A stretch of 64,000 bases of DNA, from assembly GCA_033964015.1 (NCBI GenBank), contig JAWWUD010000222.1:1-64000 (forward strand). Direction: 5' to 3'. The DNA comes from Scolanthus callimorphus (lineage: Eukaryota > Cnidaria > Anthozoa > Actiniaria > Edwardsiidae). A program made the position numbers and the translations under genes. Shown here in pieces: positions 1-64,000 of the stretch; position 1 is the stretch's first letter; every line of letters begins with the position of its first letter. The notes under the pieces are model-generated. The model was not told the DNA's origin. It saw nothing but the letters and a program-made list of their open reading frames with translations, and made no database searches.

Positions 1-1
1 A

Positions 2-395
2 CTCGTGCGTGTATTTCGGATCTTTAAACTCTCCCGCCACTCTAGCGGGTTGCAAATACTAGGCCTAACTCTGAAAAAGAGTTTACGAGAACTTGGCCTG
101 CTGATTTTCTTCTTGTTCATTGGAGTTGTTATTTTTTCGAGTATGGCGTATTACGCGGAGGCTGGTTCAGTGGACACTCAATTGGGTCGCAGTATCCCGG
201 ATGCATTCTGGTGGGCCTTGGTTACCATGACGACCGTCGGGTACGGCGATTTGGTGCCTAAGACTCTATGGGGGAAGCTGGTTGGGTCTTGTTGCGCCCT
301 GTGCGGTGTGCTGGCAATTGCGCTACCTGTCCCAGTGATTGTTTCCAACTTTGATGCTATTTATAAGAAACATAGGAGTCGCAAGATCAAAGCTG
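2..395 (+). CDS. Voltage-gated K+ channel, Kv1/Shaker type, penultimate coding exon (5' end outside window)
   Basis: The reading frame is open from the window edge and codes for the second half of a Shaker-family channel. It starts inside the S4 voltage sensor ([12 protein letters not shown], with regularly spaced R/K), then S5 ([16 protein letters not shown]), the pore helix and selectivity filter TTVGYGD, and S6 with the Shaker hinge [10 protein letters not shown]. Known members form plasma-membrane tetramers that repolarise excitable cells. The frame runs on to a TAA at 407, but a strong donor (CTG|GTAAGT) sits at 395/396. Splicing there in phase 1 joins an exon at 5266 in the correct frame, so the short C-terminus KSG is probably not the true end. 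N-terminal T1 and S1-S3 lie upstream of the window. The family call is firm; the Kv1 subfamily rests on the S4-S6 wording. Confidence 0.93.
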
Positions 396-530
396 GTAAG
401 TCTGGTTAATCCGGTTTACACAGGAGCCGGTTGCAAGTAGCCTTATCTCGTACCATCAGAGACGGCGAACCCGGGGGGAGCTAGGGGGATAAAGCTAGCC
501 CCCTCCGCCCATTTCGCCAAGTCTCACTAG

Positions 531-740
531 TCTCAGCCCCACCACCTTGCCATACAATCTTACTCTATATAATGATCCCCCCACTTTGAAAACTGTTCCG
601 CCGTCCATGGCCATGTTTGTCGATAGCGTATCCTCTCTCAGCCCCACCACCTTGCCATACAATCTTACTATATATAATGATCCCCCCACTTTGAAAACTG
701 TTCCGCCGTCCATGGCCATGTTTGTCGATAGCGTATCCTC
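531..740. repeat. Tandem duplication, two 105-bp units
   Basis: The block starting TCTCAGCCCCACCACC at 531 is repeated from 636 with almost no changes. It lies in the Kv intron and the 105-bp period keeps short ORFs open on both strands, which are not genes. Confidence 0.9.
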
Positions 741-767
741 TCTTTGTCATAGAAATAGAACCGCAAA

Positions 768-1535
768 TTCTGCAGCACTGGCGGATCTAGGGGAGGTGCT
801 TCCCCCTTCCAAGAGTAAATTTATGGAAATGTATAAGCGTTTCAGATGTTATCTTTTGTGTTATCTTTTGTGTTATCTTTTACACCTGTTTCAATTAACG
901 TTGATCTGCAAAACGTAAAACCATGAACCATATGGTATGTAACTCCTGCCTAAAACGAAGCAGTTCACGCCAAATTGTGTCTCAAAGTAGTAAACAAAGT
1001 GCCATTGGGTGGTTTTAGCCCGGGGGGGAGGGGCTCCCCATAAACATAGACGGGAGTGCTCGTCCTATCCCTTAGGGTATAAAATTCACCAAACTGCTAT
1101 CTCTTAGGGATGTCCAAAGAATCTGCTATCCCTTAGGGGGTCTCACGCCAATGGTGACCTAGAAATTCAGCGACAACAGAATAAATTGTTTCAACTTGAT
1201 GGTAATTTCAAGGACTGCAATAACATTAGGATTTTCCGCATCCAATTTGCTATCTCTTAGGGGGTAAAATTCGCTGCTGACCACACCCAATTTGCTATCC
1301 CTTAGGGTTAAAGTCAATTTTCCCGACGAGCACCCCCGTCTATTTTTATAGGGAGTCAGTCGGTTTAGTTGGGTTAGTTTAGTTTGGCTTGCCAAACTCA
1401 AGGAAAATACGAGAAATAGCGTCTTCATTTAATATGATGCATGGTTTTACGTTTTGCAGAGCAACGTTAATTGAAATAGGTGTAGTCGTGTGACCCTCCC
1501 TTCCCAAATTCCTGGATCCGCCACTGTAGAAATTT
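768..1535. repeat. Degenerate foldback element with another element nested in its loop
   Basis: The stretch around 884-926 (CACCTGTTTCAATTAACG, then GCAAAACGTAAAACCAT) returns inverted at 1441-1484. The TGGCGGATCTAGG near 779 is matched by CCTGGATCCGCCA near 1511. The CCCGG-family element 1018-1357 sits between the arms. Confidence 0.55.
1018..1357. mobile_element. CCCGG-family palindromic element, copy A (right end worn)
   Basis: Left end GCCCGGGGGGGAGG followed by CATAGACGGGAGTGCTCGTC; near the right end GACGAGCACCCCCGTCTAT is its inverse. Inside is a repeated motif CTATC(C/T)CTTAGGG. The same termini and internal motif types occur at 7943, 48340 and 53535. Confidence 0.6.
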
Positions 1536-2064
1536 ACAGTAATTTGAAATCTCAGCTGCTGGTGTCGTAAGGAGCGTACATTTTGATGCATAGTGTGGAC
1601 TTCAATTAGGGTTTCTTCTGCTAAAAAGTACTTTTCGCAGTTCCTCCCTCTATCTCTATTGTTCAAATTGAAATTCTAGCCTGGAATCGAGTTTACCGTT
1701 GAACAACTTTGCTGTAAAGCTTAACAAACCATTAGAATTCAAGCTCACACTTGATATAGCTGTTGTGTGCTTCATAAATTTCATTTAATATCAGAAATGG
1801 TGTAAAGCAAAATAAAGGAAAATATTGGCCAACGGTAGGCATGATTTCAGACTAGAATTTCAATTTGAATCACAATAGGGCGAAGAAATTTGAAAGGGAC
1901 TGTTATCGAGAGGGTAAAAGTTCAAAGCAAATTCAACTTTCTTTAGCATAAACAGGATGGTATGTTGTGGACGTTGTATAAAAGAAGATAAAGCCTCCTT
2001 GTAACCTCCTCCTATTAATTATACCTATTTCTCTGCACAGAACCTATAATAGCTCCGTAGAATG

Positions 2065-2267
2065 GATTCCAGCTATAACGCACGCGCGCACTGCATGTCG
2101 GTAGATGTGGGACATTTGTCGAACAAACTGTTAAAAAAGGGCGCGCTGCATTCTGGTAGTTGTGGGACACGGATTGGGAATTTCCAGAAACATATAAATG
2201 ACTAAGTTAATGTTATATGTTTCTGGCATCTGAATAAAGACGAGCGCGCGCGCTTATAGCTGGAATC
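2065..2267. mobile_element. MITE-like element with GATTCCAGCTATAA ends
   Basis: GATTCCAGCTATAA at the left is matched inverted by TTATAGCTGGAATC at the right; inside are paired CATTCTGGTAGTTGTGGGACA-type stretches. A diverged relative lies at 47694-47825. Confidence 0.6.
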
Positions 2268-2773
2268 GTCCATTGCATTCATTCTAAAAAAAGATTGCAT
2301 CCTGTGATGCTTAGCGTTGCCCTCATAGTTTCTGGTAATACGCCCGGGCTACCTGTGGCTTGCCCCAGGCCCTTTGGCCGATAAAGAAACAGAATGTCAA
2401 CCAAGAGTAGCGTGTTTCTCGAACATCTGTAAGTTTTGGTGGATTGTTCTGCTTATTTCGCTAAATAATGAGGAAACATATACTTACATTGACCAAATAA
2501 GGAATTTCCTAATAAGGTAACATTGCAACAGTGGCAAGTCAACGTTTGGTGACAAACGTCTTTATAGTTGTTGTGTTGTCTGAGCGAATGATAGTCTCCT
2601 CGCAGCCGCCCGGATCGGAGCCACGCATAAGCGAATGATAGGTCTCTCACGAAGAGCTACTCGAAACAAAACGACAGCATCACATATCGCCAAACTGTCG
2701 ACTCTCCACCAACGTTGCAAAACTTCCTTATAAGGAAATCTCCACCTTATTTGGAAGGTCTGTAAGTTATAGC

Positions 2774-2979
2774 TTTTTAGTAGAAACCCACACCCCACTC
2801 GCATACTATCACGAATCCTACAATCTGATTGGCTCCGCTATTCACTATCTATCACGTAATAGATAGTGAGTAGCGAAAACGCTAGCGCCTAGCGCAAAAA
2901 TTTCCTAAAACCATGAATTAAAATGAATACGTCTAGCAACAACTCGAAGGTAGTATGCTAGTGGGTTTCTACTAAAACA
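2774..2979. mobile_element. MITE-like palindrome, TTTTAGTAGAAACCCAC ends
   Basis: TTTTTAGTAGAAACCCAC at the left matches GTGGGTTTCTACTAAAA at the right, and GCATACTATC just inside matches GGTAGTATGC. A second perfect palindrome (ACTATCTATCACGTAATAGATAGT) lies near its centre. Confidence 0.6.
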
Positions 2980-3412
2980 ATTAGACTACTCGTTCTCGAT
3001 GAGTCGCTCGTTCTATTGACTCATAGAAAACTCGAACTCGTAGTGTAATTGTTAAAGATATCCAAGTAGGGAAATTCACTCGAGAAACAACGTTCTCTTG
3101 GTCGCCATTTTGTTTTTACCCCCGCCGAGGGGCCTGAGTCTAGATTTGAACACCACACAGGCAGCCCGCACTTTCTTGATACATGAAAAACAAACATCTC
3201 GAGCCTTTTACCCACTAGTTGTGATTATACACATGAGCGATTGTTTTGAGAACAACGCACTTAAAGAGACCTCCCTGGTTTCGCTTTAATAAGAATCCAA
3301 TCGGAGGCCTTTGCATTAAAATGATGCCAGGGTCAAAGTCGTCCATTTACTGACAAAAATATCAACAACAACAAAAACAGCATTGTCTGATTTCAAGCGG
3401 TGAGTAGCATAA

Positions 3413-3600
3413 GTGCCTGGGGTGAATCCACGATTACCGTACAAGACACACGTAAAGAGAAAGGGCGTGTTGAACTCTACAAAATCCCAATGTTTGTTTT
3501 TTTATCGGGTCAATAGAGATCGAGAAACAGCCATCCAAAAAGTTTACAAGATTCGTGTTAAATTCGGATGTGGCGTCCGGCAAACCAAGGAAATTTCCCT
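3413..3600. mobile_element. Partial copy of the GATCGAGAAACAGCCAT repeat
   Basis: Shares GTGCCTGGGG(T/C)GAATCC and GATCGAGA(A/T)ACAGCCAT with the palindromic element at 5886-6545. Its short ORFs are not genes. Confidence 0.5.
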
Positions 3601-3640
3601 GGGCAAATCATACAAATGTTACAGAACCTCGGCATATCAC

Positions 3641-3818
3641 AGGGAATTTCTGCAGAAAACTATCCATGGGAAAAGCTGAATTTCCCATGGTAGAAGAATG
3701 GGAAGTGTTGGGATTAATTCCCATAGCTGTCGTTGTGAATTCCGAACACTTCCCATACGCGTGCCTTGGGAAATTCAGCTTTTCCCATGGACGGGTTTCT
3801 GCAGATTCCCTATGTATC
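3641..3818. mobile_element. Foldback MITE, GGGAATTTCTGCAGAAA ends
   Basis: GGGAATTTCTGCAGAAAAC and CCATGGGAAAAGCTGAATTTCCCATGG at the left are matched inverted by TGGGAAATTCAGCTTTTCCCATGG and TTTCTGCAGATTCCC at the right. A larger copy of the family is at 8774-9583. Confidence 0.7.
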
Positions 3819-3846
3819 ATCTTGGAATAGTTGTGTCTTGAATCGA

Positions 3847-4260
3847 GATAGACCTCCTCGGCTTGCCCGTTTGTTTTGCCCATTTCAGATCACGTGGCAT
3901 TCCGATGAGTATTCTTTCTTTCTTTTTCTGCTACGCACCGAAGGATATGCTTGATTTTACATAATTCCTACTTTCTCTTTTGCAATACTAAATCCTGTTG
4001 TTCAACTCTTTTTTTATGTGTCTTCCATTTCCTTTTTTTCTCAAACAGTTATTATATATATATATTTCCTGCCCGCCTAGATTAGCTTTGCTACCTGCGG
4101 GTCTGGTAATGATTATTGTATTCTGTATATAGAAATAAACTTGAACTTGAACTTGAATATATGAATATGGAATCATTCCAAACAAAGAGAGAATACTCAT
4201 AGGAATGACACGTGATCTGAAATGGGCAAAACATTACGCCCAAGCCGAGGAGGTCTATTG
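3847..4260. mobile_element. Foldback MITE (CCTCCTCGGCTTG ends) carrying a nested LINE 3' end
   Basis: GACCTCCTCGGCTTG and CATTTCAGATCACGTG at the left match inverted CACGTGATCTGAAATG and CCAAGCCGAGGAGGTC at the right. A second copy at 7447-7646 lacks the inner block 3951-4157, so that block is a later insertion. Confidence 0.75.
3951..4157 (+). mobile_element. LINE 3' end inserted in a MITE
   Basis: Roughly 205 bases absent from the sister MITE at 7447. It ends GAAATAAACTTGAACTTGAACTTGAA: a polyadenylation-like hexamer followed by a short tandem tail, as seen at 3' ends of CR1/L2-type non-LTR elements. No coding part is left. The family name is inference. Confidence 0.6.
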
Positions 4261-4592
4261 ACCCAATCAACGCTAAACGTTCGCTTGGCTGTAGTAAAAC
4301 AAAATACTCCTAACTTAGAGCAGATTTCAGACGAGTGTCGAAAGATTTCAGACGAGTGTCGAAACATTTCTCAAGTCTCAGAGTTTTAATGTTTATGAAA
4401 ATGCGGCGAAGTAGTGCATTCTGGGTAGAATGGGTTGACTCCAGAGCCTGTGGCAGCCGCCATTTTGACAGCATAGCAACATAGTAGGAAAAAGCATTTA
4501 TTTCCATCGGCTGAGTTGGAGAATACAGAGCAATTTTCTAGATTGAATTTGGTAAATAAAATTTGGTACTTTTGTCTTTAGATGTTGATTTA

Positions 4593-4872
4593 GGGGGAGT
4601 TTCTTTGGGAAAATCCGGATTCGGATTCTTGGAACCCCAAAACGGATTTTTCGTTTCTTTTGAAAAATCCAAAAAAGGATTCTGAATCCTCCAAATCCCC
4701 TATCGTCGTGGATTCAGAAGATTTAATCCAAATCCGGATTCGACGGATTCTGAGTCCTTGCGTTTCTCTGTGAAAGGATGCGAAAATTTCAGCGTATCTT
4801 TCGTTCTAGTACAAAAATCCATGAAATTTCACGTCGAATCCGAATCCGGATTTTTCCCAAAGAAACGCTCCC
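4593..4872. mobile_element. Foldback element rich in AATCCGGATTC
   Basis: GGGAGTTTCTTTGGGAAAATCC at the left is matched by GGATTTTTCCCAAAGAAACGCTCCC at the right. The arms are filled with alternating GGATTC/GAATCC words. No clear target duplication is visible. Confidence 0.7.
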
Positions 4873-5265
4873 ACGTCATTCGTCTTCTATATCGAACGAA
4901 ACAACAAAGGAATAGCTGACATGGGCTGTTAAATAATTATTGTATTGTATTGTATTGTTTTAAAAGTTAAAAGCAACTCAAGTTAAAAGCAACGTTATAG
5001 CGGAGCTCCTTAGCGGCCGAAGGCCGCAGAGCGGAGCACCATAGGTATCGCAGGAAGAATACAATAGCTCAAAGTAGAACTCAGGTATACAATCGACTTC
5101 ATTTTTCATGGTTCAGCGGTATTCCCATTTGGGTATTGCTGGCGCGTCCGTGTCTGTGTGCGCCCCCCCACACAGGTAAACCAAGACCCCAGCACAAAAA
5201 ATATGTAACCGGGAGCTCCGCTTTTAGCCAGTGGCTAAATCTATATATTATTTTCTATTGTTCAG

Positions 5266-5606
5266 GACCAGAGGATGAAGAAGCGAGAAAAATCAGCATC
5301 ATGGTCTCATCATGTTCGACTTCGTCCTTCGATGGTGATTCTCCGACTATGGACAGAAAGAAGCATTCGGATGACGAGGGGCATGACCCGCGCCAAAAAG
5401 GCGACGAAAAATACAACGGGAACATACCTCACGAATCTGAGGAAAACGAGAACCAAAATTCGTCTCGAGCGAATCCCGAAAAACTTCCTCTTTTGGAAGT
5501 CCAAGAAGAGGACATTGAATTGGAGCCGTTGGCAAACACTGAGCAGAATTCCGATGTTACAAAAGAAGAAGAAGATGGCCAAACAGGGCGGCAAACGTCT
5601 GTTTGA
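5266..5606 (+). CDS. Kv1-type channel, last coding exon: cytoplasmic C-terminal tail
   Basis: An acceptor with a pyrimidine-rich tract ends at TTCAG|GACC (5265/5266). Joined in phase 1 to the donor at 395 it reads AG-PEDEEARKI and stays open to TGA at 5604-5606. The tail is about 113 residues, hydrophilic and rich in acidic residues, serine and asparagine, as expected for a cytoplasmic channel tail. It ends in QTSV, which matches a class I PDZ ligand (S/T-x-hydrophobic); vertebrate Kv1 channels end in ETDV and cluster through PSD-95-type scaffolds. The same frame is open upstream to 5136, but those residues lie in the intron. The intron 396-5265 holds a tandem duplication and several foldback repeats. 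The exon pairing is inferred from splice sites and phase, not from transcripts. Confidence 0.72.
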
Positions 5607-5685
5607 GAAAAAGAAGCTGACACACGATAAGTACGCGAATAAAAAAACGTCGTTAGGCTTCTGAAGTTAAATTTCTAAGCAACAA

Positions 5686-5696
5686 AATAAAATAAA
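5686..5696 (+). terminator. Polyadenylation signals of the Kv channel gene
   Basis: Two overlapping AATAAA hexamers lie about 80 bases after the stop at 5606, a usual distance for a short 3' UTR. Confidence 0.6.
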
Positions 5697-5885
5697 ATGC
5701 TCAATTATGCGGTTGATAATTGGTGGAGGTCTAAATAAGGTCCGGTAGGATAATGACAAAGTGAAGAAGCAAAAAACACCATAATGATAACGTTAAACGG
5801 TGTCCATGCAAGCTTGTCTCACATCTTGCATCAAATGAAATGTCTGGATTCGCGACTCTGTGCCTTCCGGTCTGCGCCGTGCAAC

Positions 5886-6545
5886 ATTGCCGGATTTCAA
5901 TCCGAGTGTGCCTGGGGCGAATCCCTTAATATTGCCATTATCGAAACGAGCTCCACATAAAGAGGAAGAGCATATTAAACCATACAAAATCCTAAAGTTT
6001 GGCGTTGATTGTGTAAATTCCGATCGAGATACAGCCATTCCAAGATGCCGGAATTTTATAAGCTTTATGGTTTTTCGGACGCTGCGTCCGGATTTCACAC
6101 AAATCTTGTAAAATTTTGGACTTTTTGAATGGCTGTTTCTCGATCACTATTTGACAGGTTGATACCCAACTTTGATTTTGTATAGTTGAGCATGCTCTTT
6201 CTCTCCATGTCGGTCTTGAACGGATAATTGATATACCGTTTCCGGGAAACGTTGTCACCCCAAAAGCCTATAAGCTTGAAGCGCAAAGGATAATGGGGGC
6301 AGCTAAACTGCTACTGTTTGATCTGAATTCAGACAGTTATCGCAACCACAGGTAAAATCATTAAATTTCAGCACATTTCTAAGCATATTTGTTTCTTATA
6401 TTTTGCAGAAATTCAAATAAATCTTTACCCATACTCCCTAGCGCACCAGGCTTTGTTGCTTTTTCCAGTGACAACGTATCCCGGAAACGGTATATATTAA
6501 AGGATTCGCCCCAGGGCACTCACGGCTTGAAATCCGGCAATGTTG
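5886..6545. mobile_element. Palindromic element, about 660 bp
   Basis: AACATTGCCGGATTTCAATCC and GGGGCGAATCCCTTAATAT at the left return inverted as ATATTAAAGGATTCGCCCC and GAAATCCGGCAATGTT at the right. An inner palindrome pairs GATCGAGATACAGCCATTC (6024) with GAATGGCTGTTTCTCGATC (6127). A partial relative is at 3413. Confidence 0.65.
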
Positions 6546-7030
6546 GTTTTATCCAATGACCCTTGTTGGAGTTTAAATTTGGTGTTCAGTGCGCATGCAA
6601 TTTTAGTCCGAATCTTTTGTTTAACTTCTCTTTGTTCTTGTTAAACAAAAGAAATCAAGAAATTCGGACTAAAATCGCATGCTCACTGAACACGAAATTT
6701 AAACTCAACTAGGCTTATCGTCTCATTATCACATCTCGATCGATTGCCAAAATGTTGGATCATTTTTAGCAATGCTTTCACAAAATGAAAAAGAACATGT
6801 CTTTAAATGAGCTATACTTTAACTGCGAGGTTTCATAATTCTGTGAACTCTTCACTAGACTTTCCCGAAGCCGTTCCTCTTTTCAGTCAACGCGCCCTTC
6901 GCTTCGCGCACTGAGAAAAAATAATACAAGACCTTTTTGTTCGCTTCGCTCTTAGGAAAAGCACAAAGGACGACTTGGGCAAGTCTTCACCGACTATAGT
7001 TTTCAAAGCGTCTCTGAATTAAACATCTAA

Positions 7031-7338
7031 AGGCCCGTTCACATGGCGCGATTTAAGCAGCGATCTGAGGTGCGATTTATGTCGCGATGTCATATCGCGC
7101 GGTGTGAACGGCCGGCGATCTTATGGCGATTTCACTTGCGACGTCGCAGGCGTTTTGAACATGTTCAAATTACACTGCGATGCGGATGCGATTTCCTGTG
7201 ATCGCCAACAAACTGACAAATATCGCAGAGCTAAATCGCCGGCCGCGCCGTTCATACCGCGCGATATGACGTCGACGATCGCCGCAAAAATCGCGCCTCA
7301 AATCGCAGCAAAGATCGCGCCGTGTGAACTGGCCTTAA
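7031..7338. mobile_element. Foldback MITE with GGCCCGTTCACA ends
   Basis: GGCCCGTTCACATGGCGCGAT at the left is matched by ATCGCGCCGTGTGAACTGGCC at the right. The interior is dense in GCGAT/ATCGC words with a further inverted pair around 7089 and 7252. The 91-residue ORF across it (7104-7379) is a shadow of this structure. Confidence 0.7.
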
Positions 7339-7446
7339 GGCCTAGAGCATACGCCCAGTTAAAGTCAAGCAATGCATAATTTGTTATTTGAAAGTGTAAT
7401 GAGTCGGTATCTTTTGAAAACAATGTAATCGACGCGACCGTAATAT

Positions 7447-7646
7447 ACCTCCTCGGCTTGGGTGCAGTAATGTTTTCCCATTTCAGATCACGTGGCATTC
7501 CCATGAGTATTCTCTCTTTCTTTTTCTGCTACGCACCGAAGGATATATGAATATGGAAGCATTCCAAACAAAGAGAGAATACTCATGGGAATGCCACGTG
7601 ATCTGAAATGAGCAAAACATTACGCCCAATCCGAGGAGGTCTATTG
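7447..7646. mobile_element. Foldback MITE, uninterrupted copy of the 3847 family
   Basis: ACCTCCTCGGCTTGGG, then CATTTCAGATCACGTGGCAT at the left, with the inverse at the right ending CCGAGGAGGTCTAT. It serves as the empty-site reference for the LINE end nested at 3951-4157. Confidence 0.75.
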
Positions 7647-7942
7647 GACATTATGCCCTAGGCCTAAGCAACCCGAAAGTTTTTGCAAAACTCCTGAGTG
7701 ATATTTGTGGTTGCTGAGGCTAGTTCAGACGTCGAACTTTTGCCGCGTTGAATCCGATAGTTAGAAATTTAATTTGCAGCTTAGAGGACACTTTGTCTAG
7801 TGCAAAAGGTAAATCTAGGTGAACCATAGCAGAACAAAAAGTAATGTAAAGTTTTTTTTTTATTATTCTTTCTTTGGTTATAAATTGGAAAAAAAAACTG
7901 AATTGGTTCGACGCGGCAAAACATCGAGGAGTGTAATTTTTG

Positions 7943-8391
7943 CCCGGGGGGGTCGGGGATGATCATCGGAAATTTTCAGTTTCACCCCTAAAAGATACCA
8001 AACATGGCGGCGTCGCTCAAATAATGTCTTACCCTAAAAGATACCTTAAAAGATGAGGTCGTGTGTACCAAGTAGGCGCGAAGGGGGCAGGTAACAGGTA
8101 AAAGTTACCCATCAAGAAATTTCCGTGTTTGACTCAAATCTGCCTTTAATGTTGTCTATTTTATTGTCTTCTCGTCGCTCTTTCTTACACGGCTTTAAGG
8201 ACCACCATCATGAGACAAAACAATTTCGACACATATTTCGAATTCGACCCTAAAAGATACCAATCTCCCTAATTTTATTGAAGATCAAGATCACCCCTAA
8301 AAGAGACCAAGACCCCGTCATTTTAACCCCTAAAAGATACGACGATCATCCCCGACCAAAAATATGGGAGTCCCCCCCCCCCCCCCCCGGG
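7943..8391. mobile_element. CCCGG-family palindromic element, copy B, with 8-bp target duplication
   Basis: Starts CCCGGGGGGG and ends CCCCCCCGGG. The 8 bases before it (7935-7942) and after it (8392-8399) are both AATTTTTG. Inside, a word close to CCCCTAAAAGATACC recurs on both sides of the centre, and GATGATCATCGG near the left end is matched by CGATCATCCCCGA near the right. No ORF of note. An 8-bp duplication with short palindromic ends would suit a non-autonomous hAT-type element, but the ends do not let me assign a superfamily. Confidence 0.8.
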
Positions 8392-8773
8392 AATTTTTGC
8401 GATCGAAAGAATCTGCTAAACACGCTTTGACTTTTGATTCAATCAGAGTTTCGAAAAATTATATAATCGGCAGTAGCTACGGTATTATTTTTTCGCTCAA
8501 AGTGGTCACTCATTTGGCCCATGATTGTTATAAAATTATTTAAAATTTTATTCTATTTTTAGTTCGTATTTACGAACCGTGCTTTTTGTATATGACGATT
8601 ATTTTATTGTATTGTAAAATTGCAGAAAAATTATCAAAAGATTTTGTACGTGATACTTTTTTAAACACTTTCAATGACACTTTTTAATAATTTTTCCGCC
8701 ATTTTTTATCTCGCGCAGTATATTTTTGCTAAGAAACAAATGAGTTCACGGTGATAGTGAGAATAGGGAATTT

Positions 8774-9583
8774 CTGTAGAAACCCATCCATAGGAAAAGC
8801 TGATTTTCCCATGGTAGAAGAATGGGAAGTGTTCGGAATAGTCCAGTTTCGAATTCTCTAACCGCTGAATAGGCATCAACAGCGCATCGTATAAATACTG
8901 TAGGAGCCTCGGTTTGAAACGGAAAGTTGCGAATACCAACGAGTCCAAAAAGTTTGTCTATTGTCTCCATAACAACAACAAATTTCTTTATTTACATATC
9001 AACGCTAAACATTATATACAGAATGAAAAACAAAACACATGCGTTGGATATCAATGCTACCTAGAAAATAACTAACAAGCTAATCGAGCTAGGCAGCAGG
9101 GCCATATGTACGATTAAATGAAAACGTCAGACGAGGCACTAAAATACAAACAACACAGAATACGTCGGTGATGACAAGGTGATGAAAGAGAAAGCGAAAT
9201 GGGAGACACTAATATGAATTTAGAAAAACTGAATTTGATAGAAAGCTTAAATTTGATGCTAGTCCAGATATTGCTCCTTGGAAACGAATGTTTCCATTCA
9301 AGCTTCATCAGTTTCTCGTCGGTATTCACAACTTTTTCTACTTCTAACTGAGGCTCAAACTGTAGTTATGCGCCGCCGATAATAAAAATAATAATAAATA
9401 TGTTCATTATACTTTTTGCCGCTTAGAGATGCCTATTCAGCAGTAGTTTAGAGAATTCAAAACTGGAGTATTTACGTGGAATTCACAAGGAGAGCCATGT
9501 GAAATCCGAACTTCCCATTCTTCTACCATGGGAAATTCAGCTTTTCCCATGGATAGGTTTTCTGCAGAAATTCCCTGTGGAGG
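8774..9583. mobile_element. Large copy of the GGGAATTTCTGCAGAAA foldback family
   Basis: Left arm GGGAATTTCTGTAGAAACCC with CCATGGTAGAAGAATGGGAAG; right arm CTTCCCATTCTTCTACCATGG with TTTCTGCAGAAATTCCC. The arms enclose about 500 bases that the 3641 copy lacks, including a sequence near 8975-9030 resembling an inverted LINE/SINE tail (TTTCTTTATTTACAT). Confidence 0.65.
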
Positions 9584-9683
9584 TCGAGGTTTTTTGTTAC
9601 TGACAAATGTCACTCGCTATATCATGCGATAATCGGATTTTTTTTGCGCAGCAACCTGCAGAAGTTCTTACCTAGCTTAAAGC

Positions 9684-9975
9684 TATGTCACACGAGGCAA
9701 TAGTGTTGCGTTGCGAATTGCAGTGAATATTGCGCGTCTGTCATACCGATGTTGCATTGCCAGTTGCAGAAAAGTAGATTGGATTTCTACTTTTCGCAAC
9801 ATTGCGAGCAAAACTGCTGCGTGTGAGATGTCTCTACAACTCGCAAGGCAATGTTTACTTCTTATTAGCCAATCAACGCATGTCATTCATGTTTTTACTT
9901 GGATAAGCTGCTGTAATTTATAATTTTATCGCGGGCGTATTGCACGTTGCAAAAAAATTGCGAGTGTGTGACATA
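9684..9975. mobile_element. Foldback MITE with TATGTCACAC ends
   Basis: TATGTCACACGAGGCAATA at the left and GTGTGTGACATA at the right. The arms contain repeated TTGCGA/TCGCAA words. The ORFs across it on both strands are shadows. Confidence 0.65.
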
Positions 9976-10325
9976 ACAAAGTCGAATATGACAACTTCCA
10001 CGATGAAACGGGCTTTCAACGTTTGCTGAGGCACATGGCCTTCTCACATTCAAATTCAAAGTAGATGTTTAGGCAACGCTTTCTTGGAAAAAGTCATAAT
10101 AGATTCAACGGGAATATTGGCAAAATTGGCTTCCGTTTCCATGGTGCGTGTGTCAATTGTCAACAACAATATGACGTCATTTCAATGTATCAAACCTAAT
10201 GCCGTAAAAAGTGACGTCACAAAAAGCGAGCAAACTAGATTTCGCTACGTACTTTTAGCCAATCAGAATCTATAAAGTGGCATGGGTTCATAATATAAGT
10301 TAGTTATCATATTAATGGCGAGAAT

Positions 10326-10588
10326 AGAGCAGATTTGTACTATGACTGTGAAAAGTGCCGCGACACGGCGTAGCAAATTCGCAGTAGCGGCGCGGAACCT
10401 GGCCTGCTGTAGATACGGAATGAAATCGCGTAGTCGCGGTCGCGGTCGCGGTCACGGTCGCGGCACGGTCACGGTCACGGTCACGGTCGCGGCACGGTCG
10501 CGGCACGGTCACGGTCGCGGCACGGTCACGGTCGCGGCGCGGCACAACTTTGTCGCGGCACTTTTCACAGTCATACGAAATCTGCTAT
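10326..10588. mobile_element. MITE with GCAGATTT ends enclosing a GC-rich minisatellite
   Basis: GCAGATTTGTACTATGACTG and AAAAGTGCCGCGACA at the left are matched by TGTCGCGGCACTTTT and CAGTCATACGAAATCTGC at the right. Between them (about 10430-10540) is an array of CGGTCGCGGTCACGGTCG-type hexamers. Confidence 0.75.
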
Positions 10589-10949
10589 AACGTTCAATTA
10601 AGATAATAACGCTGATAAAATGTTAACATAATACACATAAAATGGGCTCTCTGAGCTAGTGACCTCCTGACAAATAGTGACATTGTTTATGTAGAGCATG
10701 CCGAATTGCTTTGTAAAATGTTAGCTAGATTTATGATATATTTGCAGTAGTCTATATATATATATATCCATAGGTTGTAATTTCTTATTAGTATTGTTAA
10801 TTTATCTGGCCGAGTTACCCGCAAAATGATGTATATTAAAATTTTGGAAATACTTTTGTTAGGAATGAATATTTTTGCAAGCGGGCCAAAGTGATACTTT
10901 TGTACAATAAAATATGGCAATGTGTTGACGTTTGTGTTTTTGTTGCGCT

Positions 10950-10973
10950 CCCCCCCCCCCCCCCCCCCCCCCC
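10950..10973. repeat. Poly-C run of 24
   Basis: An uninterrupted cytosine run. The surrounding 10600-11440 shows no gene or other structure I can support. Confidence 0.9.
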
Positions 10974-11475
10974 AGGGACCGCGCGTCTCCAAATTCCAAG
11001 ATGGCGCCCGTTCAGCAGGCTACTGTTTCTGGCGAGTCGATCTCTCTTTTTTGTTAGGCAATGCCTAAAAGCGGAACTTCAAACGTAGAACTTCTTACAT
11101 TTCAGTGAATTTTGATATGGTCACCCTGAAATTTATGGATGTAATTTTACGCTTGTAAACTGACCGATTATTTTATTGAAAAAACAGATTCTCTCTTATA
11201 TTAGCCTGCGAACAGGCTCTCCTGTGTTGTTATTCGGAGTTTTTTGTTTCGAGTTCAGGAACCCTGTGGCGCGCGGTCGGGGTCGGGGGAGCGTGGGGCC
11301 GAGCACAGAAAGGAGAGCCTGCAATGGCCTTTATTCGTTACGAGTACTCCGTTCAAAATCCAAACGTAAAATACTGATTGGCCAATTTCTCACGTGACGA
11401 CAGAAACCATCAGAGCGTGCTACAACGTGCTACAAGTGCTGAAATCAAAATGGCGGCGAATGTTGACACAAATTC

Positions 11476-11962
11476 TCAACTACATAACGCCATCGAAGCG
11501 CTTTCCGTACACGCCTCAAAGCCTATCAAACTGAAGAGAGAGCAAGAGGTTGACTTTCTCGAAGGACTTCTCCCTGGCGTTGAAACAACTACTCGCTTTG
11601 AGACGAGCGCTTGTCGGGGTTTATTAATATCTGCTAGAGCCGTGGAAAGCTTGCAATAATTCAATACTTTTCTAAAGCATCCAGGGCAGATTCTTGTAGA
11701 CAGCGAGTTTTTGTTTTCCAGCTCGACACCAGCACTACCGAACAGCGACGAAAGCACTAAATTTTGACAACCATAGATCTCTGTTGCAAGGTTTGAATAC
11801 GTTGACAAACGACGCTAGAGAACCGTATTGTGTTCTCAAAGAACACTTGCAAAGCCTACAGAAATCGTCAGTTGTGACTGATACGCTTTCGGGCTTTCTA
11901 CCCTTTCGTCTATAGGTTTTCTTTGGCGTTTCTTGGAGATTCATGCAGACGCGGAGAAGCAC
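11476..11962 (-). pseudogene. Possible zinc-binding (ZAD-like) domain fragment, two frames
   Basis: Two overlapping minus-strand frames look like parts of one domain. The first (11962 down to 11735) contains DDFCRLCKCSL, a CxxC pair. The second (11808 down to 11476) contains STRICPGCFRKV, another CxxC pair about 60 residues later. Two CxxC pairs so placed recall ZAD-like domains of animal zinc-finger proteins. The frame changes between the pairs at about 11740-11800, so as it stands the copy is broken. The last third of the second frame (SKRVVVSTPGRSPSRKS) is low in information and probably not coding. Only the cysteine spacing supports this; it could be chance. Confidence 0.3.
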
Positions 11963-12129
11963 GTGAACCGGTTAAAACAAACTTTCTGTTTTGACAGTTG
12001 TTTGGATGAGTGAGCATGACCCCAAGGGTCACTTCCGGTGAATTTTGATAGGTTCGTGCCATTTTGATGATTGACAAGAGATTAACAAATGTAATCAAGC
12101 GGAAAAAGGGGCAGTTCCCAAACAATACA

Positions 12130-12365
12130 GAGACTATTGCAGGCGCTAGCCTCGCAAGCTCGGCTCGAAATCCACTCGCTATCGCGAGCGGATTTCCCGA
12201 GCGCGCTTCGCGCGCTGTCGAAATCTGTTCGCTATCGCGAGCGGATTTCTCCTAGCCCCCCGAGAATTCGCAAACAAGCTACCCAAAATCGCAACAGAAT
12301 TCGCAAACAAGCTACCCAAACTTCGCCACGCCAGCTATCACAAGCGGATTTCTCCTAGCCCCCTA
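12130..12365. repeat. Short tandem and inverted repeats (CGCTATCGCGAGCGGATTTC)
   Basis: GCTATCGCGAGCGGATTTC occurs at 12179 and 12231, and AGAATTCGCAAACAAGCTACCC at about 12262 and 12297. CCGAGCGCGCTTCGCGCGCTGTCG is a near-perfect hairpin. No coding signal. Confidence 0.6.
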
Positions 12366-12486
12366 GAACTCTAACTAGCGCCTGTGTGCAGGCTACTCTT
12401 ATATCGCGGGGTACAGCCAACAGCAGAGAGTTTGCAAATATTTTCCCATTTTCGCTATTATTGTCCAAGTCCCTTTTGTCTCCTTA

Positions 12487-12578
<92 letters not shown>
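12487..12578. repeat. (TAA)n microsatellite, target of the retrotransposon copies
   Basis: About 30 TAA units, interrupted once near 12543, directly against the 5' junction of the truncated LINE copy at 12579. Confidence 0.95.
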
Positions 12579-12862
12579 GTGCGGTCCAGAGACTGTTCTC
12601 GAGCAGTGAAGAGGCCACCAGGATAGTGGCCTCTATGCAGAGAACAGTCCTAATGGAAGGGGAAACCACTTTAAGAAAGATCCTCGGAGGAGTCGTGCAA
12701 CTGGAATAGGCAGCCGTCTATATTTAATTTCGATTTTTATTTTTATTTATCTATTTATTATCTACTCATATACTGTACACAAGAAAGAGGGACGGTGACC
12801 TCCCCAGCAATGCTTGGTGGGGAGATGGAATGGCCGCATTGAAGAGCGGCTTTTTCTCTTCA
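12579..12862 (+). mobile_element. 5'-truncated copy of the RLE-type LINE (3' end only)
   Basis: From GTGCGGTCCAGAGACTG to CTCTTCATAATAATA this stretch matches the 3' end of the full-length element at 17069-17352 base for base as far as I can compare by eye. It keeps the end of the ORF and the whole 3' UTR, and is flanked by TAA repeats on both sides. Near-identity indicates that both copies come from recent activity of one lineage. Confidence 0.9.
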
Positions 12863-12914
12863 TAATAATAATAATAATAATAATAATAAAATAATAATAA
12901 TAATAATAATAATA
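12863..12914. repeat. (TAA)n microsatellite between two LINE copies
   Basis: TAA units with one AAAA interruption. It is the tail of the truncated copy and the landing site of the full-length copy. Confidence 0.9.
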
Positions 12915-15900
12915 TAAGGGGCAAGGATCCCTGGAGGAGTAGTACCTTTTCTAGTGGCCCCTGTGGCGTCCTAGACTGGTCTCCCCACATCCAGCGTTAA
13001 GTGAAGCGAACCCCGGTCACGTATGACTGGGCAATTATGGCCTACTCCAAGCGGCCACTAGCCTCTCCTTAACGAAGACCGTCCGTGCGTGGTGAAGAGC
13101 CACATCCTTCACGAGGTGCCCCTGTGAACATCACAGAACACGGCGGATCTAGGGGAGCATACCCCGATATAAAACCCAACACGCTGTTGGTAATCGTCAC
13201 CCCAAGGTTGAGTCACGTGCTGAGGGGGTGCCGAAGAGGTGGCCGACACGTCAGGAGGTCGAGAACGTACAACTCGCAGACTTGGCGTTTCTGTGTTTTA
13301 GTGAGCCTTACCTGGAGAGCCGGGCAACTCAAGGTGGACTGTGAAAATCCCGAGCGTCACAGTATTCCGGCAGTCCATATATGTACTGCTGGGGAATGGA
13401 ATTATGAGCAATTTTCCTATCACAGATCTAGATGCTACAAACCAAACAAATGCAGCGCAAGCTGAGAACGACATGGCAGCAACTAGAACTAACCAACCGA
13501 GAGGTAAGAGACCTGAATGGACTCTTGAAGAAAAGGTACGACTCGTCCAGATAGAGATGGAGGAGAGAGAGCGAGGAAGTGGTTTTATGAAGCGGGTTAA
13601 GGACCGCTGGAAAAATGAGGCGCAAACAAAAACATCAGTTTCAGCGCAAAATCTGGCAGATAATGCAAGGAGGTTTAAACGGGAAGATGAAGTATTGCGC
13701 AGACTCGGGCAACATTCGGAGAGCGCACCACTTCCTGCAGATACGCCAACAGACAACGTTGAATGGACTACAGAGAGAAAGATCAGACTAGTGGAAATAG
13801 ACATCGAGGAGAGAAGCAGAGGTCCTGGATTTATGAGGAGAGTAGGAGATAGATGGAGTGAAGAGTTTGGCGAGAGGCTTAAAGACCAAAAGCTTAGAGA
13901 TAATGCTGCGAGGTTTAAAAAAGAACAGCATATTGCGAACTTGGTATTAGTAAGAAAGAGGGGAGATGGAGAAGGACACTCGAGTATGAACCCACCTACC
14001 GACGAGAGAGGAGTAGTAGTAGATGAGGAGAACGATGGTACTGTTACGATTGAGGAAGAAGGCGTAGAAGAGGAGAATTGGACGGAGGAAGAGAAGCGCT
14101 TGAAAATGGTGTTCGATAGAGAACTGGAGCTGCTAGAACCCTTAGTAGATGGGGATATGGAGGAGAGGAATAGATTGCCTAAACTCAGAAGGGTGCCGCC
14201 CAAATTATTCCAACGTGCAAACAAGATACTCACTGCACACCTCAAGGACACTGAAAAGCTAGAAGCGATTACGGACGCCGTGTATGCTATGGGAAGAGCA
14301 GTGGCGAAGGAACTTGATATCAGGATGAGAGCACCTGGTGAAGGCAGAAAGGCATCTGGAGAAGGCGATCGGAGGGAGAGGAAGCTGCGACGTCAAATCA
14401 AAAGCCTTAGGCAGAGAATATCAAGGGTAAACAATGAGTTACATCGAAGAAAGCAGGGACGGGGAGCGACGAAAAAAGAAGCAAGGGCTTTACAGGAGCT
14501 GAGAAAGCATGTCGAAAGAGGCTCAGTGGAAACACAAGATCTCCTGAATGCCTCAGAAAAGTGGCTAGATGAGCTAAGGGCTAAGAAGGTGATAATAGTT
14601 AAAGCGATGGAGAGGAGGAAGAGAAAGAGAAATAACGCCAAGTTCACAGAGGACGAAGGAGCCTTTTATAGGCAGGTCAATGATACCAAAAACTACAGGG
14701 GTAAACCACCACAAATGGAGAAGTTTGTAGAGTTCTGGGGTGGCCTTTGGGAAGAGGAAAGGACAACTAGTGAACAACCATGGATGCAGGCAATCAAGGA
14801 GGAGTTGAAGAAGAAAATCCATGATGTGCGTGAGATTGAAATATCTGAAAGCTCAATCAAGAAGACCATCAGGAGGAGGAAGAACTGGTCAGCCCCTGGC
14901 ATGGACGGCATACAGAACTTCTGGTGGAAACGCTTCACAGCGACCTGGAGTCCCCTTGTGAGAGTCATGAGGGGTTGGGTCGACAACCCAGACAACATCC
15001 CTGAGTGGGTAGCGCTTGGAAGAACGGTGCTGCTACCAAAAACGGAAGATCTCTCCCCAGAAGAGGACTATAGACCAATAACCTGTTTGAATACATCATA
15101 CAAGTTGTTCACTGGCTTGCTTGGCAATTTCATGAGAGACCATGCGGACCGCAATGGTATCTGGGATGCAGGGCAGCTTGGCGCCTCTGAGGGAGTACTC
15201 GGCACGGTAGACCAGCTGCTTATTGACAAGTGCATTATGGACGAAGTAAGAGAGCACAAGAGAGACCTGTGCGTGGCCTTCTATGACTACAGGAAAGCGT
15301 ATGATAAAGTGCATCATGACTGGATGCTGATGGTCTATGAGTGGATGGGGATCCCTGAGAGTGTGATCAGGGTGCTACGCAAATTGATGTGTAGCTGGAA
15401 GACGAGGCTGGAGCTTAATGTTGGAGGCACGAAGATTAAGAGCAGGTGGATTAGTATAAGATGTGGATTCCTGCAAGGCGATAGCTACTCCCCCGTGGGG
15501 TTTTGCTTAACGGAAGTCCCGGTGATGATGCTGTTAGAGGGTACAAGAGGGTATAAGATGGGGCCACCGCGAGAGCGGCATACGAAACGAACCCACAGTC
15601 TATTCATAGATGACCTAAAGGTGTATCAGCAGAACCATCAGGACATGGAAGCAGCCAATGAGATCATCGTAACAGCGAGCCATGACACGGGAGCAGTATA
15701 TGGAGTGAAGAAGTGCGCAGAGGTGGTGTTCAAACAAGGAGAAATGATCAAAGGGGAAGGGCTCAAGATACTTGAGGCCAGGGCTCAGGCCCTTGATCCG
15801 GACAAGGACGAAACGTACAAGTTTCTTGGACTTGAGCAAGGAAAGGGAATAGACAAGGGGAAGGTCCTACAAAGAGTAATGGACGAGATGTCGAGGAGGC

Positions 15901-17353
15901 TAGATAGCCTTACAGACCTAGAGCTCTACGACAAGAACCTTGTGAAGGCAGTCAACACCAGAGTTATACCAGTGGCTGCTTATGCCATGAATGTGTGCCA
16001 ATTCAGTTTGAAAGAATTATACGAGCTAGACATGCTAGTCAAGAACAAGCTACGTGAGAAGAGGATGCTGGGGAGACAAGCGAGCGACGAGAGGTTGTAC
16101 ATGAAGCGGGAAGACGGTGGACGTGGCCTCAAGAGCTTGCGTGCAGTTTACCAGCAGACCAAAGTGCGGGTGGCAACGTACATGGCATGTAGCACGAGCC
16201 AATGGATACAAGTGGCCTGGAGAAGAGAGCTCCAAAACGAGTACAAGAGCCTAAGAAGAGAGGCAGAGGAGGCGATGCAAGAGCTGGGAGAAGAGGTCGA
16301 GTTTCGAGCGAATGAGGTGAAAAGGAATGGAGAGAGGATTGAAAAGGATTGGGCGGGATGTTGGAAGGAGTTGAAGGAGGCAATAAGGGTGCGGTATAAG
16401 GAACAGCTGACTACCAAGTATGTACAAAAGAGCATGCAGAGCCAGGCGTTTGCTGCCCAAGAGAGTGAAGACGCCGCCTGGCTAACGACGAACATATCTC
16501 CGCAGAAGACCTCCAGTATTATGGACATGATGGAGCAGATGGTGGAAACGCGGAAGTGGAAGGCGATGAGAGGGATAGGAGATGAGGGACTGTGTAGGCT
16601 ATGTAACGCACAGGACGAGACCGTCGAACATCTTCTCTCGGGATGCGAGACCATCACCGCGACAGAGTATCTTCGTCGCCATAATAATGCGCTCATGGTG
16701 CTGGCCACCAACTGGGCCATGGAGAAGGACCTGCTGGCAGCAAAAGACGCGTGGCAAGGCGCATGGAGAAAAGGTCATGTACTCAAAGGTGACAAATATA
16801 AGCTGTGTTGGGACTTCGAGTACAGGTTAAGAAAGAAAAACACGGCTAGGCGACCAGACTTGACCCTGGAGGACGTTGATGAAAAGAGAATCTTCCTGGT
16901 AGATATGGCATGCCCCATGGAGCGCAACATAGAGGAAACCAGAAAGACGAAACTTAAAAAGTACCAACAATTAGCATACGAGATCAGAGAACGAAGACCA
17001 GGTTTAGAGTGGAGGTGATTCCTGTCGTCATCGGTTGTCTGGGCGGTGGAGTTCCGGGGGCGCGGCGTGCGGTCCAGAGACTGTTCTCGAGCAGTGAAGA
17101 GGCCACCAGGATAGTGGCCTCTATGCAGAGAACAGTCCTAATGGAAGGGGAAACCACTTTAAGAAAGATCCTCGGAGGAGTCGTGCAACTGGAATAGGCA
17201 GCCGTCTATATTTAATTTCGATTTTTATTTTTATTTATCTATTTATTATCTACTCATATACTGTACACAAGAAAGAGGGACGGTGACCTCCCCAGCAATG
17301 CTTGGTGGGGAGATGGAATGGCCGCATTGAAGAGCGGCTTTTTCTCTTCATAA
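12915..17353 (+). mobile_element. Full-length non-LTR retrotransposon, RLE type (R4/Dong/R2-like), in TAA microsatellite
   Basis: The element runs from GGGGCAAGGATCCC after a TAA tract to a 3' UTR ending in TCTTCATAATAATA. It has a 5' UTR of about 490 bases, one long ORF and a 3' UTR of about 155 bases. An endonuclease of the restriction-like type (RLE) at the C-terminus and insertion in TAA repeats are both known for Dong of silkworm (R4 clade), so a member of that clade or a relative is the likeliest assignment. Clade assignment would need a phylogeny of the reverse transcriptase. Confidence 0.88.
13404..17197 (+). pseudogene. LINE polyprotein: Myb-like repeats, reverse transcriptase, CCHC, RLE endonuclease (one frame change near the end)
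   Basis: I start at ATG 13404; the frame is open further up to 13341 without an ATG. Order of parts: two copies of a Myb-like module beginning W-T-x-E-x-K and ending N-A-R-F-K-x-E (residues about 30-90 and 125-190), a basic coiled region, then reverse transcriptase with SAPGMDGI, AFYDYRKAYDKV, GFLQGDSYSP and the catalytic FIDDLKVY. Near the end come CRLC-x7-H-x4-C, a CCHC knuckle as in R2-type elements, and RRPDLTLE...FLVDMACP, the PD...D signature of the restriction-like endonuclease. The main frame stops at 17018 (GLEWR). The next frame continues VEVIPVVIGCLGG to 17197, as relatives do, so one base appears lost in a TTT near 17003. Replication is by target-primed reverse transcription. Confidence 0.9.
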
Positions 17354-17522
17354 TAATATATGTTTATTGAGCCACATAGCAGCATTGGCAGAATTGCAGT
17401 GGAGGTCAGAGACAATACTGATATTTACAATACTTAACAGATAATTTGTCTAATTATGAATAACGAACAGTGGTACAGAGAATAACCGTGAGGCACCACG
17501 GTGGTATTGGGAATAACGTAAC

Positions 17523-17669
17523 TCAGGGGTTCGCTGATATAATTGCACGACGTTCCGTGAGAGGGATAAGCTCTGCACGTCTGAGCCTCTCACTATATTC
17601 TAAGGCGGGGCCGTAGATAATTCTAAGCGCTCTTTTTTGTACGGACTCAATGATGTTTGCTAGATATAT
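17523..17669 (-). pseudogene. LINE reverse-transcriptase C-terminal fragment
   Basis: Read on the minus strand from 17669 the frame gives IIESVQKRALRIIYG and then EYSERLRRAELIPLTERR before a stop at 17523. The I-E-x-V-Q-x-R-x-x-R-x-I pattern followed by ERL...L..L..RR is the usual end of CR1/Jockey-type reverse transcriptases. It is a short remnant, too short to be a gene, and belongs to a different LINE lineage from the element next to it. Confidence 0.6.
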
Positions 17670-18084
17670 GTGCTTAGTATTTGCTTAGTATCTGTAACTG
17701 TTTACCTCTTTTAATTATCCAGATCAATCTCTTTGATTATCAATGTATTTTGGGGGGAGTTGGCGTCAAAATGCAACAACTTTTTGCGCTGTGCTGTGCT
17801 GGATGTTGAGGACGAAGCACGCGCTCAGTGATCCAAGACGGATTGTGATTTCACGCGCGCAGAATGAATGTGATTGGCTGTGTACACGGGTCGACACTAA
17901 TGCAAGTGCGCATGCGTAAATAAGAGCCTATGATGTTTTTGTAAACCGCTGAGCGTTCCGTTTTGGCTTGGATGGGTTGATGATACGTATGAGGCTCCAA
18001 CTCCGCGCCTTCTGCTAATAATGACATTACGATAAAATTTACAGCGGACATGATGGGGTCGTAAGTCATATTTATTGCAGTATA

Positions 18085-18205
18085 CATATAGAGAGTGGTT
18101 TTCACATAACTGTCGGGAAACCAATCGCAAAGTAATTGCACCAATTCTGAACAAAACGTATGGAAGTAATTACAAAGTATTTGCAAATTACTCACGACAG
18201 TCATT
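18085..18205. repeat. Repeat with AACCAATCGCAAAGTAATTG, shared with 47580-47690
   Basis: AACCAATCGCAAAGTAATT and AATTACTCACGACAGTCATTTGAAAT occur here; the inverse order and strand (ATTTCAAATGACTGTGGTGAGTAATT, AATTACTTTGCGATTGGTT) occurs at 47575-47672. The two are diverged copies of one element in opposite orientation. Confidence 0.55.
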
Positions 18206-18769
18206 TGAAATCCGCTCTTCCTTATTGGATGTTTTTTTTTTCATGTAATACGGGCGGCGGATATTTTACGAGTTGCGGACGTATTTTTCCGAGGCCCACA
18301 TGCTCTTGATCTGACCGAGATTTTTTTTGTTGTGCGCATGACCCATATACCACGCGCTGTCGGAGATTGTTTGTTGAATTTCGCGGTTACTGTCACAGGG
18401 CGTCCTATCATGTAGACAACAATCAACTTTCGGCAGCGGTATTCGGATCATGCGCACTAACGAAAAAAACCAATTTCTTGGTCAGATCTAGCGCATGCGC
18501 ATACAAAGGTTTCTGGACTCTTCTTTCGGCGACCACAGCAACAACGGAGCCGCGAAGGAGAGTTCAGGGACTGCTAGTAGTTGTTAAGCGAAACCCGCCT
18601 CGCGATAGCTGGTTGCGAATGATTTCGAAGTTCTGGGGGCTAGGAGAAATCCGCGCTCTCGCGGCGCGAAGCGCGCTCGAGAAATTCGATTCCTGATCTC
18701 CTCGCCTCCACCAAGAGGGGTGGCGAATGGTCCTTCAAAAAACTGTTTTCTCGCGAAATTTTAGGCGTT

Positions 18770-18950
18770 CTCGAATTCTCGTATTTTATATTTGCCGTTC
18801 TCGGATCTCGGATTTTTTTTCAGGTCGTCTCGGATCTCGGATTTTCCAGTTTGTTGTGTTTATATGGCGAATCTCAAATCGAGTTCTCGATCTCGGATTT
18901 TGAAAGCGGCGTTCTCGCGTTCTCGGAATTCTCGCATTGACCATTCGCCA
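18770..18950. repeat. Minisatellite of TTCTCGGATCTCGGATTTT units
   Basis: Imperfect tandem units built from TCTCGGATCTCGGAT and TTCTCG/AATTCTCG words. The short ORF across it is not a gene. Confidence 0.7.
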
Positions 18951-19326
18951 CCCCTACCTAGAAATAACTTTATTTACAACAACAAATATACTCAATCCAC
19001 TGATATTTAGTCTTCTCTGCCTATGAGCAAACATATTGTGTCAAACATTGTGAGACCACATGTCAAGTGAACCCCGAACGATCAATTTCAATGTCCTCTT
19101 CTTCGTGCTCGCCATTTCACGACTTCCGGTGTATCTTCCGAAATGTATACAATGCGTCTCAGAACAAACAGCAATCCCAGTCAACAATTCAGTCCAGTCA
19201 AAGCTGATTGGCTTTACAGTAACAACTTCGACCTTGTCCATCACTATATCTTCCATTTCTCTTACCTCGTGACCATGCATTGCTGGGCTGGCGCGGGCAT
19301 CCTGCACTCACGATACGAATTTTACT

Positions 19327-19526
19327 TAGTATAATTACTCAAGCGATGGCGCGCGCTGATTGGTCGAGACTTCAGAATATTTTGCTATATCCACCTATAG
19401 GTGAATATAACACTGAAAGCATTGGGGATCGCGCGCGCACTTTATTGCGAGAAACTTAATCCACTCTCGCCTAAACCCGTTTTTTTTTTTGTCGAAAATC
19501 TTAAAAGTCGCTTGAGTAATTATACT
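19327..19526. mobile_element. MITE of 200 bp with TAGTATAATTACTCAAGCGA ends
   Basis: The 20-base end TAGTATAATTACTCAAGCGA is matched exactly by TCGCTTGAGTAATTATACTA at the right. If the true end is TATAATTAC, TA-type duplication is possible but cannot be separated from the palindrome. Confidence 0.8.
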
Positions 19527-19529
19527 AAA

Positions 19530-19633
19530 ACAATTAGTCGCCTCAGGCTCCGAAAATGTCGGCGAATAATCACCTCGACTTCGTCTCTCGGTGACTATTC
19601 GCCGATATTTACGTCTTCGGCGACTAATTGTTA
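19530..19633. repeat. Hairpin repeat with ACAATTAGTCGCC ends
   Basis: ACAATTAGTCGCCTCAGG...GTCGGCGAATAATCACC is matched inverted by GGTGACTATTCGCCGA...CTTCGGCGACTAATTGT. The arms nearly meet, so transcription would give a strong hairpin. Confidence 0.7.
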
Positions 19634-19657
19634 AATACAACGTCAACAAGATTAGAT

Positions 19658-20777
19658 AGAACGGGGTAACGAAGCGGGCAGGACAGGGACAAACTATGCA
19701 GCATTTCTTTTCTGATAGGAATTTCTGATCTCCAAAATATACCGACTGAATATGTGAAAGATTGACCTGGGTAAGCAAGTCCATGACAGAACACTCATCA
19801 CGTGCACAGTGCGTGAGCTAAGCGGGCTACGTAATGTCTAGAATTTAGACCGGACTTTCCCTCACGTGACCTGATCTTTGAATATAACAGTGAACAACTC
19901 CCTGCCCGAGCTAATCAGTCGTATGCAAGGCCAATATCGACCAATACCTCGCTTGTCGGGGTTTCTTCCCCAGAAATCACCCTTGCTATATGCAGGCTAT
20001 GATCCTTTCTATTGAGCGACTCGCGTCCGATAAGAAGTTGTCTGCCAGATACAAGACCATTCCAATTTCAAAGCTGCGGTGACTATGGATTTTGCCTTCT
20101 GTGATGTGTATGTCATTCCGTGCTGCCGTCTTTTCAGGTAAGCCACATCATAACTATGGTCACATGCACAACCATGACAATCGTACGAAGCGTTTACGAG
20201 GCGAATGATAGACTTCCCGATAATGCGAACGTGAGTTCCTATTATTTGTGACATCCATTTATTAGATTCAGTATATTTGCAATACGAGCAAGGGGGCCCT
20301 CAAAGCCCTCAAGGCCTTCCAAGAAATTTGATATTTGAAAGCTATTCAATCTTGTGCAATGCTTATTTAATGGCCAAGTGCCAGTTTCGTTTTCTTTCCA
20401 ATATTATAATATACAAAATATAAAATTCGGAGCTTATGTGGTAGATTATGTTCTTATTCTAGGTTGAAACAGCGAGTGATTATTTTCTTCGGTACACATA
20501 GCAACTTCGGGCACATAGTATTGAACATAAGCAAACCTTTGTTAACCTACTTTAAACTGGCATTCTGTCAAATTAAGTTTACTTCTAACATTCAATAGAC
20601 TAGTAACTAGAAAATTAGTGTCCTTTTCTCATGTTTATTAGGTATAAGAGTGTGCTATTGTTGCCGATAAACTAGTCTCCTCCCAGCCGCCCGGACCGGT
20701 GTCACGCTACGCTACGTCCCAAGGGGAGGGAGAGCGTAGCGTGACACCGGTCCGCTAAACTCGCTTTGTGTTATTTT
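19658..20777. repeat. 1.1 kb dispersed repeat, copy 1 (uninterrupted)
   Basis: From GAACGGGGTAACGAAG to TCGCTTTGTGTTATTTT this matches 27907-29650 nearly base for base, apart from small indels and the insertion in copy 2. Near its 3' end is a perfect 21-base inverted repeat GGACCGGTGTCACGCTACGCT/AGCGTAGCGTGACACCGGTCC (20693-20755). No coding frame survives in both copies. A more diverged relative covers about 27140-27400. Confidence 0.9.
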
Positions 20778-21183
20778 AAAGCGTTTGATCATTTAAATGA
20801 ACTATCTCACCATTGAACCGTGTTAAATATTCCCCTTAAAATGGGTAGTAAGAGTTTGCCATATTCGATTGATAAATGCTACATTTGTATGATTTCTGCT
20901 AGCGCGATTTCCACGCAGGAGTTTATACACTTTATAATTATATGCGCGCTGTAGCCTATCGATTTCGACACTTCACAGCTCCAAAGACCAGAAAACGCTG
21001 CCATGCGTTTCTGGTTTATAGAACGTTTTAACTGTAAACCTCTGAGAACTGATCATCAGCTCATGATACTCTGTGTGCCTAAAAACTAGTGTTTTCTTTT
21101 ATTATGTTTTTATAAAAGAACGTCATTACATGTCGCGGCTATGTTCTAGGTTTAGATTATGCACCAGTCAAAGTAAACCCCGA

Positions 21184-21212
<29 letters not shown>
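21184..21212. repeat. Poly-C run of 29
   Basis: Uninterrupted cytosines. The surrounding stretch 20778-23430 has no supportable gene; 21440-21890 is biased toward CATTCATGTGT/CGTTCGTGCGT words, which keep frames open by chance. Confidence 0.9.
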
Positions 21213-21215
<3 letters not shown>

Positions 21216-23430
21216 CCCCACCCTGGGATATGTGGGGCTTTGGTGGGGATTTAGAACCTTTTTAGTGGCTATCTTTGTCCCGTGTAGGTGGGGCTTTAGC
21301 TCATTTTGCCATCCCTCACCAAGGGATGTGGGGCTTTAGTTGGGGATTAGCTTAGAAAAACAAAATGGCCGCCACTTTTCTTGCAAATGTTTCTGATATT
21401 CCATCGTGTGCACAAACACCTTTAGGTATTATGTGAAGCTCATCTCATGTTGATACACTATATGTATGCACATTCATACGTGTGTCTGTGCACCTTTTCC
21501 ATTGCATGGGCTCGGTCACATGCTTATGCACTCTCACTCCCATGCCCGTTCATTCATATGGGGATGTCCAGTTCTGACCGTTCTCCCCTATGTTTGCGTT
21601 TTTGGTGTTCATTCCTTGGGACTTGTGTGTACGTTCGTACTTATGCTCGCCATCTGTTATATATCCAGAAGTTCGTTTGTCTGTGATTCGTGCGTACGCT
21701 CGTGCGTTCACTCGTGCATCATTCATGTGTACATTTGTTCGCATGTTCGTCAGCCGGGGATCTGCGTTCGTGTACTAGGGCGTCCGCCTAGGCGTACGCC
21801 CGCCCATTCGTTTGTGTGTGGGTTTGTTTATACGTTCGATCGTCCATTCCCTCATCTTTTCAATCCCTCATACTCTTTTGAAGTTTAGAGGGTACACATA
21901 GTTACATATTAGCTCATGGTACGTTAAAATCAACTTTGATTTTGAATATCCAAGCAGATGAGTCGGTGATGTTGCATTGGATAAAAATTGTTTACATTGT
22001 GAATGCCTATTTTTATTTTTTTGTTTTGTTTTTACAATAAAAGTCTCCTGTAAAAGGCCAGGGAAGTTGTTGGTGATAACTGCTATTTGCTACTTAATGA
22101 CTGTTTGTTAATAACAATGCCGCATCTTGGGCTGCCCCAGGGGGTGGGGGATTTCCTGCTATTGTAGTTACAAAAACTTACGCGAATTTGTGCAAACTAT
22201 ATTTTTATGCAGCATTTAAGAAGACTTGACCATTCGCAGGTCCTTTTGTGGGATTTGTTGGAGCGCATGGGATGGTAATGGTTCTGAAAACTGGACTTGA
22301 ATTCACATCTTCGTAGAGCGAACATAATGTAACCTATATTGTTTACAAGATACTAAGTATAACGTTATTTAAAGCGCAACAAACATCCCCTAGAAAATTG
22401 CCGCAGAAATTGCGCCTGTTGCGCTATGGCATCGCCCTTGCTCTTCAATAATTTCTTGGCTTCTGAAGTGTAATTCAGGCCTTTCTATTTTAAAACATGT
22501 TTAAAAACTTTATTAAGATTTTCCTTGAATGAGGGAGTAGTAGGATGGCCGGCGCATTTCCATTTCACGGCTCCAAACGGAGATTTCGTGACTTTGGAAT
22601 GACGTGACACCAGACGGGAATTTTCCCAAGTTATTTAAAATTGGAATTCATTACGTGACATCTTTCAGGACAGGGAAAGAAATAAAATCCATTTATTAAA
22701 AATATATATATGAATTCATTACGTGCCATTTTTCAGTCGGGGAAATTCCCTGTGGGCAAGCCTAGACATGCCTAATGATGGGGAATTATCTATTATCTAC
22801 TTATGTATATATCTATTTTTAATTATCCGAATGTACTATTATTTAGTATTATATATTGGATTAATTAAACTTTACCTAATGATAATGCCACGAGACGGGA
22901 ACTTTCCCTATTTGAATCAAAGGTCACAGCCAAGCTCGGACAGGCAGCCGATGGGGAATTTCCAAACAGGAAGTCTCCTAACTTTAAAAGTTATATGTTC
23001 GAACATGCATGCTAGTTGGATTGCATGAGATCATGAGACGGTCATGGGATATCTCTCACCCGATCAAAAGCTACACAATATTTCCACAAAATTAAACTTT
23101 TACACAAAGTATCCATAAATCTGTGTAATTTTTTGGCGAAACTGCTCTTAAAGATTCTCATTAAAAGATTTTCCACTAAAAGGTCTCAGCGTGACTTGAT
23201 TTGTTTGTGTGACATCTTTCAGACGGGAAAATTCCCCATGATTTTACCAACCAATCATAAACATACCCATAAGTACGCCAGGCTTGGGGAATACCCTAAA
23301 ATTCCTTATTTATTTTTGCGTTAGAAATGGCTTAAGAAAATATCTATGTAATATAATATAGTATAAGATATGACAAATAATATCATGGATCAAGCAGTGC
23401 CAGAAATTAATGTACCGATCTTAAAACCTA

Positions 23431-23739
23431 TTACTGCGGTTTTCGTAATTCTGCGAACTCTCGCTAACGATTTCCAACCGTAAAACCGCCTTCTGGCTTC
23501 CGTCAATCAAAGTCCCGAGTCTTTTCGTCGTTACTCTTTGTGTTTTTTGATTGGCCAGCACGTAACGTTGCTGTCGCGACAGGAAGCCATTTTAGCACTG
23601 CTCAGGCGCTGGCCAATCAAAAAGCACAAAGAGTAACGACGAAAAGACTCGGGGCTTTGATTGACGGAAGCGGCCAGAAGGCGGTTTTACGGTTGGAAAT
23701 CGTTAGCGAGAGTTCGCAGAATTACGAAAACCGCAGTAA
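23431..23739. mobile_element. Foldback element with TTACTGCGGTTTTCG ends, arms about 125 bp
   Basis: TTACTGCGGTTTTCGTAATT and the following bases, through CTTCCGTCAATCAAAG and CGTCGTTACTCTTTGTG, are repeated inverted on the other side up to AATTACGAAAACCGCAGTAA at 23739. Arms are almost perfect over more than 120 bases. A degraded relative is at 49880-50114. Confidence 0.88.
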
Positions 23740-24008
23740 AGCATCAAAGGCGGTGAGTCAAAACACAAACAAAACCACCGCTGAAGCAGTTCAAAAGAAA
23801 TTAAATGAATTCGCAGAAATCCGTCAGAGGTCAAGAAGCCTGTTAACACACATGTGGAAGCCTTGATATATATAACAAGCTAGCTCAAGAAGCCGAAAAG
23901 AAAGAGTCGGCTACACAAAAGCGGAAATCTGCATTGAAGGGGTTCCAACGTCTTATCTTACCGTATAAAAGGAGAAGATAAGGTAGACCCTAAGTCATTT
24001 TTACAGAA

Positions 24009-24206
24009 TGTGTGGTTCCAGAAATTATCCATTCCCCCCCCCCCCCTCCCCTCCCCCTACGGAAGGGCAATGGGTGGGGGGGATCAATTTACCTGATCAT
24101 TTCCATACAAATACTGTATTTTTCCTTGGAAATTCCAGAGGGGTGGGGGGCTCACTTTTCAACACCCTTCCGTGGAGGGGGTATGGATATTTTCTGGAAC
24201 CACACA
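24009..24206. mobile_element. MITE with TGTGTGGTTCCAGAAA ends
   Basis: TGTGTGGTTCCAGAAAT at the left and TTTCTGGAACCACACA at the right; inside, CCCCCTACGGAAGG is matched by CCTTCCGTGGAGGGG. Two partial copies lie at 31017-31081 and 32060-32214. Confidence 0.8.
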
Positions 24207-24342
24207 ATAATAAGAACAATGTTATTGAAACGATTATAAAACAGCATGAAAAACCGGTCAAGATGAAGCCGGGTCCTTTTAGAATGTAAATTTCACAAAA
24301 AGCAGCCTAACAAGGAGAGGTGGAATACACATATGGTTATTT

Positions 24343-25290
24343 CCCGGCGTAACTAATTGATAAAAATTGATAATCAATTTCCAATTGATAAGTTGATACA
24401 ATTGATAGGCTTGATATCAATTAGTAAATTTATTATCAATAGTTATCAGCAATTGATAGCCAATTGATACTCACTCAGATTTGGACCATTATCAGATAGA
24501 TAGATAATAATTCTAGACAAAACGTGGGACACTCCATCGGCACCCCTTTTTAGGGAACTTAACATCATGCCCTTTGACAAAATATTTATTTTTCTTAGAT
24601 TAATCTTAGTCTTCAAAGCACTTAACAATCTAGCACCCAGTTATATACAGGACATGTTCAAACTTAGTTGTGACGTCCACTGCAAGGATACCAGAGGGGC
24701 GAGACATAAAAAACCTCGTCCTTCCAAAAGTCAAGTCCGCCACAGCTGCTAAGAACATACTCTATCAATTGATATCAATTGCTAATACCAATCAATATAC
24801 TAATTGTTAATTTTTCTGATCATTTACAGTGAAATAAAATCAGCAATTTTACCATAAAAAGTTATATTTATGTACCAAATAGTTTTATTCAAAGCTCTGG
24901 GAAAAACTTGCAGGGCTTATCTTTACTGTTAATCACTAAATTGAACATTGTCCGCCGATAATTGGCCAAATATCCCCTTGACTCTTCAGTGAAATTTATC
25001 ATGAGCCGTGGGCTGGGATATTTCTAATGACCATTATGTACACATTGATCGATTCAATGAAATAATTTTCAATCTCTGATCATGCACTATAACTTCAAAA
25101 ACTACCTTGGAAGATTTAAGAAGAAAAAAATGGTATCAATTTTATCAATTGTTACCAATTGTTTATCAATTGTTTATCAATTGTTTATCAATTTTTATCA
25201 ATTCCACTCACTGAGATTTTGGCTATCAATTGGCTATCAATTGCTGATACCAATTGATAATCAATTTATTAATTAATATCTTTTTAATGA
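24343..25290. repeat. ATTGAT-repeat element with CCCGGCGTAAC left end, interrupted
   Basis: Begins TCCCGGCGTAACTAATTGAT, the same left end as the 633-bp element at 28735, but filled with AATTGAT/ATCAATT words instead of ATCGAT. Such words recur at 24350-24475, 24757-24800 and 25133-25275, with a LINE scrap between. A right end could not be found. Confidence 0.55.
24567..24752 (+). pseudogene. LINE reverse-transcriptase fragment
   Basis: The frame contains ILVFKALNNLAPSYIQDMF, the pattern L-x-F-K-x-L-x-x-x-A-P-x-Y-I common near the C-terminus of CR1/Jockey-like reverse transcriptases, followed by an RHKKPRPSKS-type basic stretch. It lies inside the ATTGAT-repeat region and is only a scrap. 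Lineage not resolved. Confidence 0.55.
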
Positions 25291-25393
25291 AAACCCAAGC
25301 CATGTCTTTGTAGGATTTTTATTTCCTAGCTTGAATCTCTGCAAGATTTTTTTTTGGAAGGATTGGCCTTGCGCGAATTTTTTTTTGGGAATT

Positions 25394-25608
25394 GCGGAAA
25401 GTTGCATGGAAACGAGGCTGGAAATATGAGCATACATGGCAGCTGCCTAGGGAAGCCTTAGCTGGTGAATAGGGACCGATAAGAAAAGAAAATCAGAAAA
25501 CACTAGACATTAAACGGTTTTTTCGGTCTCCATTCACCAGCTAAGGCTTCCCTGGGCAGCGGTAATGCATGCTCATATTTCCAGCCTCGTTTCCATGCAA
25601 CTTTCCGC
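25394..25608. mobile_element. Foldback element with GCGGAAAGTTGCATGGAAAC ends
   Basis: GCGGAAAGTTGCATGGAAAC...GGAAATATGAGCAT...GGGAAGCCTTAGCTGGTGAAT is matched inverted through ATTCACCAGCTAAGGCTTCCC to GTTTCCATGCAACTTTCCGC. Long arms, central loop about 65 bases. Confidence 0.85.
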
Positions 25609-27906
25609 CATTTTTGAAAAAGGTCTATACCAGCAAAATCGTGGATTAATCTCCAACAGAAACTTAAGTTGAAAAAGCTATGTCAGTAACAACAGCTGTG
25701 TTTCCAGCAAAAACTCTGTGGAAATTCGAGGTGGGCAAAAACAATGACCCTTGCTGAAATTCCAGGGTGACATAAAGACCGCTATGGACCCTTGAGGTTC
25801 CTCGATAGGGGGCCGGGACACATCTAAAATGGAACAGCCCATTCTGAAAACAAAACAAAACTTCCTCAGCAGGTGACTGGAAACAAAACAAAAGTAATTT
25901 TGCCATTGATTTACTGGGCAATCAATGTTTAAGATATTTCCTTGACCCGGTTTTACTGCATTCTTCCGCCAATTTTCCACTTTCTGACTCTCTATTCATC
26001 GCCATTGATTACTAGATTGCCTTGTGTTTTTATTAAAAGGGCATTTAAAAGGTTAATAAGCTGCCCTCTAAAGCTGCAATCGGCATTAGAATGAGATTCG
26101 CCGACATGTACAGAGTAATAATATCAACTGCAAAATGCCTACTTCTCTATAATTTGAAGAAAGATTACCAAACAATGAAGATTATACGTCAAACCTTATT
26201 ATTTCGCCAAAAGAATCGTCATTGCTTTGTCCAAACTTAAATGTTTTCTTGTGAGTCCAGAGCTCGTAGAGTCACGCTTCCTTCCCAAACAAAGCAAACA
26301 AAGCGACGAGAGGCAACGCAGTGACCACGAAATATTAAAATGTGCTCTCATGGAAGCTAAATTAAAAAAACTAAAAAGAACAAGTTTTAGAGAGTTCATT
26401 GCACTTTGTATTCATCGTTCTGTTTACATTCTATAAGGTGAAACAAAAAAGTTATTTGAAGCCAAAAATAGTCATGAATTCGGAGCTGAATGGCTAAATG
26501 CGATTTTCACAATATTCACCATTTCAACATTGCCAAAAGACTTGGTGGTTTACTGCAAGATAGATAGGTTTATTAAAATACTACATAGCAGTAAAAACTG
26601 AATTGCGTAGAAATTTAGAAGAATCTCTGTGCAAAAGCTAGTCATACTTGGTATCAAAATCTTCCTCTCTTCTTTCTCTGTCGAGTCCGCCATTTTGCAA
26701 ATCTCTGTGAGGCTCGAGAGGTCTTCTGGGTTGTTCTAAAAATAGTTGTCAATCGATCCTCTTGATTAGGACCCAGTCTCCCCATTTAAGCGCGCGTCCT
26801 TCGGGAAAAGCCGTCACAAAAAGTGGTCGATTTCGGGTGCATTTGTGCCAAGCGTGAAATTCAGGGTAACTTAAAATAGAATAGAATTGTTTATTTCAAT
26901 CTATTTGCAGTTCTAGGAAGATTCCTGGGACTGAATAACTAGATGATTACATAGAATAATCTAGCAGCTGTATTTACACGTAATAAAGTTAGCAAAGCGA
27001 TTTTTTCTAATTGGCCTTATGATTGTTTTTGTCCTTTAACGTAAAAAATTGTTATAGTCTCTTGTGGCATACGATGTCTATCTGATCAGGGAGCAGTAAA
27101 CTTCTACTATTTCCCCTACGAATTTGTTGGTACTTAGGGGTCCTTACCCCATGCATTGCTGGCGCAGTCCTCCCGCATTACGGTACGAATTTTATGCAAC
27201 AAGATTAGATTGTGGAAACGAAGCGAACAAGACGGGGACAGAAATGCAGCATTTTCCTTCTGTAAATATACCGAGAAGACTTAAAATGTGTGGGAGATTC
27301 ACCTTGGGGCAAGTCTGTGACAGCACGCCCATCACGTGCGCAGTGCATGAGCTTTGCGGTACTACGTGTAGCGGCGTCAGCTCCGCGTGGCGGAGAGATC
27401 CGGGAAACTGATGAAGATACTCACGAATTCCACAAGGCGAGGGTTTATTGCGTGTAACAACTTGAGAAGATTTACAGCAAAGTTTTAGCCGGGGCGGCAT
27501 TAACCCGTGTTAACCCGTCGAATTTCTGTGAGCCTTAGGACTCTTTTCTCTTGTATGGGGAAAAGGCGTTGGTTATCGATTAAGTTACGTTGCGTGTCGG
27601 TTAGGCCGAATACCTAACTTAGCGGCGCGTCACTTGAACAGGGAGCATACACAACGGATCCGCTCTTCGTTTAAAAGGGGAAAAACATCTCATACAAACC
27701 GGTAAGCAAAACATAAATGAATTTAGTACTAGATAAACAATTCGAAGTGCGTTTCGAGTAGTTTTTAGCTTTATAAATTGACTCATTTTCAGGGTAATTC
27801 GTGAAGTTTTGCTAGCTGAATAACGAACCCATCTCAATTGATTTATTACACAAAAAACTCGTAGGTTTACACAATAATACTGATGTATACTATCCTATCG
27901 CTCGTG
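25609..27906. other. No gene seen; one diverged repeat copy
   Basis: Short ORFs only, none with recognisable content. About 27140-27400 resembles the flank and start of the 1.1 kb repeat at 19270 and 19658 (CATGCATTGCTGG, ACAAGATTAGAT, CATCACGTGC). Confidence 0.5.
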
Positions 27907-29650
27907 AACGGGGTAACGAAAAGCGAGCAGGATAGGGACAAACTATGCAGCATTTCTTTTCTGATAGGAATTTCTGATCTCCAAAATATACCGACTGAAT
28001 ATGTGAAAGATTGACTTGGGTAAGCAAGTCCATGACAGAACACTCATCACGTGCACAGTGCGTGAGGTTAGCGGGCTACGTAATGTCTAGAATTTAGACG
28101 GGACTTACCCTCACGTGACCTGATCATGGAGTATAACAGTGAACAACTCCCTGCCCGAGCTAATCAGTCGTATGCACGGCCAATATCGACCAATACCTCG
28201 CTTGTCGGGGTTTCTTTCCCCAGAAATCACCCTTGCTATATGCAGGCTATGATCCTTTCTACTGAGCGGCTCGCGTACGATAAGAAGTTGTCTGTCAGAT
28301 ACAAGACCATTCCAATTTCAAAGCGGTGACTAGGGATTTTGCCTTCTGTGATGTGTATGTGATTCCGTGCTCCCGTCTTGTCAGGTAAGCCACATCATAA
28401 CTATAGCCACATGCACAACCATGACAATCGTACGAAGCGTTTACGAGGCGAATGATAGACTTCCCGATAGTGCGAACGTGAGTTCCTATTATTGTGACAT
28501 CCATTTATTAGATTCATATTTGCAATACGAGCAAGGGGGCCCTGAAAGACCACAAGGCCTTCCAAGAAATTTGATATTTGAAAGCTATTCAATCTTGTGC
28601 AATGCTTATTTAATGGCCAAGTGCCAGTTTCGTTTTCTTTCCAATATTATAATATACAAAATATAAAATTCGGAGCTTATGTGGTAGATTATTGTAGGTT
28701 GAAACAGCGAGTGATTATTTCGGTACACATAGCACCCGGCGTAACAAATCGATAAATCGATACCCCAATAAAATCGATATTTGTCGATACTAATCGATTT
28801 TAATCGATTGATTTTATCGGTAATCGATAAAAATTGATCGCTAGCTCTGTTGTGATTATCGATTTTTCAATAATTATATCGATTTTCATCGATTTGTATC
28901 GACAAGCACAGGATTGATTATGTATCGATATTCTTTGAAAAGATGCCTCTAATAGAAGAAATTTCACCCTGGAAACCAGAGGCTCGAGGTCCAAAGAATT
29001 AAAGATCTGAGTTTCCCGAGAAACAACGCAAACGTTAGCGGGCAGAGTTTCGGCCTCTCCCCAGGGTATGGGTAGTCCAGAATCTTCTCGGATCTTTGTC
29101 TAGCATGGTATAGTTTGCTGCTCGTCTGCTGCGTTCTTGGTCGAGACACAATAAATTTAAATAACTTTTATCTTTGGAACAGTGTTATGCTATACAGTGT
29201 TATACGATATCAAGATATCGATTTTTATCGATCTGACGGGGATGGCTGTGACTATCGATTTTATCGATTGCCGATATTAATCGATAATGATCGGTCAATC
29301 TGATCGACAAATATCGATTTATCGATCAGTTTTCGATGATCGATTTCTATCGATTTGTTACGCCGGGATAGCAACATTACACATAGCAACTTCGGGCACA
29401 TAAGCAAACCTTTGTTAACCTACTTTAAACTGGCATTCTGTCCAATTAAGTTTACTTCTAACATTCAATAGACTAGTAACTAGAAAATTAGTTGCCTTTT
29501 GTCATGTTTATTAGGTATAAGAGTGTGCTATTGTTGCCGATAAACTAGTCTCCTCCCAGCCGCCCGGACCGGTGTCACGCTACGCTACGTCCCAAGGGGA
29601 GGGAGAGCGTAGCGTGACACCGGTCCGCTAAACTCGCTTTGTGTTATTTT
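27907..29650. repeat. 1.1 kb dispersed repeat, copy 2, carrying an insertion
   Basis: Same sequence as 19658-20777 from GAACGGGGTAACGAA to GTGTTATTTT, split by the element at 28735-29367. Without the insertion the length is about 1,111 bases against 1,120 in copy 1. Confidence 0.9.
28735..29367. mobile_element. 633-bp element built of ATCGAT repeats, CCCGGCGTAAC ends, 6-bp target duplication
   Basis: Left end CCCGGCGTAACAAATCGAT, right end ATCGATTTGTTACGCCGGG. ATAGCA precedes it (28729-28734) and follows it (29368-29373). Comparison with copy 1 of the host repeat gives the empty site near 20505. The outer thirds are dense ATCGAT/TCGATTTT words; the middle (about 28930-29170) is ordinary sequence without a convincing ORF. 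Confidence 0.85.
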
Positions 29651-31016
29651 GCATTGTAATGCAATGGTCTCAGACTTTACTTGAAACGCCCAAAATGCAG
29701 TAAAACACGGCAACAAAGGCGACAGTCGATAAACGAGAATTTAGCATTCGATGCAGCCGCTTATAAGTGTTTACAAATAAGTGTATACCAATGGCATGAA
29801 GATTGTAAAATCGCGTTCGCAGCATTTTACTTTCAATTGAAACCGCTAGTTTATTCTAGTATTCGTGTATACTACTGATAGTTTTACCGTGTTTAAATAA
29901 AGTGTGTATTATTATTATCATTATTAACCGTGTACAAATAAAATTTACGTGTGTTATGTATGTTACATAAGTCCCTCGTGTGCGTAAAATCTTTGCACAA
30001 TTTTCTGAAACTTCTGATTTGGGGTCATTCGACCTTCATTTGTTATTCAAGTTTGAAGAAAATTGTAGTAGAGTGCCTCGTAGTAGATTCGAATCGGGAT
30101 AATGTGTCCCATTTTTACTCATTCATGCGCGCGCAGCGCAAATGAAGGAGTATTGAGATCAGTGGGGATTTTGTGTTAGCCGTTAGCACAATTTCGATTC
30201 GATTAGCGCATTCAACAGTCGATTTCAACTTCTAGCGACACTGCGATTGCGATTCTAGCGACACTGCGATAAATCACTCGCACGATTCCTGCTCGAACCC
30301 GTAACCTTTCAATTTGCAACGCGGCGCTCTGTCAACTGAGCTAATTGCCGAAAGCCAGCCAGGTACAGCAATTATCTAGGTTTATTGGACGATCAGTAGG
30401 AAGTTTATACGGAGTGGATTTATGGCTTGGGGTTCCATGGATTTGGCTATTTTTAAACACATTTTACAATGTGATTTTACCATTACAAAAAAGCCTTGAG
30501 CATTGAGTTGAGTTTTCACATAATATTTGCTTAGTATTTCAGATTTCATCATTTTCTGATGTGGTTTTCTGCTGGTTTCAAAATTCTTGTGTTTTGTTTT
30601 GAATCTTCACAATGGCTGCTTGTCTTGTGGCATGTTCCAGCCAAGAAATGAAGTGGAAAACAAAGGCTCAGACAATGAATGATATTAAAAGAAAGAGAAA
30701 AAACAAAGCTTTGCTGCCACAGATAACACAAACCTCGGCCTTGACATTTATCAATGTCATGCTCGACTCCATTAATTGACCTCTTTTCCTATTAATATAC
30801 CTCTTTTCCTGCATACATATGTATGCAAATTGTCCATTTCAATCCACGTGATGTTTACATGAAGAAAAATCATTTGTCTTTCTGAGTACTAGGTAGGGGT
30901 ATAAAAAAAGATCGAGCTGTCACCAAATCTACATGGAACATTTTAAACGTTCGTGGGTTAGGTAAACATAATCTCCGCTAGTGCGACCCTTGCCCTACTA
31001 CTTTTCTTAGTAGATT
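29651..31016. other. No protein gene seen
   Basis: Apart from the tRNA-like stretch at 30283-30357, nothing beyond chance ORFs. GATAACACAAACCTCGGCCTTGACA near 30722 recurs at about 37417-37500, so a short dispersed repeat is present. Confidence 0.4.
30283..30357 (-). tRNA. tRNA-like sequence, probably pseudogene or SINE head
   Basis: On the minus strand TTAGCTCAGTTGACAGAGC is a good A box and D arm, and GGGTTCGAGCAGG is close to a B box and T arm. A loop TTGCAAA would give anticodon GCA, but the bases on either side do not pair as an anticodon stem and no full acceptor stem forms. It is unlikely to be a functional tRNA. Confidence 0.35.
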
Positions 31017-31081
31017 CTGAGGAGGTGGGGTCACTTTTCAACACCTTTCTGTGGGGGGATTGATATTTTCTGGAACCACAC
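31017..31081. mobile_element. Partial TGTGTGGTTCC MITE (right end)
   Basis: GTCACTTTTCAACACC...GATATTTTCTGGAACCACACA matches the right end of the element at 24009-24206. Confidence 0.7.
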
Positions 31082-31092
31082 ATTTACAATAG

Positions 31093-32018
31093 TGACTCCC
31101 GAGTATTTATTGCAGAAATAGACCTCAACTCCAAGCGTATGTTTGACCCTGAAAAAATCTTCCGATTTCCATATTGTTCTCGCAGAGCTTAAGCAACCTC
31201 TGCACTACCAAATGGTGTAGCTCATTTGATATATTAAGCTCGTCTGTTAAGGATATTAAGGATAGGCGAGAACACTGCGCTCATAACATGTGGGTTTTCT
31301 GGAGTTTGTGTTGGAGCAACGAAACACTGACTCCTTTTGGATAATGTTTCTCAATACAGTATTGGAAAGACGAGCCCAAACTGGTAAGTCTTCTCAGTTA
31401 GTTGTACTCTACCTCTCACGAAAGAAACTTATGAAACAATTCCAACAATTTAGTTATTTCGAGCTCGAATTGAATATTATAGCAACAGCACATTCTGGAC
31501 AAGAAACTGCTCTCATTCGTTTATTAAATACCGCTTTCTGTAGATACTCGATTCTATTTTCTCTTTTATATAATTAAGAGTGAACATTAGCCGATATAAT
31601 CCTGAAGAGCTCCCCTACTTTTCTGGTATCCGCGCTCGGCACACCAAACAGAAGCGGAATTACACATTTTTAGAGGTAAAATTATTACATCGTTTACAAC
31701 TTAAATCGCATGGGAAAAGCTGACCTGGGCATTTCTCTGAGTAAACCCTTATTACTATAGATGCGATTCTAGCTGGTAATAAGATCATTCACGGTCGAAT
31801 TTTCAAGTTATACCAATTATTCTAAAAACACCTCCTTTGGAAAATTTAAAATATCCCAAACAGACGAGCTTAATATATCACATGAACTACACCATTTGGT
31901 AGTGCAAAGGTTGCTTAAGCTCTGTGAGAACAATTATGGAAATCGGAAGATTTTTTCAGGGTCAAACATACCCTAGAAGTTGAGGTCTATTTCTGCAATA
32001 AATACTCGGGAGCCACCT
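31093..32018. mobile_element. Foldback element, about 925 bp, with roughly 160-bp inverted arms
   Basis: CTCCCGAGTATTTATTGCAG, through ATCTTCCGATTTCCATA and GCTTAAGCAACCT to AAGCTCGTCTGTT (31260), returns inverted from AACAGACGAGCTTAATATAT near 31859 to CTGCAATAAATACTCGGGAG. The interior has one 95-residue ORF (31290-31577) with no recognisable motif, so there is no transposase here. Confidence 0.8.
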
Positions 32019-32059
32019 TAATTGGTTATGCTCGGGATAGATGATGGAGGACATTAATT

Positions 32060-32214
32060 GTGTGTTTCCAAAAAATATCCATACCCCCCCCCCCCCCCCC
32101 CCCCCCACGGAAGGGTGTTGAGAAATGACCCCCCCTCCCCTCTGGAATTTCCAAAGAAAAATACAGTATTTGTATGGAAAAGATCAGGTAAATTGACCCC
32201 CCCCCCCCCCCCCC
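32060..32214. mobile_element. Partial TGTGTGGTTCC MITE between two long C runs
   Basis: TGTGTGTTTCCAAAAAATATCC, then CCACGGAAGGGTGTTGA and TGGAATTTCC, is the family at 24009 in the other orientation. C runs of about 20 bases close it on both sides, and the second end is missing. Confidence 0.7.
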
Positions 32215-32289
32215 AAGCGCAACGCATGCGCATTTCGGACCGTCGGCCCGAGAAATTGATTGTGTTTGCTGTGCTGACGTCATCGTTTT

Positions 32290-32495
32290 CAGATAGCATC
32301 GTTTTCACCCGTCCACACTAAAAAACAGCGTTTTCAAACAGCTTCGTTTTCAAATCGCTCCACTCTGGACAGCGTTTTCGGATTGATCCGTTTTCGGTGA
32401 TCGTTTTCGGCGTTGTAGTGTGGACGATAGCCGTATCCGGAGCAAAATGTATCCGTTTTCGTTTGAAAACGGAGTAGTGTGGACGGGGTCTTAGG
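32290..32495. mobile_element. MITE-like element with CCCGTCCACACT ends
   Basis: ACCCGTCCACACTAAAAAAC at the left and GGAGTAGTGTGGACGGGGT at the right, with repeated CGTTTTC/GAAAACG words between. Confidence 0.65.
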
Positions 32496-32635
32496 CAACA
32501 AAGCTAAATACAAACGTTTGCTCTCAGTTAAGGATTTCCCAGTCTCGACCGGATGCCAATGGCCATTTCCATTTGACAACTCACAGAGAAATTGTGTTGG
32601 TATTTTGCAGAATTTGACTACAACGATATAGGAAT

Positions 32636-32813
32636 ATGTCTGATGAAGAAGAAGAAATCAAAGGTAGCACTTTCAATAAATTCCTGGTTAACCTTGAACC
32701 AACCACTACTCGTTTTTCTGTACTAAAATTAAACATATGACGAAATTTGATGCATTTTTTTCAGAACTCCAAAAAGGGACCAAACGAAAATTCGCCGACC
32801 GGGATCATGAAAG
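32636..32813 (+). CDS. Candidate first coding exons of an unidentified gene
   Basis: ATG at 32636 opens MSDEEEEIK and meets a donor AAAG|GTAGCA at 32663/32664. A 101-base intron ends in a T-rich tract and TTTTTTCAG at 32764. The next exon, 32765-32813, continues in frame as ELQKGTKRKFADRDHE and ends in GAAAG|GTACTT. Both donors, the acceptor, the small AT-rich intron and the phase agree. Downstream exons could not be found with confidence before the foldback at 33077. The charged N-terminus gives no function. Confidence 0.35.
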
Positions 32814-33076
32814 GTACTTTCTGTAGAGTGTTTTGGTATTGACGTCGCGTATTTGCTGTTTGTCTGCCGAACACGTTTTTGTAAATGTTGAGCTGCAATC
32901 AAATGCAAAACGTTGGCGCATTTGCCTTCTCTCTCTTCCTTCGCCCTTTCAATGTTACTGTGGAGCTCGGTACTAGCGGCTTACTTAAAGAAATATATTT
33001 TTTCTATCCAACAAGTATTAAAGGAGGGAGGGAAGGGACCAGAAGGCGAGTGTGCCAACGGCTTAGAAACTAAAGC

Positions 33077-33307
33077 GTCAAGCGGCGAGGGCATTGAACA
33101 ATAGGGAAAATTAGGGGTTTGTACATAGTCATTAGTATTCATGCTCATAGTCATTAATATTCTCTGGTTGCACCTTGCATTTTCATTGTTCTCCTGAGGA
33201 AGAACAAAGAAAACCAAGGTGCAACATAGAGAATACTAATGACTATGGGCATGAATACTAATGACTATGTACAAACCACACCCTGTTCTTCCCTCGCCGC
33301 TTGACAC
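33077..33307. mobile_element. Foldback element with GTCAAGCGGCGAGGG ends
   Basis: GTCAAGCGGCGAGGGCATTGAACAATAGGG at the left against CCCTGTTCTTCCCTCGCCGCTTGAC at the right; inner arms pair GTTTGTACATAGTCATTAGTATTCAT with its inverse. Confidence 0.75.
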
Positions 33308-33514
33308 ACAACCAACTCTGCAAAATAAAGGAAAACATTGACTTCATTGTCATCTTTTGCAAAATAGCCCTTTATTTCAAGTCTCTCTCCAACATCTTTC
33401 TATAACAAAATAAACAAATCAAAATTAGTACATTTTCAACATTGCAATTTGTGTATAATAACCACGTTTATAAGAATTCGAAGTTTTATTAGGCAAAAAA
33501 TTAAGAACCTTAAG

Positions 33515-33790
33515 TTAAGTAAAATAGTAACCGCAAAAACACATGCATATTTTCCCGTAGTAATCAAAATAATCCTCCAGATTTATAGAAAAACCTTTCA
33601 AGTGTTGGACAAATGCAATTCTATGTTGTTTTGACCAGTTATCGAGACGATGGAATTGGATTGCAATTTGAGCTATTTTCTTGTCAGAGAAGTGGCCAGC
33701 AAGCGTGCGAGAGCCCCCTAAGAACATAGCTTTTTGTTCTGTAGTTAAGCATAGCAAATACCTAAAAGTTTCTCCACGAACATTTTGCAT
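33515..33790 (-). CDS. Hypothetical small protein, 91 residues
   Basis: An intact minus-strand frame with ATG at 33790 and a stop at 33515. A polyadenylation hexamer (AATAAA on the minus strand, 33485-33490) lies about 25 bases after the stop. The sequence is not low-complexity: it has GGSRTLAGHFSDKKIAQI and then FHRLDNWSKQHRIAFVQHLKG, which reads as an amphipathic helical domain. I do not recognise a family. It could be a terminal exon, a small intact gene or a retrocopy. Confidence 0.35.
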   Translation of the reverse strand: MQNVRGETFRYLLCLTTEQKAMFLGGSRTLAGHFSDKKIAQIAIQFHRLDNWSKQHRIAFVQHLKGFSINLEDYFDYYGKICMCFCGYYFT

Positions 33791-34506
33791 TTTGATGTTC
33801 CCTTTTCATGTATAACGTACTGTATTTTTAAGGAAAAAACTTCCACCTTTCACATCGGTTTATTGTCTGATTCACTCAACTCGTGGCTGTCTCGAGGCAT
33901 TTGAAAAACATTTGAGTCTCAAATTGCTAAAACAAACTTCGAATTTTGCCAGCCTCGAACATCAGCAATTCTCATAAGAAAGCCCAGGGAAGAAACAGAT
34001 TGTCAATTCAAAAGTATGTTTTACCAAATGTTCCGCTGTAATGCGACTTCTGAGTTCAATTTGCGGTCTTCGATCAAAACTTTCCGGATTTACGAATTCT
34101 GATAACGAGACCGAGATTTTATGTACGCTTTCCTGTTTCTCCCTTTTCCTTGGGCCATAGGAGTCGAGGAATCCATTACAAAAGCTTGCGATAGAATATT
34201 TTCATTTCTTGCCTGACTTCGGGAACGAAACCTGTCAGCAACTCCAGTATGGCCAGTTTCAACTGCAACTGCTATCGTCTCAAAACAAACACTTGAAAAT
34301 TAATTAGAGCACTCAAAACAAACCGCTTTGTCCGGTAGATCTTTTCATTCACACACACAAGGCTTTGATTGACACTACTATTGTAAAAAGCCTTGGATGA
34401 AGTATGGCTCTGAACAATGCTCTGTAATGATGTTGATATGTCAATGACAAGCTAGCACAAAAACTTTCAAAATACTTTCTTCGTGGCATTGGTCATGTTC
34501 TAAAAC

Positions 34507-34641
34507 AGTTAGAGAATGGACGCTCGTGTCCTATGGGATATAGACCACTAATGAACAAAAATCTGCTCGCGCTAACGCGCTCGCAGATTTTTGTTCATTA
34601 GTGGTCTATATCCCATAGAACACTCGCGTCCATTCTCTAAC
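34507..34641. mobile_element. Near-perfect foldback, 135 bp, GTTAGAGAATGGACGC ends
   Basis: GTTAGAGAATGGACGCTCGTGT...CAAAAATCTGCTCGCG is matched inverted by CGCTCGCAGATTTTTG...ACACTCGCGTCCATTCTCTAAC with only six bases between the arms. Confidence 0.85.
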
Positions 34642-35971
34642 CCTTACATATTGTACAAAAAAAACGAATTTAGTCAAGTCGACGCTCTTCTTATCGCTAA
34701 ATCTTACTGCTGTGAATGCGTGTTCGTAATTTAAATTGCTGTGATGCGATAGCTCAACCCTTATACTTGCTCGTTATGGCCTTTTGTCGCCTTCAAAATA
34801 TTAGCGATGAGCGCAGGAGTTTGATGTTCATGTTTCAGTATTTTTGGGATCAAAGCGTCATCGGTTGTCAAGCTAAAAATGGCAAATGGCAACGGACAAT
34901 GGTTATGCAAATTTGCGCACAAAGGGTAGACTGGTGCGTAACACTTTTCCTGTAGTGTGTTCACGTTTGATACAACAACCTTTATTGAATTAGCTGTACG
35001 TCGAAGATATGTCAGAAACCGTTATAGCGATACGATGAAAACGTACGCTGAAGAAAATACGATATTTTTAGGGGTTCTTTGAACTAAAACGGTACGCTGA
35101 AGAAGCTAGTATTTAGGACCGAGGAGTATTTTTATAACATAGCTACTGTATTACGCGCGCTCTGATTGGCTGTTTAGCGTGCTCCAGAACTGGTCGTCGC
35201 TATAAATAGTCAGGTGGTTTAGTGTAAATTTTTGGTGAGATCTATACATAGCGGACAAAAGCACCAAACTTTGTATAAATATAGGTTAGGGTACGGTAAT
35301 CAATATTAGGACTGGTGCCCACTGGTACCTTAAGCGGGTTTCCCATTAAGGGGTGATCTATTTTCAAGGATTTTTGATGTGTTGGGCTCCCTGTGATGAA
35401 ATTTTAAACACTCGCATGTTATGCTAGATGAAGTTTAAATGACCAGAAAATAGCTCCTGAATCAAATAATAGTCTGTTTTGTCCAAATTGAATGGAAAAC
35501 TTATTTTACACTTAAGGCTATAGCAGGGCTCCTGGCTGTGTAGCTATTTTTAAAATAGGGCATTCTTACTCATGCCCAGGCCACTCACGGTAATCCAACA
35601 TGGCAGCCAATGAACAACAAGGAAATCTCAATGGAAAAACCTGATTTATTTTCTTTCAAAACAACTGCAGTTTTGAATTTACTAAAATCCCATGTTTGTT
35701 TGAAGCTTTTTTGAGGTATAAGATGCTTTTTTGGCAGCAGCTATTTTAATATTGATGATTTCCACGGTTTGTTTAGCCACCGCGGACTCCGCGCTGCCAG
35801 TAAGTCGGCTACTTCCTCTGATATCCTATGGTTCGGTAAATAACATATTCCTCGCAGCTGCCATTGTCAAAATGAGGATTTCAAGTGACTGCAATAAGGT
35901 GCTTGCATATTTCTAAGGTCATTTCAATATAATAGTGTTTTTGAAAGTCGAGAGGATACATTTGATGTATA

Positions 35972-36966
35972 TTACAGCGCGAGAAGCCCAAGTATGGCCA
36001 CCCGGTAATTAATTCGCATACTTTCGCGTTAGCCAATCACAGGCGGGGGTTATTACAAGTGAGCCGGGCTCAAACCGCAAAACTGCTCGAGTCACGATGA
36101 GTGTTCAAGTCATGAAATACAGCCAAACTTCCTTGGTTTTCTATTTGCTGTATTTGCTCTGAACGGAAAAACGTTATCCAAGCTGAAATCAAATATAAAA
36201 TATCCGTTTTCTTGCGGGTCAAGTACTAGAAAGACAAAGTAAACAGGTGTAGTCGGAATTCAAAGCGCGCGAGAAAAGCCGTCGACTGAGTTTGTCTCTC
36301 CGCTAGTCGGAGGTCAAATTATTCGCCCGCATTTTCCATTTATGCTTGTCACTAAACCTGCATCGATAAAAAATTATATAATTTAGAAATGAATTGAGAA
36401 ACTTCCTTTTCGAAAACATATTGACCATTTCCCGAAAGAGAATAGTTTCTTGTTCGCGAATAATTTGACATCTGATAAACAACTCAGTAGTAGGCGGGTT
36501 CTTGCAAGTTTAGATCGCAATGTGAGTTTATTTATCATCCCAGGATCTGAAAAGTAAATTGCTATTTGAACATTATAATTTGTATGATTCTAAGCTCATT
36601 TCTAAATTATATAAATTATTACATGTATCGATGCCTGCAGGTTTAAGTGCCGAGTATAAATGGGAAATGCGGGCGAATGATTTGACCTCCGACTAGCGGA
36701 GAGACAAACTCAGTCGACGGCTTTTCGTGCTTGACCCGCCAGAAAACGGACATCAGCTTAGATAACTTTTAGCCGCTCAGAGCAAATAGAAAACCTAGGA
36801 AGTTCCGCTGTATTTCATGACTTGAACACTCATCGTGACTCGAGCAGTTTTGTGGTTTAAGCCCGGCTCACTTGTAAAAAAAAACCGCCTGTGATTGGCT
36901 AACGCGGGCGAAAGTATGCGAATTAATTATCGGGTGGCCATACTTGGGCTTCTCGCGCTGTAAATA
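35972..36966. mobile_element. Foldback element, about 1 kb, with inverted arms near 400 bp
   Basis: TTACAGCGCGAGAAGCCCAAG at the left and CTTGGGCTTCTCGCGCTGTAA at the right. The arms run through TAATTAATTCGCATACTTTCGC and CAGTCGACGG/CCGTCGACTG to GGGCGAAT/ATTCGCCC and meet near 36480. Small differences between the arms show age. No transposase-sized ORF. Confidence 0.85.
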
Positions 36967-36984
36967 AACGGCCAGAATAAAATT

Positions 36985-37137
36985 TAATCTGTCAAAATTG
37001 TTGGTATTTTTAGGGTATTTTCAGACTGAGGGGTATTTTTTAGGGTGGAATTTTTTTCCGACCAGGTATTTTTTAGGGTCAAAATTCGAATTTCCCGACG
37101 GTCACCCCTAGCATTTTAACCTTAGAGTCCTCCCCCC
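36985..37137. repeat. Degenerate CCCGG-family fragment
   Basis: Four (TA)TTTTTTAGGGT words followed by CCCGACGGTCACCCCTA and a terminal GAGTCCTCCCCCCG, as in the right half of the family. Confidence 0.5.
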
Positions 37138-37675
37138 GTGCACTCTATACTCTATCACGGTCGACATTTCGCGTGCGCGACCAGCACAGAATCCTTGACG
37201 CAACCATCGCTCTCTTGCTAGCGATCTAGACAATCTACTTATGTCCACGATTAAAATGATAATTTTTCCTGCCAGATTCTTTATTTCTAGCTGAGTTTGT
37301 AAATATTTATGAATCAAAGTCATCAGATTTTCAACAAATATCATGATCGAGATAGAAATATATTGCGCCAGAAACACCCTTCACATGATATTAAGCAATT
37401 ATTGGATGAGGTTGAGCGTGACATCGATAATTGGCAAGGCCGAGGTTTGTGTTATCTGCCGAAGCGAAGCTGAGGCAGATAACACAAACCGAGGACTTGA
37501 CGATGATCGATGTCATGCGAAAACCGAATCCAATAATTGTTTTATTATTCATTGTCTGACATAAATGTCATTTCTTGAGTCGGACACGTCGCCAAGCGAG
37601 CAGCCATCGTGAAAAGAAAAGAAAACACAATTTGCCGCGCATTTGTAGTTTCGCACAAAATACCGCTGAAATAAC

Positions 37676-37790
37676 TTGCAGGCTCGGTCCAATAACCTGT
37701 ACAGACAACTGTTTCCGCTGAAAATAGCGCGGGCTCGGTCCAACAACCTCATACAGACAACTGTTCCCGCTGAAAATTTGCGGGCGCTTG
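37676..37790. repeat. Two tandem units of a 55-bp repeat
   Basis: GGCTCGGTCCAATAACCTGTACAGACAACTG...CGCTGAAAAT occurs twice in a row. It keeps the ORF 37676-38035 open, which I do not regard as a gene. Confidence 0.7.
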
Positions 37791-38179
37791 CAAACTGCCA
37801 GGAGTTGTGCTTAGACTTTTACCCGATTACTGAGTACAATGAATATTATAGGCCCTATACGGCACTAATTGGTGCACATTATATGACTAATTTTGTGAGA
37901 TTTATGAAAATATTTATTAAGCATCAGAGAATAAGATTTTGGAGGACCTTGAAAAAAGCTAATTTTATTGCTCTCGGCCATACAAATGAAGGATATCAAG
38001 TACTTAGGGTGAGTTCGACTGACTCTTCTGGATAAATATGGTTCGAAAATTTTTCCAGATATTTTTCGAAGCTTTAGCTTTCTACTCGCCTGAGCAGAAA
38101 GCTTGGAGGATATGGAAGCGATTCCAAGGCGATAAATGAGAAACAAACACGAAAAGATCTTAATGGGTATCTTTTACTT

Positions 38180-38348
38180 GTTTCCTGTGTCCTTCGCGCC
38201 TACTTGGCACTTGGCACATAATACCTCATTTTTAGGGTATCTTTTAGGGTAATAATTTTTTGGTCCACGCCGTGGCCCGCCATGTTTGGTATCTTTTAGA
38301 AGTGAAACTGAAAATTTCCGACGATCATCCCCGAGTCCTCCCCCCCTC
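38180..38348. repeat. Degenerate CCCGG-family fragment
   Basis: TTTTTAGGGTATCTTTTAGGGTA, CATGTTTGGTATCTTTTAGAAG and TCCGACGATCATCCCCGAG match the right half of copy B at 7943, ending in a C-rich GTCCTCCCCCCC. From 38349 to 39026 I see no gene. Confidence 0.55.
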
Positions 38349-39066
38349 ACATTATCGACTTCGCAAAAGTGTACAAAAAATACAACTCGTTACCAAAATT
38401 ATACTATATTACATAGATATTCGCTTATTTTACAGTCTGGAATAGCTTAGGTTGTCAAACCGATAACAAATTGGATTAAAAATATGGACTCCCCAAAAAC
38501 GTGACAAGTATTCCGTGACAAAACTTGGTCAGACATGTAGCTATCCTCACCACGTGCCTCGCTTGATTGGCTAAGTACAACTGGCTTTCATCCAACCAGG
38601 AAAGCCCGGAACAACTTTGAAGCGATTCATTTTTGATGAAAAAAAATCCTTCTCCTCGGCGCTCTAGGTTGGGCTTGGAGATGATAGACACATGTAGTGT
38701 TTAGAGAACCATGTGCGGGATTTTTGATTTTCTTTTCCAAATTGATTTTATAGTAATTTTCCAGTAGAAAAAGAAATGCAAAAATACGAAGACTAACTTT
38801 AACAGAACGTGATGGTTTAGAAACATTTTTGCAAGCCAAAAATCCCGTACAACATTTATTTGTTATTATAATTAAGTTTAGAGCGGTCGTGTCTTTTTAT
38901 TCCCAAACTCTTGAAACTCTTATAGCAAACACACTGCTCCTTGTTTGCGGCCTCAAATCTTGAGTTTGGCAATACATTTCACTAAATAGTTTCTACGTCC
39001 AAAAACTTCATTCTTTTAGCTTTAAAATGACGCCATGTCGCATAATAAATTTGTTTAATCCCCACA

Positions 39067-39510
39067 GTGTCAATATCATGGCATCACCTATCAGTTTGTC
39101 CAGCATGGAACCAAGCAAGAATGACGATCATCCCGATAGTGTCAATATAACGGCATCACCTATCAGTTTGCCCAGCATGGAACCAAGCAAGAATGACGAT
39201 CATCCCGATAGTGTCAATATAACGGCATCACCTATCAGTTTGACCAGCATGGAACCAAGCAAGAATGACGATCATCCCGATAGTGTCAATATAACGGCAA
39301 CACCTATCAGTTTGACCAGCATGGAACCAGGCAAGAATGACGATAATCCCGATAGTGTCAATATAACGGCATCACCTATCAGTTTGCCCAGCATGGAACC
39401 AAGGGGGAATGACGATCATCCCGATAGTGTCAATATAACGGCATCACCTATCAGTTTGACCAGCATGGTACCAAGCAAGAATGACGATCATCCTGATAGT
39501 GTTGATGTGC
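39067..39510 (+). repeat. Six tandem 72-bp units coding for a 24-residue motif
   Basis: Units of the type SVNITASPISLPSMEPSKND repeat head to tail with very few base differences. The motif is hydrophilic, rich in S, P, D and N and probably unstructured. It forms the N-terminus before the ankyrin array. No known family recognised. Confidence 0.9.
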
Positions 39511-39540
39511 TTCATGAACACAATGACCCTGGTGTGGTTG

Positions 39541-41226
39541 ACATGAGCAATGTATTAATGAGCGCATGTAGAGATGGCAATGTTGATATTGTACGTGGGC
39601 TTGTCGATAGTGGTGCTAATGTTAATGTTGCTGATAAAGACGGTAAAACCCCTATAATGTATGCATGTGCTGGTGGTCATGTTGATATTGTACGTGGGCT
39701 TGTCGATAGTGGTGCTAATGTTAATGTTGCTGATAAAGACGGTAAAACCCCTATAATGTATGCATGTGCTGGTGGTCATGTTGATATTGTACGTGTGCTT
39801 GTCGATAGTGGTGCTGATGTTAATGTTGCTGATAAAGACGGTGAAGCCCTTATAATGTATGCATGTGCTGTTGGTCATGTTGATATTGTACGTGCGCTTG
39901 TCGATAGTGGTGCTAATGTTAATGTTGCTGATAAAGACGGTGAAACCCCTATAATGTATGCATGTGCTGGTGGTCATGTTGATATTGTGCGTGCGCTTGT
40001 CGATAGTGGTGCTAATGTAATGTTGCTGATAAAGACGGTAAAACCCCTATAATGTATGCATGTGTGTGTGGTCATGTTGATATTGTACGTGTGCTTGTCG
40101 ATAGTGGTGCTGATGTTAATGTTGCTGATAAAGACGGTGAAACCCATATAATGTATGCATGTGCTGGTGGTCATGTTGATATTGTGCGTGTGCTTGTCGA
40201 TAGTGGTGCTGATGTTAATGTTGCTGATGAAGAAGGTGAAACCCCTATAATGTATGCATGTTATCGTGGTCATGTTGATATTGTACGTGTGCTTGTCGAT
40301 AGTGGTGCTGATGTTAATGTTGCTGATAAAGACGGTGAAACCCCTATAATGTATGCATGTGCTGGTGGTCATGTTGATATTGTGCGTGTGCTTGTCGATA
40401 GTGGTGCTAATGTTAATGTTGCTGATAAAGACGGTGAAACCCCTATAATGTATGCATGTTATCATGGTCATGTTGATATTGTGCGTGCGCTTGTCGATAG
40501 TGGTGCTAATGTTAATGTTGCTGATAAAGACGGTGAAACCCTTATAATGTATGCATGTGCTGGTGGTCATGTTGATATTGTACGTGTGCTTGTCGATAGT
40601 GGTGCTAATGTTAATGTTGCTGATAAAGACTTTGAAACCCTTATAATGTATGCATGTGCTGGTGGTCATGTTGATATTGTGCGTGCGCTTGTCGATAGTG
40701 GTGCTAATGTTAATGTTGCTGATAAAGACGGTGAAACCCTTATAATGTATGCATGTGCTGGTGGTCATGTTGATATTGTACGTGTGCTTGTCGATAGTGG
40801 TGCTGATGTTAATGTTACTGATAAAGACGGTGAAACCCCTATAATGTATGCATGTGATCATGGTCATGTTGATATTGTACGTGTGCTTGTCGATAGTGGT
40901 GCTGATGTTAATGTTGCTAATAAAGACGGTGAAACCCCTATAATGTATGCATGTGATCATGGTCATGTTGATATTGTACGTGCGCTTGTCGATAGTGGTG
41001 CTAATGTTAATGTTGCTGTTAAAGACGGTGAAACCCTTATAATGTATGCATGTGCTGGTGGTCATGTTGATATTGTACGTGTGCTTGTCGATAGTGGTGC
41101 TGATGTTAATGTTGCTGATGGAAACGGTAAAACCCCTATAATGTATGCATGTTATCGTGGTCATGTTGATATTGTACCTGTGCTTGTCGATAGTGGTGCT
41201 GATGTTAATGTTACTGATAAAGACGG
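39541..41226 (+). repeat. Array of 17 nearly identical 99-bp ankyrin units
   Basis: Each unit codes for a 33-residue ankyrin repeat with the core TPIMYACAGGHVDIVR followed by LVDSGADVNVADKDG. The consensus positions (TPLH/GH/LL/GAdvn) are met. Units differ by a handful of bases, at a few residues mainly (V/A/G after IVR, A/D/N, and the two positions before GH: AG, YR, YH, DH). That level of DNA identity indicates recent expansion or homogenisation. Unit 5 lacks one T near 40018, which breaks the frame. The multiple-of-three period also keeps a 452-codon antisense frame open, which is an artefact. Confidence 0.95.
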
Positions 41227-42746
41227 CAAAACCCCTATAATGTATATATGTGATATGGCTGATACTCGTCATTTTAATTTGTTGGATAACAATAGAAAAC
41301 CTATTGCAGAACTTCGGAAATGCTTTGTGCAATATCTTGTTGAAAACGGAGCAAACGTGAACAAAGTCGACAGCAAGGGACGGACAGCGTTATTTAGAAC
41401 ATTGGACCCAGAGGTTGCTTCTTTTCTGATAGATAAGGGTGTATCTATTAACAAGCGTGACAACAACGGAAGAACTGCACTGTACAATGCATTTGTCAAT
41501 ACTGATCATGAGTTGGCCAAGCGTCTTCTTCAAAATGGTGCGTTAAGGGACGTTGCGGACGATTGTAACTTATCGGTTTTGCAATTTGGCATACACAGAA
41601 TTCTTGAAAGTGTAGTTGCCGACCACAAGGACTTTGAGAAAATTGTAGAACAGCGTCTGCTGTTCATTGGTGGTACCGATTTCAAGCTGAAAAACCTTCT
41701 GATCAATGCAGTACTTAACATTTTTCTAAAAGCGATGACACTGTACTTGCGTCCTCAGGTAAACACAAAACAAATTATGCTGAATGCTAAACACGGACTC
41801 GAATGGTGCTTGCCGAATTCTCAGAGTACTTCGCGTATTGTGAATGAAGTCCAAAGGTTGATAGATGGAAGGTCTGCCTCGATTTTCCGTATTTGCGAGT
41901 TACTACTCGACCTGGGTGCAGATCCAAACACCCCAGACCCTAATGGTAACACTCCTCTGTTCTATGCCGCTCTTTTTTTACCGTTTGGACGCGATATTAC
42001 ATCCAAAGAAGTCGCCAAAGTGTGTGTGCTTCTTATCGATCGCGGAGCAAGAGTGAACGCCCAAAATTACGAAAAAGAAACCTCTTTGCTCCATCTGATG
42101 CAATGGTTGATGAAAGATGTCTTGCTAGAACAATACGCTCAAAAACCACCTGTCCAATCTATTACAAACGTATTTTCACTACTTCTAGAAGCCGGAACAA
42201 ATATTGATATCACAAATGAAGTGGGTGAAAGTGTTTACCACTTCATCTCTTTTTTTTGTCAAAAACTTACCGAATCGTCAAGTTATGCACCTGTTATCAT
42301 GCTGGTCCAAGGCATTTTGAAAGTATTGGGTACTTGCGGGAAGAAACGCTTGCGTCGCGCCGTAAACATGCCTGACAGACGTTTGAATAGCCCTCTTCAT
42401 TCCTGGGCTTCCTTGAACTGGCTGAGGGGATCAGATGGAAATGTTGAGGAGATAAGAGCGTTGCAAAGCACAGTATTTACACACCTGTTCGAATCCGGCG
42501 CAGTGCTTACCAAGAAAATGCAGATCGCCAAACTCCCTTCATTTGTGCCAGACATGGAGTGCAGTGCAGCTCTTACTGGATGCTGGAGCCAACCCAAGCG
42601 TTGTAAATTATACAGGTGATACGCCATTGCTTGCTCAGCTAAAACGCATGCGAAACAGTATCGTTGATTCACAAGAGCTCAAATACCTATACCCTGACAT
42701 AGCCAAACTCGATATGGAGCCCTGCAAGTTTGGAAAGAGGTTCTAA
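41227..42746 (+). CDS. RNase L-like protein: diverged ankyrin region
   Basis: After the array the frame continues to 42619 with individual ankyrin repeats that have drifted (GRTALFRTLDPEVASFLIDKG, NGRTALYNAF, ELLLDLGADPNTPDPNGNTP, LLIDRGARVNAQ, LLLEAGTNIDI). Around 42540-42570 the frame changes and a further repeat (LLLDAGANPSVVNYTGDTPL) is read up to 42746. These units are not homogenised, so selection or age has kept them apart from the array. In RNase L the corresponding repeats form the ligand surface; whether that holds here cannot be judged from sequence alone. Confidence 0.75.
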
Positions 42747-42802
42747 GACTTCATCTCGACTGCTGGTCAATCAACAATAACGATGAGTCTGTCCTAAGCA
42801 TA

Positions 42803-44527
42803 TTGTTATCCACTCAGAGTTTCGCTTTGGTAGATAGTTTACTAAGAGTTACATGCAAGTCAGCACCTGGGCGGTTTCAGGATATCATTGGAAGTTCGGT
42901 ATTACTCCAGATTTGCAAAGATCCAAGTGTGAAGATGCACTGGAAGACGAACCTTGTAGAGTTTTTGTTAACAGAGGGTGTTGATGTGAATGCAAAGAAT
43001 AAGGAAGGCAGAACCTCACTACATCTGAGTTGCCAAAATCTGATTGACTCAGGCAATGTAGACAGTGTCCATTCAGAAATCATAAAGCGTCTCCGATTTT
43101 ATAATGCCGATAGCAATATTGAAGATTCTACTGGAATGACGTGCTTGATTTTGGCGCCCGAGTCACCGCATTTAACGGATCTCTTGGAAAGCCCCGTAAA
43201 TACCAGAGATATACCAACGTGTATTCCATGGGCAGAGAAATCAGAACGATACAAATCGATACTTGCCGAGGTGGCAAGAAGGAAGAACTCGAACAAAATT
43301 GAGGATTCTGAATTCTATTATTACACAAATGCCATTGGTCATGGTGCTTTCGGGACTGTGTTTGCGGGTATAAATGGTACAGACGGAAGAGAAATCGCAA
43401 TAAAACGTGTTTCAAAGCATGACACAAGGATTCGAGCGGAAGAGCGAACGGAAATTTCAAATTTCATAAATCTAGAGAACTGTCCGCAGGTTGTAGATTA
43501 CCTACTTTTCAGAGAAGACTGTATGTCTGTTTTCATTGTTCTTGAGCTAATGGAGGGAAACTTGGATGATTATTTGGATGTTGTAACACGAGACCTCATG
43601 ACGTATGCTAAACTGTGTAGGGATTTGGTTCAAGGTATTGAATTCTTGCATGGGAAAGGAATTCTGCATCGTGACCTTAAGCCTGGCAATATTTTCTACA
43701 AATTAGACCCTTTGTGCTTGAAGATAGGTGACTTTGGTTTGAGCAGTAAACCAAATCCAAGGCCCTTCGCGCTCTCTACGGTGATGCACACAAACGCGGG
43801 GACGCCTTGCTGGATGGCTCCTGAAATCAGCGATTCAAGAAAGAAGCACTCAAAGTCTTCCGACATGTTTGCTTGCGGTCTTATACTACATTACTTTATG
43901 ACTGATAGGCGTCATCCGTTTGCGCCATCAAATGACGAGCCACGTGTAAATGAAAACAGGACACTAGAAATCCAACAGAACATCAGAAGCTGTAGCCCAT
44001 CAATATCTCCACATCTTTCACCCGATGCCTTCCATCTGGTCGAGAGAATGATCACTGGCAACAAAGACGAACGTATTACCGCCTCTGAAGCTTTGTCTCA
44101 TCCCTTCTTTTGGTCTTATGATAAAAAGATAAAGTTTCTAATATCCTTAGCTAACCAGCCTGAGATAGAAACTCCCCGGAGGTTGGTATCATCGCTAACG
44201 AAAGTGGAGCAAGATCTCGAATGTAGCTTTCGCAAACACGTTGCTGGTCCATGGAACACCATCATCCCACAAATCTACAACGAGATGTCAAAGAAAGGAT
44301 ATCGTATATATGAAGTTACTTCAGGTGTCGACCTCGTGCGCTTTATACGTAATGCATACGCACATGTTTCTGATAGAACGCGCCCCACTGGTTTCCAGAC
44401 TGCCCTGTTACGTGACTTCCGGCCTCTCAAGCGGTTCCCCTGGTTGGTGATGGAAGCGTATAAATCTGTGATAAATGGAGGATGGGAAACACGAGAGGAA
44501 ATCAAGGCTGCGTTACTTTCACAGTGA
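42803..44527 (+). CDS. RNase L-like protein: kinase and KEN domain part, intact frame of 574 codons
   Basis: The frame is open upstream of 42803 to about 42712. It begins with one more ankyrin (VDVNAKNKEGRTSLHLSC, residues 60-77). The kinase runs about 172-436: glycine loop GHGAFGTVFAG (179-189), lysine in IAIKR (201), HRDLKPGNIF (289-298), DFG (310-312), APE (339-341). All catalytic residues are present, unlike vertebrate RNase L, which has a pseudokinase. HPFFW at 433-437 leads into KEN (about 438-558), with DLVRFIRNAYAH (510-521). The R and H of RNxxxH (R516, H521) correspond to the residues needed for RNA cleavage in IRE1 and RNase L (R667 and H672 in human RNase L). It ends at TGA 44525-44527; no AATAAA follows closely. 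Confidence 0.9.
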   Translation: MLSTQSFALVDSLLRVTCKSAPGRFQDIIGSSVLLQICKDPSVKMHWKTNLVEFLLTEGVDVNAKNKEGRTSLHLSCQNLIDSGNVDSVHSEIIKRLRFYNADSNIEDSTGMTCLILAPESPHLTDLLESPVNTRDIPTCIPWAEKSERYKSILAEVARRKNSNKIEDSEFYYYTNAIGHGAFGTVFAGINGTDGREIAIKRVSKHDTRIRAEERTEISNFINLENCPQVVDYLLFREDCMSVFIVLELMEGNLDDYLDVVTRDLMTYAKLCRDLVQGIEFLHGKGILHRDLKPGNIFYKLDPLCLKIGDFGLSSKPNPRPFALSTVMHTNAGTPCWMAPEISDSRKKHSKSSDMFACGLILHYFMTDRRHPFAPSNDEPRVNENRTLEIQQNIRSCSPSISPHLSPDAFHLVERMITGNKDERITASEALSHPFFWSYDKKIKFLISLANQPEIETPRRLVSSLTKVEQDLECSFRKHVAGPWNTIIPQIYNEMSKKGYRIYEVTSGVDLVRFIRNAYAHVSDRTRPTGFQTALLRDFRPLKRFPWLVMEAYKSVINGGWETREEIKAALLSQ

Positions 44528-44594
44528 TTCAAGGTTCGTGTTTCACTCATAGATTAAACTCGTATGCTCTTATGTATTCATTCATACTACTCTT

Positions 44595-44886
44595 CGCCCC
44601 GTGTAAGGTAATCCAGAATCCGGAATCCGACTTTTTTAGCTTTGGAATCCGGAATCCGTAGAATGGAATCCGGAATCCATATAGCAGGAATCCAGAATCC
44701 AAACGCCTTGAGAATCCGGAATCCAAGAATTTATTCAGATAAAGAAATATTGGAATCCGGATTCTTTGAGAGTTATGGAATCCGGAATCCACTTGTATGG
44801 AATCCGGAATCCAGTAGGTTGGAATCCGGAATCCAAGGGCTGGAATCCGGAATACAAGATCTGCTTGGATTACCTTACATGGGGCG
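44595..44886. mobile_element. Foldback element of GGAATCC repeats with 8-bp flank duplication
   Basis: CGCCCCGTGTAAGGTAATCCA at the left and TGGATTACCTTACATGGGGCG at the right. CTACTCTT precedes it and ATACTCTT follows (7 of 8). The interior is about twelve copies of TGGAATCCGGAATCC. It lies 68 bases after the stop of the RNase L-like gene. Confidence 0.8.
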
Positions 44887-44939
44887 ATACTCTTTCATTC
44901 ATTCATCTTGATCGATTCGTTGGTTCTTTCATAGAGTGT

Positions 44940-47043
44940 TGTAGCCCATGAAAGTCTATACTATATAAGGGAGCATTCAATATTTATGCCAGGGGGTTGG
45001 CTGGCAAGATTGTTCATTCAGCCTCAAAAACCTCTTGACCCCCCTCCAAGTATCAATAAAAGCCTCAAAACCCCTTTAGGCAATTTTTATAATAATAATA
45101 GCCCCCCCCCCCCCCTCCCCCTCTAGATCAGGGCAAAATGTTGGGACATCTAGATACCAAGTAGACCATTTCCTGTATTTTTAGGACATTCCTGTTTATT
45201 GCAATTTACAGCTGGCGTGCATCCTCTTGTATCCATATGTTGAATTAAAGTCACCATGCCATAAAAACTAGATGACCCCTCACAGTTGTTTTCATATTTT
45301 CTGGTGACCCCCTACTTGAACGTGCCGAATTTAACATGCCCCATCCTTAATTCTTGCCAGCCCACCCCTGGCATAAATAATGAATGCTCCCTAATGAGGT
45401 AACGGTATAAGTGAAGTCCAATGCGGATCAAGAAATTTCAGAAGGGTGGGGGTGGGGGTGGGGGGGAGGGGGGGCGAGGGACGGATCAATAAATCAATCA
45501 CCATCAATATTATTTATACATAGTGAAATAATGGAACACATCATAACATTGTAACAACCCTCCGACACAGCTTAATGGCGCTAGGTTCTCGCATTCCTGA
45601 TTCCATGTTTCTATTTTTAGCATCCAACTAGGAGACGTCTGCATACAGCCCAAGGAGACTGCTGGACCTAAAGCCTTTACATTGAATCTTCTGGAGCGAA
45701 GAATCCAACATCGTGGGTCGTTCCGTGAGGTCATGATGCTGAGGTATTTCGATACCACTGCTGTTCCACGTGGCTGTTAAATTGTATGGTCTATAACCGC
45801 TAGGACTCTAGCGAGCAAGAAGACGAATGTGCGTTGTATTATCACGATAGCGTATACTTAGTTTTATCAAAAGAGATCCTCGTTAAAAGGTGTCGTTTTC
45901 TGAAATTCCTTACATGGAAGTATATACTTTTTCCAAATTGGCGACTTTTTGTTCCATTTGCCCTTGTTGCCTCACATGAAATTATATCTTGTCCTTGAGC
46001 TTGAATGAATATAAATGAAAAGAATAATTTCATGAGAACGAGACATCCACGGGCCGGTCAGCCATTTCGATTATGATGTGTACACTTACCATGTTTGGAA
46101 TTCCAAACTGGCCTCTTTCCTTTTGCCGAAAATGGCAACAAAACTGTCATCGAAGATAAAAGCTTGTTCTGAAGGTCGCTATCTTTCTTTGACCCCGAAG
46201 GGCCTGGAACTAGAAACACAGGTAGCCCGCGCTGCGCAAGAGTAAGCACTACGAAAACGACACCTCGTGTATCTAGATTTTTTTTCCATATAAGGTAAAA
46301 GGGAATTCACTAGCGAATTCATAGCAAAAGTCATAACAACTAGAATAATCATAGATCACTAAATTGCGGTCGAAGCGAGTGTATCACGACTGAAGACGAA
46401 AATGTACAGAGATTTCACGGGCAAGTCCAGAGCCTATAACTGGTGAAAATGCTGTTAAAACTAGACCCTGTTTTATTTCAATATAAAAACATCGAGTGTC
46501 GGAATACCTGGAGTGATTAATTGTAGCGAGACGAAAAAGGCCAGCAGCCAAATAACTGGGAATTGTTAGCGAGTTCCAAAGGCCCCTAACCGGGTAATAT
46601 TCTGAGGTATTCAGATCCGAAGGCCATCTTGCCGAATAAAAACTGTGATATGAAGTTCGCTTTCTTCCATTCGTCGTATCCGCGTCGCGATCGACCGCAA
46701 AATTGAAATTCTCTGTAAAACCCGGCGGAGTTCGCGTTTACAACGAAATGGAACACTGCTGGTTGAGCCTGCAATATTGCAGCCGTCGTTTCTTTCGTGT
46801 GACAAGCGCTAGTTACCATCTCTCTCCCTGTCCGTATCAGATCGAGGCTATTTTAATTACCATTCCACCTCCGTTCGTGAGATCGAGGCAGTTTCATTAC
46901 CATTCCACCTCGGCCGCTCTTGACATGAATACGAGGCAAAATCACATAGTCAGTCCAAAATCTCTGAATCAAGCTGGCATCCAACCAAAGCCACGCGGGA
47001 CTACTCGCGAATCACGGGACGCGACCCTGATCAGATTAGTATG
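44940..47043. other. No gene seen
   Basis: A poly-C/T tract (45103-45122), a G-rich tract (45445-45478) and scattered short ORFs without recognisable content. Confidence 0.4.
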
Positions 47044-47178
47044 TAGCCTACTTGTAGGCGTTTGTCGGTGTTTTATCGCAGGAGAAACCAGCGCGAATCG
47101 ACTAGCGGCCGCCATCTGGATTTGAGTGTCAAAGTTTCTCCTGCGATAAAACACCGACAAACGCCTACAAGTAGGCTA
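47044..47178. mobile_element. Young 135-bp MITE with perfect 45-bp inverted ends and perfect 9-bp target duplication
   Basis: TAGCCTACTTGTAGGCGTTT...GCAGGAGAAAC is matched without a mismatch by GTTTCTCCTGC...AAACGCCTACAAGTAGGCTA. ATTAGTATG stands at 47035-47043 and again at 47179-47187. A 9-bp duplication with long perfect inverted ends fits a Mutator-like (MULE) non-autonomous element. Perfect arms and flanks mean a recent insertion. Confidence 0.93.
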
Positions 47179-47693
47179 ATTAGTATGCGGTCTTCGACCG
47201 CAATAATAGTGGAATACTAATTTTATAGTGACTCATGAAGAATATAAATGAGTTCATGACTAGGATGATTGTATTGCCCTGCGAGCAGAGCTTTTTTCTG
47301 CCAAAATTTCATCGCGTTCGCGTTTCATGCATTCTCGTAGTTGTTATAGCGCTGTTCAAGCTGGCGTCATCCATTGTTAATGTGCCAACCAGAGGGCGTT
47401 ATTCAATCTACGGTTGGCACGTGTCAAGGAAAAGCCACAAAGTGTCAAGGAAAAGCCTCTGCTAGTAAGGTCTGTAAGATAATGTACAGTGACGACTGTC
47501 CGCCAACACTGTACTTCTAGTTTAGATGCTATATTTAGCATTTTTTGTGCTTTTCAACAAGATTAGAGCGAATTTCAAATGACTGTGGTGAGTAATTCGC
47601 AATTACTTTGTAATTACTCCTATAGGTTTTATTCAGATTGATGTAATTACTTTGCGATTGGTTTTACTAAAGGTCATATGAAATTGGACAATG

Positions 47694-47825
47694 TTTCCAG
47701 CTATATTGAATGCGCGCGCTGCATGACGGTAGTTGTGTTACACTGCAAGTGCACATTGCATCCTGGTAGTTATTTTCCATGGGCATTTTGAAGAAAAGAG
47801 AGATCGTGCGATTATAACTGGAATC
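47694..47825. mobile_element. Diverged relative of the GATTCCAGCTATAA MITE
   Basis: TTTCCAGCTATATTGAATGCGCGCGCTGCATGACGG at the left and GATTATAACTGGAATC-like sequence at the right, compared with 2065-2267. Confidence 0.5.
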
Positions 47826-48339
47826 GTCTATTCGTTCTCTCGTTTCCTATAATGACGTCAAATACTCATTCCGGCCCTATGTGCCTCTACTATTCTATTG
47901 ACTCAGAAAACTCGAGGTGTGCCCAAACTTTCTAAACTTGTAAAAAGTACTAAAATTCAAGTTATTTCTTGTAGATGAAAATGAGTTAAATAAATATATT
48001 GGACTTCTCACATCTGTTTTTCTGGCGGATGTAAGGGGATATCAGGGGGGGGGGGGGGGGGTCAATGTATTATATCGTGTCTCCTACTTCTGCTGGGTGC
48101 CCCTCCATTGCCATAGCAACTTCTCATTCGATCGTTCGGACTAAATCGAACTTCAGGCATTGTGGGTTTCCCAAATTTCAGACATAATGAATAGGATGAG
48201 CTATAAAACCTTCCATTTATGACCCACTACAATTAATTTTACATCAATTTATTGTAGCTCTGATTAAGAAATCCTCAAGTATCTTAAGCGGACTTGTAGA
48301 ATTAAGTCAAACTTCGGTTACACCAGGGTTACACTCATT

Positions 48340-48344
48340 CCCGG

Positions 48345-48382
<38 letters not shown>

Positions 48383-48645
48383 CTCCCCTATTTTGGGGGC
48401 GGGAGTGCTCGTCGGGAACTTTCGATTTTAGCCCTAAAAGGTACCTAAAATGGCGTCGCATAGTTGGTTTTGACCCCTAAAAGGTGCTAAAAGGCTACCG
48501 ACAAGTGTGATTTGCCTAATTCGGACGTCTAAAATGGAAAAAATTGCACTTTTCGTATTTACCCCCTAAAAGGTACCAGAGGCTGATTTTAAAAACTAAA
48601 AGGTACGACGAGCACCCCCGCCCCAAAAATATGGAGTCCCCCGGG
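48340..48645. mobile_element. CCCGG-family palindromic element, copy C, with 37-G run
   Basis: Starts CCCGGCGGGG, followed by 37 G (48346-48382), and ends GAGTCCCCCGGG. CACTCATT precedes and CACTCTTT follows (7 of 8). GCGGGAGTGCTCGTCGGGAA at the left is matched by GACGAGCACCCCCGCCCC at the right; ACCCCTAAAAGGTACC recurs inside. Confidence 0.82.
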
Positions 48646-49879
48646 CACTCTTTCGAGGTACTTTAGGAAGGCGTAGAGCATTAAGTCTGTACATCCTGAA
48701 ACTGGAGTGAGAATAAAGATATAGGCGTGGCCCGATTGCCACATGATCCCTAACTCCGATCTCACCAACTTTTGTACTGCCATGTACTACAGTAAAAACC
48801 CGCATAAAAGAACAGGTGTTTTAGGGATTCAGGCTGATTTTGTTCTTAAACATTAGGTGTTTTCTGCAAAATCAGCCTGAAAATGTTCTTAAGGTGTTCT
48901 TAAAATTGTTTCTTAAAATCAAATACTGCTTTCACTACCAACAGCCAAATAAAGAATACAATTGGCAGAAAATAAGCTACAGGCTAAATCCACCCTGGAA
49001 TTCCCCATACAGTACCTGCTATAGAAATATGTGTGCAATGGTCTATTGTACTGTACTGTACCACAGCAGGTTATTGGATTGAATCTAAATGGCAGCCATT
49101 TTTTATACAAGAACAACGTTCATTTTTCAGGCTGTATGTGTTCTTATATATATAAGTACCTTTTGGCCAAATTCCAGCCTGAGTGTCTTAATCCACTTGT
49201 TCTTTTATGCGGGTTTTTACTGTATGGCCATGGTAGTACGTGTGTTATAGAGAGAGAGAGAGAAGCCTTTATTTAAAAATGAAAATTTAAACACCCAGGG
49301 TTGTCCATTCAGGTAGCCAAGGGCCATCCTGCTATCAATAGGAGCCCTGGGGTAAACTATATATATATTGGCTGTAGATAGAAATCAACCTGTTGTAAGG
49401 ATGAATTGCAGTAGCGCACCCCCCTTTGCGATGCAGAAATGGCTTGCAACAGCAAAGTAGTCCAAGACTAGGTTTATAGTAGCCAAATCTGGCTCTTCAA
49501 AACAGAACCCCCCCCCCCCCCCCCTTTTTCCAAAATGCTAGTGATCCACCCCTGAATTGCCAATGTAAAATTCAAAGACCTTTACAAATAGCTTCCCATC
49601 TGGAACAGGACAAGCTATTTTGTCTGTAATAACCCTCGTGTTCAAAAGGAATATCACTGATAAATGTATCTATACGGCCGATTGCGTTTGACTGTTTAAC
49701 AGTTCGCACGTTATGTTGAACGTTGCGTTTTCTAGGATGGAGAACCAAAATGTTCTGCCCTCTCTGATTGGTCAGTGAAAAATAAACATGGAGGTTGCCG
49801 TTGGAAACGTCTCACTTTTCGTTCAAACGTCAAACGCAATCGGCTGTAACTAGTTGTTTTCAAGTAGGAAAATGTTTTT

Positions 49880-50114
49880 ATTCCACGATTTTCATAATTC
49901 TACGAACTCTACACCGACCAAATACTGCAGTTTGGCTTCCGTCATTCAAAACACAGTAAGCAACTCGTTTCACAAAAGGCTTTGATAGATCTTGTGAACT
50001 GATAGGACTACTTTGCGTGAACTCGACTCAAGGTTTGATTGACGGAAGCCAAAAACGCAGTTTGCGTTCGTATATGTCAATTGGGAGTTCGCAGAATTAT
50101 GAAAATCGCAGTAA
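49880..50114. mobile_element. Degraded relative of the TTACTGCGGTTTTCG foldback
   Basis: CACGATTTTCATAATTCTACGAACTCT at the left, TTGGCTTCCGTCATTCAAA inside, and AGTTCGCAGAATTATGAAAATCGCAGTAA at the right correspond to 23431-23739. Confidence 0.7.
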
Positions 50115-50279
50115 CGTTGATTTATTGATCTCAAATCGATGTAACATAATTTTATAAGATTCCAATAAACTATCTACCCGCCTGCCTGCCACAGCTGCCT
50201 CAAACCTAGGACGTGTCTCGGGTTTAGTGACAAAAGTGGGCAAAACGGCCAATATGCGAAGAGCGCAGTGCATTATGGG

Positions 50280-51610
50280 AAGGCTCTGCGTGGTCACAAA
50301 GGAGCGGGAAGTTATCGAGAGGTTGAGCTGTTAATCTATGGCTTGTGTCCGAGCATCACCAAGAAATAGGTAGAGTATTATGCGAATTCATGTATATCTC
50401 GCTGCTAGTGAACTTAGATAACTCCAAATGGAGCAGTTTAGGGAAGAATTTCAAAACCCAACCAAGAGTAATTTTTAGAGCTGGAAATCGTTCACTAAAA
50501 GTAAACAACGTGTGGTGACAGACAATTCGACTCGACAAAGCTTTTCCGAGTTTGGAGAATACATCGACTCATTGGCAAAACTTTAGCATCAAAGCAACAA
50601 TATTCGATGAGTAAAAGTCGTGCTTTCGCCTCCAGAGTCCAGGGAAGATTTCTAGTGATGCGTCACGGGGTGGCATAAAACAGGAAATCACTATATCCCA
50701 ATGGTTGAAACCAGAAATCTATATAAATCTTTTATCATACTTCGTTTTATTCAAGAAGTGTAGAGAACTGTCCTAAAACAGTAATTTGTTAGGGATTAGA
50801 GTAAGATGATAAATTACATAAAATGCCATAAAATTAGTGACCTGACCAGCAAACTCCCTCGTAGCCTAGTGGTTAGAGTCTCGGGTTTATAATGATGTTG
50901 GTCCAGGATCGAATCAGCAATAATTTTTATAAGCTTTTTTTCTTTGAAGTTTTCTGAAAAAATCTAAGTATTTGGGCCCGTTCTGGTTTCACCCATTGGG
51001 ATATAGTGACTTCATAAAACACAGTGACTTGCGTGACATATGGAGAGCTGACACGACGACTGGGTACAAGGCTACTCGGAATCAACTCTTGTGAAGCATG
51101 AGGTATGGATATTTTTTATTTATGAGTTGATCAAATCAAGTTGAAGACAGCTGTGCATACACCTATTTTCATAGCTGTCAACTCACCCACATTAGGCGGG
51201 TGTCACAAGATTTTGAATTCACCGATCCCGCATTCATTGTTATACCCCTAGTTACTGTTGCTACGTCGGACAAGCCAAATTTTCTCTTTGGCATCGAGCG
51301 CGGAAAAGACACCGATTGCAGGGAGGTGTTAGAAGTGTTGCATGCGTTTTGTATTTTATATTTTTATCTTGAAAGCTGAATAATTATTGAAAAATCTTCG
51401 ATATTCAAGTTTGTTGCTCGGACATTTTGAATTCCGTAGGGAAAACTTCCTATTGTTTGCTATGAGTGGGCGGAGCTATCGTCAAAATAGGGATCGGTTC
51501 TATTGTGTGACCTGCATAATGATTGAGAAATTTTCACACATTTTCTGTATTTATCTGCCACGTGAGGGAGAATCTCAATATTTTTGGCCGAAGTTGGGTT
51601 GACAGGTATG
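50280..51610. other. No protein gene seen
   Basis: CACTATATCCCAATGGTTGAAACCAGAA (50689) returns inverted as TTCTGGTTTCACCCATTGGGATATAGTG (50982), giving another foldback of about 320 bases that encloses the tRNA-like stretch. Short ORFs are without content. Confidence 0.5.
50866..50928 (+). tRNA. tRNA-like sequence, probably SINE-derived
   Basis: GTAGCCTAGTGGTTAGAGTCTCGG is a good A box and D arm, and GGTCCAGGATCGAATC a near B box. No anticodon stem or acceptor stem can be drawn. It sits in the loop of a foldback, as tRNA-derived SINE heads sometimes do. Confidence 0.3.
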
Positions 51611-51613
51611 TAC

Positions 51614-51862
51614 TTCAGAAAAGGTTGCACTGTCAGAACTGTCTGTTGTAGCCCGCAATGCATCATGGGAGCAAATAGGTATATGAAAACAGATCTTAGC
51701 ATAAAAACATAATTCTCAAGCTGTTTATGCCAAATGACTGTAAAATAGATCGCTTGAAAGAAAGTTTGTACTGGGTTAAAAAAATATTTAGCTTAATTTT
51801 ATCCCATGATGCATCACAGGCTACAACGACATCTGTGATGGTGCAACCTTTTCTGGAATTAT
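51614..51862. mobile_element. Foldback element with AGAAAAGGTTGCAC ends
   Basis: AGAAAAGGTTGCACTGTCAGA and GTAGCCCGCAATGCATCATGGGA at the left; TCCCATGATGCATCACAGGCTAC and GTGCAACCTTTTCT at the right. Confidence 0.75.
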
Positions 51863-52804
51863 AGGTGTATTTAGATTGGCTTTCAGTCCCAGCTATGTTT
51901 ATTCATTGTTTGCAGGCTAATCCCTGGAGCTCTGAACAAAATTTCCAAGGGAATTGGATAAATAATGAGGTGGCGGGAATGGATAAATAGTGATTTAAGG
52001 CAGTGGTGGAGAGCAAAATATATGACAATACATGCTTTGCCATATAAAAAAAATTAGAGGCAAGGTCTTTTTGCACAGATTGGCTGATTGCATTTTTAAA
52101 CGACACCAGGGGGGTTGAGGACCTCCCTTCAAAAGACCCCACCTGGAATTTTCACTCATGAATGAGGCCCCCTTCCCTGGAATTTCCAGCCTCATAAGGA
52201 TCCCCCTCCCCTGGAATTTCCATTACCTCATTAATATTTTTTTACTTGGGAAGATCTTCACCAACAAAACGTATTTGCCTTGATTAAAAACTAACAACAG
52301 CTATAGGCGTTATAGGCTCCCAAATTCAACACCCTTTAGACTGTAGAAATACTGCAAATTTTGACCAGCAGATGATATAAGCTACGTCAAAGCCCTTGTC
52401 AGTACATGTGTTCATGTATAATTTTATTGTGTATTATAAAGCTCATGAATAAATTGTGCCATATCTCCATACAAGAGTGTGAAATCCTTCCATTTGAAAC
52501 ATCAATAATGATCCTCAATTTCTTTAAAAAAGAAAGAAACATGATTTCACTGTTTCACTTTATAATTTGTATTTACAAGTTATTTGGTTCGAAAATAGAC
52601 TTATCAATCGTTTCGCGTCATTTTCTAGTTGACGGCTTTGAGGAGCGTGATGTGCTCGCTGTGTCGTATTCCGAATGTACACGCTGAGCCATGGGTTGTT
52701 GATCACACCTGGAAAACAAGAAGTGACACATTTAAATCCCATTTTTATTATACTAAGGTATACGGCATGACCTTCAACAACTACCGGTAATGTCATTATG
52801 TCAG

Positions 52805-53170
52805 GAGACCATCAACAGGAGTCTCCATCACCTAGTGGTGGGCATCTGAGGCACAGGGAGCCCATCACATGAGTCTCTATCACCTAGTGGTGGGCATCTG
52901 AAGCACAGGGAGCCCATCACCGGAGTCTAGATCACCCTAGTGGTTGGTGTCTGAGGCACAGGGAGCCCATCACCAGGAGTCTCCATCACCTAGTGATGGG
53001 CATCCAAAGCACAGGGAGCCCATCAACAGGAGCCTCCATCACCTAGTGGTGGCCGTCAGAAGCACAGGGAGCCCATCACCAGGAGTCTCCATCACCAAGT
53101 GATGGGCATCGAAGCACAGGGAGCCCATCAACAGGAGCCCCATCACGTAGTGATGGGCATCTGAAGCAAA
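52805..53170. repeat. Minisatellite, about seven units near 57 bp
   Basis: Units of the form GGAGTCTCCATCACCTAGTG, then GTGGGCATCTGAAGCACAGG and GAGCCCATCACC, in tandem with modest divergence. Lengths vary by small indels not in multiples of three, so it is not coding. Confidence 0.9.
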
Positions 53171-53534
53171 AGAGTAAATAATCTATTTTAGATTGAAGAA
53201 TTTGAATTTTCCACAAAGAATTTTAAATTGTTATACATGAAAGATGGAAGAAATCAGCTTTGCCATTTTTTGCGTTGAATCCATATTCTGATTCTAAATT
53301 AAAGGTACCAATTTGCAGAAAATCAAAATCCACAATCTAAAATAAATTCTACTCCACCTATGCATATGGCTATGACCTAGTGAAGTAAGGTCCTGTTGAT
53401 GGGTTCCCTGTGCACATGGCTAGGCTAGTGGAGTAAAGGCTCCTGTTGATGGAGTCCACCTATCTCATTTGTCATACTACTGCTCCACTTCACTGAACTG
53501 CCTCTTTTTCAAGGCGAAGCATAGACTTCACAAG

Positions 53535-53763
53535 CCCGGGGGGACTCCTCATAAAAATAGAAATTCCGCGACTACAGAATACATTGTTTCAACTTGATGG
53601 TAATTCTCAAGGACTGCAATAACATTAGGATTTGCCGAATCCAATTTGCTATCTTTTAGGGGTAAAATTCATTGTTTATCATAACGAATGCTATCCCGTA
53701 ATGGTTAAAACAGTTGTCCCGACGAGCACTCCCGTCTATGTTTTTGGGGAATCCCCAGCCCGG
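53535..53763. mobile_element. CCCGG-family palindromic element, copy D
   Basis: CCCGGGGGGACTCC at the left and ATCCCCAGCCCGG at the right, with ATTTGCTATCTTTTAGGGG and GACGAGCACTCCCGTCTATG inside as in copy A. TTCACAAG before and TTAAAAAG after agree at 6 of 8 positions. Confidence 0.7.
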
Positions 53764-54215
53764 TTAAAAAGCCTCTCGTCGTGTTTGCGCGATTAATGAG
53801 ATCTCCTTGCGGCAAGTCTGCAATAAGCGTTACTCTGACGGATATGTCTCAATTGACTATCATGTAATTATTTGCTCCATTTTTTTTGCTATTACATTTT
53901 TCCAATATTATTTGTAATACTTGTACATTTTTTTTTATTATAATATTTCTACTGGTGTTGTTTCTTTTGTTTTCATATTAAATTGAGGCTCCGCCCTGTT
54001 CACATATCTCTGTCACATTAGTCTTTTTTTTCTCGGCCTTTCATTTAAATCTTGTATCTTGTATGTGTATATTTCGAGTGACAATCGCATTAGAAAATAA
54101 CACCTATGTTTGTATTGTGAATGTGCGCATTCTGATGGTTAAAGCGTGTTTGTAAGAGACTGACAAACACGATTGTCACGCAACGCTGTCGCGCGTGTGT
54201 ATGTTATTTTCTAAA

Positions 54216-54400
54216 AGCAATAAAAATACTTTCTGCGTGCTCTCTGGTTTCTTACAAACACTCGGGGAATGTTGGTCGAACTGATAAAACTTGAAAGACA
54301 CTCGCCTTCGGTCGTGTCTTTCAAGTTTTGATCAGTTCTCCCAACATCCCCCTCGTGTTTGTAAGAAAGCAGAGAGCACGCGGAAAGTACTTTTATTGCT
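54216..54400. mobile_element. Foldback element with AGCAATAAAA ends
   Basis: AGCAATAAAAATACTTTCTGC...CTTGAAAGACACTCGCC is matched inverted up to GCGGAAAGTACTTTTATTGCT, with a loop of only a few bases. GTGTTTGTAAG at 54147 hints at an older copy alongside. Confidence 0.85.
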
Positions 54401-54980
54401 TAATGATAATTAGACTATCCTATCATAGACCATGACCTTGGCTGGTTTAAGAGCTGTGTCAGCCACTCCTTTGTTATTGTTTTCACCTTCGTCTTAGAAG
54501 ACGAATTATGTGTAGAAGTTAATAAACATCTAAAAACATAGTTTCAGTTTTGATTTACAAATCCAATCGAGATCATTTGCTCTATATTCTCTTAATCAGC
54601 AATGGAAATGGAGATTTCTCCGACTTGGTTGCTATGCTGTCAAAATGGCAGCCTGGCGCAGGCTTTAAAGAGTCTTGTCAGAGACTCTTGGTTTGTTTCA
54701 ACACATCAGAAGACGAATTACGTGTAGATATCTCGAAATAACCACCACAAACAAATATACTTGAATTACGTTCCATCGAAAGTATTGCGCTACATTTCTA
54801 AATCGGCCGATGGAAATGGATGCTTTCTCTCGCTAGGTTTCTAGGCTTACAAAATGGCGGCTGATGTGGTTCTCTCATAGGAGTAAACGATAGACATCCA
54901 CCATCTTTTAACTCCCTTTCAGGATGTTGCACTTTTATCGTAGCTTGCGTTCCGTCCACTCGATTCGAATACAACCCGCT

Positions 54981-55826
54981 CTAACTCTGTTTTGCACACC
55001 AAACACACATCTTGGTAATAAGCGAATACAAGCGGCCTAATATCACGAAATCTACACCGTAAAGAATGGGATTGATGGCAGAATTCATGTATACTATCGT
55101 TTCACTGAACTGAAAGCGAAGAAAAGCGGAGGTTCTATCGCCATTTTCCGAAGCTCACTTTCAGCAAATGGCAGACGAAATAAACGGCACATAACACAGG
55201 AAACATATAGTAACCACGAAAAGCCATTGTTAATAGCACGCGTTTGTAACCCTGGATATCAAGACGCCGCGCTCCTGAGGAGTCACTGGACATAGATAAG
55301 GTTGATTGCTTTAAAGGATTCTGAAGTAGCATATATCAACGTAGCCAGGATACAGTCACGATTATGAAGAATAGTCCTCGAGGATCCTTATTCTAATGCA
55401 TAACCTGTTAAAACAACTAAGGGCGTTAGGATGGAAACCAGACAGAATTATGGCACAGCGGACGCGGAAAAGAGTGACAACCGTGCGAATCGATTACGTA
55501 AGCGTATCGCTAGGTATCTATCGATCGATATGAGGGTTTCCATGAAAAGAGACGCGAGCGAAAATATAAAACAGCTCGTGAGAATTTTTCATGTTTGGCA
55601 CAGCACCGTAAACTTGCCTGTGTACTCTAAGTTAGCCATTGTGACAGCCACTGGTTGGGATATAAGCCCCACTCCAAGATCAGTGAATGCCAGGCTACAT
55701 AGCAGCACGTGTGAGGGGGAGCGCGGAGGGTTTAGTGCGCATGATCGATATAATAACGAGTCCATTTATAAAGTCGCCAGAGTGAAAGCATATGTTACCA
55801 GCAAATACGCTACGAACGGCCCCTCG
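54981..55826 (-). pseudogene. Degraded rhodopsin-type G-protein-coupled receptor
   Basis: On the minus strand three frames in turn give the landmarks of a class A receptor. TM1 end: INGLVIISIMRT. TM2: LLCSLAFTDLGVGLISQP. TM3 with its DRY motif: LASLFMETLISIDRYLAIRLR. TM4/5 scrap: LVSILTPLVVL. ICL3-TM6: YKRVLLTMAFRG followed by VLCAVYFVCHLL. TM7: VYMNSAINPILYG, which carries the NPxxY motif. It ends at TAG 54981-54983. Stops occur after TM2 (TGA), before TM4 (TAA) and inside TM6/ECL3, together with frame changes, so it is dead. The plus-strand ORF 55431-55946 is its shadow. Receptors of this style are numerous in cnidarians; the ligand class cannot be told. Confidence 0.8.
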
Positions 55827-56269
55827 TTAGTAAAGTATAACCGTTTTTGCTTCCTCGCAAAAACGTCACTGGCGTGTTTATCATTTTGTCTGCTTCTTCG
55901 TGACAACTTCCTGTCAGTCCTCGTGCTTCTGTCTCTTGATTTTTAAATTTCCTAAAAGAGCCCTACGAGAGCTTCGGCAATTGAAAGAGTTAGAAAATAA
56001 TATTGGAAATTTGCTCCTACAAAGTTGATATGATTGAAATTCTTCTTTTAGAACGATTCTGGTCACTTTCAGATGGTTTATAATCTTATCTTCCTTCTCT
56101 GCAAATGGTTTTTTCATCATCACCACGTAATTATTAAGAATGATATTTTTCTACTAACGTAGAGAATTGTCCTTCCCGCGGTATTGTAACTGTGATTCTT
56201 CACAGTTATTATTTTCCATCAGCCCTGCCGTTTGAGGCTGTAACTAAACGTTCTTGTCTGAAATAGAAA

Positions 56270-56630
56270 GCGTCCAGTTTTCCAAGCTTTACAGTTTTTT
56301 CTTCGCAGTGTGCTTTTCTGTGGAGTCCAAAAACACTACAATTGGCTTTATGATGTAATCTCCAGTACGCGTTTTTGCCTGCTGGATTTTTCGGATAGAA
56401 AGAGTACAAGCTTCCAAAACTTTACAGTTTGTATTCCGATGGTGACGGTCTTTGGAAGCAGTGGAGTCAGAAAAGCTTAGCAAGTGGCCTCAGAAGTAAG
56501 TAACGTGTTTACATTAGTCATACGTCTGTGTTGGAGTATTTGCTGACAAATAGAGACAGTTTGTCTTCCAGTTTGATCCATGTAGAGTCCAAATATAAAC
56601 ACTTAGCAAGTGGCTTCAGGATCTCTTCGA
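56270..56630. repeat. About three diverged tandem units near 150 bp
   Basis: CTTTACAGTTTTT/CTTTACAGTTTG, then TGTGGAGTCCAAAAACAC / AGTGGAGTCAGAAAAGC / TGTAGAGTCCAAATATAAACAC and GCAAGTGGC(C/T)TCAG recur in the same order. No gene between 55830 and 56660. Confidence 0.5.
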
Positions 56631-56661
56631 TTCTCCGTAGTACATGTTAGTAGTATTAGAG

Positions 56662-56795
56662 GACGGCCGTTTTTGCCGCTGGTTAGAGAGAAGGGTACTG
56701 ATTGGTTGATAGGGTGGTTCGGGTCAAACCGGATTGGTTGGAGGGGAAAGAGGGTTACCATATATGGCACGTAACCAGCGGCAAAAAGGGCCGTT
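56662..56795. promoter_or_regulatory. Inverted pair at the start of the virus-like block
   Basis: GGCCGTTTTTGCCGCTGGTT at 56663 is matched inverted by AACCAGCGGCAAAAAGGGCC at 56770. From here on the density of ORFs and the GC content rise sharply. It could be the edge of the integrated element, part of a terminal repeat, or a regulatory palindrome. The other end of the element is outside the window, so no terminal repeat can be confirmed. Confidence 0.45.
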
Positions 56796-56855
56796 TTTGC
56801 ACGGTTTCATTTCACAATTCGAGATGCCGCTGGTAAAATGCCGCTGCTAAAAGGG

Positions 56856-56863
56856 TATAAAAG
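56856..56863 (+). promoter_or_regulatory. TATA box (TATAAAAG) of the zinc-finger gene
   Basis: TATAAAAG stands 32 bases before the ATG at 56895, preceded by two GCCGCTG words at 56826 and 56840. Confidence 0.65.
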
Positions 56864-56894
56864 AGGACGTACGAGTGGATCGCGGTGGTAGACG

Positions 56895-57118
56895 ATGGAG
56901 TTCGTGTGCGCCATGTGTGGGAGGAAGTATACGGTGAAATCGAATTTAACACGCCATCAGTGGCGGAACACGAAGGGAAAGAACATCGCTGTGAGGTTTG
57001 TGGAAAACATTTCAAAAGGAAAGATGTTTTGAAGAGGCATAAGCAACGGCTTCATTGGACTGCATGGTGTGGAACCTGTGGTCAACGGCTCAAGCCTGAA
57101 AATGGCGAGAGAGCCTAA
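56895..57118 (+). pseudogene. Small C2H2 zinc-finger protein with a frame change between fingers
   Basis: ATG at 56895 gives a first finger, FVCAMCGRKYTVKSNLTRH, up to its first histidine. The matching second histidine and the second finger, RCEVCGKHFKRKDVLKRHKQRLH, are in the next frame, as is a third CxxC (WCGTCGQRL). A one-base change near 56960 is enough to explain this. About 75 residues in all. It is the first gene of the virus-like block and has its own TATA box. A DNA-binding regulator is plausible; nothing links it to a particular viral family. Confidence 0.7.
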
Positions 57119-57182
57119 GTCTTTTTTTTATTTATAGAAGCGCGTTTTCAGATTTTATTGCCGCTGCCGCTGGAAAACAGAC

Positions 57183-57191
57183 TATATTAAA
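57183..57191 (+). promoter_or_regulatory. TATA-like box (TATATTAAA)
   Basis: 40 bases before the ATG at 57231, just after GCCGCTGCCGCTGG at 57162. Confidence 0.5.
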
Positions 57192-57230
57192 GCGAGCACC
57201 CCTTCGCGATCACCATTTTGGCGAGCAATC

Positions 57231-57644
57231 ATGGAAGACTCTGTGTATTGGGTTCGTTGTTATGATCAACATGGAAAAGAAATGCCTTCTAAAGAGATGG
57301 CGGCCATGATGAATAAAGAGGCGCAAAGAGGGTTTGTTCCTGCTTACATCAACGAGCTTGACCGTCAGCGAGTAGTTCAAGTGTTACCTGGGTTGAAGCA
57401 TTGTAGTAATGTGTTAGACGAGGTGCGCACCATTTTGTTCTCCATGATCGGAGCGATGGAAGGGAACAAGGACGACGACGATTATGCTTCGAGTGGTGGT
57501 CCTTCGAATTATTGTTTGAAATATCAAGAGTTTATGGAGAAGCTGGAGGAGTTACAAACGATCCGCGAAGGTTACGAGTTTGACGACTGGTACAAGATGT
57601 TTGTCAAGATGAAATTGATTTCGGACAAAAAACTGAACTTTTGA
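57231..57644 (+). CDS. Virus-like block ORF, 137 residues, unknown
   Basis: Intact frame, starting MEDSVYWVRCYDQHGKEM. It is mainly helical in pattern, with acidic DDDDYA near residue 85 and an aromatic-rich end (DDWYKMFVKMKL). It has its own TATA-like box upstream and an AATAAA at 57796 downstream, so it may be a single transcription unit. No family recognised. The start is the first ATG after the promoter and keeps a coherent N-terminus. Confidence 0.6.
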   Translation: MEDSVYWVRCYDQHGKEMPSKEMAAMMNKEAQRGFVPAYINELDRQRVVQVLPGLKHCSNVLDEVRTILFSMIGAMEGNKDDDDYASSGGPSNYCLKYQEFMEKLEELQTIREGYEFDDWYKMFVKMKLISDKKLNF

Positions 57645-57795
57645 TTGTCTTTCTGTACGAACTACTCGTTTGGCCTTCTCGTCTCTTTGTTTGGAACTCG
57701 AGCGCCTTACCCGGCTCGCTAGCAAATCAACTAACAGCGCAACGTTTAATCTACAAACTTGATTGGTGCAAATAATATAGTCACGTGAACGAATC

Positions 57796-57801
57796 AATAA
57801 A
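57796..57801 (+). terminator. Polyadenylation signal
   Basis: AATAAA 152 bases after the stop at 57644, followed at once by CAGCAGCGGCAG (the boundary motif inverted) and the next TATA box. Confidence 0.5.
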
Positions 57802-57832
57802 CCAGCAGCGGCAGTTTGTGTGTGTGTTTTTC

Positions 57833-57839
57833 TATAAAG
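57833..57839 (+). promoter_or_regulatory. TATA box (TATAAAG)
   Basis: 43 bases before ATG 57876, after a (GT)n stretch; it would drive the run of five overlapping or abutting ORFs that follows. Confidence 0.6.
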
Positions 57840-57875
57840 TGGGAGGGAGGGATTGTAGGGTGTAAGTTGAGCAAG

Positions 57876-58256
57876 ATGATCGAAGACGTAGCTTGTGCCG
57901 CGTCTTATTTGGACGAGTTAGTCGCGTTGTATTTGGGGTATTGGAAGAACCGAGAGTCGATGCAGATTCAGCGTTCGGTGAGGAACGAGATTGTTCGTCA
58001 TGCGAACAATCTTGCAATCGCCTTGAATGAGAGCATGGTCTCGAGGTGCGCAGCGCCATTAGCAAAGAAGCAGGAGTTTTACCGAGACTGTATGGAGTCC
58101 ATTTTCGAATTGCTAGCCGACAACGAGTTACAGTGCGCTGCTACTCGCGATGACGGGATCCTATTTGCCGCTGTGATCTCGTCGTTGAGAGAGTACTTTG
58201 CCATTGCATACAGAAAGTTCAGTTTCTATCATAGCCATTATGGAGGAAAGGTTTAA
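57876..58256 (+). CDS. Virus-like block ORF, 126 residues, unknown
   Basis: ATG 57876 (MIEDVACAASYLDELV) follows the TATA box; the frame is open further up without an ATG of its own that would suit the promoter. The protein is predicted mostly helical (IVRHANNLAIALNESM, SSLREYFAIAYRKF) with a few cysteines and no membrane segment. It overlaps the next gene by 17 bases in another frame, a viral style of packing. No family recognised. Confidence 0.6.
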   Translation: MIEDVACAASYLDELVALYLGYWKNRESMQIQRSVRNEIVRHANNLAIALNESMVSRCAAPLAKKQEFYRDCMESIFELLADNELQCAATRDDGILFAAVISSLREYFAIAYRKFSFYHSHYGGKV

Positions 58257-58497
58257 TAAGGTGCTGAGACGTTATGTTGCTTTTCAACGTTCTTCTGATT
58301 TGTTCTGGTTGACGCGTCGTCTGGAAACCGTTTCGCCTTATTTTAAACATGTATTGTATTTTTACGAGGGGCGGGCATTTTTCACCCGACTCCCGAGTAC
58401 AGATCTATCCGGTGACGTTGCTATGGGTGCATTGGAGTTTGGAGCTGCAGCGGCACTGGTATGGGATAAAAAGGAGAAGTCGCAGAAAGGACGGTGA
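58240..58497 (+). CDS. Virus-like block ORF, 85 residues, unknown
   Basis: ATG 58240 (MEERFNKVLRRYVAFQ) lies inside the end of the previous ORF. The N-terminal half is basic and aromatic (LFWLTRRLETVSPYFKHVLYFYEG); a short small-residue helix (MGALEFGAAAALVW) may be weakly hydrophobic. It stops four bases before the next ATG. No family recognised. Confidence 0.55.
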   Translation: MEERFNKVLRRYVAFQRSSDLFWLTRRLETVSPYFKHVLYFYEGRAFFTRLPSTDLSGDVAMGALEFGAAAALVWDKKEKSQKGR

Positions 58498-58501
58498 GAC
58501 C

Positions 58502-58948
58502 ATGCCTCGTTCGCTACGAACACGTTTGCGACAGCAAAAATCCCGCCACAAACGCCAAATGCAACGCGCTTTGGCGGCGCATCGCAAGCAACAAGGTCGA
58601 CTTTACGAAGATTTTCTGTTGTTAAAGTATTGGGCACCCCAGCATTATTTTGGATGTTCTGTTTTTCGAGCCATTTTAGATTCGAATCTTGCGGTCTTGG
58701 CAAATCAACTATGTTTGAACACGGTGAACGCCATTCGTTCAAAGTTGACGAACCTCCCTTCGTATTTTCGTGCGGCATGCCAGCGAGTCGACGAGGCGAA
58801 GTTGTCGTCCAAGACGAGAGAGGAGATCAAGCGGTTCAATATGGTGATCGTTCCTTATGACGTGTTTTCTGTGTCGCAACAGCGCCAACTCGCATCGGCG
58901 ACAGGAAAAGACGATTTGTCTGTGGTGGCGTGCTATTTACATCACTGA
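58502..58948 (+). CDS. Virus-like block ORF, 148 residues, basic N-terminus
   Basis: ATG 58502 follows the previous stop by four bases. The frame is open back to 58349, but that part overlaps the previous gene and reads poorly. The first 33 residues are strongly basic (MPRSLRTRLRQQKSRHKRQ), suggesting binding to nucleic acid or a nuclear signal. The rest is helical with VPYDVFSVSQQRQL near the end. Function unknown. Confidence 0.6.
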   Translation: MPRSLRTRLRQQKSRHKRQMQRALAAHRKQQGRLYEDFLLLKYWAPQHYFGCSVFRAILDSNLAVLANQLCLNTVNAIRSKLTNLPSYFRAACQRVDEAKLSSKTREEIKRFNMVIVPYDVFSVSQQRQLASATGKDDLSVVACYLHH

Positions 58949-58971
58949 AAAAACGCGATTCCGTCTCAGAC

Positions 58972-59280
58972 ATGGATTGTCCTCGTTGCGAGATGCAGCT
59001 GAGAGCCAACGCTGAGTTGTTCTTAAGACTGTTTCACGGCTTGTCTGTTTTGAGACAATTTTCCATTTCTCTCCAAGATCGTGCCGGGCATCGTCTGGTG
59101 TCCGAATTGCTGATGTTGACGTTACCCCACCCTTACGTCCGTCATGACGGGTTGACACGTTATTTCCGACAACCGTATTTGGAAGAGAATGAAAACGAGG
59201 CAAGTCCTGAAGTTGTCGCTGCCGCTACCATTTTACTCGAAATGAAAGGCAGTGCACGTTCTTTGAACAGAGTGGGCTAA
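58972..59280 (+). CDS. Virus-like block ORF, 102 residues, unknown
   Basis: ATG 58972 starts MDCPRCEMQLRANAELFLRL, with a CxxC at the very N-terminus, then a helical stretch and an acidic ENENEASPE linker. It ends nine bases before the next ATG. No family recognised. Confidence 0.55.
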   Translation: MDCPRCEMQLRANAELFLRLFHGLSVLRQFSISLQDRAGHRLVSELLMLTLPHPYVRHDGLTRYFRQPYLEENENEASPEVVAAATILLEMKGSARSLNRVG

Positions 59281-59289
59281 ACGAGCATC

Positions 59290-60246
59290 ATGGCAGGATC
59301 TCTTTATGATATGAGTTATTTGATGGTGAACGAAGGTCGTCGTTGCTGTCGTTGCGTGGAGTGTTTGTTTCCTGTCTTCCCACGTCCTTGCAACTGTTTT
59401 CATGGGTTCATGGTGGTTTATGGCGAAGAGCAAGGAAACGGGACCTCAACCTCTGGGATGATGACCGTCATGATGATGTTCAACCTTTCTGCTAAGAACG
59501 ACTGGTTTCAGATGAATTGGCAGGAGTTTCACGATGCGTTTAAGAACAAAGTTGTAGAGTGGGTTCGAGAAGCGACGTTCCGCTATTCCAAGAACTTGCA
59601 CGCTGCCTGTGTCTACGGTCTAGACGGTGTTGAAACCCAGCCGGATGTCTATTGCTTCGACATTCATAATGCGTTTTTCAAGGGTTCGTTCTATTACGAA
59701 GGACCACTGTTTATGCCAAAGAAACTGTATAGTTTGAGCGCGTCTTTTTTGTCACGCGTCGACTCTTTTTTCTGTTTGAAGACCGGTATTGGCATTATTA
59801 CGCCAGCTTGGCGAAGACTCTGTGTTCGCGTCGAATCGTAGATGCTAGATACGATTCACTGAATGCAACGCTCTGGACGAACAAATCCACCTGTTATTGT
59901 ACACATTTTGTGATTCGAAAAAAAGGGCCATGCTCGTTACGTCACCTGGCGTATTTGACGTGTCGCCAGCATTTTATGAAACACCGTCGTGTCGGCACCT
60001 TTGGGTTGATTCACGAGTATTTTATGACCTTTCTACATGAAACCGTAGGAAGAATTCAAAAAGGATGAGCGTGATGAGCGCGCCTTTGACTTGTTGTATT
60101 CTTCGGACGTGTCTTTGTTTTCGTTGCACGAGATTCGGGAAGACGGCTTAAATCTTTTTAATTACGATTCTAGATCGATAGGATGGAATGATGCGAAACC
60201 CTGTGTAATGCGTCAACGACAAAAGATTGTTCTTGTTAATCAATAA
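59290..60246 (+). pseudogene. Virus-like block gene of about 318 codons with two compensating frame changes
   Basis: The first frame (59290-59841) starts MAGSLYDMSYLMVNEGRR with a cysteine cluster CCRCVEC...PCNC (residues 19-36). After about 59750 the better reading is one frame over (FEDRYWHYYASLAKTL ... FGLIHEYFMTFLHETVG) to 60062. Then the first frame resumes (DERDERAFDLLYSSDVSLFS) to TAA 60244-60246, which overlaps an AATAAA. Each switch lies next to a homopolymer (T6 near 59745-59771, A5 near 60058). The cysteines may bind zinc. No family recognised. Two opposite indels that restore the frame suggest either assembly errors or decay. Confidence 0.55.
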
Positions 60247-60247
60247 A
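60242..60247 (+). terminator. Polyadenylation signal overlapping a stop codon
   Basis: CAATAAAG: the TAA stop of the preceding gene is part of AATAAA. A CATAAAG at 60285 stands 46 bases before the next ATG and may serve as its TATA element. Confidence 0.55.
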
Positions 60248-60331
60248 GACGTTGTATCTGTATATGTGTGCATGTGTTTTTTTTCATAAAGAGAACGAAC
60301 ACGACTTAGCAACTCTATTCAACGTTAGACA

Positions 60332-61227
60332 ATGGGTTTGATCCGTTTGGTGTTGAAGAGTGTGCTTGTGGTGAGTGGCGTCGTGGTGGCTGCTTTTGGA
60401 GTAGGATTTGCCGCTGGGGTGTCGTTAATGCTGTTAGATAGAAACAGGACGACACGGCCAGACCGGGGCAGACCCACGATGGCGAGCGAAGCGTGCGCAA
60501 CCCACTGTGATCAGTTGTTGGCGTTGGTGTCCGGGTATTCTTCCAAGATGGCGACTTTGGTAAACGAGGACTTGGATCCTGAAACGGAAGTGAAATTGAT
60601 CGATCAAGATGGATTTACGATTCAATTGGAAGAGGTGATCAAGGAGTGTCTGACGGAGAGTGTGAAGCACTGGATCCTATTTTATCGACATCATCAGCAA
60701 GTGCTGTCCATGTTGACCTCGTTGTGCCAGTTTCCCCAACACATGAAGGTAGGGGATGCTACGTTGTTCGTGTTACTGCTGGCCCAAACGAAGGACGTGT
60801 TGACGGTGATGCGAAAATTGTCCATATGGCAAGAAGACTCGTTTTTGCTCCGGGAACTGAAAGGAGATCAGATGCGGGTGTTTCTGGCTATGGACCGAAC
60901 GTTGGATTATGTGAGTCACTTACTCCGATGTTATATTCACGAGTCGGGTCTGCCTAAAACCTCGTTGGCAAGTATCAAACAGGACTTTGAGTTTGCCGCC
61001 TTTTATCCATGTTTGGTTATTGTGCCCTGTTGCAAGTGGTTCAGCTCGGTCTGGAAGAATGGTACGGGGAAAATACGTCGCCACACGAAGAGTACGGCAA
61101 GTTCGTTTTTCCCAAAACCAATTGCTACTGGTTAAAAAACTGGGTGGACGGTCTATTTGGCGCGATGAATGACGTGATTGACAAAACGAAACGTTTGACC
61201 AATCCCGTGGAAGGCGACAGACTATAA
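60332..61227 (+). pseudogene. Virus-like block gene of about 298 codons, N-terminal membrane segment, one frame change
   Basis: MGLIRLVLKSVLVVSGVVVA opens a hydrophobic stretch (residues about 5-36, rich in V, A, G), which is a signal anchor or membrane span, followed by RNRTTRPDRGR. A long helical part follows (CATHCDQLLALVSG, LLRCYIHESGL). After FEFAAFYP near 61000 the sense passes to the next frame (GYCALLQVVQLGLEEWYGE ... KTNCYWLKNWVDGLFG), ending at TAA 61225-61227. The switch lies at a TTTT. The stop overlaps the next gene's TATA box. A membrane-associated structural protein is possible; no family recognised. Confidence 0.55.
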
Positions 61228-61229
61228 AG
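61223..61229 (+). promoter_or_regulatory. TATA box (TATAAAG)
   Basis: 41 bases before ATG 61270; it shares bases with the preceding stop codon. Confidence 0.55.
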
Positions 61230-61269
61230 TGCGCTTGTTGTACGATCCCGCTCATTTCGTTCCTTCATC

Positions 61270-61647
61270 ATGGCCAGTACCAAAACGTCTGCACAACGCC
61301 AATGGCGTCACCTTCGTGCTTGTTGTCAGCTCTTGACTTCGTCTATTGGTGAAGTGTGTGAGCCCATCACCAACCCCATCCAACAAAGAACCTTGGCAGG
61401 ACAGATTTTCACCATGATGGATGCTTTAGAACAGCTCTCTACGACAGGTCAGCTCTGGAAAAGCAAGACTGCAGAGATGTCGTTTCACCAAAAGGAGGTG
61501 GTAAAGGTGTTGCGTCGATGGGAAGAAATGAAATGGGAACATCTGGTGGAACACAGTGAGGAGGAGGACACGTCGTCGTCCGAGGAGGAAGAGGAGGAGG
61601 AGGAGGAGGAAGAAAAAAAAGATGTGCATATTCACATTCATTCGTAA
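61270..61647 (+). CDS. Virus-like block ORF, 125 residues, acidic tail
   Basis: MASTKTSAQRQWRHLRACCQ starts a helical body that ends in an unusual acidic run (eleven glutamates after DTSSSE, residues about 96-115) and the closing KKDVHIHIHS with alternating H and I. Its own TATA box is 41 bases upstream. Acidic tails of this sort occur on histone-binding or nuclear proteins, but nothing else supports that role. Confidence 0.6.
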   Translation: MASTKTSAQRQWRHLRACCQLLTSSIGEVCEPITNPIQQRTLAGQIFTMMDALEQLSTTGQLWKSKTAEMSFHQKEVVKVLRRWEEMKWEHLVEHSEEEDTSSSEEEEEEEEEEEKKDVHIHIHS

Positions 61648-61649
61648 CG

Positions 61650-61670
61650 TTTGCCGCTGCCGCCGTTTTT
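61650..61670 (+). promoter_or_regulatory. GCCGCTG boundary motif
   Basis: TTTGCCGCTGCCGCCGTTTTTAAG between two genes. The word GCCGCTG, or its inverse, also stands at 56668, 56773, 56826, 56840, 57162, 57168 and 57805, each time between genes of the block. Confidence 0.5.
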
Positions 61671-61711
61671 AAGAAGAAAAAAAAACCCTTAAAAAACCCT
61701 GAACCCTCTAG

Positions 61712-62680
61712 ATGAACCAGTTCAAAATGAGTACCTTGGTTGGATTTTGTCCTTCGTACTGCTGCTGTCAAGGGTTTGTCCTTTCCAGAGATGAGGCTGA
61801 TGCGGTCTGCAAGCAATTAATGCATCTGATCGTCGCCCTGTGCCAACGACGCATTGGACTGGCTGAAGATTTTGCGAAACTCCAGTCCGCTTGGTCAGGA
61901 CCGTTGTTAACCGGGGAAGACGCTGGGCGTAAGAAGACGCGCTTTTTGTCGGCGGTCAACTCCCTTCACCACATGGTACAGGTTCGAGAACAGGCTCAAC
62001 CCTGTTCGACTTGTTTTTTCAACCAATCAAGCGGACCAGATCAGCTTTGTGCTCGTTGTCATTTGGACAATGTTCTCATTCCTCACCCCAAGAGGGGAAG
62101 AAAGCGACAGACGGACGAGGAAGAAGAAGAGCAGATCCCGTATCAAGGGTTTGGCGATCCATCCCCAGCCAAGGAAGAGGATGGGAAGATCGAGTCCATG
62201 TTTGGGAAGATAAACAAGCGAAGAGGGTATCGTTGCCGAGAAGGATGTATCAACAGCGACCATAAGGGCCCCAATGTCCTTTTTTCAGCGTGTATTGTCC
62301 CCAAGAAGAAGAAGAAGTTATGCGACGAAAGGTGTGTCACCCCAGGTCATCCAGGCTTATTTTCGTCCTGTCAAATTCCCGACAAGCTGGAAGAGAAGAA
62401 AAGCACCGATGAAAAGGGAACCTCAAGTGGCGATGTTAGTACGACCACCTCAAGTGGTGGTGGTTTTGGTATTGAGGCGCCGGCGATCTTCGGCCCCAGT
62501 TTTGGTGCAAAAACCTCAAGTGGCGATGTTAGTACGACCACCTCAAGTGGTGGTGGTTTTGGTGCAAACACCTCAAGCAGTTTTCTTGCGAAATCCTCAA
62601 GTGGTGGTTTTGGTAGTGGGGTGCCCGCGACCTTCGGCAACAGTTTTGGTAGTGGGATGCCCGGCAGCGGACTGTTCTGA
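61712..62680 (+). CDS. Virus-like block protein with zinc-knuckle-like modules and an FG-repeat tail, 322 residues
   Basis: Intact frame from ATG 61712 (a second ATG at 61727 is possible). Residues about 1-95 are helical with CCCQ and a CSTC...CARC pair. A nuclear-signal-like KRGRKRQTDEEEEE lies near 127. Two modules with the same spacing follow, CREGCINSDH...C and CDERCVTPGH...C, which look like CCHC zinc knuckles, separated by PKKKKK. From about 225 the tail is S/T/G-rich with six FG dipeptides in GGGFG or SFG settings and a directly repeated TSSGDVSTTTSSGGGFG. FG tails are typical of nucleoporins; here a viral or element-encoded mimic that contacts the nuclear pore or its import receptors is a guess. 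Confidence 0.65.
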   Translation: MNQFKMSTLVGFCPSYCCCQGFVLSRDEADAVCKQLMHLIVALCQRRIGLAEDFAKLQSAWSGPLLTGEDAGRKKTRFLSAVNSLHHMVQVREQAQPCSTCFFNQSSGPDQLCARCHLDNVLIPHPKRGRKRQTDEEEEEQIPYQGFGDPSPAKEEDGKIESMFGKINKRRGYRCREGCINSDHKGPNVLFSACIVPKKKKKLCDERCVTPGHPGLFSSCQIPDKLEEKKSTDEKGTSSGDVSTTTSSGGGFGIEAPAIFGPSFGAKTSSGDVSTTTSSGGGFGANTSSSFLAKSSSGGFGSGVPATFGNSFGSGMPGSGLF

Positions 62681-62732
62681 AACAAAAGACAAAAGTAGAT
62701 TAGTAGTGCATGTATCAGGTAAAAAAAAAGGG

Positions 62733-62738
62733 AATAAA
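62733..62738 (+). terminator. Polyadenylation signal
   Basis: AATAAA 53 bases after the stop at 62680 and 60 before the next ATG; it may serve as a TATA-like element as well. Confidence 0.45.
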
Positions 62739-62797
62739 ACGGTGTGTTTGTTTCACGTGGACTCATTGTTTTCTTGGAGTCGAAACGGGTAGCGAAA

Positions 62798-63168
62798 ATG
62801 GACGACGGCAGTCGATCGGATGATGTGTTTTTTGATCGGCTTTATGAGGTGGCGACCAAAAGGCTCAGACCCTAATCTCCACCTTTGTTTTTGATGCGGG
62901 TCCAAAGCTGTGTTCGCGTGGGTTTTTGGAGCACGTGCACTGGCACCTGATGGGTAAGATGATGCAACCGGTTGCTCCCCTGATGTTTGTCGATCAGCGG
63001 TTAAGCGTCGTCGACGCGTTACTTGCTGTGAGGGAGCATTACACAAGTTTTGTGCCGCTGTCCGAATTGACTCTTCATCGCCTCTTCGAATGTTATATGA
63101 GGTTTGTCGATTGCCCCTTCACTCCATTTAGTTTTCGTCTCTTCGACACCACGGATTACGACGTGTAA
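62798..63168 (+). pseudogene. Virus-like block gene of about 123 codons with one frame change
   Basis: ATG 62798 gives MDDGSRSDDVFFDRLYEVATK and would stop at 62874. The neighbouring frame carries on from about 62857 as TLISTFVFDAGPKLC ... LTLHRLFECYMRFVDC to TAA 63166-63168. The switch lies at an AAAA in ACCAAAAGG. It ends three bases before the next ATG. No family recognised. Confidence 0.5.
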
Positions 63169-63171
63169 CTC

Positions 63172-63630
63172 ATGGAACCGTGTGGATGCCTGTCGAGTCA
63201 TTCGACGTCTCTCGTCAACCGCGTGGGAGAGGTGTTGCGGCAAACCCCGGAACTTGATTTTCCCACGTTGATGGATGGGTTTTGGCAAGAGCTCGTGAAA
63301 CGTCCGGATCGGCTAAAGGAGATTCATTCCGTTATTTGCAATTGGCATCACGTGGGGTACGACGAGCGACTGTTTGAACTGCATGGATGTTATGATCCCG
63401 AGTGTGATTCGTTTACAGCGTATTTGGCCCGTTGTTTAATGGCCATGCACGCAGCGCATGTGTCGACTCAACTGTTTGTCGAGTTGGAGGATATTCATCA
63501 CAACCCCATTCCTCCTACGGTGTGGACCTTGTTTGACAGTATTTATTGTGCGTATTGTCGATTTGGAACCATTAATCAGTTAGAGGTCGTGGCATTGAGG
63601 TTGGTTTGTCAAAAAAGGGTGACATGCTGA
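63172..63630 (+). CDS. Virus-like block ORF, 152 residues, unknown
   Basis: Intact frame from MEPCGCLSSHSTSLVNRVGE. Cysteines and histidines recur in the middle (ICNWHHVGYDERLFELHGC, then DPEC) and could hold a metal. The last third is helical and aromatic (VWTLFDSIYCAYCRFG). It overlaps the next gene by seven bases (ATGCTGA: start and stop share bases). No family recognised. Confidence 0.6.
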   Translation: MEPCGCLSSHSTSLVNRVGEVLRQTPELDFPTLMDGFWQELVKRPDRLKEIHSVICNWHHVGYDERLFELHGCYDPECDSFTAYLARCLMAMHAAHVSTQLFVELEDIHHNPIPPTVWTLFDSIYCAYCRFGTINQLEVVALRLVCQKRVTC

Positions 63631-63947
63631 GTCTGGGAAAAACCGAGGAGCAATGGCGTCAGCATGCGCAATTGACGAACACGTTTCCACCCCAAGACGA
63701 TGCCAAAGAGACGTTTTTGAAAACGATGAAAGAATCGATCGAGTCCATTAATGAAATGATCGAGTACGTGCCCGATTCCAGGGACCGGGTGTCCCAATAC
63801 GATATCGCCAAAAGTGTGGTGTACGATTGGCTGACGCATGAATTGAAATCACGCCCCAAGGACGTGTTGCGTCATGCGATTCATGCTTATATAAAGCATC
63901 GATTTACGCTTTTAATGCGACAATCCCAACATGGGCTGGGTGTATAA
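63624..63947 (+). CDS. Virus-like block ORF, 107 residues, unknown
   Basis: ATG 63624 lies in the end of the previous gene; the frame is open to 63606, but no earlier ATG exists. Helical throughout (ETFLKTMKESIESINEMIEY, DVLRHAIHAYIKHRFTLLM). It overlaps the next start by 17 bases. Start/stop overlaps in a row imply one polycistronic or leaky-scanned transcript. Confidence 0.6.
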   Translation: MLSLGKTEEQWRQHAQLTNTFPPQDDAKETFLKTMKESIESINEMIEYVPDSRDRVSQYDIAKSVVYDWLTHELKSRPKDVLRHAIHAYIKHRFTLLMRQSQHGLGV

Positions 63948-64000
63948 TCCGCGACGTCAAGTGGGGCGAGGGAGACGACGACGACGACGACGGCGACTCA
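63931..64000 (+). CDS. Arginine-rich basic protein, N-terminus only (runs off the window)
   Basis: ATG 63931 gives MGWVYNPRRQVGRG and then eight arginines, mostly CGA codons. Short proteins of this kind package DNA: protamines and the core proteins of adenoviruses and other nuclear DNA viruses. Only 23 residues are visible, so this is a suggestion. The CGA repetition could also mark a local trinucleotide expansion. Confidence 0.5.
   Translation, partial: MGWVYNPRRQVGRGRRRRRRRRL

Follow-up and report, generated by a model that had tools for sequence, protein, structure and literature searches.

RNase L, the 2-5A-dependent ribonuclease, is a mammalian antiviral enzyme. It shares with IRE1 (ERN1) a kinase domain followed by a KEN ribonuclease domain, preceded in RNase L by ankyrin repeats and in IRE1 by a luminal sensor. 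One paper tabulates KEN domains with kinases and ankyrins in eukaryotes and gives the HEPN/KEN ribonuclease motif as Rx4-6H (PMC3710099). According to a published survey, OAS is present but RNase L absent in Acropora, Orbicella and Nematostella (PMC6307210). Repeats are used in a different setting by fungal NLRs with highly conserved ANK, TPR or WD repeats, described in Dyrka 2014 (PMC4986451) as having near-identical units, variable unit number and variable sites on the ankyrin binding face; for animals, the same study gives a share of only 0.8% for repeats of such high conservation. In designed ankyrin binders, defined surface positions are randomised (PMC8683736).

Here we describe an ankyrin-kinase-KEN gene of Scolanthus callimorphus and the family to which it belongs. 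We found no description of such a cnidarian family in open-access titles and the opening parts of abstracts, nor, supplements aside, in the accessible text of PMC3710099, PMC6307210, PMC13319465, PMC9334734, PMC8260672 and PMC8476169. An anthozoan multi-copy family of this kind, beside OAS with a catalytic motif, could supply the effector that was missing and renders the origin of RNase L testable. Its arrays suggest that an animal, too, has adopted the repeat strategy of fungal NLRs, here with an RNase as effector.

Domain organization of the locus

The window is the stretch of 64,000 nucleotides at positions 1 to 64,000 of contig JAWWUD010000222.1. Between positions 39,027 and 44,527 it encodes ankyrin repeats, a kinase and a KEN domain, in the order of RNase L, and so bears out the claim of the first-pass annotation that this order exists outside vertebrates (Table 1). 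All of the motifs listed there (GHGAFG, IAIK, HRDLKP, DFG, APE, HPFFW and RNAYAH) were found in the sequence. Pfam matched all three domains: Ank_2 in the two upstream ORFs (E 7.8e-77 and 1.4e-155), Pkinase in ORF 4 (E 2.4e-49), and Ribonuc_2-5A/KEN at residues 478–593 of ORF 4, 3' of HPFFW (33.7 bits, cut-off 23.3, E 4.7e-8). The same KEN interval was recovered in a search of the whole genome, and sequence and fold comparisons with the PDB agree with the assignment; the predicted structure model of ORF 4 has a pLDDT of 87.2 and a pTM of 0.81.

Table 1 Features of the ankyrin-kinase-KEN locus (window coordinates).
Feature	Position	Strand	Remarks
ORF 1, spanning the N-terminal segment and the opening ankyrin units	39027..40052	+	open from 38964, ATG at 39027; Pfam
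72-base (24-aa) repeat, 6.2 copies, N-terminal segment	39058..39502	+	
Array of 99-base ankyrin units (16.9 units, 93% matches)	39580..41252	+	
ORF 2: remainder of uniform array, then diverged ankyrin repeats	40016..42619	+	
ORF 3: short, bridges coding between frame changes	42456..42746	+	alone without Pfam match
ORF 4 (609 aa), encoding the final ankyrin repeats, the kinase and KEN up to the stop	42698..44527	+	
Protein kinase domain	43325..44110	+	PF00069, residues 210-471 of ORF 4
HRDLKP catalytic loop	43667..43684	+	
KEN ribonuclease domain	44129..44476	+	PF06479
RNAYAH, with the KEN active-site residues R, N and H	44348..44365	+	

As one gene, the interval held up in its domain order and not as a single frame: coding runs through four ORFs and shifts frame, by single-base-type changes, near 40.02 kb, at ~42.53–42.58 kb and near 42.72 kb. 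ORF 4 carries the last ankyrin repeats (Ank_2, residues 84–156, E 1.5e-9), the kinase and KEN in one frame; that repeats and coding run on continuously suggests that the whole array would share one mRNA with the kinase-KEN part. Arrays of 72-base units also stand at the start of two other loci, L017 and L025.

No luminal domain was found, the upstream ORFs giving ankyrin-type Pfam matches only, and a Pfam scan of the window's four ORFs gave no NACHT or NB-ARC match at E up to 0.01. A hydropathy scan of the three larger ORFs gave no evident membrane segment (the top 19-residue value, 1.69, lies within an ankyrin unit), which suggests a cytosolic site for the product.

A multi-copy family

Where the first-pass annotation had seen one gene, the 597 Mb genome holds at least 18 ankyrin-kinase-KEN copies, the window gene included. 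IRE1 is separate from them, as two multi-exon copies on C11. In L011, L014, L016, L020 and L027 the kinase-KEN part is split over frames, and these loci were excluded from residue counts and trees. The active-site residues of kinase and KEN are intact in 13 of the 13 copies examined, all with HRD and DFG in the kinase and R and H in KEN; RNAYAH satisfies the Rx4-6H motif. The kinase keeps its catalytic motifs, as had been claimed, unlike RNase L, itself a pseudokinase with HQD in 6 of 7 rows and DFD in 7 of 7.

Frame changes between overlapping ORFs occur in 12 of the 17 paralogous loci as well as in the window copy (the totals include two of the window's four ORFs, with the window's own changes outside them; 12 of 36 ORF junctions cross gaps without a recognised ORF). 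Since so many paralogues behave alike, we favour assembly error over decay as the cause. The same recurrence is also what commends the strongest alternative, a degenerating or largely silent expansion of duplicated intronless copies, many of them frame-shifted and without present function, which we nevertheless consider unlikely. The changes are biased in sense: 19 between overlapping ORFs are −1 and five +1, and 7 of 8 off-register steps within arrays are −1, several in short base runs, a pattern that resembles long-read assembly errors. The five frame changes each in L011 and L027, which may be true pseudogenes, fit silent expansion better, as does the absence of introns next to the multi-exon IRE1. 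The window also contains a 1,237-aa reverse transcriptase ORF without a break, mild evidence that the error rate is not high. Set against these, 13 of the 18 copies retain all catalytic residues in a kinase-KEN part whose frame is open.

Substitution rates, computed for five of seven chosen pairs, bear on the question from both sides. Kinase dN/dS between L019 and L026 was 2.52, a value in favour of silent expansion but one based on only two synonymous changes, whereas comparison of the window kinase with the two copies closest to it gave 0.31 and 0.42. Kinase dN/dS was 0.64 between L025 and L017, and for KEN the window gave 0.99 against L025 and 0.44 against L017. With the −1 bias and the low values for its kinase, the window copy is less likely to be a pseudogene.

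Relationship to RNase L, IRE1 and OAS

In the phylogeny the family grouped with RNase L, and IRE1 lay on the other side (support 99/98.8). AU tests gave p 0.0066 and 0.0067 against pairing the family or RNase L with animal IRE1, with only five IRE1 rows, the partial IRE1 of this genome among them; these five form one side of a 99/98 branch. Of 90 domain rows, 75 entered the larger tree (15 were omitted for missing or short parts) and 31 were chosen for the careful one. The RNase L branch measures 2.75 changes per site, and because branches are long the grouping is unsafe. Of the two origins first offered, a deep homologue or an independent fusion, the sequences lean, given the long RNase L branch only tentatively, towards a common branch with RNase L. 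The description of the gene as more IRE1-like fits its kinase motifs and its closest PDB matches, in sequence and in fold, but not the tree, where the gene lies outside IRE1. With IRE1 the family has in common a kinase with catalytic residues and KEN (residues only); it differs in having ankyrins in place of the luminal sensor, no evident membrane segment and a clade of its own. With vertebrate RNase L it shares the domain order, the R, N and H of KEN, and a fold over 501 residues; it is also its neighbour in the tree, subject to the reservation on long branches.

The genome also has an OAS gene with a catalytic motif: OAS1_C is present at three places, the third weak and with an internal stop, and L031 contains an OAS-type catalytic exon. 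Together with the shared domain order, the tree and the listing of Nematostella RNase L and OAS1 homologues in the same poly(I:C) response, this makes it conceivable that the family is the anthozoan RNase L proper, its ankyrins binding 2-5A from the endogenous OAS and its KEN domain acting as effector of a pre-vertebrate OAS pathway. We consider this improbable. Despite the OAS gene, the ankyrin residues lend no support to a role as 2-5A effector. The RNase L pocket includes W60, K89, F126, E131 and Y135. A strict pattern of this pocket occurs in none of the 65 listed relatives, compared with 41 of 120 RNase L proteins, and GW[TSA]P, around W60, in none of the 65 and none of the 18 own loci, compared with 108 of 120. 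The shorter GW[TSA], without P, is present in five of the 65 relatives and in the ankyrin frames of L018 and L021, and a few copies could, on their sequence, differ in pocket residues. Numerous divergent copies with differing arrays are, moreover, ill-suited to one small-molecule ligand. Binding of 2-5A by the ankyrin part was set aside on these negative pattern searches.

Uniform ankyrin arrays

Ten of the 18 copies, in two subfamilies, carry uniform ankyrin arrays of 8–48 units, and eight have none; both the copy number and the long uniform arrays set the family apart from RNase L. The array positions that vary most coincide largely with the ones that are randomised when ankyrin binders are designed, and this is the new feature of the family. 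In the window's own array, positions 14 and 13 are the most variable, but 7, 22 and 29 come next.

Units were picked in two ways. The first picking (135 and 54 units) overstates the constancy of the framework, because its pattern fixes GH at positions 15–16 and favours the usual framework letters; the second, by DNA identity alone, yielded 189 and 69 units. Upon repicking, position 14 of the 102-base arrays moved from sixth to seventh in variability rank. The contrast in the base 1–2 over base 3 ratio, for six positions versus the rest, shrank: for the 102-base arrays, 4.16 versus 0.67 became 3.71 versus 0.66, and for the 99-base arrays 2.28 versus 1.68 became 1.98 versus 1.67. In the latter, the ratio scarcely sets the six positions apart. 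These shifts make both the receptor reading discussed below and its bolder extension slightly less probable.

Tests for diversifying selection on the arrays gave a mixed picture. Minimal changes over all codons indicated no replacement excess (50:15 versus 86:24, p 0.85, and 36:9 versus 25:16, p 0.061; pooled p 0.47), and codons seen at least twice did (p 0.032 and 0.099, pooled 0.0044), all counts resting on the first picking and leaving out window unit 39930, which crosses a frame change. That the gene is an IRE1-like stress regulator, its ankyrins just anchoring kinase-KEN to fixed host partners and its array variation drifting neutrally under gene conversion, accords with this mixed outcome, the retained kinase motifs and the top PDB matches, but is very unlikely, since codons 2, 3 and 14 of the 102-base arrays have nearly invariant third bases and widely varying bases 1–2, which drift does not predict, and the genome has a separate true IRE1.

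We rejected the idea that the variable positions are unique to the family: of 120 listed proteins, 10 gave at least four units, and these vary at similar positions. Among the KEN-bearing relatives scanned, in a search that favoured proteins under ~1,070 aa, none had arrays of at least four units. The same ankyrin face is also variable in the repeats of other proteins.

Discussion

We give about even chances to the reading in which the window product is a cytosolic receptor, one of at least 18, whose array binds a target, pairs the kinase-KEN parts and switches on RNA cleavage. In many copies the repeats differ most where contact with a target is predicted, which makes it likely that the copies are a diversified repertoire of alarm proteins; these would cleave RNA once triggered. 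Binding of a target by the ankyrin array would lead to dimerisation; autophosphorylation of the kinase or nucleotide binding would steady the dimer, as in IRE1; and the KEN dimer would cleave RNA, with arrest of translation or death of the infected cell as the outcome. Exchange between units may keep the framework uniform and let the binding positions diverge, so that the receptors would differ in their targets, an idea put forward for fungal NLRs.

The fungal proteins resemble the family in their near-identical units, variable unit number and variable sites on the ankyrin binding face. The family differs in being animal, in its kinase-KEN effector and in that no NACHT or NB-ARC was found, and the parallel draws on unit numbers compared among paralogues only and on mixed selection tests. 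More tentatively, anthozoans may possess germline-diversified receptors without a NOD domain, in which natural designed-ankyrin-like arrays, with a homogenised framework and a diversified binding face, would sit on a kinase-driven RNase and convert recognition of varied foreign proteins into RNA cleavage. Vertebrate RNase L may then be a line of this ancient family that has survived with a single ligand and a dead kinase.

In the 65 best protein matches, every one of the 12 KEN-bearing entries with a named organism is from Anthozoa. A KEN-only protein search returned four proteins among 135 candidates, a yield from which absence from other phyla does not follow. Anthozoan ankyrin-kinase proteins (Dendronephthya; P0081, P0091 and P0108), some of which bear the name '2-5A-dependent ribonuclease-like', resemble the family in ankyrins and kinase and differ in having no KEN in their Pfam lists.

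A family of ankyrin-kinase-KEN genes

The KEN ribonuclease domain matched the genome (597 Mb, 302 contigs) in 20 places. The first-pass annotation had proposed looking for further copies of the window gene, and there are several: 18 of these places, the window included, match its kinase-KEN part, a figure that is a lower bound. Ten copies are clustered on contig C2 (24.9–25.1, 30.1 and 33.1–34.0 Mb); the others lie on C4, C5 and C15 (two each), on C9 (one) and in the window (one). The nearest to the window gene, at locus L025, is 86% identical to it. The remaining two places, on C11, are IRE1 genes, each in at least seven exon pieces with 45–78% identity to human IRE1. These genes, L009 (C11:20.37 Mb) and L010 (C11:23.98 Mb), lie 3.6 Mb apart and, compared one exon at a time, are equally similar to human IRE1; the pair is either a recent duplication or an assembly duplicate.

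Every own copy whose kinase-KEN frame is open (13 of 13) retains Lys, HRD, Asn and DFG in the kinase and Tyr, Arg, Asn and His in KEN. Among 65 related rows, the HRD Arg is kept in 62, and the KEN His in 57 of the 58 having a letter there. RNase L rows differ in the kinase, with HQD in six of seven and DFD in all seven, whereas the own copies carry HRD and DFG.

Relatives and phylogeny

Of 2,310 protein matches, drawn from 7,990 scored candidates, the best 120 were listed. PF06479 is present in 56 of the best 65, together with an ankyrin family in 29 of the 56. The 12 carriers with an organism name among these 65 are all Anthozoa; those named among the matches listed are Dendronephthya, Xenia, Paramuricea, Desmophyllum, Actinia and Actinostola. 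This suggests that the window, too, comes from an anthozoan. Because only the best 120 were listed, KEN-carrying relatives may exist in other phyla.

In a maximum-likelihood tree of 31 rows (five IRE1 rows; the own IRE1 row partial), the family forms a single clade (100/99), as do the own copies (99/98). RNase L and the family fall on one side and all IRE1 on the other (99/98.8). Trees constrained to place RNase L, or the family, with animal IRE1 were rejected (AU p = 0.0066 and 0.0067), a quick 75-row tree gave the identical split (support 99), and among two-against-two columns of group consensus letters four favor RNase L plus the family and one an alternative. Long-branch attraction is nevertheless a live concern for this grouping, because RNase L sits on a branch of 2.75 changes per site, the IRE1 rows number only five, and the RNase L rows came from a list in which every named entry is mammalian. 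The joint branch may derive either from animal IRE1 or from an older stock (support 45/50).

Variation at the ankyrin binding face

Tandem Repeats Finder reported 99-base arrays in six loci (16.9 units in the window, and 23.9, 32.9, 33.5, 38.8 and 47.8; 87–93% matches), 102-base arrays in four (L014, L015, L011 and L016, with 7.8, 18.8, 20.0 and 21.8 units; 88–92% matches), and weak, short or no arrays in the other eight own loci. We compared their variable positions with positions 2, 3, 5, 13, 14 and 33, which we take to be those randomised in designed ankyrin binders; this set was fixed during the 99-base analysis, and the 102-base arrays were analysed afterwards. Ranked on pattern-picked units, codons 13, 14, 5, 2 and 3 varied most in the 99-base arrays, and the top six positions of the 102-base arrays were exactly the designed set. 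Since the unit patterns fix some framework letters, the ranking was redone with units chosen by DNA identity alone. The order was then 13, 14, 5, 3, 2, followed by 29, 1 and 16, in the 99-base arrays (n = 189; a stricter threshold placed 29 ahead of 2), and 13, 3, 2, 5, 33, followed by 1 and 14, in the 102-base arrays (n = 69). In the window array alone, 14 and 13 vary most, then 7, 22 and 29. Variation thus lies at the ankyrin binding face; this face is variable in other ankyrin proteins too.

In pattern-picked units, codon 14 encodes many amino acids with an invariant third base in both subfamilies, and the third base of codon 13 varies freely in the 99-base arrays. In DNA-identity units, the ratio of diversity at bases 1–2 to base 3 was 3.71 at the six set positions versus 0.66 elsewhere in the 102-base arrays, and 1.98 versus 1.67 in the 99-base arrays. 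Minimal-change counts gave no replacement excess over all codons; for codons seen at least twice, pooled, the excess had p = 0.0044. These data suggest diversifying selection in the 102-base arrays; for the window's 99-base type it is no more than possible.

Reading frames

The window gene is coded over four ORFs, with one frame change at ~40.02 kb inside the array, where one base is absent from an otherwise repeated word, and three more at 42.53–42.73 kb. Junctions between consecutive coding ORFs are −1 in 24 cases, +1 in 11 and unchanged in one; overlapping-ORF junctions alone are −1 in 19 and +1 in five, and 12 of the 17 other loci contain them. Within arrays, seven of the eight off-register steps are −1, and one change in L014 scored as +1 reads as two −1 steps. 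We infer that the frame changes are mostly assembly deletions. The window comprises bases 1–64,000 of a small contig of 74,999 bases. L014, L016 and L020 shift frame at one common spot (near residue 339 in the ORF encoding kinase-KEN), a C/T base run directly after HRDLKP, reflecting either an error-prone run in all three or an inherited change.

OAS and a possible mechanism

OAS genes, which the first-pass annotation had also thought worth seeking, are indicated by OAS1_C matches at three places, of which the third is weak and contains a stop. An exon at locus L031 carries GGSIAKGTALKGSSDLD and IDVDLLP, presumably the OAS catalytic motifs. A search across the family for the RNase L 2-5A pocket pattern found none. 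One survey gives OAS as present and RNase L as absent in Acropora, Orbicella and Nematostella (PMC6307210); in contrast, a study of the Nematostella poly(I:C) response includes homologues named RNase L and OAS1 among the responding genes (PMC8476169).

The window gene's product is likely cytosolic, since its sequence has no evident membrane segment. If it works as IRE1 and RNase L do, a ligand would drive dimerization and pair the kinases, and the KEN domains of the dimer would form the RNase. The arrays differ in unit number and in face residues, which argues for several targets rather than one small molecule; we liken this to the regime reported for fungal NLR repeats (PMC4986451).

Other features

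From 58 kb onward the window has raised G+C (0.47–0.49) and positive GC skew.

Locations of further features in the window and of ankyrin arrays elsewhere
Feature	Location	Content
Potassium channel-like protein exon	window 2–409	Ion_trans + Ion_trans_2
Non-LTR-type element, frame unbroken	window 13305–17018	reverse transcriptase + zf-RVT ORF, 1,237 aa
Inverted repeat upstream of the window gene, perhaps part of a short mobile element	window 36243–36768	same peptide, KPSTEFVSPLVGGQIIRPHFPF, on the plus strand from 36243 and on the minus strand from 36768
Short repeats directly after the stop codon	window 44610–44880	GGAATCCGGAATCC-like word repeated in many short copies, bordered by an inverted pair
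Possibly an integrated element	window 57138–63947	series of collinear plus-strand ORFs; no Pfam match in any of the eight scanned (139–322 aa)
Array of the same unit type, no KEN match nearby	C2:32902921–32905294	
Array of the same unit type, no KEN match nearby	C8:12617230–12618714
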